Assembly (NCBI GenBank): GCA_030696455.1
Contig: JAUYSH010000051.1
Location: 1 to 39,195 of the forward strand
Source: Elusimicrobiota bacterium
GTDB lineage: Bacteria; Elusimicrobiota; Elusimicrobia; UBA1565; UBA9628
Length of the DNA stretch: 39,195 nt
Direction of reading: 5' to 3'
Part shown: in pieces, positions 1-39,195 of the stretch
Position numbering within the stretch: position 1 is the stretch's first letter
Layout of the letters: each line of letters opens with the position of its first letter
Position numbers and translations under genes: made by a program
The notes under the pieces: generated by a model
The model's database searches: none
What the model saw: only the letters and a program-made list of their open reading frames with translations
What the model was told of the DNA's origin: nothing

Positions 1-144
1 CGCGCCGGCGGCGAGGTCGAGGACGACGCGGACGCGGGCCTTGTCCACGCCCGCGGCGCGGACCGCCGACGCGGCGGTCCGGGCCAGGCGGATCAGCCCG
101 GCGCGCCGGCGGCGCAGCGCCTCACCATTGACCGTGGCTGCCAT
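1..144 (-). CDS. 5' end of unidentified gene after hxsA, cut by window edge
   Basis: The first 48 codons of an open frame run off the left edge. An ATG at 144 lies inside the last codons of hxsA, in a different frame, and the frame stays open to base 1 with G or C at nearly every third position. The product starts MAATVNGEALRRRR and continues into a basic, alanine-rich helix (…GLIRLARTAASAV…) and then VDKARVRVVLDL. Its position immediately after hxsA makes a fourth Hxs gene possible; the family's second radical SAM enzyme, HxsC, is otherwise missing here. The visible part carries no diagnostic motif, so the product is unknown. The start is the only ATG available near the end of hxsA, and I see no good Shine-Dalgarno, which fits translational coupling by overlap. 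Confidence 0.45.
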   Translation of the reverse strand, partial: MAATVNGEALRRRRAGLIRLARTAASAVRAAGVDKARVRVVLDLAAGA

Positions 145-676
145 GACTGCCGTGCGAACCGTGCGAGCCGTGAGAGCCGTGGGATCCGTGCGAGGCATGG
201 CTGCCGTGAGACCCGTGAGATCCGTGGCTGCCATGAGACCCGTGGCTGCCGTGGGAGCCGTGGCTGCCGTGGCTTCCGTGCGAGCCGTGGCTGCCGTGGG
301 AGCCGTGGCTGCCGTGCGAACCGTGAGACCCGTGGCTGCCGTGCGAGCCGTGAGACCCGTGAGAGCCGTGGCTGCCGTGCGAGCCGTGGGAGCCGTGGCT
401 TCCGTGGGAGGCGTGGCTGGCGTGAGAGCTGTGGCTGGCGTGCGTGGCTCCGCCCCCGGAGTTGTGGATGGCGTTGGTGTGCTGGGTCTGCGCCAGCAGG
501 TCCTCGGCGCGCATGATGGCCGCGCCGATGATGCCCAGGACCGCGGCCGCCTTGACCACGTCCTTCTTGAGGATCTTCCCCTCTTCACTGGTCAGGAAGC
601 GCGAGAGGTCCTTGGCGACGCGCGGCATGATCTCCCCGCCGGAGACGTCGTCCTTCTTCTTATCATTGTCTTCCAT
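122..676 (-). CDS. hxsA: His-Xaa-Ser repeat protein HxsA-like (modified peptide precursor)
   Basis: A 184-residue protein with two parts. Residues 1-73 are a charged N-terminus (many D/K), an amphipathic stretch and one hydrophobic segment at about 39-55 (DVVKAAAVLGIIGAAIM). Residues 79-180 are 34 unbroken His-Xaa-Ser triplets, mostly His-Gly-Ser with a few His-Ala-Ser and one His-Ser-Ser, ending His-Gly-Gln-Trp. Such repeat proteins are the presumed substrates of the HxsB/HxsC radical SAM enzymes, and hxsB and hxsD lie directly upstream, 9 bp before this start. The ATG at 676 is preceded by GAGGGG. The chemistry on the repeats and the final function are not known to me. One hydrophobic segment with no clear signal cleavage site suggests membrane anchoring with the histidine-rich tail exposed; metal binding by the tail would also be plausible. 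Confidence 0.88.
   Translation of the reverse strand: MEDNDKKKDDVSGGEIMPRVAKDLSRFLTSEEGKILKKDVVKAAAVLGIIGAAIMRAEDLLAQTQHTNAIHNSGGGATHASHSSHASHASHGSHGSHGSHGSHGSHGSHGSHGSHGSHGSHGSHGSHGSHGSHGSHGSHGSHGSHGSHGSHGSHGSHGSHASHGSHGSHGSHGSHGSHGSHGQW
137..442 (-). repeat. 9-bp tandem repeat (34 units) encoding His-Xaa-Ser
   Basis: The 306 bp encoding the HxsA tail consist of 34 in-phase 9-bp units. They vary at synonymous positions (CACGGCAGC, CACGGGTCT, CACGGCTCC and similar on the minus strand), so the peptide is far more regular than the DNA. That pattern points to selection on the peptide sequence and not to a very recent slippage expansion. Confidence 0.95.
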
Positions 677-685
677 GGGATCCCC

Positions 686-2182
686 TCAGCCTCGCTGATA
701 CAGCGCGGCGACCTTCTCGCCCTCTCCCTTCCTGACCTTGAGCCAGGAGCGGAAGATCTTCTCGTTCTTCTTATCCTGAAGGCGGTCGAACAGGATGTCG
801 AGCACGCCCATGCTGATCTTGCAGCGGGAGTTCGTCGGCATGCGGCCGGTGATGTCCCCCTGCTCCTTGTAGCATTGCACCGGGCAGATGCCGCAGTAGG
901 GCTTGTAGGCGCACTTCGAGCACTCGATCTGATTGTCGAGGTTGGACGCCACGGCCAGCGCCCGGACGACGGGATGGCCGGCGGATTCCGCGTAGGTTCC
1001 CTCGCCGGCCTTGCCGATGAGGAAAGTGTCGTCGCCCATGCGGTTGAGCATGCGGCCCTCGTCGCAGGTGAAGACGGAGCCGTCGAAGTTGTAGGCCATC
1101 TGCCCGATGCCCGCCCCGCACGGCGAGCGGAGGTCGAGGTAGTTCGGATCGTCGTCGGTCAGGATCTTGGCCAGGTACAGCCGCGCGGTCTGCTCGAAGA
1201 ACGGCCGGCGCAAGGTCCGCTCGCGATTGATCTCGAGGACGCGGTCGAGGGCCTTCGCGTAGAACGCGAGGAACTCCTCGGGGCCGTAGCCGATCTTGTT
1301 CCAGGTGGCGACCGCCATGCCGTAGGGATTCAGGGGACGCAGGAACACGCCGCGGGCGCCGAGGGCCGCGTACTCGTCGACGATCTCACGGGGCTGCTCC
1401 AGCGACAGGCGCGTGACCGTCAGCAGCGCGTCGATGCGGAACATCTTGGCGCGGGTCTTCCGGTCGATGATCTTGAACCACTTCGTCGCCTCGGCGTGGC
1501 TGGCGCCCGTGCTCCAGGGGCGGTTGCGGTCGTGCAGCTCCGCCGGCCCGTCGATGGAGGTGCAGAAGTTGACGCCGCGGGCCAGCAGCCATTTCAGCTT
1601 ATCGGCGTCCATGAGGCTCAGGTTCGTGACGAGGTTCAGCCAGAGGCTCTTGCCGGCGGTCTTGTTCTTCTCGCCCGCGTACTCGACGATGAACTTGACC
1701 ACGGGCCAGTTCGCCAGCGGCTCGCCGCCCTGGAACTCGATGGTGAGCGCGGAGCTCGGGCTCTCGAATATGCGGTCGACGACCATGCGCGCGGTCTCCT
1801 CGGTCATGTCGGTCGTCGCGTCGGCCAGGCCCAGCGCGCTGGCGTGGCAGTACAGGCAGCGATGGTTGCAGCGAAGGGTCGTCACGATCACGTGCAAGGT
1901 CGGGCCCTGCCAGAGGAACTTATTGCGCCGCGCCCAGACGGCGGCGATCGCGTCGAAATCCATCTGATCGCGGATGAAGCCGTCCGTCTTGAGCTTTTCG
2001 TAGAGGACGTCGCCGGGAAGCAGCGCGCCCGTGACGAAGCTCCGGAACTGATCCTCGTCGAGGAGGTGATGACGCCCGAGATCGTTCGTCACCAGCATCT
2101 TGCCCGACACCTTCCGGAAACGAAAGGGCCCGGTCTTGACCTCGTCGAGAACGGGGATCGCGGCCGCCGCGGTCTCGCTCAT
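686..2182 (-). CDS. hxsB: HxsB-like radical SAM/SPASM maturase
   Basis: A 498-residue radical SAM enzyme. The N-terminal domain (about 15-90: FRFRKVSGKMLVTND, LLDEDQFRSFV) resembles the peptide-recognition front of HxsB proteins. The core has the CxxxCxxC motif (C105, C109, C112 in LRCNHRCLYC) and a GGEP-type SAM loop (FQGGEPLAN). The C-terminus has a cysteine-rich auxiliary cluster region (CGAG…FTCDEG…CSKCAYKPYCGICPVQC…C), as in SPASM maturases. It should install a radical-based modification on HxsA. The ATG at 2182 overlaps the stop of hxsD as ATGA, and the frame continues upstream only as an overlap with hxsD, so the shorter start is preferred. hxsA follows after 9 bp. Family assignment is strong from sequence plus neighbours; the reaction is unproven. 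Confidence 0.88.
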   Translation of the reverse strand: MSETAAAAIPVLDEVKTGPFRFRKVSGKMLVTNDLGRHHLLDEDQFRSFVTGALLPGDVLYEKLKTDGFIRDQMDFDAIAAVWARRNKFLWQGPTLHVIVTTLRCNHRCLYCHASALGLADATTDMTEETARMVVDRIFESPSSALTIEFQGGEPLANWPVVKFIVEYAGEKNKTAGKSLWLNLVTNLSLMDADKLKWLLARGVNFCTSIDGPAELHDRNRPWSTGASHAEATKWFKIIDRKTRAKMFRIDALLTVTRLSLEQPREIVDEYAALGARGVFLRPLNPYGMAVATWNKIGYGPEEFLAFYAKALDRVLEINRERTLRRPFFEQTARLYLAKILTDDDPNYLDLRSPCGAGIGQMAYNFDGSVFTCDEGRMLNRMGDDTFLIGKAGEGTYAESAGHPVVRALAVASNLDNQIECSKCAYKPYCGICPVQCYKEQGDITGRMPTNSRCKISMGVLDILFDRLQDKKNEKIFRSWLKVRKGEGEKVAALYQRG

Positions 2183-2769
2183 GAGCGCTTCGCCTTGGCC
2201 TTCGCTTTCGGGGCCTTGGCCTTGGGGGCGGCCTCCGGCGCCTTCCCCTTTCCTTTGGAGCCGAACGCCTCCTCCCAGGGCACCGAGACGCCGAGGGGAT
2301 CGGCGTCCGCGGCGCCGCCCTCGATCTCGGCGAGCAGGCGGTCGATCTCCTTCTCGAGAGCCGCGTCGATCTGCGGCGGCGCGGGCGGCGCGCCCGGAGC
2401 CTCGACGCATTCAGGGCATGGGGCCTCGGCGGCCGCCGGCGTCGAAGCCGCCACCAGCGCGGCGGGCTGGGCCGAAACCAGGGCCTTGGTCACGATGAAT
2501 TCCCGGATCTTCTGATTCGAGGCCGAGATCCGCTGGCGGAGCGCCTGATGGATCAGCTCGTTGTCGAACTCCCCCTTGAGCTCGACGCGGGCCGCGGCCG
2601 GCTGCCCGGCCTTGACCGTCATCACGACCTTCAGCCGTCCCGCCTCGAGGCGCTCGACGCGCACGTAGGCGCGCCCGGTGAAGACATACAACGCGTTCTG
2701 CACGGCTTCCAGGGAATAGATCGACTCATCGAGCTCGAATGAGATTTCGGCGTCTGCGTTGGTGGACAT
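2179..2769 (-). CDS. hxsD: HxsD-like accessory protein with long Lys/Ala tail
   Basis: A 196-residue protein. Its first ~105 residues match the HxsD pattern: an early FELDESIYSLEAVQNALYVF, a YVRVERLEAGRLKV strand, and the terminal signature FDNELIHQALRQRI followed by an IREFIV helix, equivalent to the family's NE-LL-LR motif. HxsD is a small protein found only beside HxsA/B/C and is thought to assist peptide recognition. Unusually, this copy carries about 90 extra residues: a Pro/Ala linker, a short acidic helix (DAALEKEIDRLLAEIEGG) and a Lys-Ala tail. The start at 2769 (MSTNADAE) is preceded by AGAGGA at good spacing; an upstream in-frame ATG lacks one. The gene is the first of the hxs cluster and is coupled to hxsB by ATGA. 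Confidence 0.85.
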   Translation of the reverse strand: MSTNADAEISFELDESIYSLEAVQNALYVFTGRAYVRVERLEAGRLKVVMTVKAGQPAAARVELKGEFDNELIHQALRQRISASNQKIREFIVTKALVSAQPAALVAASTPAAAEAPCPECVEAPGAPPAPPQIDAALEKEIDRLLAEIEGGAADADPLGVSVPWEEAFGSKGKGKAPEAAPKAKAPKAKAKAKRS

Positions 2770-2852
2770 GGATTCCTCTGGGGTGGTCGATAGGCGGGAC
2801 GGGATTCCCGTATGGTAGCGGCTTCCCCACGGCTGGGCCATGCTATTTTATG

Positions 2853-2871
2853 GCTCGATTAAGAATCGAGC
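2853..2871 (-). other. 8-bp inverted repeat at end of Mor-like gene
   Basis: GCTCGATT and AATCGAGC flank a 3-nt loop and span the stop codon of the Mor-like gene, 84 bp before hxsD. No T-run follows, so it is not a classical intrinsic terminator. It could be an operator or a processing hairpin. No convincing -35/-10 pair is visible in the 89 bp before hxsD. Confidence 0.35.
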
Positions 2872-3173
2872 GGCTTCGGAGGCACGGCGCCCAGGACCCG
2901 ATAAACGGTTTTCGGGGACACCCCGAGGCGCTTGGCGATGAGGATGATGCTCAGCCCCTGCTCGCGCCAGGTTCGGATGCACTGATCGCGATAGCGGCAG
3001 ACCGAGCAGCGCAGGTTGCTGCCCGCTTTGGGGATCCAGAGGCGCCGCCCTCCGAAGGCGGCTTGAAGCGACGCCAACCGGCGGCTCCCGAGAAGCTTCA
3101 GCAGGCGGGCCGCATCGCTGTCGATGGGCTGATGGGAAGCGGCGCAGCGGGTCCTGGGCATGTATCGAGCCAT
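2859..3173 (-). CDS. Mor-family-like HTH regulator with inserted Cys cluster
   Basis: A 104-residue protein. Residues 25-50 (LLGSRRLASLQAAFGGRRLWIPKAG) match the N-terminal part of Mor-type transcription activators, where an 'aFGGrrlyIPk' element precedes the DNA-binding region. Residues 68-95 form a helix-turn-helix (REQGLSIILIAKRLGVSPKTVYRVLG). Between them lies CSVCRYRDQC (C56, C59, C65), which I do not recall from phage Mor proteins and which could bind zinc or an iron-sulfur cluster. The gene sits directly before hxsD on the same strand and may regulate it. The ATG at 3173 has only a weak ribosome site; a second ATG four codons later is possible. No phage genes are nearby, so this is more likely a domesticated regulator than a prophage remnant. 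Confidence 0.7.
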   Translation of the reverse strand: MARYMPRTRCAASHQPIDSDAARLLKLLGSRRLASLQAAFGGRRLWIPKAGSNLRCSVCRYRDQCIRTWREQGLSIILIAKRLGVSPKTVYRVLGAVPPKPLDS

Positions 3174-3199
3174 TGCAACGCAACGGCCAGGCCCGAAAA

Positions 3200-4381
3200 C
3201 TACTCGTTCGGGGACGGACTCTGAGACGGTTTCTTCTTGCGCGCGGCCGGTAGAGGGCGTCCTTCCTCGAGCGCTTTGATGATCTCCAACGCCTCGGGAG
3301 GGTTGGCCTCCATCGGCGCGCCCTTCCCGAACTGCGGCTTGATCTGCCGCTCGATCTTGGCCTTCGAGGCGGCCGCCTTCTTGGCCTCCGCCTCGTTCTT
3401 GGCCTTCACCGCGGCCTCGGCCGCGGCCTTCTTCGCGGCCTGCTCCGCAGCCAGGCGGGCCACCTTGCGCTGCTCGGCCTCCAACTGGGCCTTGCCCTTC
3501 GCGTCTGCGGCCGAGGCCGCGGCCCGGACGGCGGCGGCCGCGGCCTCGGCCTTGGCGGTGGCCTCTTTGGCTGTCTGCTCCTTGGCCTTCAGCTCCGCGA
3601 GGCGGCGCATCTCGGGGATCTGAGCCCGGGCCTTTTCCTCCTCGGCGAGGGTCTTCGCGGCGCGCGCGCAGAGCGCGGCGGAGAAACGCGCGCGGGCGCC
3701 GTCGCACGCGGCGGGAGCTTTCGAGACGAGGGCCTGGCACGCCGGCGAGGACGCGCAGCGCGCCGGAGAGCGAAGGCCGGCCACGAGAGCCGCGCGGGCG
3801 AGGCAGTCGCGCTTGACGCCCGCGTGCGCGAAGCGCGCGCAGTCCCGAGCCTCCCCCGACCAGAAGGTCAGGATGTCGTCGCACGAATCCTGAGGGGTGA
3901 CGAGCCCCGCGGAGCTCAGGGCCTCGCAGGTCAAGGGGCCGCCCTTGACCAAGGAGATCATGGCCGCGCAATCCCTCTCGGCGGAAGCTCCGCGCTCGCC
4001 GTCAAGCGCGAGCAAGGCCCGGCAGGCGGAGGCCGAGTCCCCCCCGCGCAGCGACGCGAGCGCGAACCGGGCCTCCGCCGCGACGGTGAGGCAATGCGTC
4101 GAGCCGCCCTTGAACGTCTTCCCCAGGCCGTCGAGCGCGGCGCAGACGCCGGACGCGCCCTGAAGGTCGCGGCACACGGCGTAGTCGAAGAGCTCCCCGC
4201 GTTCGCCGTCGACGATGACGCCCATGTCCGAGCGGGCCTGGGCTTCCTGGAGGAGCGCGTCGATGTCGAGCGGGATGCTCGCGCAGCGCGCCGAGAGACG
4301 CCGGGCGGCGGCGGAGGAATCCCCCGCGAACGCCGGGCCGGACGACGCGAGGAGAACCGCGAGCAGCAGCGAGGTGGTCAT
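3200..4381 (-). CDS. Secreted Cys-rich protein with Ala/Lys coiled-coil C-terminus
   Basis: A 393-residue protein of unknown function. Residues 1-19 form a cleavable-looking signal peptide (MTTSLLLAVLLASSGPAFA). Residues 20-245 contain about fifteen cysteines, regularly spread in alpha-helical-looking sequence (CASIPLD, CRDLQGASGVC, CRALLAL, CEALSSAG, CDDIL, CARFAH, CLARAAL, CASSPAC), suggesting disulfide-stabilised helical repeats in the periplasm. Residues 246-350 are an Ala/Lys/Glu-rich coiled coil, and the end is basic (ARKKKPSQSPSPNE). It lies 39 bp after the carbamoyltransferase fusion and 26 bp before the Mor-like gene on the same strand, so co-transcription with either is possible. 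A GGGGAGG lies about 15 nt before the ATG, longer than usual spacing. I recognise no family. Confidence 0.72.
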   Translation of the reverse strand: MTTSLLLAVLLASSGPAFAGDSSAAARRLSARCASIPLDIDALLQEAQARSDMGVIVDGERGELFDYAVCRDLQGASGVCAALDGLGKTFKGGSTHCLTVAAEARFALASLRGGDSASACRALLALDGERGASAERDCAAMISLVKGGPLTCEALSSAGLVTPQDSCDDILTFWSGEARDCARFAHAGVKRDCLARAALVAGLRSPARCASSPACQALVSKAPAACDGARARFSAALCARAAKTLAEEEKARAQIPEMRRLAELKAKEQTAKEATAKAEAAAAAVRAAASAADAKGKAQLEAEQRKVARLAAEQAAKKAAAEAAVKAKNEAEAKKAAASKAKIERQIKPQFGKGAPMEANPPEALEIIKALEEGRPLPAARKKKPSQSPSPNE

Positions 4382-4420
4382 GGCCTAGTTTAGTCGCCTC
4401 CCCGCACCTTCGTCTATGAT

Positions 4421-7400
4421 TTAGGTCATGGCGGTCAGCTCGCCGCCGCCGAACAGGGCGAGGTAGGACGCCCACGTGCGCGGACACTCGGCGCGGACGG
4501 CGCAGCCACGGCAGGCCGGCGACTCGGGACGCGAGCCGCGCCGGGCCGGATCGAGGGACTCCTCCAGGCGATGCAGGTCGTCGACGCGAAATCTCGTCCA
4601 GTTCTCGGCGGCGTCGGGCCCTGAGCGCTGGTCCGCGTCCAGATGGCAGAAGGGCACGCCCTCCGTCGACGCCGCGAGGCCCGCGGCCCGCGCGGCGCGC
4701 AGCGCCTCCCTCACGCGCGGGGCGGCGTCGCTCAGACGGGCGAGGCCCCCGGCCCGCAAGCCCTCGGCCGTCTCCACCGGCCGGGGAAAGCAGAACTGGA
4801 TCCGTCGCGCGCCCAGCCGGGCGGCGAGGGCCGCCGTCGCGGCCAGGCGGGACGAGTTGCGCCGCAGCACCGGAACGTTGAGCGCGACCTCGCGGCCCGC
4901 CGCGACGGCGGAACGCACGCCGGCGAGCGTCTCCCGCAGCGAGCCGGGGCGGCCCGTCAGGGCGTCGTGGGTCGTCTCGTCGGCCGCGAACAGCGTGACC
5001 TCGAAAGCGTCGACGAGTTCCGCGAGGCGCGCGAGGCGGCGCGCGTTCGTTTGAAGCTGTATGAAGGAATATCCCATCGCGCGCGCCCGCGCCAGCAGAG
5101 CCGGCAGCTCCGGGAGCAGCGTCGCCTCCCCCCTCATGATCACGAGCTCCGAGCAGGCGGCCCGGCGTCCCGCGGCGAGCGCGCGCAGCGCATCGCCCCA
5201 GGAGCGGTCGGGCAGGTGCGCGATGTCGGCGATCGGCGCGTGGGCCTGCTCGCAGTCGTCGCGCGCGGTGAGCCTCAGCATGAGGCGCCGTCCGCCCGCG
5301 TGAGCGGACAAGGCGGCGTCGCTCTCCGACGGCCGGGCGGGCGCGCGGCGCGCGAGGAAAGGCCCGAGCGCCAGAACGCCGGCCCCCGGCATGCCGAGGA
5401 ATGCGCGGACGGCGTCCGCGGGGGAGCAGACGATGGGCTCGCCGCGGCGGTTGAACGAGGTGTTCAGCAGCATCGGCACGCCGGTCCGCGCCTCGAACTC
5501 CGAGAGGAGCGCGTGATAAAGAGGAGCCGCGGCGGCGTGCACCGACTGCGGACGGCTCGTGCCGTCCACGTGGGCCACGGCCGGGACGCGCGCGTCGCGG
5601 CCCTTCTTCAACCGCCGCGCGAAGAGCATGAAGCGGGAGTCGAACCCGTCCTCGAACCATTCGCTCTCGCGGCCGGCGAGGACGGAAGGCCCGAACGGGC
5701 GCCACGCCTCGCGGTCCTTGAGGCGGTTGACGCGGGCGTGCATGTCCGCGCGGCGGGGATCGGCGAGGATGCTGCGCGAGCCGAGCGCGCGCGGGCCGAA
5801 CTCCGCGCGTCCCTGGAACCAGCACACGATCTCGCCCCCGGCGAGCAGCGCCGCCGCGTCCGCGGCGAGCGACGCTGAGCGCTCGAAGACGAGGCCCTCG
5901 CTCTCCAGCGCCGCTCGCGCTTCCTCCTCGGAGAACGACGGTCCGAGAGCGGCGTGAGGCAAGGTCGCCGCCGCCCCCGCCGCCTCGAGCGCGGCCCCGA
6001 GGGCCGTGCCGGCGTCGTTGGCGGCGGGCACCACGAACATCGACCGCGGCTTGAAGGAACGGCGGATCCGCTCGTTGAGGCGGCAGTTCAGAGCCACCCC
6101 TCCGGCCAGGCACAGCGCGGCTCCGCGCGGAACTCCGGCGTCCTTGAGCATGCCGAGGATGAGGGCCTCGAGGGCCGCCTGCAGCGAGGCCGCGAGATTC
6201 TTGTGGCCCCGCGTGAGGGCCCCCCCCGGCGCGCGGGCCAGCGATCTGAAGCGCGCCGCGAGCCCCCGCTCATGAATCATGTAATCGCCCCGGCCGCGAC
6301 GAGACAAGAAGGGAGCGAGATCGTAGACGGGATTGCCGAACGACGCCAAGGCCATGACGCTGCCCTGGCCATGCGCTCCGAAGCCGAGGAGGCGGGTCAC
6401 GGTCTCGTAGACGCCTCCGATGGAGCGGTCCGTGAGGCTCAGGATCTCCGAGACCCGGCGCAGACGGCCGCGCCGTCCGCGGAACACCGCCGCGGTCTCC
6501 CGGTCGCCGCGTCCGTCGACGCTCAGCACCCAGGAATCCGTCTGGCCCGAGAGGCGCCAGGCCGACGCGGCATGGCTGAGATGGTGGGGCACGTAGACCA
6601 CCCGGCCCGCGCGCAGGACGGGGACGCTCTCGGAGTCGTCATCGGCCCGGAAGGCGCGGCGATAGCGCGCGGGCACGCCGTTGACGGCGATGACATCCAT
6701 GTCGTCGAGGGTGAGGCCGCGCTCGGACAGCAGGGCACCGGCCGCGCGGCGGCACAGTACCTCCTCAAGGCACAAGGTCGGATCGGCGGCGAGCGTGGGG
6801 CCCGCGCGCCCGTGGTGGCGCATGCGGGAGAGCCGCTCCTCCTCGACGGCGCCCGCGACCCGCCCGTCCTCGAGCAGGGCCGCCGCGTGCTCCTGCATCG
6901 TCGTCACGGCCAGGCCCAATATCCACTTCGGCTTTTTCGGAGGCCGGGCCTTGGGCAGGAGGAACGACGGCGGAAACGGCGCGGGCAAGGCGGGGCCGGG
7001 CGCCCCGCGCAGGCGGGACAGCCAGCCCGGGCGGCCGGCGAGCGCGCGCGCCGCGGTGGCGCTCGCGGGGCCGTAGCGGGGCCGCAGCGCGTCCTGAGGA
7101 CAGGCCTCGACGCAGTCGAAGCAGCTCAGGCAGCGCTCCGCGCCCCCCGGAGCGAAGACGCCTTTCCCCTCGAGGCTCCGAGTCGGGCAGATCTCGGCGC
7201 AGATCCCGCAGCCGTCGCAGCGCGCGTCGTCGACGAGGATGGGCACCTCCGCGCCGGACGCCGCGATCGTCGGCCTGCGCGCGACGCCCCACTCGAGGCC
7301 GTCGAGCAGGATGTCGGCCTCCGCAGGCGCGGGAGCGCCTTCGTCGCGCAGCGCGTCGCGAAGCCACGCCAGCGCCCCCGGCTCCCGCGAGGCCGCCACG

Positions 7401-7825
7401 ATGCGCGCCGGGCGCGCGCCTCGCGCGCCGCCGGGGCGGGGCCAGCTGATGACTTCGCCTTCGCCGCCGAGCCGGGCGCGCACGACCGCCTCGACGCGCC
7501 CGGCGTCTGCTTCCTCGTCGAAGATCTCGCCGAGCGCGATGATCCAGGTCGGACGCCGGCGCCGATCCTCGAAGGCGCCGCCGCCCTTCACGGCTCCGCG
7601 CTCGACGCGCAGGGGCATGAGCGGAGACAGCATCCCGCGCAGCCAGGTCGTCGCGCACGCGGCCGCGTCACCGCCCGGGTCCGCGCTCAGCGTCAGGCTC
7701 GCGCCCTCGTCATCGACGACGAGCCGGAAGCCGCGCAGGCCCCGCGCGGTAAGCCCCGCGACGAGCGCGCCGGGCTCGAGCCTCGTCCCGAAGTGATCCG
7801 TCACCGGGCGTGAATTCTTCGTCAT
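4421..7825 (-). CDS. Ferredoxin–carbamoyltransferase–degenerate radical SAM fusion protein
   Basis: A 1134-residue multidomain protein. Residues ~1-190 are unassigned, with a WIIALGEIFDEE strand. Residues 203-245 hold two [4Fe-4S] motifs (CDGCGICAEICP and CLSCFDCVEACP). Residues ~300-860 are a NodU/CmcH-type carbamoyltransferase: GLAVTTMQEHAAALL…VEEERLSRMRHHG, VPHHLSHAASAW, LSVDGRGD, the ASKHA-type LAGGVALNCRLNERI, and C-terminal FGPRALGSRSILADPR with LNTSFNRRGEPIV. Residues ~870-1134 look like a radical SAM barrel plus a terminal CRGCAVRAEC. Where CxxxCxxC should be the sequence reads LTARDDCEQAHA, and GGEP is RGEA, so SAM-radical chemistry is probably lost. Known relatives transfer carbamoyl from carbamoyl phosphate to hydroxyl groups via carbamoyl-AMP. 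The ATG at 7825 is preferred over one six codons upstream that lies inside the palindrome. The substrate is unknown. Confidence 0.82.
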   Translation of the reverse strand: MTKNSRPVTDHFGTRLEPGALVAGLTARGLRGFRLVVDDEGASLTLSADPGGDAAACATTWLRGMLSPLMPLRVERGAVKGGGAFEDRRRRPTWIIALGEIFDEEADAGRVEAVVRARLGGEGEVISWPRPGGARGARPARIVAASREPGALAWLRDALRDEGAPAPAEADILLDGLEWGVARRPTIAASGAEVPILVDDARCDGCGICAEICPTRSLEGKGVFAPGGAERCLSCFDCVEACPQDALRPRYGPASATAARALAGRPGWLSRLRGAPGPALPAPFPPSFLLPKARPPKKPKWILGLAVTTMQEHAAALLEDGRVAGAVEEERLSRMRHHGRAGPTLAADPTLCLEEVLCRRAAGALLSERGLTLDDMDVIAVNGVPARYRRAFRADDDSESVPVLRAGRVVYVPHHLSHAASAWRLSGQTDSWVLSVDGRGDRETAAVFRGRRGRLRRVSEILSLTDRSIGGVYETVTRLLGFGAHGQGSVMALASFGNPVYDLAPFLSRRGRGDYMIHERGLAARFRSLARAPGGALTRGHKNLAASLQAALEALILGMLKDAGVPRGAALCLAGGVALNCRLNERIRRSFKPRSMFVVPAANDAGTALGAALEAAGAAATLPHAALGPSFSEEEARAALESEGLVFERSASLAADAAALLAGGEIVCWFQGRAEFGPRALGSRSILADPRRADMHARVNRLKDREAWRPFGPSVLAGRESEWFEDGFDSRFMLFARRLKKGRDARVPAVAHVDGTSRPQSVHAAAAPLYHALLSEFEARTGVPMLLNTSFNRRGEPIVCSPADAVRAFLGMPGAGVLALGPFLARRAPARPSESDAALSAHAGGRRLMLRLTARDDCEQAHAPIADIAHLPDRSWGDALRALAAGRRAACSELVIMRGEATLLPELPALLARARAMGYSFIQLQTNARRLARLAELVDAFEVTLFAADETTHDALTGRPGSLRETLAGVRSAVAAGREVALNVPVLRRNSSRLAATAALAARLGARRIQFCFPRPVETAEGLRAGGLARLSDAAPRVREALRAARAAGLAASTEGVPFCHLDADQRSGPDAAENWTRFRVDDLHRLEESLDPARRGSRPESPACRGCAVRAECPRTWASYLALFGGGELTAMT

Positions 7826-7835
7826 CGCGCCGCGT

Positions 7836-7847
7836 ATTGTATACAAT
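7836..7847. promoter_or_regulatory. Perfect palindrome ATTGTATACAAT between divergent genes
   Basis: A 12-bp perfect palindrome lies in the ~44 bp between the divergent carbamoyltransferase fusion and radical SAM genes. TTGTATACAA-type sites are typical half-site pairs for GntR-family repressors, and the AT-rich palindrome stands out in very GC-rich DNA. It probably controls both genes. No regulator gene of that family is in the window. Confidence 0.5.
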
Positions 7848-7869
7848 GCGCCGAGAAACGCAACCCACG

Positions 7870-8805
7870 ATGGCGAACCTCGGCTACATCCAAGTCGTCC
7901 GGCGCTGCAACCAGGCCTGCCGTTTCTGCTCGAACCCGGTCAACGAGCGCGAGCTCACCCTCGCGCAAGCAAAGCGCCTCGTCGACCGATATCAGAAAGC
8001 CGGCTACGCCGGCTTGATCCTCACCGGCGGCGAGCCGACGCTCTACGAGCCTCTCCCGGCGCTGATCGCCTACGCGGCGCGGGCGGGCATGCCCTGCCGC
8101 CTGATCACCAACGCGCAGCGGACCGCCGAGCCCGCTTATCTCGACAAGCTCCTCGCCGCGGGCCTGACCCATCTTCACGTGAGCGTGCACAGCCACCTCA
8201 AGGCGGTGCAGGATTCCCTGGCGGGGAATCCCGGCTCGCTGGCCAACATCGTGCGCACCTTGGCGCGCCTGGGCCGGCGCTCCGCGAGGGTGGACATCAA
8301 CCAGACCATCTGCGCGCAGAACGCGGGGCACGTGCACCAGACCGCGCGCTGGCTGTGCGCGCGCTTCCCTTACCTGAGGCACTTCTCCTGGACCTATCTC
8401 GATCCCCTCGTCGAACGCGTGGCCCAGGACCCGGGCACCATACCCACTTTGCGGAGCACCAAGCGTTCCCTGCTGCTGGCCATGCGCTTTCTCGACAGGA
8501 GCGGACGCACCTTCCGCCTGGAGAAGGTGCCCCTGTGCTACATGGGAGAGTTCAGCCACTGCTCCACCGAAACCCGCGCGATCGTCCGGAAGGAAAAGCG
8601 CGCCGTGGAGTTTCTCGACGACCGGAAGCGCTACCAGGAGAGCCTCTGGCGGTACGGGAAGGGCCCCGCGTGCGGCCGCTGCTCGCTGACCGCGATCTGC
8701 GCCGGGCTCTGGGACATGGGAGGCGCCTACGACCCCGCCGAGCTCGTCGCTCAAAGCGCCGACCCGCGCCCGATCATGCGCAGGATCATCGCCGCGAATC
8801 TTTAA
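7870..8805 (+). CDS. Radical SAM protein, divergent from carbamoyltransferase fusion
   Basis: A 311-residue radical SAM enzyme with CxxxCxxC at C13, C17 and C20 (RRCNQACRFC), GGEP in LILTGGEPTLYEP, and LHVSVHSH at the usual strand 4. The C-terminus carries a further cysteine set (C in PLCYMGEFSHC and CGRCSLTAIC), likely an auxiliary cluster of SPASM or twitch type. The spacing of GEPTLYEPLPALIAYAARAG and LITNAQR parallels the degenerate domain of the neighbouring fusion protein (GEATLLPELPALLARARAMG, LQTNARR), suggesting the two share ancestry and perhaps work as a pair. The ATG at 7870 places the CxxxCxxC at the expected distance; an ATG at 7846 is possible but begins inside the palindrome. 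The substrate is unknown. Confidence 0.8.
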   Translation: MANLGYIQVVRRCNQACRFCSNPVNERELTLAQAKRLVDRYQKAGYAGLILTGGEPTLYEPLPALIAYAARAGMPCRLITNAQRTAEPAYLDKLLAAGLTHLHVSVHSHLKAVQDSLAGNPGSLANIVRTLARLGRRSARVDINQTICAQNAGHVHQTARWLCARFPYLRHFSWTYLDPLVERVAQDPGTIPTLRSTKRSLLLAMRFLDRSGRTFRLEKVPLCYMGEFSHCSTETRAIVRKEKRAVEFLDDRKRYQESLWRYGKGPACGRCSLTAICAGLWDMGGAYDPAELVAQSADPRPIMRRIIAANL

Positions 8806-8814
8806 GGCGAGAGA

Positions 8815-9516
8815 TTACGGCAGGCCTATGGGGCAGCACGCGACCCTGATCGCCTCGGTGTAGCCCATCGACATCGCGCTTTGCTGGCCGGTCGCCGGAT
8901 CGATGCCGACGAACCTGTAAATCCGGGCCAGGGCCGGAGGCGGGGTGATCAGGAACGGGGCCGGGAGATTGTTGTAGCTGGTGCCCATGGTGAACACCCC
9001 GGGTTGGAAGGTCGCGTATTCACCCGCGGGGCAGATGGTGCCGTTGGCGACCGAGTTCGACAGCGAACAGCCGGCGGCGTTGATCTTGACGTAGCCGTTG
9101 GAGCCGCCCCCCGCTTGGACGTTGATGTTGCCCACCACGTCGAGCGCCTGGACCGGGGCGGTCGTCCCGACACCCACCCGGCCGCCGACGATCAGCGCAT
9201 TCGCGGGCGCGGCGTTGCCCGCGTAGGTCCCCATGGACAGGCTGCCGGAGACCGAGAGCTTGCTGCCCGGCGTGATCGTGCCGATGCCGACGCGGGAGGC
9301 CGCCCCGCCGTCGCGCGCGAGATAAGTGTTGTCCGTCGTGATCATGTTGGTGTAAACCCCGGACGGCGCGGGGTAGTAGGTGCTGAGGGTGACACTTTCG
9401 GAGTTGAGCTCGCCGACCGCCGCCAGCATCATGATCGCCGCGAGCGGGAAGCGGAAGGTCCGCGCCCCGTAGACGAAGCTCAGGTCGAAATTCAGACGAA
9501 TGGTTTTCCGCTCCAC
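8815..9516 (-). CDS. Surface protein with 'TYYPAPSGVYT' head and tail-fibre-like repeats
   Basis: A 233-residue protein. An N-terminal hydrophobic segment (about 23-37, FPLAAIMMLAAVGEL) is followed by SVTLSTYYPAPSGVYTNM, then two repeats of the form VGIGTITPGSKLSVSGSL / VGVGTTAPVQALDVVGNI, common in phage tail-fibre and surface beta-structures. The C-terminus has paired cysteines (AAGCSLSN…TICPAG, VACCPIGLP). It is probably exported and surface exposed; I associate the 'TYYPAPSGVY' signature with Elusimicrobiota proteins. The start is GTG at 9516, with GGGGAGG just upstream. It is convergent with the radical SAM gene (9-bp gap) and divergent from the lipid operon. The role is unknown. Confidence 0.75.
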   Translation of the reverse strand: MERKTIRLNFDLSFVYGARTFRFPLAAIMMLAAVGELNSESVTLSTYYPAPSGVYTNMITTDNTYLARDGGAASRVGIGTITPGSKLSVSGSLSMGTYAGNAAPANALIVGGRVGVGTTAPVQALDVVGNINVQAGGGSNGYVKINAAGCSLSNSVANGTICPAGEYATFQPGVFTMGTSYNNLPAPFLITPPPALARIYRFVGIDPATGQQSAMSMGYTEAIRVACCPIGLP

Positions 9517-9562
9517 AGGACCTCCCCAGCCCTCTCAGTGTAGCGGCCGGGCCGCGCGCCGA

Positions 9563-9580
9563 CTATGACCGATATCATAG
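9563..9580. promoter_or_regulatory. Inverted repeat CTATGA-N6-TCATAG in divergent promoter region
   Basis: A perfect 6-bp dyad with a 6-nt spacer (CCGATA) lies between the secreted-protein gene (minus) and the lipid operon (plus), just upstream of the proposed sigma-54 site. The AT-rich arms stand out from the surrounding GC. It is a candidate activator or repressor site. Confidence 0.35.
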
Positions 9581-9591
9581 CGACGGCCCTC

Positions 9592-9608
9592 CTGGAGCAA
9601 ACGTTGCA
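9592..9608 (+). promoter_or_regulatory. Candidate sigma-54 (-24/-12) promoter of lipid operon
   Basis: CTGGAGCAAACGTTGCA has GG and GC separated by exactly 10 nt, with TTGCA at -12. The predicted start is about 9619, 27 nt before the ATG at 9646, with AAGGAG at 9630-9635 in the leader. This supports 9646 over the upstream in-frame ATG at 9565, which would precede the promoter. Confidence 0.5.
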
Positions 9609-9645
9609 TGCGAGGCCTGCGTTCATGTTAAGGAGCGGCTCGGGG

Positions 9646-10881
9646 ATGATGAGAGTTTACGGCTGGCTGTTTCTGGCGACGGGCGTCGTCTTTGTCGCCG
9701 CCCCCCGCCCCCTCACCGCGCTGTTGGGCCTGCCCAACGGAGGTCCGGGATTGTGGCTCGGCCTCGCGGGGTCCCTGATGGCGGTGATCTCCTTGCTGTC
9801 CTTCCAGATCGAGGAGGAACCCTTCCTCGACTCGCGCTGGAACCTTCTCCTGCTGTCGAAGGCTGTTTCCTCGCTCCTGTTCGCCGCCTTCGCCGCGACG
9901 GAGCGCGAGCCGGCCTTCCTCGTCGGGGCCGCCGTCGACTCCGCCATCCTCCTCCACCTCGCCTTGCTGCGCGCCGGCGTGAGCCGCCCCTACCGCAGCC
10001 GCGCCGCGTGCGCCCCGGTCCAGGAGGCGTGGTTCGTCATGGTCCAGGATCACGCGGCGCGGCGCGGCTTCTGGGCCCGCTACGCGGTGTCGCGCGGCCT
10101 CGCCGAATGCCGCGCCGTCCTCTTCGACAAGGCGGCCGGACGCGCGGAGGCCGAGCGCTGGGAGCGGCCCGCCGCGGAGGTCGAGTCGGGGCCGGCGACG
10201 GCCTACCGCCTCGAGGGGTTCTCGCTCGCGAAGGGCCGGGCGACGGGACCAACCTGGCTCCTGACCTGGCCCGAGGCCGAGGTCGGCCTGCTCCGGTTCG
10301 CGCCGCGTCTGCTCTCCGGAGCGGGGCTCGTGCGCGGCGGTTACGAAGCGGTGGAAGGCCTTACGCGCGTCACCGGAGAGGCCCGCGTGGGCGGCCTGAC
10401 GGCGCGCTTCGCGGACGCCCCGGCCGGCGTGGGTCATCTGTGGAGCCCGCGCGGAGCGCGCGGCTGGCGCTGGACGCGCGCGGTGTTCCCGCTTCCCGGC
10501 GGCGCCACGGTCTTCGAGCTCCTGACCGCCGACGCCCCGGTGCTCGGCGGCCTGCGCGCGCCGTTGACCGCCGCCCGCCTCGTGCACGAGGGCCGCGCGT
10601 ACGCCTGCGTCGGCGTCCTCGGCTCGCTGAGCGCGCGCTCCGTCCTCCGCGACGGGACCTGGTCCTTCCGCGCGCGCCTGGGCGCCGTCGTCGCCGAGGG
10701 CGAATGCCGCCTCGACGAGAGCCTCGCCGTGGAATTCCCCTACGCGTCGCCGTCGGGGCCCGGCGTGTGCCGGACCTCGATGACGGGCTCGATGCGTCTG
10801 ACCTTGACAGTGGCTGGCGCCCCCCCGGTCGGGCTCTCCACTCCCGAGGACGCGATCGTCGAGCTCGCGGCGCTTTCATGA
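9646..10881 (+). CDS. Membrane protein with lipocalin-like C-terminal region, lipid operon
   Basis: A 411-residue protein of no recognised family. Residues 1-130 hold about four transmembrane helices (WLFLATGVVFVAAP; LWLGLAGSLMAVISLLSF; LLLLSKAVSSLLFAAFAA; FLVGAAVDSAILLHLALL). Residues ~150-411 are soluble and rich in beta strands (GFWARYAVSR, PTWLLTWPEAEVGLLRF, VGHLWSPRGARGWRWTRAVF, FRARLGAVVAEGECRLD). That pattern is reminiscent of lipocalin-like lipid enzymes of the tocopherol-cyclase/CrtC kind, but I would not assign it. It is the first gene of the operon, and its stop overlaps the next start as ATGA. The start was chosen from AAGGAG 10 nt upstream and the promoter position. Its neighbours suggest a role in membrane lipid synthesis or modification. 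Confidence 0.75.
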   Translation: MMRVYGWLFLATGVVFVAAPRPLTALLGLPNGGPGLWLGLAGSLMAVISLLSFQIEEEPFLDSRWNLLLLSKAVSSLLFAAFAATEREPAFLVGAAVDSAILLHLALLRAGVSRPYRSRAACAPVQEAWFVMVQDHAARRGFWARYAVSRGLAECRAVLFDKAAGRAEAERWERPAAEVESGPATAYRLEGFSLAKGRATGPTWLLTWPEAEVGLLRFAPRLLSGAGLVRGGYEAVEGLTRVTGEARVGGLTARFADAPAGVGHLWSPRGARGWRWTRAVFPLPGGATVFELLTADAPVLGGLRAPLTAARLVHEGRAYACVGVLGSLSARSVLRDGTWSFRARLGAVVAEGECRLDESLAVEFPYASPSGPGVCRTSMTGSMRLTLTVAGAPPVGLSTPEDAIVELAALS

Positions 10882-11222
10882 TCAGCCTCGCCTGCCTTCT
10901 TCCGCTGGCGCGCGACTACGCCCGCCATGCCGGTCTCTACGACGAGCGCGAGGCGCTGGCCGCGCGGCTGCGCTCGCGCCTGGACCTGGCCCCGTGGTGG
11001 GCGCGCGCCTATTTCGCCGCGGGCGCGTTGTACGTGCGCTTCGCCGCGCCCGCCCTCTACCTCGGCCGGGCGGCGAGCTTCGCGCGGCTCTCCGAAGACG
11101 AACGCGAGTCCCTGCTCGGCCGCCTTCAACGCGACGGCCGCCCGCTCGCGAAGGCCGCGTTCCTGGGCGTCAAGACCATTCTCGCCGTCACGGTGTACCG
11201 TCCGAGGGCGCATGGCGCTTGA
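10878..11222 (+). CDS. Small helical protein, likely split N-terminal part of GMC oxidoreductase
   Basis: A 114-residue, alanine- and arginine-rich helical protein. The last third (LSEDERESLLGRLQRDGRPLAKAAFLGVKTILAVTVYRP) resembles the helical region that precedes the FAD domain in long-chain-alcohol-oxidase-like GMC proteins, where a short lead-in 'R-F-LK-L-YY-P' helix is found. Its gene overlaps the GMC gene by 11 bp and the previous gene by ATGA. I infer a separate subunit or membrane-docking partner of the GMC enzyme, made as a split protein. No motif confirms this. Confidence 0.65.
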   Translation: MISLACLLPLARDYARHAGLYDEREALAARLRSRLDLAPWWARAYFAAGALYVRFAAPALYLGRAASFARLSEDERESLLGRLQRDGRPLAKAAFLGVKTILAVTVYRPRAHGA

Positions 11223-12648
11223 GCGCTGGGACTTCGTCGTCGCGGGCAGCGGCGCGGGGGGCGCGGCCGCGGCGGCCCGCCTCGTCGCGGGAGGCGCCCG
11301 CGTCCTGCTCGTCGAGGAGGGTCCGCCCGCGCGCCCGGCCGCGGACGCCTTCGAGGCCGTGCAGCGCTACTACGCCGACGGCGGCCTGCGCGCCGCGTTC
11401 GGCGACGGGCTTCTGCCCATCCCCACCGGGAAAACGGTCGGCGGGACGACGACCATCAACTCCGGCACCTGCCTGCGCCCCCCCGCGGATATCACGGCGG
11501 GCTGGGAGCGCGCGTCGAACGGCGCCTTCTCGGCCGGGGGGTTCGGGCGGCTCGTCGAGGAGGTCTGGCGGAGCCTGAAGGCCAAGACGGCGCCTGAGGA
11601 GACGATGACCGGGGCGTCGAAGCTGTTCTTGAAGGGACTCGAGCGGCTGGGGATCTCGGGCGGGCACAACCTCGACCGTGCCGAGGACGGCTGCGAGGGC
11701 AGCGGGAGGTGCTGCTTCGTGTGTCCGAAGGACGCGAAGATGACGTCGTATAAAACGTATTTGGCGGGGATTCACGGGAAGACCGGCTTCGAATTAAGAA
11801 GTGGAACCTCGCTGGTCCACATCGACGTTGGAACCGACGGCGTGCGTATTGGCTTACGGCTTTCTAACGGCAGCGATTTTCAATTGCAGGCACGCGGATT
11901 GGTGCTTGCGTGCGGGACCATGTCCACCCCCTACTTCGTCAGGAAGTTCAGGCTGGGAGCGGCCTGGCGCGAGGCAGGAAAGAATTTGTCCGTGCATCCG
12001 GCGGCGAAGGTGATGGCGCTGTTCGATTCGGAGGTCGCGCCTTGGAAGGGCGTGCCGCAGGGCGCGGGCGTCGTCGACCCGGAGGATCCCGCCATCCGCT
12101 ACGAGGGCGTCTACGTCCCCGCGGAGATGGCGGCGATGGCGGTGCCCCTCGAGGGACGAGGGCTCAGGCGCTGGATGGACGCTCACCCGCGCGTCGCGAC
12201 GTTCGGGTTCATGATCCGCGACGAGAGCCGCGGCCGCGTGGACCATCCGCTGGGCGCGGCCCATCCCGTCGCGCGCTACCGCATGGGCCCGCGCGATTAT
12301 GACCGCATGGTCCGCGGCGCGCGCTTCACCGCGCGCGCCATGCTCGCCGCCGGCGCCCGGCGCGTCCTGCTCCCGTTCAACATCGAGGGAAACGAGGTCG
12401 GGGATGTCCGCGCCCTCGACGCCCTCGACCTCGACCGCCCCGGGCCCGCGGCCCTGCAGATGATGGCTTTTCATCCCCTCGGCACGTGCGGGACGGGCCG
12501 CGTCGCGGGCTGGGACCAGAGCCTCGGCCCCCGCGTGTTCGTCGCCGACGGCTCGGCGGTGCCGGAAAGCCTCGGCGTGAACCCGCAGGTCGCCATCTCG
12601 GCCCTGGGCCTGCGCGCCGCGGACGCTTTGCTCGGAGCGCGCGCATGA
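11212..12648 (+). CDS. GMC-family FAD oxidoreductase
   Basis: A 478-residue flavoprotein. The N-terminal FAD-binding fingerprint is FVVAGSGAGGAAAAARLVAGGARVLLVEEG (residues 7-36). The GMC signature GKTVGGTTTINSGTCLR is at about 80, and the C-terminal GMC_C domain has MMAFHPLGTCGTG (active-site His) and VADGSAVPESLGVNPQVAISALGLRAA. CEGSGRCCFVCPKDAKMTS is the cysteine-containing loop seen in long-chain-alcohol and sterol oxidases of this family. It probably oxidises a hydrophobic alcohol or steroid-like substrate. The gene overlaps its neighbours on both sides. From about 11745 to 11990 the codons turn unusually A/T-ended (TTA, AGA, AGT, GTT, CTT, GCA), unlike the rest of the gene, although the reading frame is intact. 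Confidence 0.85.
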   Translation: MALERWDFVVAGSGAGGAAAAARLVAGGARVLLVEEGPPARPAADAFEAVQRYYADGGLRAAFGDGLLPIPTGKTVGGTTTINSGTCLRPPADITAGWERASNGAFSAGGFGRLVEEVWRSLKAKTAPEETMTGASKLFLKGLERLGISGGHNLDRAEDGCEGSGRCCFVCPKDAKMTSYKTYLAGIHGKTGFELRSGTSLVHIDVGTDGVRIGLRLSNGSDFQLQARGLVLACGTMSTPYFVRKFRLGAAWREAGKNLSVHPAAKVMALFDSEVAPWKGVPQGAGVVDPEDPAIRYEGVYVPAEMAAMAVPLEGRGLRRWMDAHPRVATFGFMIRDESRGRVDHPLGAAHPVARYRMGPRDYDRMVRGARFTARAMLAAGARRVLLPFNIEGNEVGDVRALDALDLDRPGPAALQMMAFHPLGTCGTGRVAGWDQSLGPRVFVADGSAVPESLGVNPQVAISALGLRAADALLGARA

Positions 12649-13289
12649 GGCCCGACGACAAGCGCCCCGCGACCGGGCGCGAGTATCTCGTCGGCGGGAC
12701 CGCGCTCGGCGCGGCGCTGGTGCTCAACCAGTTCGCGGGCCGGCTCGCCGACGCCAACGGCGAGAAGGCCCACCCCTCGCCCGACCTTCTGCTGGCGCGG
12801 CTGCCGCACTGGGACACCTCGCTCCTCTTCATCTACGGCTTCACCGCCCTGCTCCTCTGGCTGATCTTCGCGGCCGCGCGCTGGGAGCGCCGCCGCATCC
12901 CGCGCATGCTCTGGGCGTACGCGATCCTCGTGGCCGTGCGCTCCTTCTTCATCATCCTCACGCCGATGCACACGCCGCCCGACCACGCGATCCTGGCCGG
13001 CGACCCGCTCTTCGACGTCTTCGGCCGCTTCCTGACCTTCAAACACGACCTGTTCTTCTCCTCGCATACCGCCACGCCCTTCCTCGCCTACCTGCTCTTC
13101 CGGGACAAATGGGTGAGCCTGAGCTTCCTCGCCATCTCGATCCTGATGGCCGCGACGGTTCTCATCGGGCGCTTCCATTATTCGATCGACGTCTTCGCCG
13201 CCTTCTTCATCACCTACGCCGTTCAGAAGTACGAGGCGCACAAGATCCAGGACGTCTACGAGCGCTTGACCGGGATCAGGAGAGACTAA
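12645..13289 (+). CDS. PAP2/sphingomyelin-synthase-like membrane phosphotransferase
   Basis: A 214-residue integral membrane protein with about six helices. The motifs RSFFIILTPMHTPPDH, HDLFFSSHTATPFLAYLLF and GRFHYSIDVFAAFF correspond to the C1-C3-type motifs of the PAP2_3/sphingomyelin-synthase-like group, in which the histidine of SSHT and the H-xx-D pair of HYSID form the active site. Such enzymes move a phospho-headgroup between lipids or remove a lipid phosphate, facing the periplasm. The ATG at 12645 overlaps the GMC stop as ATGA. In this operon it could add or remove a headgroup on a glycerolipid made by the following enzymes. Confidence 0.82.
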   Translation: MRPDDKRPATGREYLVGGTALGAALVLNQFAGRLADANGEKAHPSPDLLLARLPHWDTSLLFIYGFTALLLWLIFAAARWERRRIPRMLWAYAILVAVRSFFIILTPMHTPPDHAILAGDPLFDVFGRFLTFKHDLFFSSHTATPFLAYLLFRDKWVSLSFLAISILMAATVLIGRFHYSIDVFAAFFITYAVQKYEAHKIQDVYERLTGIRRD

Positions 13290-13290
13290 C

Positions 13291-14564
<1,274 letters not shown>

Positions 14565-14568
<4 letters not shown>

Positions 14569-15989
14569 AAGGCCTGCCGCTCGACGAGCTCTACGAGCAC
14601 CTCGGGCCGGGCGGCATCGCGACCGGGGACTGCCTGCGCGCCTTCGCCCGCGACTCCTGGCCGCAGGCCCTGGGCTGGAGCGAGGCGGAGCTTTCGGCGC
14701 ACGTCCCCGCGGCGGTGCTGCGTCCCGCGACGGAGGGGGCGGCCGCCGCGGCGCTCGCCTGGGCGGCGCGCCGCGGCGTCGCGGTCGTCCCGCGCGGCGC
14801 GGGCTCGGGCGTGCTCGGCGGCGCGGTGCCGATGCAAGAGGGCTCGGTCGTGCTCGACCTGCGCCGCCTGACGGAGTTCGAACTGATTCCCGACGGGAGG
14901 GAGCCCGTCGTGCGCGTGGGCGCGGGCTGGCTCGGCGGCGAGCTCGAGCGGCGCCTCAACATCCTGGGCTGGTCCTTGCTGAACTTCCCCCAGTCGATGG
15001 AGGACTCCACCGTCGGCGGCTGGATCGCGACCGACGCCTACGGCCAGCTCTCCACGCGCTACGGCGGCGTGCGCGCCCAGGTCCGCGGCGTCCGCGCGGC
15101 CGGGCTCGACGGCCTGGCGCGCGCCGAGGCCGCCGAGCCCCACCTCGGCGCGGAGGGGACCTTGGGCGCGCTCACCGAGGTGACCTTGCGCGTCCGCCCG
15201 AGCCCGCTCACGCGCCGCCATTTCGCCTACGAGTTCCCCGGCCCGGAGGAGGCGATGGCCTGGGCGGGCGAGGCGATGAAGGGCGACGGCCCGCCCTCGG
15301 TGCTGCGCCTCTACGGCCCCGTCGACGCCTTCTTCAACGGCCTCAAGCGCCGCGGCGAAGGCGCCTCCTCCGGAGCCCTGCGCTCCCGCGTCGAGGCGCT
15401 CCTGCTCAAGCGCACCGGCTGGCTCAACGCCCTGACGCCCCTGCTCGGAGAGCGCTGGCTCGCGGTCGCCGTCTACGAGGACGAGGAGCCGTACCTCTTC
15501 GCGGCGCCTCCCGTCCCGCGCGACGCGGTCGACCTCGGCGAGGGGCCGTCCCTGCGCTGGTGGAAGCGCCGCTATCATCTGTCCAAGGAACGCCTGGAGC
15601 GGACCTTCGCCGCGGGCGGCTTCGTCGACACGGCCGATTTCTGGGCGCCGCTGTCCTTGATGACGCGGCTCGACGCCGACGTGCGGGCCGCCCTGCGCCC
15701 GCACGCGCTCGCCTTCTCCCATCTGTCGCATTTCGACCGGACGGGCGCCTGCCTCTACGTCACCTTCGCCGGAAGCGGCGGCGGCGAGCGTCACGCGCGC
15801 GCCTGGACCGCGGCGCTCGAGGCGGGCAAGGCCCTCGGCGCCTGCGTCAACCATCACCACGGCATCGGCCTCGGCAAGCTCCCCTGGCTCGGCAGCGCCT
15901 GGACCGCGGACCGCATCCAGGCCTGGCGCGAGGAGAAGCGGGCGCGCGATCCGAGGAATCTGCTCAACCCGGGGAAGATATGCCCATAG
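14565..15989 (+). CDS. Alkyldihydroxyacetonephosphate synthase-like FAD-binding protein
   Basis: A 474-residue flavoprotein of the vanillyl-alcohol-oxidase superfamily. The FAD-binding region has AVVPRGAGSGVLGGAVP (about 75-91), VRVGAGWLGGELERRL, and STVGGWIATDAYGQLSTRYGG, the equivalent of the 'GGWIAT-ASG---YG' motif. The C-terminus has CVNHHHGIGLGK followed by REEKRARDPRNLLNPGKIC; a multi-His 'HHHGiG' element is characteristic of alkyl-DHAP synthase and its bacterial relatives, which exchange the acyl chain of acyl-DHAP for a fatty alcohol to form the ether bond. Glycolate-oxidase GlcD-type proteins are the main alternative, but the His triplet and the glycerol-3-phosphate dehydrogenase neighbour favour ether-lipid chemistry. 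The start overlaps the previous stop (ATGA). Confidence 0.75.
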
Positions 15990-16741
15990 GAAGGACCAAG
16001 GTCTACGCCCATCGCGGCGCCATGCTCACCTCGCCGGAGAACACGCTCGAGTCCCTGCAGCGCGCCAAGCGAGAAGGCGTCGACGGCATCGAGCTCGACG
16101 TGCAGCTCAGCGCGGACGGGGAGCTGTTCATCTTCCACGACGACAACGCGCTGCGCGTGTGCGGCAAGGACGCGCCTGTCGCCGCGCTCAAGTGGCGCGA
16201 ACTGAAGGACCTCAAGGTGTTCGGGAAATACTCCATCCCCCACCTCGACGACGCCCTCGAGGACATGGCGGGCTGGCCGGGGGCGGAGCTGTTCCTCGAC
16301 CTGCACCAGCCGAGCGTGCCCTTGGCCGAGGCGGCGGCGCGGCGCGTGGCGTCCTCTCCCGTTTGCGACCGGACCTTTCTTCTCGACTTCTACAAAAGCC
16401 GCCATCTCCTGAAGGCGGCGAAGAAGGCGGCACCCGCCGTGCGCCTCGCCGTCATGCCCGGGCCGCCCTGGGACACGCGGGCCGCCTGCGACATGGGCGC
16501 GGAGGCGATCTCCTTGGGCTGGGACGGCAAGCTCACCCGCGTCCTCTATCGCGCCGCCTGCGCGCTGTACGACCTTCCTGCCGAGGTCCGCAAGGCCAAG
16601 GCGCGCGGCGTCTCGGTCAGCGGCGGCGTCGCCAACGAGCCCGGCGCGGTGCGCTTCTTCCTCGGCCAGGGCATGGACGGAATCTGGACCGACGATCTGG
16701 ACATGGCGCGGCGCACGCTCGAAGCGGAGAACGGCGTTTAG
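15980..16741 (+). CDS. Glycerophosphodiester phosphodiesterase (GDPD)
   Basis: A 253-residue TIM-barrel phosphodiesterase. It shows the catalytic AHRGAMLTSPENTLESL near residue 9, metal ligands in DGIELDVQLSADGELFIFHDD, and late markers LFLDLHQP and MDGIWTDDLDMA. No signal peptide is visible, so it is cytoplasmic like UgpQ. It hydrolyses glycerophosphodiesters to glycerol 3-phosphate and an alcohol, which would feed the dehydrogenase two genes upstream. The ATG at 15980 overlaps the end of the preceding gene by 10 bp, and the last gene of the operon ends 37 bp before tpl. Confidence 0.88.
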   Translation: MPIGRTKVYAHRGAMLTSPENTLESLQRAKREGVDGIELDVQLSADGELFIFHDDNALRVCGKDAPVAALKWRELKDLKVFGKYSIPHLDDALEDMAGWPGAELFLDLHQPSVPLAEAAARRVASSPVCDRTFLLDFYKSRHLLKAAKKAAPAVRLAVMPGPPWDTRAACDMGAEAISLGWDGKLTRVLYRAACALYDLPAEVRKAKARGVSVSGGVANEPGAVRFFLGQGMDGIWTDDLDMARRTLEAENGV

Positions 16742-16747
16742 CCACCC

Positions 16748-16764
16748 CTAGCCGGAATGTTGCG
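16748..16764 (+). promoter_or_regulatory. Weak sigma-54-like site before tpl
   Basis: CTAGCCGGAATGTTGCG keeps the -24 G, the 10-nt spacing and the TTGC element, but has AG in place of GG. The predicted start is about 16775, which leaves only ~4 nt before the ATG, so either the message is almost leaderless or the match is fortuitous. Confidence 0.3.
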
Positions 16765-16778
16765 GGGGCATTTTCACC

Positions 16779-18179
16779 ATGGCCACCCCCTCCCCCCGCC
16801 TCGTCCCCGAGCCGTACCGCATCAAGATGATCGAGCCCATCCGCCAGCTGTCCGAGGCGGAGCGGCGCAAGCGCCTGGCCGAGGCCGGCTACAACACCTT
16901 CCTCCTTAGGAGCGCCGACGTCTACATCGACCTGCTCACCGACTCGGGCACCAACGCCATGAGTGCCACGCAGTGGGGTGCCATGATGATCGGCGACGAG
17001 GCGTACGCGGGCAGCGAGAGCTTCGAGCGCCTGCAGGCCGCCATCAAGGACGTCTACGGCTTCCCCTATCTGGTGCCCACACACCAGGGACGCGGCGCGG
17101 AGAACCTGCTGTCCAAGGCCTGGATCAAGCCCGGGCAGGCCGTGGCCGGGAACATGTACTTCACCACGACGCGCGCCCACATCGAGCTCAACGGCGGCGT
17201 GTTCCACGACGTGATCGTCGACGAGGCGCACGACCCCGACGCCGACATGCCCTTCAAGGGCAACGTCGACCTCAGGAAGCTCGAGGCCCTGATCAGGAAG
17301 ACCGGCCGCGCGGGCATGGCCTACGTGTGCGTCGGCGCCCCGGTCAACCTCGCCGGCGGACAGCCCGTGAGCCTCGACAACCTGCGCAAGGTCTCGGCTT
17401 TATGCAGGACGAACGAAGTTCGTCTCGTGCTGGACGGCGCCCGCCTCGTCGAGAACGCCTACATGGTCTCCCAGCGCGAGCCGGCCCAGAAGGGGCGGCC
17501 CGTCGCGGACATCCTCAAGGACATGTGCGCCGTCGTCGACGCCATCGCGGTCAGCGCCAAGAAGGACGCCTACGTGAACATCGGCGGCTTCCTCGCGACG
17601 CGCGACAAGGGTCTCTACGACGAAGCCAGCAACCTCTGCGTGCTGTACGAGGGCCTGCACACCTACGGCGGCATGGCCGGGCGCGACCTCGAGGCGCTGG
17701 CCGTCGGCGTGCGCGAGATGGTGCAGGACGAGTGGATCGCGCACCGCGTGGCCCAGGTCGAGTACCTCGGGCGGCGCCTCGCCGAGGGCGGCGTGCCGAT
17801 CGTGCGGCCCATCGGCGGCCACGCCGTGTTCGTCGACGCCCGCGCCTTCCTGCCCCATCTCCAGCAGGACGATCTGCCCGCCCAGTCGTTGGCCGCCTGG
17901 ATCTACCAGGCCACGGGCGTGCGCGCCATGGAGCGCGGCATCGTCTCAGCCGGACGCGACGAGAAGGGCGGGCACCATCGGCCCTCGCTCGAGCTCGTGC
18001 GCCTGACCTTGCCGCGGCGCGTCTACACCCAGACTCATCTCGACTTCGTCGCCGACGGCATCGCGCGCCTGCACGAGAAGCGCGCGGAGCTCCCCGGCCT
18101 GCGCTTCACCTACGAGCCCCCGCGCCTGCGCTTCTTCCAGTCGCGCTTCGAGCCCGCGCCGGTCAAGGTGAACGCCTGA
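16779..18179 (+). CDS. tpl: Tyrosine phenol-lyase
   Basis: A 466-residue PLP enzyme of the tyrosine phenol-lyase/tryptophanase family, which splits L-tyrosine into phenol, pyruvate and ammonia. Phenol-lyase features are AGYNTFLLRSADVYIDLLTDSGTNAMS, THQGRGAENLL, GNMYFTTTR and, decisively, M384-E385-R386 in GVRAMERGIVSAGR; the equivalent arginine (R381 of the Citrobacter enzyme) binds the phenol ring, whereas tryptophanases have non-polar residues there. The PLP lysine is K262 (SAKKDAYVN), with D219 and R222 in LVLDGARLVEN. The TPL DATR motif reads DGAR, as in tryptophanases. A run of atypical codons (TTA TGC AGG ACG AAC GAA GTT CGT) near 17400 contains a perfect palindrome. The ATG matches the N-terminus of known enzymes. 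A radical SAM gene follows. Confidence 0.93.
   Translation: MATPSPRLVPEPYRIKMIEPIRQLSEAERRKRLAEAGYNTFLLRSADVYIDLLTDSGTNAMSATQWGAMMIGDEAYAGSESFERLQAAIKDVYGFPYLVPTHQGRGAENLLSKAWIKPGQAVAGNMYFTTTRAHIELNGGVFHDVIVDEAHDPDADMPFKGNVDLRKLEALIRKTGRAGMAYVCVGAPVNLAGGQPVSLDNLRKVSALCRTNEVRLVLDGARLVENAYMVSQREPAQKGRPVADILKDMCAVVDAIAVSAKKDAYVNIGGFLATRDKGLYDEASNLCVLYEGLHTYGGMAGRDLEALAVGVREMVQDEWIAHRVAQVEYLGRRLAEGGVPIVRPIGGHAVFVDARAFLPHLQQDDLPAQSLAAWIYQATGVRAMERGIVSAGRDEKGGHHRPSLELVRLTLPRRVYTQTHLDFVADGIARLHEKRAELPGLRFTYEPPRLRFFQSRFEPAPVKVNA
17408..17424. repeat. 17-bp palindrome inside tpl
   Basis: GACGAAC and GTTCGTC flank GAA and encode Thr-Asn-Glu-Val-Arg in frame. The surrounding codons are rare for this genome. 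This could be a small inserted palindromic element or chance. Confidence 0.4.
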
Positions 18180-18232
18180 GCCTGGACGAAAAGGACGACC
18201 TTTCCTGGTACGCGCGCAAGGCCGCGAGGGCC

Positions 18233-19129
18233 ATGACGCCGCTGCCCGGAGCCGAGCCGGAGCCGGGACGCGTCGACGCCCTGCGCGCGCGCCTGGAGCG
18301 CCTGCGCGCCGCCGGCGTGAAGGGCGACTTCGAGAGCATGACTTTGTACACGCGCCGCCTGCCGCCGGGCTGCGCCTCGTGCCTCGAGGGCCAGGGCAGC
18401 AACCTTTACGTCACCGGCCTGTGCACGCGCGACTGCTTCTTCTGCTTCAATCAAAAGCCGCGCAAGGACGAGACCGTCGTGCACGGCATCCCCATCGACG
18501 ACCCCCGCGAGGCCGTCGAGATCATCTCGCGCTACGGCCTGCGCAGCGTCGGCCTCTCCGGCGGGGAGCCCCTGCTGCGCCCCGAGCGCGTGCTGGCCTT
18601 GCTCGCCGAGCTCAAGGCCATGCCCGATCCCCCTCGGGTCGACCTCTACACCAACGGCGACCTGGCGACCGACGAGCTTCTGCGCCGCCTGCGCGACGCC
18701 GGCCTCGACGCCATCCGGTTCGACCTGGCCGCCCGCGATTACGACGCCGAGCCGGCGCGGCGCGCGCTGAAGATGTTCGACGAGGTGGCCGTCGAGATCC
18801 CCGTCGTTCCCGAGGATCGCGAGAAGCTCGAGAGGATGGTCCTCGAGCTCGATGAGGCCGGGGTCCCCTTCCTCAACATCCACGAGCTGTTCCTGTGCGC
18901 CGAGAACCGCGACCGCGTCGTCGCCGACGGGCAGGTCCCGCTGAAGTCCGACGCGGCCCATCTGCTCTGGCGTCCGACCGCCGAGAGCGGCCTCGCCGCC
19001 CTCGACCTTCTCCTCTTCGCCCTGGAGCGCACGAAGACGCTATCGGTCTATTACTGCTCCTGCGGCACGCAGGAGCTCATCGCCTCGCGCGGCCTCGCGC
19101 GGCGGCGCTCGGGCCGCGTCTCCGTCTGA
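18233..19129 (+). CDS. Radical SAM protein downstream of tpl
   Basis: A 298-residue radical SAM protein. CTRDCFFC (C64, C68, C71) is the SAM cluster motif, and GGEP sits in VGLSGGEPLLRPE. Just before the cluster is CASCLEGQGSN (C47, C50), an extra pair typical of radical SAM proteins with a small N-terminal metal site. Near the end is YYCSCGTQELIASRG. No family name comes to mind. The frame extends upstream without ATG/GTG/TTG to a CTG at 18176 that overlaps the tpl stop and has AAGGTG in front; residues encoded there (LSLDEKDDLSWYARKAARA) look genuine, so the true start may be that CTG. The link to tyrosine phenol-lyase suggests a role in tyrosine or phenol metabolism, or just co-transcription. 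Confidence 0.75.
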   Translation: MTPLPGAEPEPGRVDALRARLERLRAAGVKGDFESMTLYTRRLPPGCASCLEGQGSNLYVTGLCTRDCFFCFNQKPRKDETVVHGIPIDDPREAVEIISRYGLRSVGLSGGEPLLRPERVLALLAELKAMPDPPRVDLYTNGDLATDELLRRLRDAGLDAIRFDLAARDYDAEPARRALKMFDEVAVEIPVVPEDREKLERMVLELDEAGVPFLNIHELFLCAENRDRVVADGQVPLKSDAAHLLWRPTAESGLAALDLLLFALERTKTLSVYYCSCGTQELIASRGLARRRSGRVSV

Positions 19130-19181
19130 CGACGTTATCATTGTCGTAAGATTGTGGACGGAGTGGTGCACCAGTCCTTGC

Positions 19182-20258
19182 ATGAGCGCCGACTTTCTGG
19201 AGTCGCTGCGGCCTCTGTTCGACTGCCTGACGGACGGCTTCTGCGTCGCCGACGTCGACGGACGCCTCCTCTACGCCAACGAGGCCGCCGGCCGCCTCTT
19301 GGGCCCCGAAGCGCAGGCCGAGGCGGAGCGCGGCTCGATCTGCGAGCTGCTGTGCGCGGGCCTCGACGGCAACCACGGTCTGACCGCGGCCACGTGCCCG
19401 CTCAAGGTCCCCCGCGGCGCCAAGGACGCCGTCACCTTCAAAGGAAAATTCGCGCCGTCGGGGCGGGACCTGCGCGTGCGCTGCCTGCGGGTGCGCCAGC
19501 CAAGCGTCGAGCGCCATTTCATCATCATCGAGGACGTCACGGCCAACGCCGCGATGGGGCGGCAGAAGGAGGAGTGGCGGCAAATGCTCGCGCACGACTT
19601 CCGCGCGCCGCTGACCATCATGTTCGGCGCGCTGCGCGCCGTCGAGGACCTCGGGGTAGGCCACGCGCTCGACAAGGACGACCTCGAGATCATCGACAGC
19701 GGCGTGCGCAACGCGCGGCGGCTCAACGACCTCATCGAGGCCTACCTGGAAACGACCCGCCTCGAGGACGGCGCGCTGCCCGTGCGCGCGTCCGCCGTCG
19801 ACGTCGACCTCCTGATCGGGGCGATCGTCGACGACGAGAGCGAGGTGGCCCGTTCGCACGGCCTGGCCTTGACGGCGGGCCCGCCGTCGGGGCTGCGCGC
19901 GCGCGCCGATCCGGAGCTTCTGCGACGCGCCGTGACCAACCTCATCGGCAACGCGTTGAAGTTCACGCCCTCCGGCGGCCGCATCCGGGCGGGCGCGTCG
20001 GCGGCCCCGGGCGCGGTTCTGCTGCGGGTGTCGGACGACGGGCAGGGCATACCCGCCGGCGAGCTGCCCCACATCTTCGACCGCTTCTACCAGTGCGAGA
20101 GCCACCGGCGCGGCCACGGCCTCGGCCTGGGCCTGACCTTCTGCCGCGCCGCGGCGCGCGCGATGGGAGGCGACATCACCGTCGAATCGGAGGAAGGCCG
20201 GGGGAGCGTCTTCACCTTGAGCCTCCCCGAGGCGTCCGCCGCGGAGGCCAGACCATGA
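19182..20258 (+). CDS. PAS-domain sensor histidine kinase
   Basis: A 358-residue cytoplasmic sensor kinase without transmembrane segments. Residues ~1-125 are a PAS domain (LFDCLTDGFCVADVDGRLLYANEAAGRLLG … FIIIEDVTA) containing several cysteines (FDC, GFC, CELLC, ATC). Residues ~130-200 are the dimerisation/phosphoacceptor domain with LAHDFRAPLTIMFG (phosphorylated His). Residues ~235-350 are the ATPase with N box NLIGNALKFTP, DDGQGIP, FDRFYQ and GHGLGLGLTF. No response regulator gene is in the window. The stop overlaps the start of the hemerythrin-like gene (ATGA), hinting that the pair senses oxygen, nitric oxide or redox state. The ATG at 19182 (MSADFLESL) is preferred to one ten codons upstream because it begins the PAS domain. 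Confidence 0.87.
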   Translation: MSADFLESLRPLFDCLTDGFCVADVDGRLLYANEAAGRLLGPEAQAEAERGSICELLCAGLDGNHGLTAATCPLKVPRGAKDAVTFKGKFAPSGRDLRVRCLRVRQPSVERHFIIIEDVTANAAMGRQKEEWRQMLAHDFRAPLTIMFGALRAVEDLGVGHALDKDDLEIIDSGVRNARRLNDLIEAYLETTRLEDGALPVRASAVDVDLLIGAIVDDESEVARSHGLALTAGPPSGLRARADPELLRRAVTNLIGNALKFTPSGGRIRAGASAAPGAVLLRVSDDGQGIPAGELPHIFDRFYQCESHRRGHGLGLGLTFCRAAARAMGGDITVESEEGRGSVFTLSLPEASAAEARP

Positions 20259-20779
20259 GCGTCTTCGATTCCTTGTCCAAGGAGCACGCGCTGCTGCTCA
20301 GGCTCGTCGAGCGCCTGGAGCGCGCGGCCGCCGAGCGCGAGGATCGCCGGGCGGCCCACGAACTGCGCACCATCCTGCTCGTCCTGTTCAAGGCGCTCGA
20401 GGCGCACCAGACGCTCGAGCACCTGGTCTACGACGAATCCCCCGACCTGCCGACCCCCGCGGCCTACCGCGAGTTGGCCGAGGTGGAGAGGCAGCACAAG
20501 GCCGTGGCGGACATGCGCGAGGAGGTCGCGTCCTTGCTCAACACGATCACGCCCGAGGGCGGCGCCGCCGTCCGGGAGCTGTCCCTGCGCCTGGGAGCCC
20601 TCCTGCGCCGCCTGATCGACGAGGAGGAGCGCAAGCTGTGGCCCCGCTTCAACGCCTATGCGTGCCGCTCGACCTTGAACCGCCTCGCCCGCCAGGCGCG
20701 CGAGCAGTTCCGGGCCATGGAGACCGAGGTCAACCGCTACTGGGCCGAGGTCGAAGCCTACGACAGCGGCGGCCGCTAG
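20255..20779 (+). CDS. Hemerythrin-like HHE-domain protein
   Basis: A 174-residue four-helix protein. KEHALLLRLV, EAHQTLEHLVYDE and ERQHKAVADMREE supply His/Glu ligands in the order typical of hemerythrin HHE domains, which bind a di-iron centre for oxygen, NO or redox sensing. The fourth helix has DEEERKLWPRF but lacks the usual histidine in 'HxxxEExxxxP', so metal binding may be altered. About 35 residues follow, ending in an amphipathic helix. The gene is translationally coupled to the kinase and is the last gene before the tatA promoter region. It could be a soluble redox sensor or an input partner of the kinase. Confidence 0.75.
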   Translation: MSVFDSLSKEHALLLRLVERLERAAAEREDRRAAHELRTILLVLFKALEAHQTLEHLVYDESPDLPTPAAYRELAEVERQHKAVADMREEVASLLNTITPEGGAAVRELSLRLGALLRRLIDEEERKLWPRFNAYACRSTLNRLARQAREQFRAMETEVNRYWAEVEAYDSGGR

Positions 20780-20795
20780 CGCGGCCGCGCCCCCC

Positions 20796-20812
20796 TTGGC
20801 CGGATCGTTGCA
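20796..20812 (+). promoter_or_regulatory. Candidate sigma-54 promoter of tatA-moeA-mobA-moaA
   Basis: TTGGCCGGATCGTTGCA matches the -24/-12 consensus, with 10 nt between GG and GC. The predicted start is about 20823, leaving a 37-nt leader. It is followed by ATAACGGACAA (20816-20826), a box repeated exactly before the Rrf2 gene at 23978-23988. Confidence 0.55.
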
Positions 20813-20831
20813 GGGATAACGGACAAGAAAG

Positions 20832-20848
20832 TCCGGGATAGGCCCGGA
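20832..20848 (+). other. Leader hairpin before tatA
   Basis: TCCGGG and CCCGGA flank a 5-nt loop just upstream of the GAGG ribosome site of tatA. It could tune translation. An adjacent small stem (GGAC…GTCC) overlaps its left arm, so the two would be alternatives. Confidence 0.35.
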
Positions 20849-20859
20849 GCGAGGACACG

Positions 20860-21018
20860 ATGCCCAACATAGGATTCACGGAGATGGCCGTCATACTCGG
20901 GATCGCGGTGCTGCTGTTCGGCTCCAAGCGCATACCCGAGGCGGCGCGCGGGCTCGGCCGGTCCTTCAACGCCTTCAAGGAGGGCCTTAAAGCCGGTTCA
21001 GACGACAAGGACGCTTAG
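20860..21018 (+). CDS. tatA: TatA/E twin-arginine translocase subunit
   Basis: A 52-residue protein, short but complete. MPNIGFTEMAVILGIAVLLFG is the N-terminal membrane helix, followed at the hinge by the conserved FGSKRIPEAARGLG and an amphipathic helix (RSFNAFKEGLK), ending in a charged tail. This is the classic TatA/E layout, and 52 residues is at the small end (TatE-like). It forms the pore for folded Tat substrates; the NapA and ActB proteins and the NapG-like proteins encoded downstream carry Tat signals. GAGG lies 6 nt before the ATG. No tatC or tatB is present in the window, so this is an extra or split TatA placed with the cofactor genes. Confidence 0.92.
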   Translation: MPNIGFTEMAVILGIAVLLFGSKRIPEAARGLGRSFNAFKEGLKAGSDDKDA

Positions 21019-21070
21019 CCGCCGCTCCGAGCCGGACGATCTAAAGCTCTCAGGAGCCACGATCCGCCGG

Positions 21071-21122
21071 CCGCGGGGCGAGGCCGAAAGGCCCCGCCCT
21101 CTCGAAGCCCGACGCCCGGGCT
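21071..21122 (+). promoter_or_regulatory. Structured leader upstream of moeA
   Basis: The 121 bp between tatA and moeA contain two consecutive stable hairpins. In one, GGCC-GAAA-GGCC (21082-21093) is extended by GGGC/GCCC across an internal loop. In the other, AGCCCG and CGGGCT (21106-21111, 21117-21122) pair across 5 nt. They end 8 nt before the AAGGAG ribosome site (21131-21136). This could be an attenuator or a molybdenum-cofactor-responsive leader, but I cannot match it to the known Moco RNA motif by eye. Confidence 0.4.
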
Positions 21123-21139
21123 GAATCACAAAGGAGAAC

Positions 21140-22369
21140 ATGATTTCCGCCGAAGACGCCCTCGCCGCCATCCATGCCCATGCCCGCGTCCTCGGCGCGG
21201 AGCCCATCCCCCTGGGGCGCTCGGTGGACCGCGTCCTCGCCGCGGACGTGTTCGCGGCGACGGCGCTGCCCCCCTTCGACAATTCGGCCATGGACGGCTT
21301 CGCCCTGCGCGCCGCCGACCTCAAGGACGCCACGCCGCAGGCTCCCGTGGAGCTGACCGTCCTCGAGACCGTGCGCGCGGGCCAAACGGGACTGCTCTGC
21401 GTCGGTCCCGGGGAGGCAGTGCGCATCATGACGGGCGCCCCTCTGCCCCGCGGCGCGGACAGCGTCGTGATGGTGGAGCTGACCGAGCCCGGCGCCGGCG
21501 GCAAGGTCCGCCTGGCAGGCTCGACCCGGGCCCGCAGCCACGTGCGCGCCCGAGGAGAGGACGTCCGCGAAGGAAGCCTCCTGCTCGAAAAGGGCGCGCT
21601 CCTGCGGCCCTGCGACATCGCCTTGCTCGCCGCCCAAGGGATCACCGAGGTCCCGGCGGTCCGCCTTCCGCGCGTCGCGGTCCTCGCCACCGGCGACGAG
21701 CTGATAGACTACCGAGACGAGCCGGCCGCAGGCCGGATACGCAACTCCAACGGACCGGCCTTGCTCGCCGCGTTGTCGCGGTGGGGCTTGCCCGCGGAGA
21801 ACCTCGGGATCGCTCCCGACGAGCCCGCCGCCCTGCGAGAGACGCTCGCCGACGCCTTGGCGCGCGCGGACGTCCTGGTAGTGACCGGCGGGGTGTCCGT
21901 CGGCGACTTCGACTGCACCAAGGCGGTGTTCGCCGGCCTCGGCCTGCGCGAGATCTTCTGGAAGGTGGCGATCAAGCCCGGAAAACCCCTTTACTTCGGG
22001 GCGCTCGAGGCCCCGGACGGCGCCTGCAAGCTCGCCTTCGGCCTTCCCGGCAATCCCATCGCGGCCTTGGTCTGCCTCGAGGAGTTCGTGCGTCCCGCCC
22101 TCGAGACGCTCCAGGGCCACGCGCCCAAGCACCCCAGCTACCACCTCTCCGGCACGGCCGACAACGATTACCCCAAGCCCGCCGACCGCCTTCAGTATCT
22201 GTTCTGCCGGGCGCGCCCGTCCCCCGGCGGCTACGCGCTCGACGTCATCCGGCCTCAGGGGTCGGCGATGCTCGGCATGGCCTCGCGGGCCAACGCTCTC
22301 GCGCTGGCGCCCGCCGGCGTCGACCGCGTCCGCGCCGGCGACGTCCTGCGCTTCCGGTGGCTGAAATGA
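21140..22369 (+). CDS. moeA: Molybdopterin molybdenumtransferase MoeA
   Basis: A 409-residue enzyme that inserts molybdate into adenylylated molybdopterin. PPFDNSAMDGFALRAADL (about 47-64) is the MoeA signature. The central domain has GEAVRIMTGAPLPRGADSVVMVE, the MPT-binding region has VAVLATGDEL and VTGGVSVGDFD with FWKVAIKPGKPLYFG, and FGLPGNPIAALVCLEEFVRP follows. The C-terminal domain IV is present (HLSGTADNDYPKPADRLQYLFCRA … VRAGDVLRF). Full length and intact. Its stop overlaps mobA as ATGA. It serves the NapA-family enzyme downstream and any other Mo/W enzymes of the cell. Confidence 0.95.
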   Translation: MISAEDALAAIHAHARVLGAEPIPLGRSVDRVLAADVFAATALPPFDNSAMDGFALRAADLKDATPQAPVELTVLETVRAGQTGLLCVGPGEAVRIMTGAPLPRGADSVVMVELTEPGAGGKVRLAGSTRARSHVRARGEDVREGSLLLEKGALLRPCDIALLAAQGITEVPAVRLPRVAVLATGDELIDYRDEPAAGRIRNSNGPALLAALSRWGLPAENLGIAPDEPAALRETLADALARADVLVVTGGVSVGDFDCTKAVFAGLGLREIFWKVAIKPGKPLYFGALEAPDGACKLAFGLPGNPIAALVCLEEFVRPALETLQGHAPKHPSYHLSGTADNDYPKPADRLQYLFCRARPSPGGYALDVIRPQGSAMLGMASRANALALAPAGVDRVRAGDVLRFRWLK

Positions 22370-22965
22370 TCGACGAGATGACGGGCGTCGTCCTCGCGGG
22401 CGGGCGCAGCAGCCGCTTCGGCGCCAACAAGGCGCTGGCCGACTGGAAGGGCGCGCCCCTGGTCCAGTCGGTGGTGAACTCTTTGCTCGAGGTCATGCCG
22501 AAGGTCGTCGTCGTGACGAAGAACGCCGCCGAGCTCGCCTTCCTCAAAACCGAGCGCGTGACCATCGTCGAGGACCTGTGCGAGGGCGGCCATCCCATGG
22601 GCGGCATCTTCACCGCCCTGTCGGGGCTCAAGACCCGTCACGCCTTCGTCGCGGCCTGCGACATGCCCTTCGTGCGGCCGGAGCTCATCAAGGCGCTCTG
22701 GCACTCGCGCGCCGATTACGACGCCGTCATCCCGGTGTGGCGGGACAAGCGCCAGCCCCTGTGCGGGGTCTACTCGCGAGCCTGCGTCGGCATGATCAAG
22801 GCCTCGATCGCCGAGGACTCGCTGGGCATCAAGCATCTCTTCGACCTCCTGCGCACGCGTTTCATGCTGGAGGATGAGGTCGCCGGCGTCGATCCGCAGG
22901 GCCTCTCCTTCATGGACATCGACACCCGCGAGGATTACGAGCGGGCCAAGGGGCTGGCGGCATGA
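22366..22965 (+). CDS. mobA: Molybdenum cofactor guanylyltransferase MobA
   Basis: A 199-residue nucleotidyltransferase. The N-terminal GVVLAGGRSSRFGANKALADWKG is the GTP-binding signature of MobA; VEDLCEGGHPMGGIFTALSGL and AACDMPFVRPELI (metal-binding Asp) follow, with LFDLLRTRF and SFMDIDTREDYERA at the end. It attaches GMP to Mo-molybdopterin, making the bis-MGD cofactor that NapA-type enzymes require. ATGA overlaps at both ends couple it to moeA and moaA. Confidence 0.93.
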   Translation: MIDEMTGVVLAGGRSSRFGANKALADWKGAPLVQSVVNSLLEVMPKVVVVTKNAAELAFLKTERVTIVEDLCEGGHPMGGIFTALSGLKTRHAFVAACDMPFVRPELIKALWHSRADYDAVIPVWRDKRQPLCGVYSRACVGMIKASIAEDSLGIKHLFDLLRTRFMLEDEVAGVDPQGLSFMDIDTREDYERAKGLAA

Positions 22966-23942
22966 TGCGCGACGGCTTCGGCCGGCGCATCGACTACCTG
23001 CGCCTCTCGGTGACGGACCGGTGCAACCTGCGCTGCGTCTATTGCCTGCCCGAGGCGGCGGCGCGCTTCGCGCCGGGATCGGACCTCCTGAGCGACGACG
23101 AGATCGTGACCTTGGCGGGCGCCTTCGCGCGCCTGGGGGTCGCGAAGATACGCATCACCGGCGGGGAGCCGCTGGTGCGCCCCGGCCTGCCGGCGCTGGT
23201 GCGGCGTTTGCGCGCGCTGCCCGGCATCGAGGATCTCTCGCTGAGCACCAACGGAGTCCTCCTCTCCGGCCTTGCCGCCGAGCTGAAGGCGGCGGGGCTG
23301 AGCCGCGTCAACGTGAGCCTCGACACGCTCGATGATCAGCGCTTCGCGAAGATCGCCCGTTTCGGGAGCCTGGGCTCCGTCCTCGCGGGAGTGGAGGCCG
23401 CGGTGGAAGCCGGGCTGGCCCCGGTCAAGCTGAACGTCGTCGTGGCTCGCGGGATGAACGACGACGAGGTCGGGGCCTTCGCCGCGTTGACCGACGATAA
23501 ACCTTTGCATGTCCGCTTCATCGAGCTGATGCCGATGGGCGAGACCGGCTTCTTCACCCCGGAGCGACGGGTCCCCCTCGGCGAGATGATGGCCGCCGCG
23601 GGGCCGCTCGAGCCGTCCGCCGCCCCCCTGGGACACGGCCCCGCCCGGTATTACCGCCGTCCCGGCGCCGCGGGCACGGTCGGCTTCATCAGCGCGCTCA
23701 GCTGCGGCTTCTGCGACGCCTGCAACCGCGTGCGTCTGTCCGCGTCCGGGACCTTGATCGCTTGCCTCGATGGAGAGGACGGCGTGGACCTGCGCACGCC
23801 GCTGAGAGCGGGCGCCGGGCAGGACGAGCTCATGACCCTGATCCGCGAAGGCGTCCGCGCCAAGCCCGAAAGCCACCGCATGATCGCCCGGGCGGGGGCC
23901 GCGGAAGCTAATCCGCGTTATATGTGCTCGATCGGCGGATAA
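22962..23942 (+). CDS. moaA: GTP 3',8-cyclase MoaA
   Basis: A 326-residue radical SAM enzyme that starts molybdopterin synthesis from GTP. It has the N-terminal cluster TDRCNLRCVYC (C21, C25, C28), RITGGEPLVRPGL, and STNGVLL with SRVNVSLDTLD. The substrate-side second cluster is CGFCDACNRVRLSASGTLIAC near the C-terminus, and the chain ends in Gly-Gly, as needed for activity in this family. All key residues are present. moaC, moaE and moaD are not in the window. Its stop is 46 bp before the Rrf2 gene. Confidence 0.96.
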   Translation: MMRDGFGRRIDYLRLSVTDRCNLRCVYCLPEAAARFAPGSDLLSDDEIVTLAGAFARLGVAKIRITGGEPLVRPGLPALVRRLRALPGIEDLSLSTNGVLLSGLAAELKAAGLSRVNVSLDTLDDQRFAKIARFGSLGSVLAGVEAAVEAGLAPVKLNVVVARGMNDDEVGAFAALTDDKPLHVRFIELMPMGETGFFTPERRVPLGEMMAAAGPLEPSAAPLGHGPARYYRRPGAAGTVGFISALSCGFCDACNRVRLSASGTLIACLDGEDGVDLRTPLRAGAGQDELMTLIREGVRAKPESHRMIARAGAAEANPRYMCSIGG

Positions 23943-23955
23943 CCGGAGCATTTTG

Positions 23956-23972
23956 TTGGTCAATTCGTTGCA
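23956..23972 (+). promoter_or_regulatory. Candidate sigma-54 promoter of Rrf2–porin–napA operon
   Basis: TTGGTCAATTCGTTGCA has GG/GC spacing of 10. The predicted start is near 23983, only about 6 nt before the ATG at 23989, so the message would be nearly leaderless. The downstream ATAACGGACAA box (23978-23988) is identical to that before tatA. Confidence 0.5.
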
Positions 23973-23988
23973 GGACAATAACGGACAA

Positions 23989-24435
23989 ATGAATCCGGAT
24001 TCCCGCCTTCTGCAGCTGCCCCAATCCTCGCGCTACGCGGTCACCGCCGCGGTCTACCTCGCGTTGCGAACGGACGACGCCTATCACATGGTCGGCAACA
24101 TCGCCCGGGACAACGGGCTGTCTCCCAGCTACCTCTCCAAGATCCTCCAGCGACTCGCGCATCATGACATCCTCGACAGCCGCCGAGGAGCCAAAGGCGG
24201 CTACCGCCTGAGACGGCCCGCCGCCGAGATCACTTTATCCGACGTCGTCTCCGCCTCCCGCCGCGCGGACACCGATCCGATGCCGTGCATGGTCGAGGCC
24301 CGGGACTGTGACTGCTCCTCGCCCTGCGCCATGCACGATCTGGTCGCGCAGACCGAGGAAGCGATGCTGAAAAAGCTGAACAAGACCACCCTCGCCGATT
24401 TCAAACACACCCGACGCTCCCAGGAGAGATCATGA
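23989..24435 (+). CDS. Rrf2-family transcriptional regulator
   Basis: A 148-residue Rrf2 protein. The winged helix spans about 7-85 (SSRYAVTAAVYLAL; IARDNGLSPSYLSKILQRLAHHDILDSRRGAKGGYRL). The sensor loop has cysteines in CMVEARDCDCSSPCAMHDL (about 105-122), the position where NsrR, IscR and RsrR bind an iron-sulfur cluster; four cysteines lie here instead of the usual three. It could therefore sense nitric oxide, oxygen or cluster status, fitting control of an anaerobic nitrate-type respiration operon. The ATG at 23989 lies directly after the shared box; an upstream TTG would fall inside the proposed promoter. The gene is ATGA-coupled to the porin gene. Confidence 0.9.
   Translation: MNPDSRLLQLPQSSRYAVTAAVYLALRTDDAYHMVGNIARDNGLSPSYLSKILQRLAHHDILDSRRGAKGGYRLRRPAAEITLSDVVSASRRADTDPMPCMVEARDCDCSSPCAMHDLVAQTEEAMLKKLNKTTLADFKHTRRSQERS
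23991..24002. promoter_or_regulatory. 12-bp palindrome over the Rrf2 start codon
   Basis: GAATCCGGATTC is a perfect palindrome beginning at the last base of the Rrf2 ATG. A related GTCCGG follows the shared box before tatA. It is a plausible autoregulatory site for the Rrf2 protein. Confidence 0.4.
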
Positions 24436-25685
24436 TCGCCCTGTCCACGCTGTTCCTTTTTGTCGCATCGTCCGCCGCGGCCGCGATCGAGCCTCCCAAG
24501 CTGACCTTCGGCGGCCAGGTCCGCGCCCGCGCCGAGACCACGAACATCGAAAGCTACGCCACGCCGCTCAAGCGCCGCGGCTACGACCTCACCACGCTTC
24601 GCACCCGCCTCGGCGTCGCCGTCGAGACGGGCCACAAGGTCAACGGCTTCATCCAACTCCAGGATTCCCGCAGCTGGGGCTCGGAGACCACGGTGGCGAC
24701 GAACATGAACCTCGTGGATCTCCACCAGGGCTACGTGGACGTCCTCGACCTTTTCTCCCAGCCGCTCGACCTGCGTGTCGGCCGGATGGAGATGCAGTAT
24801 GGAGATCAGCGCCTGATCAGCCCGCTTGACTGGAGCAATGTCGGACGGGCCTGGGACGGCGCGCGCCTGCGCTGGCGGGGAAGCAATTACAGCGTGGATC
24901 TCTTCGACGCCGTCGTCAAGGAAGTCAACATCGCCAAGCGCAACGGCCACTTCTGGGGCCTGTACGCCTCCTGCAAGGCGGTGCCCAAGCACGAGTTCGA
25001 CGCCTACATCCTGGGACGCGACCAGCGCGACGGGACCGTGCCCAACGAGCGCGCGACGTCGAACGGGAACCTAAGCGACCGCACCGTCGGCGCCCGGATC
25101 AAAGGCACGCCTGGACGCTTCGACTACACCGGCGAGGCGGACTGGCAGTTCGGGCGCAAGGCCGGCCAGCAGGTCCGGGCCTGGGCGTTGGCCGCGACCG
25201 GCGGCTACACCTTGGACCTCGCCTACAAGCCCCGCCTCGGAGCCGAGTACACCTTCGCCAGCGGCGACTCGAACTCCGCCGACGGCAAGGTCCAGACCTT
25301 CGACCCTCTCTATGCGTTCATCCACGCCTACCAGGGCTACCAGGACATCTTCGCCTGGAAGAACGGCCACGACTTCAAGGGCAGTGTCTCCGTCGATCCC
25401 AAGCCCGGCTGGCGCGCGCAGGCCGACTTCCATCACTTCCGTCTCCACCGCGCCTTCGACGCGTGGTACGACGCGACGGGCGCGGCGATCATCGCGCGCT
25501 CGGCCACCGGCGCGCCGGGCAAGGACATCGGCAACGAGCTCGACCTTCACGTGAGGGGCAAGTTCCGCGAGGTCATCACCCTCTGGTTCGGCTGGTCCCG
25601 CTTCTTCGCGGGCTCGTATGTGAAGGCGACGACGACGCGCGGCGACCGCGACTGGGGCTTCTTCCAGGCCGCGTTCAACTTTTGA
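24432..25685 (+). CDS. Outer-membrane beta-barrel porin (alginate-export-like)
   Basis: A 417-residue exported protein with a signal peptide (MIALSTLFLFVASSAAAA). From LTFGGQVRARAET onward it alternates short amphipathic strands and turns. The segments YVDVLDLFSQPLDLRVGRMEMQYGDQRLISPLDWSNVGRAWDGARLRW, YTLDLAYKPRLGAEYTFASGDSN and GNELDLHVRGKFREVITLWFGWSRF match the alginate-export/AlgE-like barrel pattern common in anaerobic respirers. The final residue is Phe (AAFNF), the usual outer-membrane targeting end. It lies between the Rrf2 gene and napA (13-bp gap), so it may let nitrate or another substrate or product cross the outer membrane. The specific solute cannot be read from sequence. Confidence 0.82.
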   Translation: MIALSTLFLFVASSAAAAIEPPKLTFGGQVRARAETTNIESYATPLKRRGYDLTTLRTRLGVAVETGHKVNGFIQLQDSRSWGSETTVATNMNLVDLHQGYVDVLDLFSQPLDLRVGRMEMQYGDQRLISPLDWSNVGRAWDGARLRWRGSNYSVDLFDAVVKEVNIAKRNGHFWGLYASCKAVPKHEFDAYILGRDQRDGTVPNERATSNGNLSDRTVGARIKGTPGRFDYTGEADWQFGRKAGQQVRAWALAATGGYTLDLAYKPRLGAEYTFASGDSNSADGKVQTFDPLYAFIHAYQGYQDIFAWKNGHDFKGSVSVDPKPGWRAQADFHHFRLHRAFDAWYDATGAAIIARSATGAPGKDIGNELDLHVRGKFREVITLWFGWSRFFAGSYVKATTTRGDRDWGFFQAAFNF

Positions 25686-25698
25686 TTTCGGGGGATTC

Positions 25699-28470
25699 AT
25701 GGACAAGAATAACGAAGAGCAGTCGGATCTGACGCGCAGGGACTTCCTCAAGGCGAGCGGCGCCGCCGCCGCGGCGCTGGGCGTCTCCTCGCTTCCCGGC
25801 GAACTGGCCACCGCAGCCGACGTCACCAAGGTCATGGGCGGCAAGTTCCGCCGCGAGCTCCAGTCCCAGTGCCCCTACTGCGGCGTCGGCTGCGGGACCT
25901 TGATCCAGGTCGAGGGCGACACCATCGTGGGCATGGTCCCCGACAAGCTCCACCCCACGAACAAGGGCGTCATGTGCATCAAGGGCCTCAACGCGCAGGA
26001 ACCTATCTATCGAGATCGCCTCGAGAAGTGCCTCATCCGCAAGGACATGAGCGATCCCCTGCGCGGCCATGTCTCCGAGAGCAAGGGCCGCTTCGACGAG
26101 TCGGTCTACCGGGAGGCGTCCTACGAGGAAGCCGAGCACGTCGTCGCCGAGCGCATCGCCGAGCTCGTCAAGAAGGAAGGCGGCGGCTCGGTCGGCCTCA
26201 ACGGCTCCGGCCAGCTGACCATGGAGGCGCAGTGGATCGAGAACGTCCTGATGAAGGGCGTGCTCAGCTCCAACGCCATCGAGGCCAACGCCCGCATGTG
26301 CATGACCTCCGCGGCCACGGGCTACTTCGCCTCCTACGGCTCCGACACGCCGCCCACCTCCTACGACGACATCGAGCTCGCGGACTTCATCTCCTTCTGG
26401 GGCCATAACGCCCGCGAGGCGCATCCGATCCTGTTCTGGCGCGTGGCCGACCACAAGCGCGAGAAGGGGACTCCCACCCTCGTCTCCGATCCCCGCCGCA
26501 CCGGCACCGTGCAGGGCCTCGAGGAGATCGATCCGAGGAACTCCTTCCACTTCCAGACCATTAACGGCGACATCTCCTATCTCAACGCGATCGCCTACGT
26601 GATCATCACCAAGTACCCCGAGGCCGTCATGCCCGAGGCCTGGCTCGAGAAGAACGTCGACGGCTGGCGCGAGTACATCGAGGGCGTCAAAGCGCGCTAC
26701 TCCCCGAAGCAGGTCGTCGCCGAGCTCAAGCCCCTCGACCGGGGCCGGATCACGGTCGAGCAGATCGAGAACATCGGCAAGCTGTGGGCCGAGGCCTCCA
26801 TCAAGGGCCGCAAGCGCGGAAAGGGCGGCGTGCTCACCTTCTGGGGCATCGGCTACAACCAGATGATCCACGGCCAGCACAACACCATCTCGATCATCAA
26901 CCTCCACCTGCTCACCGGCAACCTCGGACGGCCCGGCTGCGGCTCGCATTCCCAGACCGGGCAGCCCAATGCGATGAGCGAGCGCCTCATGGGCGGCCTC
27001 ACGGGACGCCTGCCGTTCAACAAGGGTCTCGAGAACGACGCTTGGCGCACCCACATCAACAAGGCCTGGCGCCTGCCCGAGGGCCGGCTCGACCTCACCT
27101 TCAAGCAGAAGCCCACCATGGTCATCCCGATGATGGAGCGGGCGCTCAAGGGCGACCTTAAGGCGATGTTCTGGATGTACACCACCCACGTGCACATGCC
27201 CGATCTGAACACCTTGGTGCGGCCGGCTCTCACCAAGATGTTCGTCGTCGTGCAGGATATCTACCGCCACGCGCCGAACCTGCTGTACGCCGACGTGGTG
27301 TTCCCCGCGATCACCTGGGGAGAGTGGACGGGAGGCACCTACATCCAGAGCGAGCGGCGCCTGTACGTCTGCGACGGCGTCTCGGTGGGCAAGAACGAGA
27401 AGGGACAGCCCCTGCTCGAGGCGCTGCCGGACATGGACCTGGCCATCGACAAGTCCAAGCTCATCGCCCGCATGCTCGGCCTCGACGCGGACAAGATCTT
27501 CCCTTACAAGAAGACCCTCAAGAACAAGTACGGCCAGAAGTTCTACGACCCCGAGGACGTGTTCCGGGACATCATCAAGGCCTCCAAGGGCTCCGACGCC
27601 GACCTCACCGGCATGCTCGAGGTCGAGAAGCGCGATGGCGTCGGGCTCTACGAGCAGATGCGCCGCCTGCGCGGCATCCAGTGGCCGGCGCCGACCTACG
27701 CCATCGCCAAGAAGGGCGGCACGGCGCGCCGCTACCTGGGCCAAGAAGGCTGGGCGGGACAGCCGTACGGCGCCTTCGCCCATCCCAACGGCAAGGCGCG
27801 CCTGAAGCTGTGCGAGCAGAACTACTCGACGCTCAAGGAGACCTGCGGCAAGATGATGACCTTCGGCGAATCGGTCGGCCTCAGGAAGCGCGAGGGCGCG
27901 TCGAACAAGGAGATGCTCGAGGCGGCCGAGAAGCAGCCGTTCATGATGGACAACATGGACCTGCTCATCAAGGCCCGCGACAACGCTCTGCCGCCGGAGA
28001 TCCCCGACCTCGACTTCTACGACGATGCGAGCAAGACGCTCGAGGACGCCGCCAAGGAGAACAAGTACCCGTTCTGGCTCGGCCTGGGCATCGTCTACGA
28101 GCACTTCCACTCCGCCAAGACCATCCAGGGCCCGACGACGCTCAAGCTCGTGCCCGAGCAGTATGTCGAGGTCAGCGCCGAGGACGCCAAGCGCTGGAAC
28201 CTCGAGGACGGCGAAAAGGTCCGCATCGTCACGCGCCGCGGCTCCTACGAGGGCCGCGTCTCGGTCGGCACGGACTCGATGGTCAAGCCGGCCCGCTCGC
28301 AGGTGCCCGCCGGCTACATGTTCAGCCCGTGGAACCTCTCGGTGGCCGACAGCTCCGACCCCGCGAAGAACCGCTGGCTGGTCAACGCGACGAGCCACCG
28401 CGCCTGGGACCCCGTCTCCGGCCAGGCCGACTACAAGAAGCTGGCGATGCGCCTGGAGAGGATCGCGTAA
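25699..28470 (+). CDS. napA: NapA-family periplasmic molybdenum reductase (variant)
   Basis: A 923-residue molybdopterin oxidoreductase. It has a Tat signal TRRDFLKASGAAAAALG (residues 12-28), a [4Fe-4S] motif CPYCGVGCG with a fourth Cys (C58, C61, C65, C93), K95, and a likely Mo-ligand C201 in NARMCMTSAATGYF. TSYDDIELADFISFWGHNAREAHPILFWRV, NLHLLTGNLGRPGCGSHSQTGQPNA and TGRLPFNKG all follow the NapA plan, and the C-terminus matches NapA (NRWLVNATSHRAWDPVSGQADYKKLA). It is about 90 residues longer than usual. The NapA 'EKEGAYGNAERR' region reads GEWTGGTYIQSERR. Nitrate reductase is the best guess, but the changes near the substrate funnel leave the substrate open. NapB, NapC and NapD genes are absent here. 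Confidence 0.87.
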   Translation: MDKNNEEQSDLTRRDFLKASGAAAAALGVSSLPGELATAADVTKVMGGKFRRELQSQCPYCGVGCGTLIQVEGDTIVGMVPDKLHPTNKGVMCIKGLNAQEPIYRDRLEKCLIRKDMSDPLRGHVSESKGRFDESVYREASYEEAEHVVAERIAELVKKEGGGSVGLNGSGQLTMEAQWIENVLMKGVLSSNAIEANARMCMTSAATGYFASYGSDTPPTSYDDIELADFISFWGHNAREAHPILFWRVADHKREKGTPTLVSDPRRTGTVQGLEEIDPRNSFHFQTINGDISYLNAIAYVIITKYPEAVMPEAWLEKNVDGWREYIEGVKARYSPKQVVAELKPLDRGRITVEQIENIGKLWAEASIKGRKRGKGGVLTFWGIGYNQMIHGQHNTISIINLHLLTGNLGRPGCGSHSQTGQPNAMSERLMGGLTGRLPFNKGLENDAWRTHINKAWRLPEGRLDLTFKQKPTMVIPMMERALKGDLKAMFWMYTTHVHMPDLNTLVRPALTKMFVVVQDIYRHAPNLLYADVVFPAITWGEWTGGTYIQSERRLYVCDGVSVGKNEKGQPLLEALPDMDLAIDKSKLIARMLGLDADKIFPYKKTLKNKYGQKFYDPEDVFRDIIKASKGSDADLTGMLEVEKRDGVGLYEQMRRLRGIQWPAPTYAIAKKGGTARRYLGQEGWAGQPYGAFAHPNGKARLKLCEQNYSTLKETCGKMMTFGESVGLRKREGASNKEMLEAAEKQPFMMDNMDLLIKARDNALPPEIPDLDFYDDASKTLEDAAKENKYPFWLGLGIVYEHFHSAKTIQGPTTLKLVPEQYVEVSAEDAKRWNLEDGEKVRIVTRRGSYEGRVSVGTDSMVKPARSQVPAGYMFSPWNLSVADSSDPAKNRWLVNATSHRAWDPVSGQADYKKLAMRLERIA

Positions 28471-28471
28471 A

Positions 28472-28504
28472 GGCCGACGACTATCCTCAAGGATAGTCGC
28501 GGCC
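28472..28504 (+). other. Strong intercistronic hairpin between napA and first napG
   Basis: A 10-bp perfect dyad (CGACTATCCT / AGGATAGTCG) is extended by GGCCG/CGGCC with one bulged A, giving roughly a 14-bp stem with a TCAA loop. It fills most of the 44-bp gap and ends 10 nt before the next ATG, with no T-run. It is likely an mRNA-stabilising or processing structure, or an attenuator that makes NapA more abundant than the downstream proteins. Confidence 0.6.
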
Positions 28505-28514
28505 GGACTCGAAG

Positions 28515-29129
28515 ATGAAAGAAGTCAGCCGGCGGGAGTTCTTGAAGAACGCGGCGGCGACCGGGGCGGCCTTGGCCGCCTCGGCCGTCCTGCTGCGTCC
28601 CGCCGCGGCCGAGACGGGCGTCATCCGCCCCCCCGGCGCCGTGGAGCAGGGCGAGTTCCTGTCGCGCTGCATCCGCTGCGGGCGCTGCGGGGACGCCTGC
28701 CCGAGCCAGGCCATCATGATGTTCACCGAGGCCAACGGCGAGAAGTTCTCGCTCAAGCCCGGGCCGGGGGACGACGGCACGCCGATCGTCTTCCCCCGCC
28801 AGCAGGCCTGCAATCTGTGCCAGAAGGTGAGCGGGGAGTACCTGCGCTGCACCGAGGTCTGCCCGACCGGGGCGCTGACCAAGCTCCTGAAGACCGAGGC
28901 GGCGGCGAAGGTCAAGATGGGGGTGGCCAAGCTCGACAAAAACCTGTGCTACTCGTACAACAGCAAGACCTGCGGGGTCTGCATCCGCGCCTGCCCGATC
29001 CCGGGGGCGATGAAGACCGGCCCCGGCGAGAGGCCGATCTTCGACGAGAGCTTCTGCGTCGGCTGCGGCCTGTGCGAGCGCTCCTGCATCCGCTACCCGC
29101 AGGCCATCATGGTGGTCGCCCGTGTCTGA
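28515..29129 (+). CDS. napG: NapG-type Tat-exported ferredoxin (copy 1)
   Basis: A 204-residue protein with a Tat signal (SRREFLKNAAATGAALAASAVLL) and four [4Fe-4S] motifs: CIRCGRCGDACP; CNLCQK…LRCTEVCP; CYSY…CGVCIRACP; CVGCGLCERSC. This matches NapG, the periplasmic polyferredoxin that passes electrons from the quinol-oxidising NapH to the reductase. 'GVIRPPGAV-Q-EFL-RCIRCG' after the signal is the usual lead-in. It overlaps the next gene by 8 bp. A second NapG follows, which is unusual. Confidence 0.88.
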   Translation: MKEVSRREFLKNAAATGAALAASAVLLRPAAAETGVIRPPGAVEQGEFLSRCIRCGRCGDACPSQAIMMFTEANGEKFSLKPGPGDDGTPIVFPRQQACNLCQKVSGEYLRCTEVCPTGALTKLLKTEAAAKVKMGVAKLDKNLCYSYNSKTCGVCIRACPIPGAMKTGPGERPIFDESFCVGCGLCERSCIRYPQAIMVVARV

Positions 29130-29745
29130 ACGGGGTCTGACCCGCCGGGAGGCGCTCATCCGTTCCGCGGCCGCCGCGGCGGGCGGCGGCCTCCTGCTCG
29201 GCCTGCTGCGCTGCGGCGAGAGCGCCCCGGCGTCGAACGTCCCGCCGGACCTGGTCCGCCGCGGCCTGCTGCGCCCGCCCGGGGCCGTCGCGGAAAGCGA
29301 GTTCCTGGCCCGCTGCATCCGCTGCCAGCGCTGCGCCGAGGTGTGCGAGACCGACGCGATATTGATCGCGCCGCGCGCGGCGGGGCGCACGGCCCACACG
29401 CCCTATATCGTCCCGGAGACCGCGGCCTGCGACCTGTGCCTGGCCTGCGGCAAGGCCTGCCCCACTGGAGCGCTGGAACCGCTTCGATCTATGGCCGACG
29501 CCCGCATGGGCGTGGCCGTCGTCGACAAGCGCCTGTGCGTCAGCCACAACGGCACCGGGGTGTGCGGCGCCTGCTTCACCATCTGCCCATTGAAGGGCAA
29601 GGCGATCACGCAGGGCAAGCACAACGCGCCCACGGTCCACGAGAAGGCCTGCGCCGGCTGCGGCCTGTGCGAGGAAGCCTGCATCGTCGACGACCCGATG
29701 GACGGCCGCGCGATCCGCGTGCGCAGCGAGAGGGCCTGGTCATGA
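29122..29745 (+). CDS. NapG-type ferredoxin (copy 2), possible lipoprotein
   Basis: A 207-residue paralogue of the preceding protein. The twin-arginine signal LTRREALIRSAAAAAGGGLLLGLLRC ends in a cysteine that may be lipid-anchored, although Arg at -1 is not canonical. Four clusters follow: CIRCQRCAEVC; CDLCLACGKACP; CVSH…CGACFTICP; CAGCGLCEEAC. The RPPGAVAESEFLARC lead-in is kept. The start is GTG at 29122, inside the previous gene's last codons. Tandem NapG copies could form an electron wire between NapH and NapA or serve two partners. It is ATGA-coupled to the NapH gene. Confidence 0.85.
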   Translation: MSERGLTRREALIRSAAAAAGGGLLLGLLRCGESAPASNVPPDLVRRGLLRPPGAVAESEFLARCIRCQRCAEVCETDAILIAPRAAGRTAHTPYIVPETAACDLCLACGKACPTGALEPLRSMADARMGVAVVDKRLCVSHNGTGVCGACFTICPLKGKAITQGKHNAPTVHEKACAGCGLCEEACIVDDPMDGRAIRVRSERAWS

Positions 29746-31301
29746 TGCGCCTCATCTGGCCGCGGCGGCGCGCGGTGCAGGTCCTGGTGCTGGCGTCGAT
29801 CATCCTCTTTCCCTTCATCGCGCGCTACAGCCATTACCTGTGGGCGCGGCAGGAGACGAAGCTGCTCGAACGCTGGGGCAACAGCCCCGCCGGCCTGCTC
29901 CTGCGCGGCACCGACGCGCTGATGCGCGTGGGCCTGCCGATGGAGGAGTCGGGGGTCGTCGGGCGTCGCCCGCGCAAGGCCCTGCTCGTCCGCGCGGATC
30001 ATTTCGTCGGCTCGCTCCCCTGGTCGGCGCGGCTGTTCGGGCTCTCGCTCACCGACCTGCTCGCCTCGGCGGAGAGCGCCTTCGCCACGCGCAGCCTCGT
30101 CTCGGTGCTCGCCGCCGGCGCGATCATCCCTCTCCTCGCGACCTTGCTGCTCGGGCGCGTGTACTGCGGCTGGATCTGCCCCATCGGCCTGCTCATGCCG
30201 CTGATCCGCCGCCTGCGCTCGGCGCTCGCCTTCCTCGAGCTTCCCGTCCACGACGTCCGCTTCTGGAAGGGCAACAAGTACGCCTTGCTCGGCGCCGCCG
30301 CTTTGATCGGGCTGATCGGCGGCCTGCCGATCCTGCATTACATCTATCCGCCGGCGATCCTGAGCCGCGAGGCCCATTCCTTCGCCACCATCCTCTTCGA
30401 CCGCGCCGAATCCGGCCTCTTCGGCTTCCCCTGGGGCTTCTTCTCCGGCGGGATGATCTTCCTCGCCGTCGTCGCCCTCGTCGAGGTGGCCGTAGCGCCC
30501 GGCTTCTGGTGCGCCACGCTGTGCCCCGGCGGCGCTCTCTACAGCGCGCTCTCGCGCTGGCGCCTCCTGCGCGTGAAGCGGACGAAGTCCGCGTGCATCG
30601 ACTGCGTGCTCTGCGACAAGGCCTGCCCGATGCAGCTTCAGCCGATGACGGACAAGACCGGCGGCGAGTGCGACTCCTGCGGCGTCTGCGTCGATGTCTG
30701 CCCGACGAAGGCCCTCGCCTTCAAATTCTCCCGCACCGACGCCGCCTTGATGGCACTCCTGTGCCTGGGCCTCGCCGCGCCCGCCCGCGCGCATCACATC
30801 ATCGGCCTCCCGCACTACGCCTACGACGAGTCCTTTCCGCAGGCGCCGGTCCTTCGCCTGCGCGAGAAGCTCGGCCCCTACGAGGTCATCCTGACCGGAT
30901 ATCCAGGAAATCCGAAGCCCGGAGAAAAATCCGAGCTGCATGTCTACGTCAACGACCCCGCGACGAACACCCCTTACGAGCAGCAGGTCCTCCTCGAGGC
31001 CTACCGCATGAAGCCCTTCGGCTTCCAGGAGAAGATCGCGGACGCGCGCGAGGGCCTCGTGGAGATGGGCCTGCACAAGTTCCACGTCGTCTATCCCACC
31101 GTCGCGAACTACGAGGTCGTCCTGGTCCTGCCCGAGCTCGACGGGAGCTCGACCCTGCGCTTCCCGCTCGTCGTCGGCGAGCCGGGCTCGCCGTGGCGGG
31201 ACGTCGCCCTGTTCGGCGGCGGGTTCCTCGCCTTGCTCGTCGTGGTGCGCGCGGTGAAGATCAAGCGCGCGCGCGCGGCGTTGAAGGAGAAGGCCGCGTG
31301 A
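29742..31301 (+). CDS. napH: NapH-type membrane ferredoxin with fused periplasmic domain
   Basis: A 519-residue protein. The N-terminal ~330 residues are NapH-like: a lead TM helix (11-27), a long periplasmic insert, then helices around GRVYCGWICPIG (C142, C146) and FWCATLCPGG (C257, C261), followed by two cytoplasmic [4Fe-4S] motifs (CIDCVLCDKACP and CDSCGVCVDVCP). An unusual C-terminal extension starts with a hydrophobic helix ending in ARAHHIIGLPHYAYDE (about 332-365) and continues as a beta-rich domain (YEVILTGYPGNPKPGEKSELHVYVND) with a final TM helix near 490-505. NapH oxidises quinol with NapG. The extension looks like an FixH/CopC-type immunoglobulin fold and may bind a partner or a metal; that is inference. 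Confidence 0.85.
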   Translation: MMRLIWPRRRAVQVLVLASIILFPFIARYSHYLWARQETKLLERWGNSPAGLLLRGTDALMRVGLPMEESGVVGRRPRKALLVRADHFVGSLPWSARLFGLSLTDLLASAESAFATRSLVSVLAAGAIIPLLATLLLGRVYCGWICPIGLLMPLIRRLRSALAFLELPVHDVRFWKGNKYALLGAAALIGLIGGLPILHYIYPPAILSREAHSFATILFDRAESGLFGFPWGFFSGGMIFLAVVALVEVAVAPGFWCATLCPGGALYSALSRWRLLRVKRTKSACIDCVLCDKACPMQLQPMTDKTGGECDSCGVCVDVCPTKALAFKFSRTDAALMALLCLGLAAPARAHHIIGLPHYAYDESFPQAPVLRLREKLGPYEVILTGYPGNPKPGEKSELHVYVNDPATNTPYEQQVLLEAYRMKPFGFQEKIADAREGLVEMGLHKFHVVYPTVANYEVVLVLPELDGSSTLRFPLVVGEPGSPWRDVALFGGGFLALLVVVRAVKIKRARAALKEKAA

Positions 31302-33184
31302 ACCCGCTCCTCTCCCCCTCCCGACCCGCCGCGCCGAAAAGCGCCGTCAAGAACGGCTGGGCCGGGCGCCTCGCGCTGAGCCTGCCTTACGCGCTCGGGC
31401 TCCTCGTCCTGGGCCTCATCGCCGTGGACCTCGGCCGGACCGGCTCGACCGTCTACGTGGACGCAAACGAGATGGCCCGCACCGCGGCGGAGGCGACTCA
31501 TCCCCCGGCTTCCAACGTTGAAAGTCCGGGGATAAGCGGAGGAGCAGTCGATCCGGTGTGCGGCATGACGGTGCGCCCGTCGAGCGCCGAGAAAGCCGTC
31601 TTTGAAGGCCGGACGTTCCATTTCTGCAGCTCCTACTGCCGGACCGCGTTCCTCGAGAAGCCCGCCGAGTTCGCTCAGGCGGCGCACCTGCCGCGCGCGA
31701 GCCACACCATGCGCGGCCTGCCCACGCGGATGTATCAGTGGGCGCTCGTTCTGATCCTTATCCTTTCCTTCGGCGTCATCGAGCTGCTCGGCGGCGACGG
31801 GAAAGGCCCGGGGCCGATGTCCGCGCGCTGGGACCTGACGGCGTGGGCTCCTCTGCGCCGGCTCCTGGAGTCGAACCTCTTTCCCTTCATACCGCGCGTC
31901 TTCACCTCGGTCCTCTTCCTCGTGGTCATCGCCGCCGGGTTGTTCGGGAACCAGAACCCGGCGATGAACATCGCCCCGCTGCTCACCTGGACGGTGTGGT
32001 GGACCGGCCTGATCTTCGCGGTGCTCTACCTCGGCAAGGGCTGGTGCACGGTGTGCCCGTGGGACGCGCTGGCCGGCTGGGCGGCGCGCTTCAACTCGAG
32101 CCTGGACCTCCCCTGGCCCAAGGCTCTGAGGAGCATCTGGCCCGCCGTGGGGCTCTTCCTCGCCTTGACCTGGGTCGAGCTCGGCATGGGCATCACCCTG
32201 ATCCCCCGCGCCACCGCGTGGGTCGCGCTCGCCTTGTTGGGAATGGCCGTGACCTGCGCCTTCCTGTTCGAGCGCAAGTCCTTCTGCCGCTACGCCTGCC
32301 TCGTCGGCCGCGTCTCCGGGCTTTACGCGCTGTTCTCGAGCGTGGAGATCCGCGCGGCGAAGGAAAACTGCTCCGGCTGCGGCACGCTCGACTGCTGGAA
32401 GGGCAACGCGCTCGGCGACGGCTGCCCGACCTTCGAGTATCCCCGGGCGATGACGCTCAACACCTATTGCACGATGTGCGCGGAGTGCTTCAAGACCTGC
32501 CCGTCCGGAAGCATGTCCCTGAACCTGAGGCCGTGGGCGGCGGATCTGGTCGTCGAAGGCAAGCCCCGCGCTGATGAAGCGGCCCTGGCCTTGATCCTCC
32601 TCTCGATGACGGCCTTCCACGGCCTGACCATGACGCCGTCCTGGGTGGCACTCCTCGAGGAGACGAGGGCCGCGACCGGGCTGTCCTTCCTGAGCGCCTT
32701 CACGGGGCTGATGGCGGCGTTCCTCGCCCTGCCCGTGCTCGTCTACGCGGCGCTGGCGGCCGCCTCGGCGGCCTGGGCCCGCGTCGGCTTCCGGGACGTG
32801 GCCCTGCGCTTCGCCTACGCGCTGCTGCCCATCGCGCTTTTCTACCACCTCGCGCACAACGCCGAGCACTTCCTGATGGAGGGCCCCAGGCTGCTGGCGC
32901 TGGTCTCCGATCCGTTCGGCTGGGGCTGGAACTTGTTCGGCACCGCGCGGCGCGCCATGCCGCCCTTGGTCACCCTCGAGGGGCTGTGGCGCATCCAGGT
33001 CCTTTTCGTGCTCGTCGGCCATCTCTACAGCCTCTGGATCACGGCGCGCACCGCCCGCCGCCTCGCCGCGGGGCGCGGCGCGCTCGCGGTCCAAATACCC
33101 ATGCTCGTCGCGATGGTCGTCTTCAGCTGGGCCAGCCTTTGGCTGCTCAAGCAGCCGATGGACATGCGCCTCTCGGGAATGTGA
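31298..33184 (+). CDS. YHS-domain/NapH-like polyferredoxin membrane protein
   Basis: A 628-residue protein. One TM helix (about 25-44) precedes a YHS domain (residues 84-127: VDPVCGM … GRTFHFCSSYCRTAFLEKPAEF; C88, C110, C114) that normally binds a metal ion. Then come several TM helices with GKGWCTVCPW (C250, C253) and FCRYACLVGRVSG. Two ferredoxin motifs follow (CSGCGTLDCWKG…CPTFE; CTMCAECFKTCPSG), and four to five further helices with histidines in YHLAHNAEHFL, possible heme or quinone ligands. It looks like a second NapH/CcoG-type quinol-linked protein. The start is GTG overlapping the previous stop, with AAGGAG 8 nt before. Codons just before the YHS domain (31495-31555) are A/T-ended, suggesting the domain was added. 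Confidence 0.8.
   Translation: MNPLLSPSRPAAPKSAVKNGWAGRLALSLPYALGLLVLGLIAVDLGRTGSTVYVDANEMARTAAEATHPPASNVESPGISGGAVDPVCGMTVRPSSAEKAVFEGRTFHFCSSYCRTAFLEKPAEFAQAAHLPRASHTMRGLPTRMYQWALVLILILSFGVIELLGGDGKGPGPMSARWDLTAWAPLRRLLESNLFPFIPRVFTSVLFLVVIAAGLFGNQNPAMNIAPLLTWTVWWTGLIFAVLYLGKGWCTVCPWDALAGWAARFNSSLDLPWPKALRSIWPAVGLFLALTWVELGMGITLIPRATAWVALALLGMAVTCAFLFERKSFCRYACLVGRVSGLYALFSSVEIRAAKENCSGCGTLDCWKGNALGDGCPTFEYPRAMTLNTYCTMCAECFKTCPSGSMSLNLRPWAADLVVEGKPRADEAALALILLSMTAFHGLTMTPSWVALLEETRAATGLSFLSAFTGLMAAFLALPVLVYAALAAASAAWARVGFRDVALRFAYALLPIALFYHLAHNAEHFLMEGPRLLALVSDPFGWGWNLFGTARRAMPPLVTLEGLWRIQVLFVLVGHLYSLWITARTARRLAAGRGALAVQIPMLVAMVVFSWASLWLLKQPMDMRLSGM
31503..31531. repeat. Imperfect palindrome at the YHS-domain junction
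   Basis: CCCCGG and CCGGGG enclose near-complementary CTTCCAACG/GTTGAAAG with one mismatch and one bulge, inside the linker that joins the first membrane helix to the YHS domain. The local codons are atypical, so this may mark a past insertion point. Confidence 0.4.
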
Positions 33185-33804
33185 TGAGCGACCTGAACGA
33201 CGCCTGCTCGCGACGCGACTTCTTCTCGGCCATGTTCAAGGAGCTGGCGGGAGCGGCAGGCACCGTCGCCTCCTCCTTCGGCGACAAGCTGGCCCTCGTC
33301 GAGGAGACGGGCGGCAAAAAGATCGCGCCGCCCGCGAAGGCGTTCGTGCGCCCCCCGGGCGCCGTTTCCGAGAGTTTATTTCTAGACCTCTGCACGAAGT
33401 GCGACGACTGCGTCAAGGCGTGCCCCGAGTGGGTCGTGCGCAAGACGGGACCGGAGTTCGGCGAGCGGCTGGAAGGGTACCCGATGCTTCTGCCCGCGCA
33501 AAACCCTTGCGTCTTCTGCACGGGCCTTCCGTGCATCACGGCCTGCAAGACCGGCGCGCTCGTCCCTCCCGCGGCCGGCGCGCCCGCGCGCATCGGCCTG
33601 GCCGTCGTGGATAACGCGCGCTGCTACATGGGGCAGGGCCAGCCCTGCGACTACTGCGTGAAGGATTGCCCCGTGAAGCCCAAGGCCATCTCCGTGACCG
33701 CGCGCGGCCTGTCCGCCGGCGTGAACGCCGGCCTGTGCACCGGCTGCGGCGAGTGCGCCCAGATCTGTCCCGCCAACGCGATCTCAATCGAGGCCCTGCG
33801 ATGA
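33184..33804 (+). CDS. NapF-like cytoplasmic ferredoxin
   Basis: A 206-residue protein with four cysteine clusters (CTKCDDCVKACP; CVFC…CITACKTG; CYMGQGQPCDYCVKDCP; CTGCGECAQICP), as in NapF/NapG. It begins ACSRRDFFSAMFKELAG; the RR is followed by no strongly hydrophobic stretch, so it is probably not exported, matching NapF, which keeps a vestigial twin-arginine start and is thought to help mature NapA's cluster in the cytoplasm. The 'FVRPPGAVSESLFLDLCTKC' lead-in is shared with the two NapG proteins upstream. TGATG links it to the previous gene, and its stop overlaps the cytochrome gene. Confidence 0.8.
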   Translation: MSDLNDACSRRDFFSAMFKELAGAAGTVASSFGDKLALVEETGGKKIAPPAKAFVRPPGAVSESLFLDLCTKCDDCVKACPEWVVRKTGPEFGERLEGYPMLLPAQNPCVFCTGLPCITACKTGALVPPAAGAPARIGLAVVDNARCYMGQGQPCDYCVKDCPVKPKAISVTARGLSAGVNAGLCTGCGECAQICPANAISIEALR

Positions 33805-34871
33805 TCAAGCTCCTGCTCCTGTCGGCCCTATTCTCCCACGCGGCCGAGGCTCCCACTTCGCTTCAGAAAGACGCCGCCCTGTTCCAGGCGAAGTGCGCCA
33901 AATGCCACACGATCGGACGCGGCGACCGCGTCGGCCCCGACCTCAAGGGCTTGTCCGAGCGGCGCGAGAAGGCGTGGATCATCGGCTTCATCACTCGGAC
34001 GGGCTTCTATCTCGACAACGACGCCGAGGCCAAGAAGCTGCTGGCGAAGTTCAACGGCGTGCGCATGGAAGACACGGGCCTGAGCGAGGCCCAGGCGGCG
34101 GCGCTCCTGAGCTACCTCGACGCGGCGTCCAAGGGCCCGGTGGGCCCCGAGGAGGCGCCGGAGCCCGAGGCCGAGGATCCCGCCGCCAAGGTGCGCATGC
34201 CCGCGGAAGGACGGGGCGCCTGGCTGCCGGGCATCGCGGCCGGTCTCGTCTGCCTGGCCCTCGCCGTCGGCGTCTGGCAGCTGGGCTTCCCGCTTTCCGC
34301 CGCGGTCCTGCTCGTCCTGGCCGCCGGCGCGGGCTACTGGAGCCTCGGCGGCCGGCGCCATCACCGCCTCCTGGGCGACCAGCAGGGCTACGCTCCCGCT
34401 CAGCCCATCGACTACTCCCACGCGACCCACGCCGGCAAGCTCAAGATCGACTGCCTGTACTGCCACTACGGCGCCGCGCGCAGCGACGTCGCCGGGGTCC
34501 CTCCCGCCTCGGTGTGCATGGGCTGCCACAACGCGGTGCGCAAGACGGCGGGCGCGACGGAGCCGTCGGCGGAGATCGCCAAGCTCGTCGCCGCGTGGGA
34601 CACGCGCCTGAGCAGCGCGCCGGCGGCGATCGAGTGGAACCGGATCCACGACCTGCCCGACTTCGTCCACTTCTCCCATCGAGCCCACGTGGCCAACGAT
34701 ATCCGCTGCCAGGAATGCCACGGGCCGGTCCAGGACATGGCGCGCGTGCGACAGGCCTCCTCGCTGTCGATGGGCTGGTGCGTCAACTGCCACCGCCAGG
34801 AGAAGTCCGTCGCGCCTTCGCATTGGAAACGCACCGGGGGGCCGCTCGACTGCGCGGCCTGCCACTGGTGA
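33801..34871 (+). CDS. actA: Fused monoheme + pentaheme cytochrome c (ActE/ActA-like, ACIII)
   Basis: A 356-residue cytochrome with six CxxCH heme sites. After a signal peptide, residues 20-115 are a class-I-like monoheme domain (C32-AK-CH36, GDRVGPDLKGL, and a Met in FNGVRMED) resembling ActE. A Pro/Glu linker leads to two hydrophobic helices (about 141-160, 162-180). Then comes a five-heme region matching ActA of alternative complex III: PIDYSHATHAGKLKIDCLYCH, GVPPASVCMGCH, FVHFSHRAHVANDIRCQECH, SLSMGWCVNCH, LDCAACH. ActA normally stands alone, so the fusion is unusual. It starts the act gene run and is ATGA-coupled to the NapF-like gene, tying ACIII directly to the nap cluster. Confidence 0.86.
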   Translation: MIKLLLLSALFSHAAEAPTSLQKDAALFQAKCAKCHTIGRGDRVGPDLKGLSERREKAWIIGFITRTGFYLDNDAEAKKLLAKFNGVRMEDTGLSEAQAAALLSYLDAASKGPVGPEEAPEPEAEDPAAKVRMPAEGRGAWLPGIAAGLVCLALAVGVWQLGFPLSAAVLLVLAAGAGYWSLGGRRHHRLLGDQQGYAPAQPIDYSHATHAGKLKIDCLYCHYGAARSDVAGVPPASVCMGCHNAVRKTAGATEPSAEIAKLVAAWDTRLSSAPAAIEWNRIHDLPDFVHFSHRAHVANDIRCQECHGPVQDMARVRQASSLSMGWCVNCHRQEKSVAPSHWKRTGGPLDCAACHW

Positions 34872-34882
34872 GGAACGATATC

Positions 34883-37792
34883 ATGAATGAAGAAGAAGCC
34901 AGGACGCAGGCCGCTGAAGACGCGAAGGACGGCATCAAGCGCCGCGATTTTCTGCAGCTGATGGCGGGAAGCTTCGCGGCGCTGGCGGCCGGCGGCTGCC
35001 AGTTCAAGAAGCCCGCGGAGAAGATCGTGCCCGCGCTGGTCGCCCCCGAGGAAGGGGTGCCCGGCCAGGCGGCCTGGTACGCGACGACGTGCGGGGCCTG
35101 CCCCGCCGCGTGCGGCGCGCTGGCCAAGGTCCGCGACGGCCGCCCCATCAAGCTCGAGGGCAACCCCGAGCATCCCGTCTCCCGCGGCGGCCTGTGCGCG
35201 CGCGGCCAGGGCTCCTTGCTCGACCTCTACGACTCCCAGCGCTACGCCTCGCCGCGCCTCAGCGGCGCCGCGACCGATTGGGACACCGCCGACCTCGAGG
35301 TCATCCGCGCGCTCGAGCGCGCCCGCGCGTCGGGCAAGGCCGTCCGCCTGCTGAGCCCGGCATGGGCGAGCCCCTCCGCGCGCGCCGAGCTCGCGCGACT
35401 GCGCGCGCGCTTCCCGTCCCTGCGCCACGTCGTCTACGACGAGCCCTCCCTGCAGGCGTCGGTCTCCGCCCACCGCCTCACGCACGGCCGCGCCGCGCTG
35501 CCCTCCTATCATCTCGAGAAGGCCAAGGCGATCGTCTCCTTCGACGCCGATTTCCTCGGCACCTGGGGCTCGCCGGTCCAGTTCACGAAAGACTGGGCCG
35601 CGCGCCGCAAGCCCGACGCCAAGCTCGACCTCATGTCGTGGCACGCCCAGTTCGAGGCGCGCATGTCGCCGACGGGGGCCAACGCCGACCTGCGCGTGCC
35701 CGTGAAGCCCTCCGAGCGCTACGGGACCATCGTCGAGCTCGGCCGCCTGGTCGCCCAGAAAACAGGCTGGAGCGGAGCGGTTCCTCCGTCCGCGCCGACT
35801 TCGGTGTCGCGCTCGATCCTTCTTCAGACCGCGGCGGCGCTCGTCGCCGAGCGGCGCCGAGCCGTCGTGCTTTGCGGAGCGACGGACGTCGCCGCCCAGG
35901 CCGCCGCCAATTGGATCAATCACATGCTCGGCGCCTACGAGTCCATCGCCGATCTGGAAAGGCCCGCCGCCTTCGCGTCGGGCGAGGCTGGCGCTTTCGA
36001 CGCCCTGCTCGCGGAGCTGGACCGGGGCGAGGTGGCCGTGCTGATCGTGCGCGGCTGCAATCCCGCCTCGGACCATCCGCGGGCCGCGGACTTCCGCAAG
36101 GCCGCCGTGAAGGCCGGGCTCGTCGTCAGCCTCGCCGGACGGCCCGATGAGACCGCGAAGCTGGCGCGGGTCGTCCTCCCGGAGCATCATTACCTCGAGT
36201 CCTGGGCCGACCACGATGCCTACGGCGGGGTGCTCAGCCTGACCCAGCCTACGGTGTCGCCCCTGCGCGGCACGCGCGGCGCCCTCGAGACGCTCGCGCG
36301 CTGGGACGGACGCCGCGAGACGGACTATGAGCTTATCCGGAGCCATTGGCGCTCCACGGTCTTCCCTCGCCAGAAAAAGGCCCGTTCGTTCGAGACGTTC
36401 TGGGAAGATGCCGTTCGCCTCGGCGCGCTCACGATCGGCGGCGGCGCCGGCAAGGCCGCCTTCCAGCCCTCGGCGCTGTCGACGCTGAAGGCTCCTTTGC
36501 CGTCCGGGTCCGGCTTCGAATTCGTCGCCTATCAGGGCGTCGCCCTCGGCGACGGCCGCCAGGCCAACAACCCCTGGCTCCAGGAGTTGCCCGACCCGGT
36601 CACGAAGACGACCTGGGGCAACTTCGCCTCGTTCTCCCCGGCGGACGCAAAATCCCTCGGCCTCGTCGAAGGCCGCGTCGTCAAGCTCGACGCCGGGGGC
36701 GTCTCGGTCGAGCTCCCCGCCCACGTCCAGCCCGGGCAGGCCCCGGGCACCGTCGTCGCCGCCCTCGGCTACGGCCGCTCCGGGATCGGGGTCATGGCGG
36801 GCAACCTGCCCGTGGTGAAGATGCTCCCGGTCGGCTTCGAGCCCGCGAGCGGGGCCGACGTCATGCCGCTCTTCCGCGCCCCCGCCGTGACCGTGACGCC
36901 GCTGCCGCGCTTCGAGCGGCTGGCGAAGACCCAGACCTACGACCACCTCGTCGATCCGCTGATGGGCGAGCGCCGCGATCACGTGCGCGAGACCGTCCTC
37001 GCGGACTTCCTGCTGAACCCGCGCGCCGGCAATCCCGAGGAGGTCAAGGCCCACAGCCTCTGGAAGGAGCACGAGTACACGGGGCCCAAATGGGGCATGG
37101 CCATCGACCTCAACTCCTGCACCGGCTGCTCGGCGTGCGTGCTGTCCTGCAACCTCGAGAACAACGTTCCGGTCGTCGGCAAGTCCGAGATCGCCAAGAG
37201 CCGCGACATGCACTGGCTGCGCCTGGACCGCTACTATTCAGGTCCGCCGGACTCGGCGGACGGCAGCCCCGACGTCTCCTTCCAGCCGATGCTGTGCCAG
37301 CACTGCGGCAACGCCCCGTGCGAGACGGTCTGCCCGGTGCTCGCCACGGTCCACTCGACCGAGGGCCTCAACATGCAGGTGTACAACCGCTGCGTGGGCA
37401 CCCGTTACTGCGCCAACAACTGCCCCTACAAGGTCCGGCGCTTCAACTGGTTCGACTACGCGCACGCGGACCTGAGCGCCAACCTGGCGCTCAACCCCGA
37501 CGTGACGGTCCGCTCGCGCGGGGTCATGGAGAAGTGCTCCTTCTGCGTGCAGCGCATCTACACCGCCAAGGCCGACGCCAAGGTGGAGGGGCGCGTCATG
37601 CGCGACGGCGACGTCAAGCCCGCCTGCGCGCAGAGCTGCCCCTCGGAGGCCATCGTCTTCGGCGACCTCAACGACCCGAAGAGCAAGGTCGCCAGGCTCG
37701 CCGAGAGCGGGCGCTCCTACCGCGTGCTGAGCGAGCTGGGCGTGCAGCCCTCGGTGCATTATCTGACGAAGGTCCGGAACAAGAGGGTTTAA
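34883..37792 (+). CDS. actB: Alternative complex III iron-sulfur subunit ActB
   Basis: A 969-residue fusion typical of ActB. A Tat/lipoprotein signal KRRDFLQLMAGSFAALAAGGC (RR 20-21, lipid Cys 39) precedes a molybdopterin-oxidoreductase-like half (to about 680), followed by a PsrB/HybA-type ferredoxin half with four clusters (CTGCSACVLSCNLEN; CQHCGNAPCETVCP; CVGTRYCANNCP; CSFCVQR…ACAQSCP). The first half is a scaffold without molybdenum in characterised ACIII. Here it still has CGACPAAC plus a later Cys (C70, C73, C77 and LCARGQ), so a cluster may be retained. No plausible Mo-ligand Cys motif like NARMC is seen. GAGG precedes the ATG. It forms the periplasmic arm that passes electrons from quinol oxidation to the hemes. 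Confidence 0.92.
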   Translation: MNEEEARTQAAEDAKDGIKRRDFLQLMAGSFAALAAGGCQFKKPAEKIVPALVAPEEGVPGQAAWYATTCGACPAACGALAKVRDGRPIKLEGNPEHPVSRGGLCARGQGSLLDLYDSQRYASPRLSGAATDWDTADLEVIRALERARASGKAVRLLSPAWASPSARAELARLRARFPSLRHVVYDEPSLQASVSAHRLTHGRAALPSYHLEKAKAIVSFDADFLGTWGSPVQFTKDWAARRKPDAKLDLMSWHAQFEARMSPTGANADLRVPVKPSERYGTIVELGRLVAQKTGWSGAVPPSAPTSVSRSILLQTAAALVAERRRAVVLCGATDVAAQAAANWINHMLGAYESIADLERPAAFASGEAGAFDALLAELDRGEVAVLIVRGCNPASDHPRAADFRKAAVKAGLVVSLAGRPDETAKLARVVLPEHHYLESWADHDAYGGVLSLTQPTVSPLRGTRGALETLARWDGRRETDYELIRSHWRSTVFPRQKKARSFETFWEDAVRLGALTIGGGAGKAAFQPSALSTLKAPLPSGSGFEFVAYQGVALGDGRQANNPWLQELPDPVTKTTWGNFASFSPADAKSLGLVEGRVVKLDAGGVSVELPAHVQPGQAPGTVVAALGYGRSGIGVMAGNLPVVKMLPVGFEPASGADVMPLFRAPAVTVTPLPRFERLAKTQTYDHLVDPLMGERRDHVRETVLADFLLNPRAGNPEEVKAHSLWKEHEYTGPKWGMAIDLNSCTGCSACVLSCNLENNVPVVGKSEIAKSRDMHWLRLDRYYSGPPDSADGSPDVSFQPMLCQHCGNAPCETVCPVLATVHSTEGLNMQVYNRCVGTRYCANNCPYKVRRFNWFDYAHADLSANLALNPDVTVRSRGVMEKCSFCVQRIYTAKADAKVEGRVMRDGDVKPACAQSCPSEAIVFGDLNDPKSKVARLAESGRSYRVLSELGVQPSVHYLTKVRNKRV

Positions 37793-37795
37793 TAT

Positions 37796-39184
37796 ATGTC
37801 CACCAGCCACGTCTCTCCGCTCCGCGAGCCTCTCGTCGACGGCGTCAAGGACCTCGGGCAGATCACCCGCGACGTCTGCGACCCGCTCGACGCCGCCCCC
37901 ACCACCGCCTGGTACGCGGCCTTCGCCGCCGCGCTGGCCGCGCTGTCCTACGGCGCCGTGATGGTGATCCATCAGGTCTGGACCGGCATCGGGACCTGGG
38001 GCCTCAACAAGACCGTCGGCTGGTCCTGGGACATCACGAACTTCGTGTTCTGGGTCGGCATCGGCCACGCGGGGACCTTGATCTCGGCCATCCTGTTCCT
38101 GTTCCGCCAGAAGTGGCGGACCTCGATCAACCGCTCGGCCGAGGCGATGACCATCTTCGCCGTGATGTGCGCCGGCATCTTCCCCCTCATCCACATGGGA
38201 CGGCCGTGGCTCGCGTACTGGGTCATGCCCTACCCCAACCCGATGGGACCGCTGTGGGTGAACTTCCGCTCACCGCTGCTGTGGGACGTGTTCGCCATCA
38301 GCACCTACTTCATCATCTCCGCGACGTTCTGGTTCGTCGGGCTGATCCCCGACCTGGCGACCTTGCGCGACCGCCTGCCCGAGGGCTGGCGCAAGAAGGC
38401 CTTCGGCTTCGCCAGCCTTGGCTGGTCGGGCTCGCACCGGACCTGGCAGCACTACGAGATGGTCTATCTGCTGCTCGCGGGGCTGGCCACGCCGCTGGTG
38501 TTCTCGGTGCACACCATCGTCTCCTTCGACTTCGCGACCTCCGTGATCCCGGGCTGGCATGCGACCATATTCCCGCCCTACTTCGTCTGCGGCGCGATCT
38601 TCTCCGGCTTCGCGATGGTGCTGACCTTGATGATCATCGCCCGCAAGGTCATGAACTTCGAGGGCTACATCACCTTGCGCCACATCGACGCCATCTGCAA
38701 GGTCATCCTGCTGACCTCGATGATCGTCGGCCTCGCGTACTCGACGGAGCTGATCATCGCCTACTACAGCGCGAACCATTACGAACGGTTCGCGTTCATG
38801 AACCGCATCCAGGGCCCGTTCGCGGGCTTCTACTGGATGATGGTGTTCTGCAACGTCCTCGTGCCGCAGGCGCTGTGGTTCGAGCGGATCCGCCGCGACG
38901 TCCGGGTGCTCTTCCTCATCTCGATCCTCATCAACGTGGGCATGTGGCTCGAGCGGTTCGTGATCATCACGATCTCGCTGCACCGGGACTATCTCCCCTC
39001 GAGCTGGACGGACTATTCCCCGACCTACGTCGAGATCGGCACCTACATCGGGAGCTTCGGCCTGTTCTTCACCTGCTTCCTGCTGTTCTGCCGCCTGCTG
39101 CCGATGATCGCCATCAGCGAGGTCAAGGGCGTGCTGAGCTACGCCCGCAACGATGAGCGCAAGGAGAGCCGTCATGGCCACTAG
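37796..39184 (+). CDS. actC: Alternative complex III membrane subunit ActC (NrfD family)
   Basis: A 462-residue polytopic protein with about ten TM helices. It contains NrfD/PsrC-type features: FVFWVGIGHAGTLISAILFLFRQKWR with the conserved His, PLIHMGRPWLAYWVMPYPNPMGPLWVNFRSPLLWD, MVYLLLAGLATPLVFSVHTIVSFDFATSVIPGWHATIFPPYFVCGAIFSG, and STELIIAYYSANHYE. These match ActC, the quinol-binding subunit of ACIII. The gene begins 3 bp after actB and overlaps the next start. Confidence 0.94.
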   Translation: MSTSHVSPLREPLVDGVKDLGQITRDVCDPLDAAPTTAWYAAFAAALAALSYGAVMVIHQVWTGIGTWGLNKTVGWSWDITNFVFWVGIGHAGTLISAILFLFRQKWRTSINRSAEAMTIFAVMCAGIFPLIHMGRPWLAYWVMPYPNPMGPLWVNFRSPLLWDVFAISTYFIISATFWFVGLIPDLATLRDRLPEGWRKKAFGFASLGWSGSHRTWQHYEMVYLLLAGLATPLVFSVHTIVSFDFATSVIPGWHATIFPPYFVCGAIFSGFAMVLTLMIIARKVMNFEGYITLRHIDAICKVILLTSMIVGLAYSTELIIAYYSANHYERFAFMNRIQGPFAGFYWMMVFCNVLVPQALWFERIRRDVRVLFLISILINVGMWLERFVIITISLHRDYLPSSWTDYSPTYVEIGTYIGSFGLFFTCFLLFCRLLPMIAISEVKGVLSYARNDERKESRHGH

Positions 39185-39195
39185 GACCTTCGTCG
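39174..39195 (+). CDS. Start of next gene, probably actD (cut by window edge)
   Basis: An ATG at 39174 with AAGGAG 7 nt upstream overlaps the end of actC and reads MATRTFV before the sequence ends. The standard order actA-B-C-D and this position make ActD, a small membrane-anchored ACIII subunit, the expected product, but seven residues cannot prove it. Confidence 0.5.

Follow-up and report, generated by a model that had tools for sequence, protein, structure and literature searches.

Periplasmic nitrate reduction is usually held not to conserve energy, and alternative complex III (ACIII) is as a rule taken for an aerobic complex. According to the available portions of the papers cited here, complex III (QcrABC, a cytochrome bc complex) feeds the periplasmic nitrate reductase Nap electrogenically in Campylobacter jejuni and Wolinella, which have NapG and NapH but no NapC, and deletion of Qcr abolishes oxygen-limited growth of Campylobacter on nitrate (Garg et al. 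2018, PMC6195509). Caldithrix abyssi has a Nap without NapB and NapC, with NapG, NapH and Rieske/cytochrome b genes in its cluster, and transfer of electrons from ACIII to a multiheme protein has been proposed for its nitrite reductase; the same paper cites Desulfovibrio NapA as functioning without NapB (PMC5317091). In Oslofjord Planctomycetota, ACIII-like clusters adjoin nitrate reductase genes, lying beside Nar and, in two metagenome-assembled genomes (MAGs), beside Nap/Nxr, an arrangement suggested by the authors to function in respiration (Suarez et al. 2023, PMC10732223).

Here we describe an Elusimicrobiota locus in which genes resembling nap run directly into the act genes of ACIII. 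The window, that is, the whole 39,195-nucleotide stretch analysed, is the entire contig C143 of a 147-contig bin. We assign a probability of about 0.58 to the reading that the locus encodes one respiratory assembly, in which electrons would pass from quinol through ACIII and a hexaheme chain to a molybdoenzyme that we call NapA1, giving electrogenic nitrate reduction, and in which ACIII replaced a Rieske/cytochrome b complex once. The original prediction of ACIII as an intermediary for the reductase thus survives in part: the conserved gene run and an ActE with a hexaheme tail speak for it, but the donor it had proposed was the wrong protein. Its statement that no described pathway has such a layout was too strong, as the Oslofjord clusters (PMC10732223), Campylobacter Nap and Caldithrix are, from the available text on them, partial precedents.

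The gene run of the window

From an Rrf2-superfamily regulator to ActC the genes form one same-strand series in the order Rrf2–porin–NapA1–NapG–NapG–NapH–NapH/NosR-like–NapG–ActA–ActB–ActC (Table 1). Junctions along this series range from -8 to +44 bases, in keeping with the predicted single run with gaps of at most 44 bp; the ActC/ActD junction is -11, and the nap/act boundary itself is a 4-base overlap between the third NapG-like gene and actA. A scan of positions 23500-39195 returned no promoter-like sites (1.0 expected by shuffling) and nine terminator-like sites against 6.3 expected, the two on the + strand lying at 23900 and 30419 and none at the nap/act junction. As judged from this arrangement, the nap and act genes are a predicted single operon.

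Table 1 Features of the gene run in the window (C143) and of its continuation on contig C52 (locus L008)
Feature	Contig	Coordinates	Strand	Basis or remark
Rrf2-superfamily regulator (IscR/NsrR kin)	C143	23953..24435	+	profile scores; 4-base overlap with porin start
Outer-membrane porin, alginate-export family	C143	24432..25685	+	PF13372 238 bits
NapA1, molybdopterin enzyme with Tat signal, divergent lineage of NapA/NasA group	C143	25699..28470	+	
NapG-like Tat ferredoxin 1	C143	28515..29129	+	NapG 116.5 bits (cut-off 269)
NapG-like ferredoxin 2	C143	29122..29745	+	NapG 127.2 bits (cut-off 269)
NapH-like membrane ferredoxin, additional C-terminal part	C143	29742..31301	+	NapH 102.6 bits (cut-off 213)
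YHS-domain membrane protein, weakly NapH-like	C143	31298..33184	+	YHS 44 bits; NapH 22.8 bits
NapG-like ferredoxin 3	C143	33184..33804	+	NapG 98 vs NapF 67.8 bits, both under cut-off
ActA, six CXXCH	C143	33801..34871	+	6BTM_A, E 9.7e-46
ActB	C143	34883..37792	+	6LOD_B 583 bits, residues 39-966
ActC	C143	37796..39184	+	6BTM_C 628 bits, residues 1-451
actD, first 22 bases	C143	39174..39195	+	end of contig
ActD	C52	58-573		PF11821 165 bits
ActE, 7-heme	C52	573-2927		6F0K_E match
ActF	C52	2927-4087		by position; no family match

The regulator scores 103.7 bits with the Rrf2-superfamily model (cut-off 73.3), and its IscR (72.9 bits) and NsrR (52.9 bits) scores each fall under their own cut-offs; both it and a MoaA gene lie upstream in the source genome. 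Every NapG and NapH score in the cluster stays under the curated cut-off, the best reaching 127 of 269 and 102.6 of 213, respectively. The protein first called NapF is a third NapG-like protein. Of two proteins described as NapH-like, the first scores as NapH-like and the second is weakly NapH-like with a YHS domain; on inspection we take this second protein to be NosR-like. The protein read as a fused 'ActE/A' is an ordinary six-heme ActA, because its monoheme and pentaheme parts both align to Flavobacterium johnsoniae ActA (6BTM_A). Its proposed role as the electron donor replacing NapB was rejected on this ground, and the likely wire is instead a seven-heme ActE.

Homologues of ActA, ActB and ActC stand in order by structure-sequence matches. 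ActD, ActE and ActF, which complete the ACIII operon, had to be taken from a second contig, C52, because the window is a whole contig. C52 begins at ActD, and its first 79 bases coincide with the end of the window except at 12 positions, so that the physical joining of actC and actD in the source strain is putative; ActC-ActD-ActE-ActF are contiguous in seven relatives (G196, G200, G185, G186, G189, L065 and L069).

The gene-order survey that had been proposed found nap followed by act not only in the window but also in each of the eight act-type relatives with a long enough contig (G196, G198 as far as ActB, G200, G185, G186, G189, L065 and L069), and because the order recurs in all of them the run is not a product of chance. 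The porin is syntenic in most act-type relatives, and no second NapG was found in three of them (G185, G189 and L069). Behind NapA1, G189 has an insert of about 7 kb; its cluster also contains a type II DMSO-reductase-family operon. Two of the nap-act relatives come from bins labelled Planctomycetota; with bins as large as 12.3 and 7.2 Mb, L065 and L069 may carry unsafe phylum labels. The MAG behind L065 bears the label OFTM393, a name absent from the main text of PMC10732223.

The hexaheme unit and the distribution of NapA1

ActE of canonical ACIII has one heme motif, and the C52 protein has seven CXXCH: residues 1-200 match ActE (6F0K_E, 5.7e-18), and six heme domains follow beyond the usual one. 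Seven motifs likewise occur in 8 + 3 other ActE genes of NapA1 genomes, and a mono-heme ActE is found at 22 other act loci. From residue 211 to about 783 the C52 protein aligns to the cytochrome that adjoins NapA1 elsewhere, an alignment that in about half of loci already begins at residue 69-194. In Planctomycetota and other phyla the six-heme unit is found immediately upstream of NapA1, in most cases forming the tail of a decaheme cytochrome whose gene has Rieske and cytochrome b genes ahead of it. Of 234 comparisons across 39 loci, 192 show the heme domains matching collinearly, where about 33 would be expected by chance and where the comparisons are not independent, many loci being related. 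We take the presence of the hexaheme unit beside NapA1 elsewhere as independent evidence for an electron path from ACIII to the enzyme.

The ActE tails (n = 21) form one clade (98/94, midpoint root) whose sister is a hexaheme protein next to NapA1 in L098 (100/100); two rows called hexaheme, L074 and L091, are truncated where their contigs begin and could in full be decaheme. Four genomes with other NapA1 types (L071, L098, L068 and L070) have a separate ACIII with mono-heme ActE, followed by COX1 in three of them, the L098 stretch stopping shortly past ActF. The hexaheme tail is not exclusive to NapA1 genomes, an idea rejected on finding nine Elusimicrobiota genomes with the tail and without NapA1, two of which give matches of 33-34% only. 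Eight of the nine are nested as one clade, which, given the midpoint root, fits a later loss of NapA1. In the NapA1-less G205, whose stretch starts at contig base 1 within the H1 gene, NapA1 may for that reason sit in an assembly gap.

Among 56 NapA1 loci, cytochrome b lies upstream in 34 (31 of these also with Rieske), act lies downstream in 6, and none combines act with Rieske/cytochrome b; these counts exclude L114 and L115, which are 28-33% identical and do not belong to NapA1. The NapA1 tree has 52 rows, the window plus 51 of the 56 loci, with the partial L097, L099, L107, L108 and L113 excluded. Act-type NapA1 falls in one 13-row clade (100/100, midpoint-rooted). Ten rows are labelled ACIII: eight have act on the same contig (L100 being G189), and in L058 (G197) and L064 act sits on other contigs; as the clade includes three 'unseen' rows, counting by label yields four changes rather than one. 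ACIII is commoner than NapA1: 41 of the 52 Elusimicrobiota genomes with an ActC match have no NapA1. ActD is absent in 5 of 12 genomes carrying other NapA1 loci. Bins with NapA1 bear the labels of at least six phyla, and the lineage is widespread among bins of Planctomycetota and Elusimicrobiota from groundwater and marine settings; hosts of the act type are uncultured groundwater bacteria.

NapA1 and its possible electron routes

In the single assembly that we favour, ACIII would oxidise menaquinol and electrons would pass through ActB and ActA to ActE, along its six-heme tail and on to periplasmic NapA1, which would reduce nitrate to nitrite; nitrate reduction in the periplasm would in this way become proton-motive. 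The NapG/NapH-like proteins would act in NapA1 maturation or as a second point of electron entry. In the ancestor of the act type, ACIII would have assumed the role of the Rieske/cytochrome b complex with the hexaheme wire retained, and this wire would have been fused to ActE during the exchange of the quinol-oxidising module. Such feeding of NapA1 by ACIII in vivo is putative.

Nap and act might instead be co-regulated neighbours, that is, two low-oxygen modules expressed together, with ACIII serving as a general complex III for cytochrome c-dependent oxidases and NapA1 fed by a quinol dehydrogenase of the NapG/NapH-like kind. All 11 NapA1 genomes have heme-copper oxidases elsewhere, so ACIII could also serve oxygen respiration, and on two nap-act contigs an oxidase is present at a distance (COX1 about 25 kb downstream of act in G185; about 9 kb upstream of NapA1 in G200). 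Where 1.2 kb or more of sequence lies downstream of NapA1, a NapG-like gene comes after it in 46 of 47 loci, ACIII-less loci included, and the NapGH-like proteins could feed NapA1 alone; the nine genomes with seven-heme ActE and no NapA1 also suit such an arrangement. Yet the oxidase sought behind actD-F, as the original prediction had proposed, is missing from the seven-heme act clusters: no COX1 match lies in the 5.2-24 kb past ActF in C52, G196, G200, G184, G185, G186 and G189. COX1 lies within about 2.3 kb behind 7 of the 22 act loci with mono-heme ActE, as against 0 of 14 seven-heme loci having at least 4.8 kb after ActF (four further seven-heme loci have less than 4.8 kb or end ahead of ActF). 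The hexaheme unit itself adjoins NapA1 in other phyla and ACIII and Rieske/cytochrome b never share a NapA1 locus, and we regard mere co-regulation as unlikely. ACIII as the sole complex III was also considered and rejected, as a cytochrome b homologue is present in all 11 NapA1 genomes.

The name NapA given at first to the enzyme holds for its fold and residues and fails for canonical NapA: NapA1 scores 275.9 against a cut-off of 930.55 (TIGR01706) and 295.8 against 904 (NF010055), and 275 bits with a formate dehydrogenase alpha model. The window protein has a Tat signal. Four Fe-S Cys, Cys201-Met202, Lys95, Gln172 and Arg429 are invariant in 52 of 52 NapA1 sequences; we assume for them the Mo-site and [4Fe-4S] roles of the Desulfovibrio desulfuricans NapA residues to which they were matched by alignment, and the position of what we take to be the NapA pocket residue Met308 is Ile in all 52. 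A structure predicted with a 42-sequence alignment (pLDDT 81, pTM 0.85) has as its top solved match the monomeric NapA of D. desulfuricans (2NAP, 2JIO; Z 41.8, rmsd 2.4 Å, 693 aligned, about 30% identity), followed by formate dehydrogenases (best Z 38.6), several of which outrank the canonical NapAB structures (36.6 or lower). In a midpoint-rooted tree NapA1 is its own clade (100/100) on a long stem, a tentative sister to NapA with 81/83 and a long-branch warning. By these comparisons NapA1 is a separate deep lineage, 'NapA-type' in the broad sense alone.

NapB, NapC and NapD had all been reported missing. The window indeed has no NapB, and NapD was found in none of 11 NapA1 genomes by a search that detected the E. 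coli control. The bin, however, has NapC/NirT-family matches on other contigs and a napA-napB pair on C52, and the idea of a genome without NapB was abandoned. Such a napB elsewhere had been expected to count against the prediction, yet it adjoins a second, canonical NapA (1103.8 with TIGR01706, 1130.7 with NF010055) and not NapA1. NapB matches are present in 4 and absent in 7 of the 11 NapA1 genomes, and among the eight at least 90% complete they are absent in four and present in four. The bin also has an NrfA on C74, adjoining a NapC/NirT-family match with one internal stop.

For NapA1 we infer nitrate as the substrate and an electron flow towards it. The wiring could run the other way, with NapA1 oxidising a high-potential donor (nitrite or another oxyanion) and passing electrons along the hexaheme chain to cytochromes or uphill to ACIII, or the enzyme could reduce an oxyanion other than nitrate. 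The depth and long stem of the lineage leave room for this, as does the DMSO-reductase-family operon in the G189 cluster. Upstream of the NapA1-less seven-heme clusters, inspected for seven of the nine, a 1-heme protein of 449-470 aa precedes three, and one is preceded by a decaheme cytochrome and a large protein, presumably barrel-like ('MtrB-like' by our inspection), a pair that may belong to metal oxidation or reduction. On the other hand, the closest solved fold belongs to a nitrate reductase, and NapA1 keeps most of the residues that align with its Mo site. Known nitrite oxidoreductases are of the NarG-type family in the available text of PMC10732223, and that of PMC6195509 gives a drop of about 0.5 V for electrons passing from menaquinol to nitrate; we hold a reversed direction or another substrate to be quite improbable. 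A mis-assembly joining nap and act, to which a window that is one of 147 contigs and overlaps C52 imperfectly might point, has a negligible chance and is refuted by the same order in eight other genomes, contigs of 288,826 and 396,151 bases included, the junction being internal to the contig.

Comparison with known systems

D. desulfuricans NapA differs from NapA1 in having the tetraheme NapM as donor, and we know of no link between it and ACIII. The enzyme of Campylobacter and Wolinella is canonical NapAB, and the available text does not describe the Qcr genes as one operon with nap (PMC6195509); the window cluster, by comparison, has no NapB or NapD, an enzyme of another lineage, ACIII as its complex III and a hexaheme chain fused to that complex. 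Caldithrix has a tetraheme NapM mediator, its ACIII is located at another site together with an oxidase cassette, and no hexaheme fusion is described in the parts of PMC5317091 available. The main Oslofjord case (13 instances) concerns Nar, read as a possible NrfAH-like nitrite reductase, and three of the genes are missing from the cluster of the two Nap/Nxr MAGs; the available text describes neither the NapA1 lineage nor the seven-heme ActE nor the Rieske/cytochrome b swap (PMC10732223). Our literature search found no report of ACIII with a nitrate reductase in Elusimicrobia, and titles and abstract openings, with most subscription papers and preprints outside coverage, held no NapA-ACIII operon with a multiheme ActE.

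The operon, together with a complex swap in which the heme chain was kept, suggests, at the level of gene content, an undescribed energy-conserving respiratory assembly. If this is correct, two unrelated complex IIIs would be interchangeable parts and ACIII would serve anaerobic respiration. We would give even odds to a reading in which NapA1 represents a class of periplasmic molybdoenzyme not described before, wired to complex III by a hexaheme cytochrome, with its quinol-oxidising module swapped once; the outcome would be an electrogenic 'nitrate respirasome' with no need of NapB, NapC or NapD. Because this unnamed molybdoenzyme lineage scores under the cut-offs of the NapA models, counts of nitrate reduction in such genomes may be too low, or its assignment wrong. 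Set against canonical ACIII (Rhodothermus 6F0K, Flavobacterium 6BTM), the complex is alike in its matches from ActA to ActE and, by position, in ActF, and is unlike it in an ActE extended by six heme domains and in a linkage to NapA1 rather than to an oxidase.

Organization and conservation of the nap–act run

The window spans the whole of contig C143, from a 4.01-Mb bin comprising 147 contigs (97.9% complete, 2.5% contaminated). From position 23953 to its end, one strand encodes an Rrf2 regulator, a porin, the divergent NapA-like molybdoenzyme NapA1, three NapG-like and two NapH-like Fe–S proteins, and ActA, ActB and ActC of alternative complex III (ACIII), the run closing with the first 22 bases of actD. 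Successive junctions measure -4, 13, 44, -8, -4, -4, -1, -4, 11, 3 and -11 bases, with a 4-base overlap at the nap/act boundary. A scan of 23500–39195 returned no promoter-like sites, and the nap/act boundary itself has no terminator-like site; the only plus-strand terminator-like sites lay at 23900 and 30419, the latter intragenic. The protein originally predicted to be NapF is the third NapG-like protein, and the one read as ActE/A is ActA, because its mono-heme and pentaheme parts both align to ActA of the Flavobacterium ACIII structure. ActB and ActC also strongly match ACIII structures.

Among 340 genomes searched in the phylum, 11 carry NapA1 (E at most 1e-100). All of these with a long enough contig (the window, G196, G198 as far as ActB, G200, G185, G186 and G189) share the order NapA1–NapG–(NapG)–NapH–NapH/NosR–NapG–ActA–ActB–ActC, which also occurs at L065 and L069, from MAGs labelled Planctomycetota. 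A second NapG was not found in G185, G189 or L069, and the contigs of G182, G184, G197, G207 and L064 end before act. The operon inserted in the G189 cluster encodes alpha (1150 aa), beta, chaperone and heme-b gamma proteins related to NarG/NxrA, all scoring under curated cut-offs.

Coordinates of features in the window and on related contigs
Stretch	Positions	Feature	Remark
Window	41-20779	Radical SAM, GMC oxidoreductase, FAD-dependent oxidoreductase, beta-eliminating lyase and hemerythrin-domain proteins among the genes	
Window	41-2515	Large ORF	No Pfam match at 1e-5
Window	21140-23942	Molybdenum cofactor genes (MoeA-, MobA- and MoaA-like), immediately before the regulator and nap	MoaA-like confirmed by NCBIfam; MoeA- and MobA-like by inspection
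Window	25699-28470	NapA1	
L008 (C52)	5684-8625	Second, canonical NapA and NapB	Directly after the act operon and YyaL-like gene
L008 (C52)	12296-15264, 16886-17440	DmsE/MtrA-family decaheme cytochrome, 666-aa protein, NapC/NrfH-family protein	No family match for the 666-aa protein
C74 (L216, L002)	28015-29841	NrfA-type nitrite reductase; adjoining NapC/NirT-family match	NrfA 478 bits
L029 (G189)	7269-14046	Type II DMSO-reductase-family operon	Between NapA1 and NapG, inside the nap–act cluster

The only ActD of the bin opens another contig, C52, which carries the last actC bases, ActD, a seven-CXXCH protein of 785 residues, ActF, a YyaL-like protein, canonical NapA (1130 bits) and NapB. Bases 1–79 of C52 and 39117–39195 of the window span the same actC/actD junction with 67 of 79 positions identical; given the 12 differences, C52 may derive from a sister strain, and the mismatch suggests either that the bin mixes two strains or that strain variation broke the assembly. 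G196, of the same genus, has nap through act, ActF and YyaL on a single contig, and canonical NapA/NapB was found after act in neither G196 nor G200. Farther along C52, the 666-aa protein may be the outer-membrane barrel of the decaheme cytochrome, and this group of genes may serve extracellular electron transfer.

The original prediction noted that the run lacks NapB; at genome level, four of the 11 NapA1 genomes have NapB, the bin of the window included (four of the eight genomes at least 90% complete), and NapD was found in none of the 11. It also asked whether an oxidase follows act: no COX1 match lies behind act in C52 or G196. Elsewhere in the genome, all 11 encode heme-copper oxidase subunit I and a cytochrome b homologue, with COX1 on the same contig about 25 kb downstream of act in G185 and about 9 kb upstream of NapA1 in G200. 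ActC matches occur in 52 of the 340 genomes, including all 11. NrfA exceeded the cut-off in two of the 11, one being the bin of the window, where the adjoining NapC/NirT-family match has a single internal TGA. Nitrite may be converted to ammonium in this bin, or the NrfA partner gene may be broken or mis-sequenced.

The NapA1 enzyme

The plain NapA label was not upheld: NapA1 scored 296 bits against the 904 required for NapA, about equal to its formate dehydrogenase score (275). A tree built from 25 molybdoenzymes gave NapA1 its own clade (100/100) on a long stem, with NapA as a weak sister (81/83), a placement that carries a long-branch warning. A good AlphaFold model (42 sequences; pLDDT 81, pTM 0.85) best matched, among solved structures, monomeric Desulfovibrio NapA (Z 41.8; 693 residues, 2.4 Å); formate dehydrogenases came next, at 38.6 or lower, and then NapAB enzymes, at 36.6 or lower. 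The Fe–S cysteines and aligned Lys, Gln, Cys-Met and Arg were invariant in 52 of 52 sequences, all of which have Ile at what we take to be the NapA pocket Met. On the basis of this fold match and the invariant residues, we consider NapA1 a nitrate-reductase-like enzyme, with nitrate its likeliest candidate substrate; there is a real chance that it represents a distinct enzyme class. NapA1 of the act type formed one clade (100/100) of 13 rows, ten labelled act (eight with act seen on the contig) and three with act unseen.

A shared hexaheme unit and its putative complex III partners

A genome-wide scan with two peptide patterns, which may miss further relatives, yielded 58 loci, 56 with NapA1 (one at 61% identity, the others at 65–93%) and two distant. 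Bin labels, where given, were Planctomycetota (the majority), Elusimicrobiota, Wallbacteria, Latescibacterota, Verrucomicrobia, Hydrogenedentota and Deltaproteobacteria. Outside the act type, a multiheme cytochrome gene precedes NapA1; among 43 read, 35 had ten CXXCH motifs, four had six (two truncated by the contig start) and four were shortened with fewer. The decaheme gene is itself preceded by genes for a GltD-like protein, a Rieske protein and cytochrome b, as family models confirmed at L110. Cytochrome b occurs at 34 of the 56 loci (with Rieske at 31, the other three having short upstream stretches), act at six and the hexaheme unit only at nine (seven with <5 kb upstream). Seven have none of these, six being short-flanked and the seventh, G189 (L100), having act further along. 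Act and cytochrome b never occurred together at the 56 loci.

Common to both arrangements is the hexaheme unit. Residues 1–200 of the seven-CXXCH protein on C52 are ActE, and its tail aligns to the NapA1-adjacent cytochrome from residue 211 nearly to its end; in about half of loci this alignment starts at residue 69–194. Across 39 loci, which are not independent, heme-domain best matches were collinear in 192 of 234 cases (about 33 by chance). In a tree of 60 hexaheme units all 21 ActE tails formed one clade (98/94), whose sister is the separate hexaheme protein encoded next to NapA1 in L098 (100/100). In the ActE-tail clade, lineages with NapA1 split first, and eight of nine NapA1-less ActE genes formed one nested clade. 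With midpoint rooting, the simplest reading is that the NapA1 partner cytochrome was fused to ActE and that NapA1 later disappeared from a single Elusimicrobiota branch, in which actA is now preceded by other genes (seven loci inspected).

Among these NapA1-less clusters, L151, L153 and L156 (G229, G217 and G230) have a mono-heme cytochrome and a 449–470-aa protein with one CXXCH near its N terminus (barrel-cytochrome-like by inspection) upstream of actA, and G227 has a decaheme cytochrome and a large barrel-like protein there; metal oxidation or reduction tied to ACIII is possible.

At the 14 seven-heme loci with 4.8 kb or more of sequence past ActF, none had COX1 there. A further 22 act loci in the phylum have mono-heme ActE, seven of them followed by COX1. 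In four genomes whose NapA1 is of the Rieske/b or hexaheme-only type, ACIII is encoded separately at five loci, all with mono-heme ActE and three with COX1 behind; ActD was absent from five of 12 genomes queried from among those with other NapA1 loci. At five mono-heme loci (L159–L163; G214, G193, G194, G138 and G211) a weakly ActB-like gene (about 30%) upstream of actA is perhaps a Nar-type Fe–S subunit, by analogy with the Planctomycetota clusters of Suarez et al.

Relation to known systems

The sequences show the genes, their order, the hexaheme unit common to both arrangements, and that act and cytochrome b exclude each other at the locus; we infer the fusion history, the substrate, the direction of electron flow, the proton yield and a physical complex. 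The literature searched, as listings and excerpts, yielded no description of the NapA1 lineage, multiheme ActE or the complex III swap. Partial precedents are known: ACIII-like clusters lie next to Nar, or in two MAGs next to Nap/Nxr (PMC10732223), and Caldithrix has Nap together with Rieske/b (PMC5317091). In Campylobacter, cells deleted for the cytochrome bc complex fail to grow on nitrate under oxygen limitation, and NapG/NapH possibly serve NapA maturation (PMC6195509). Loci combining Rieske/b, hexaheme unit and NapA1 resemble a genetically fixed form of the Campylobacter cytochrome bc-to-Nap route, and the clade of the window resembles an ACIII form of that complex III-to-Nap route.
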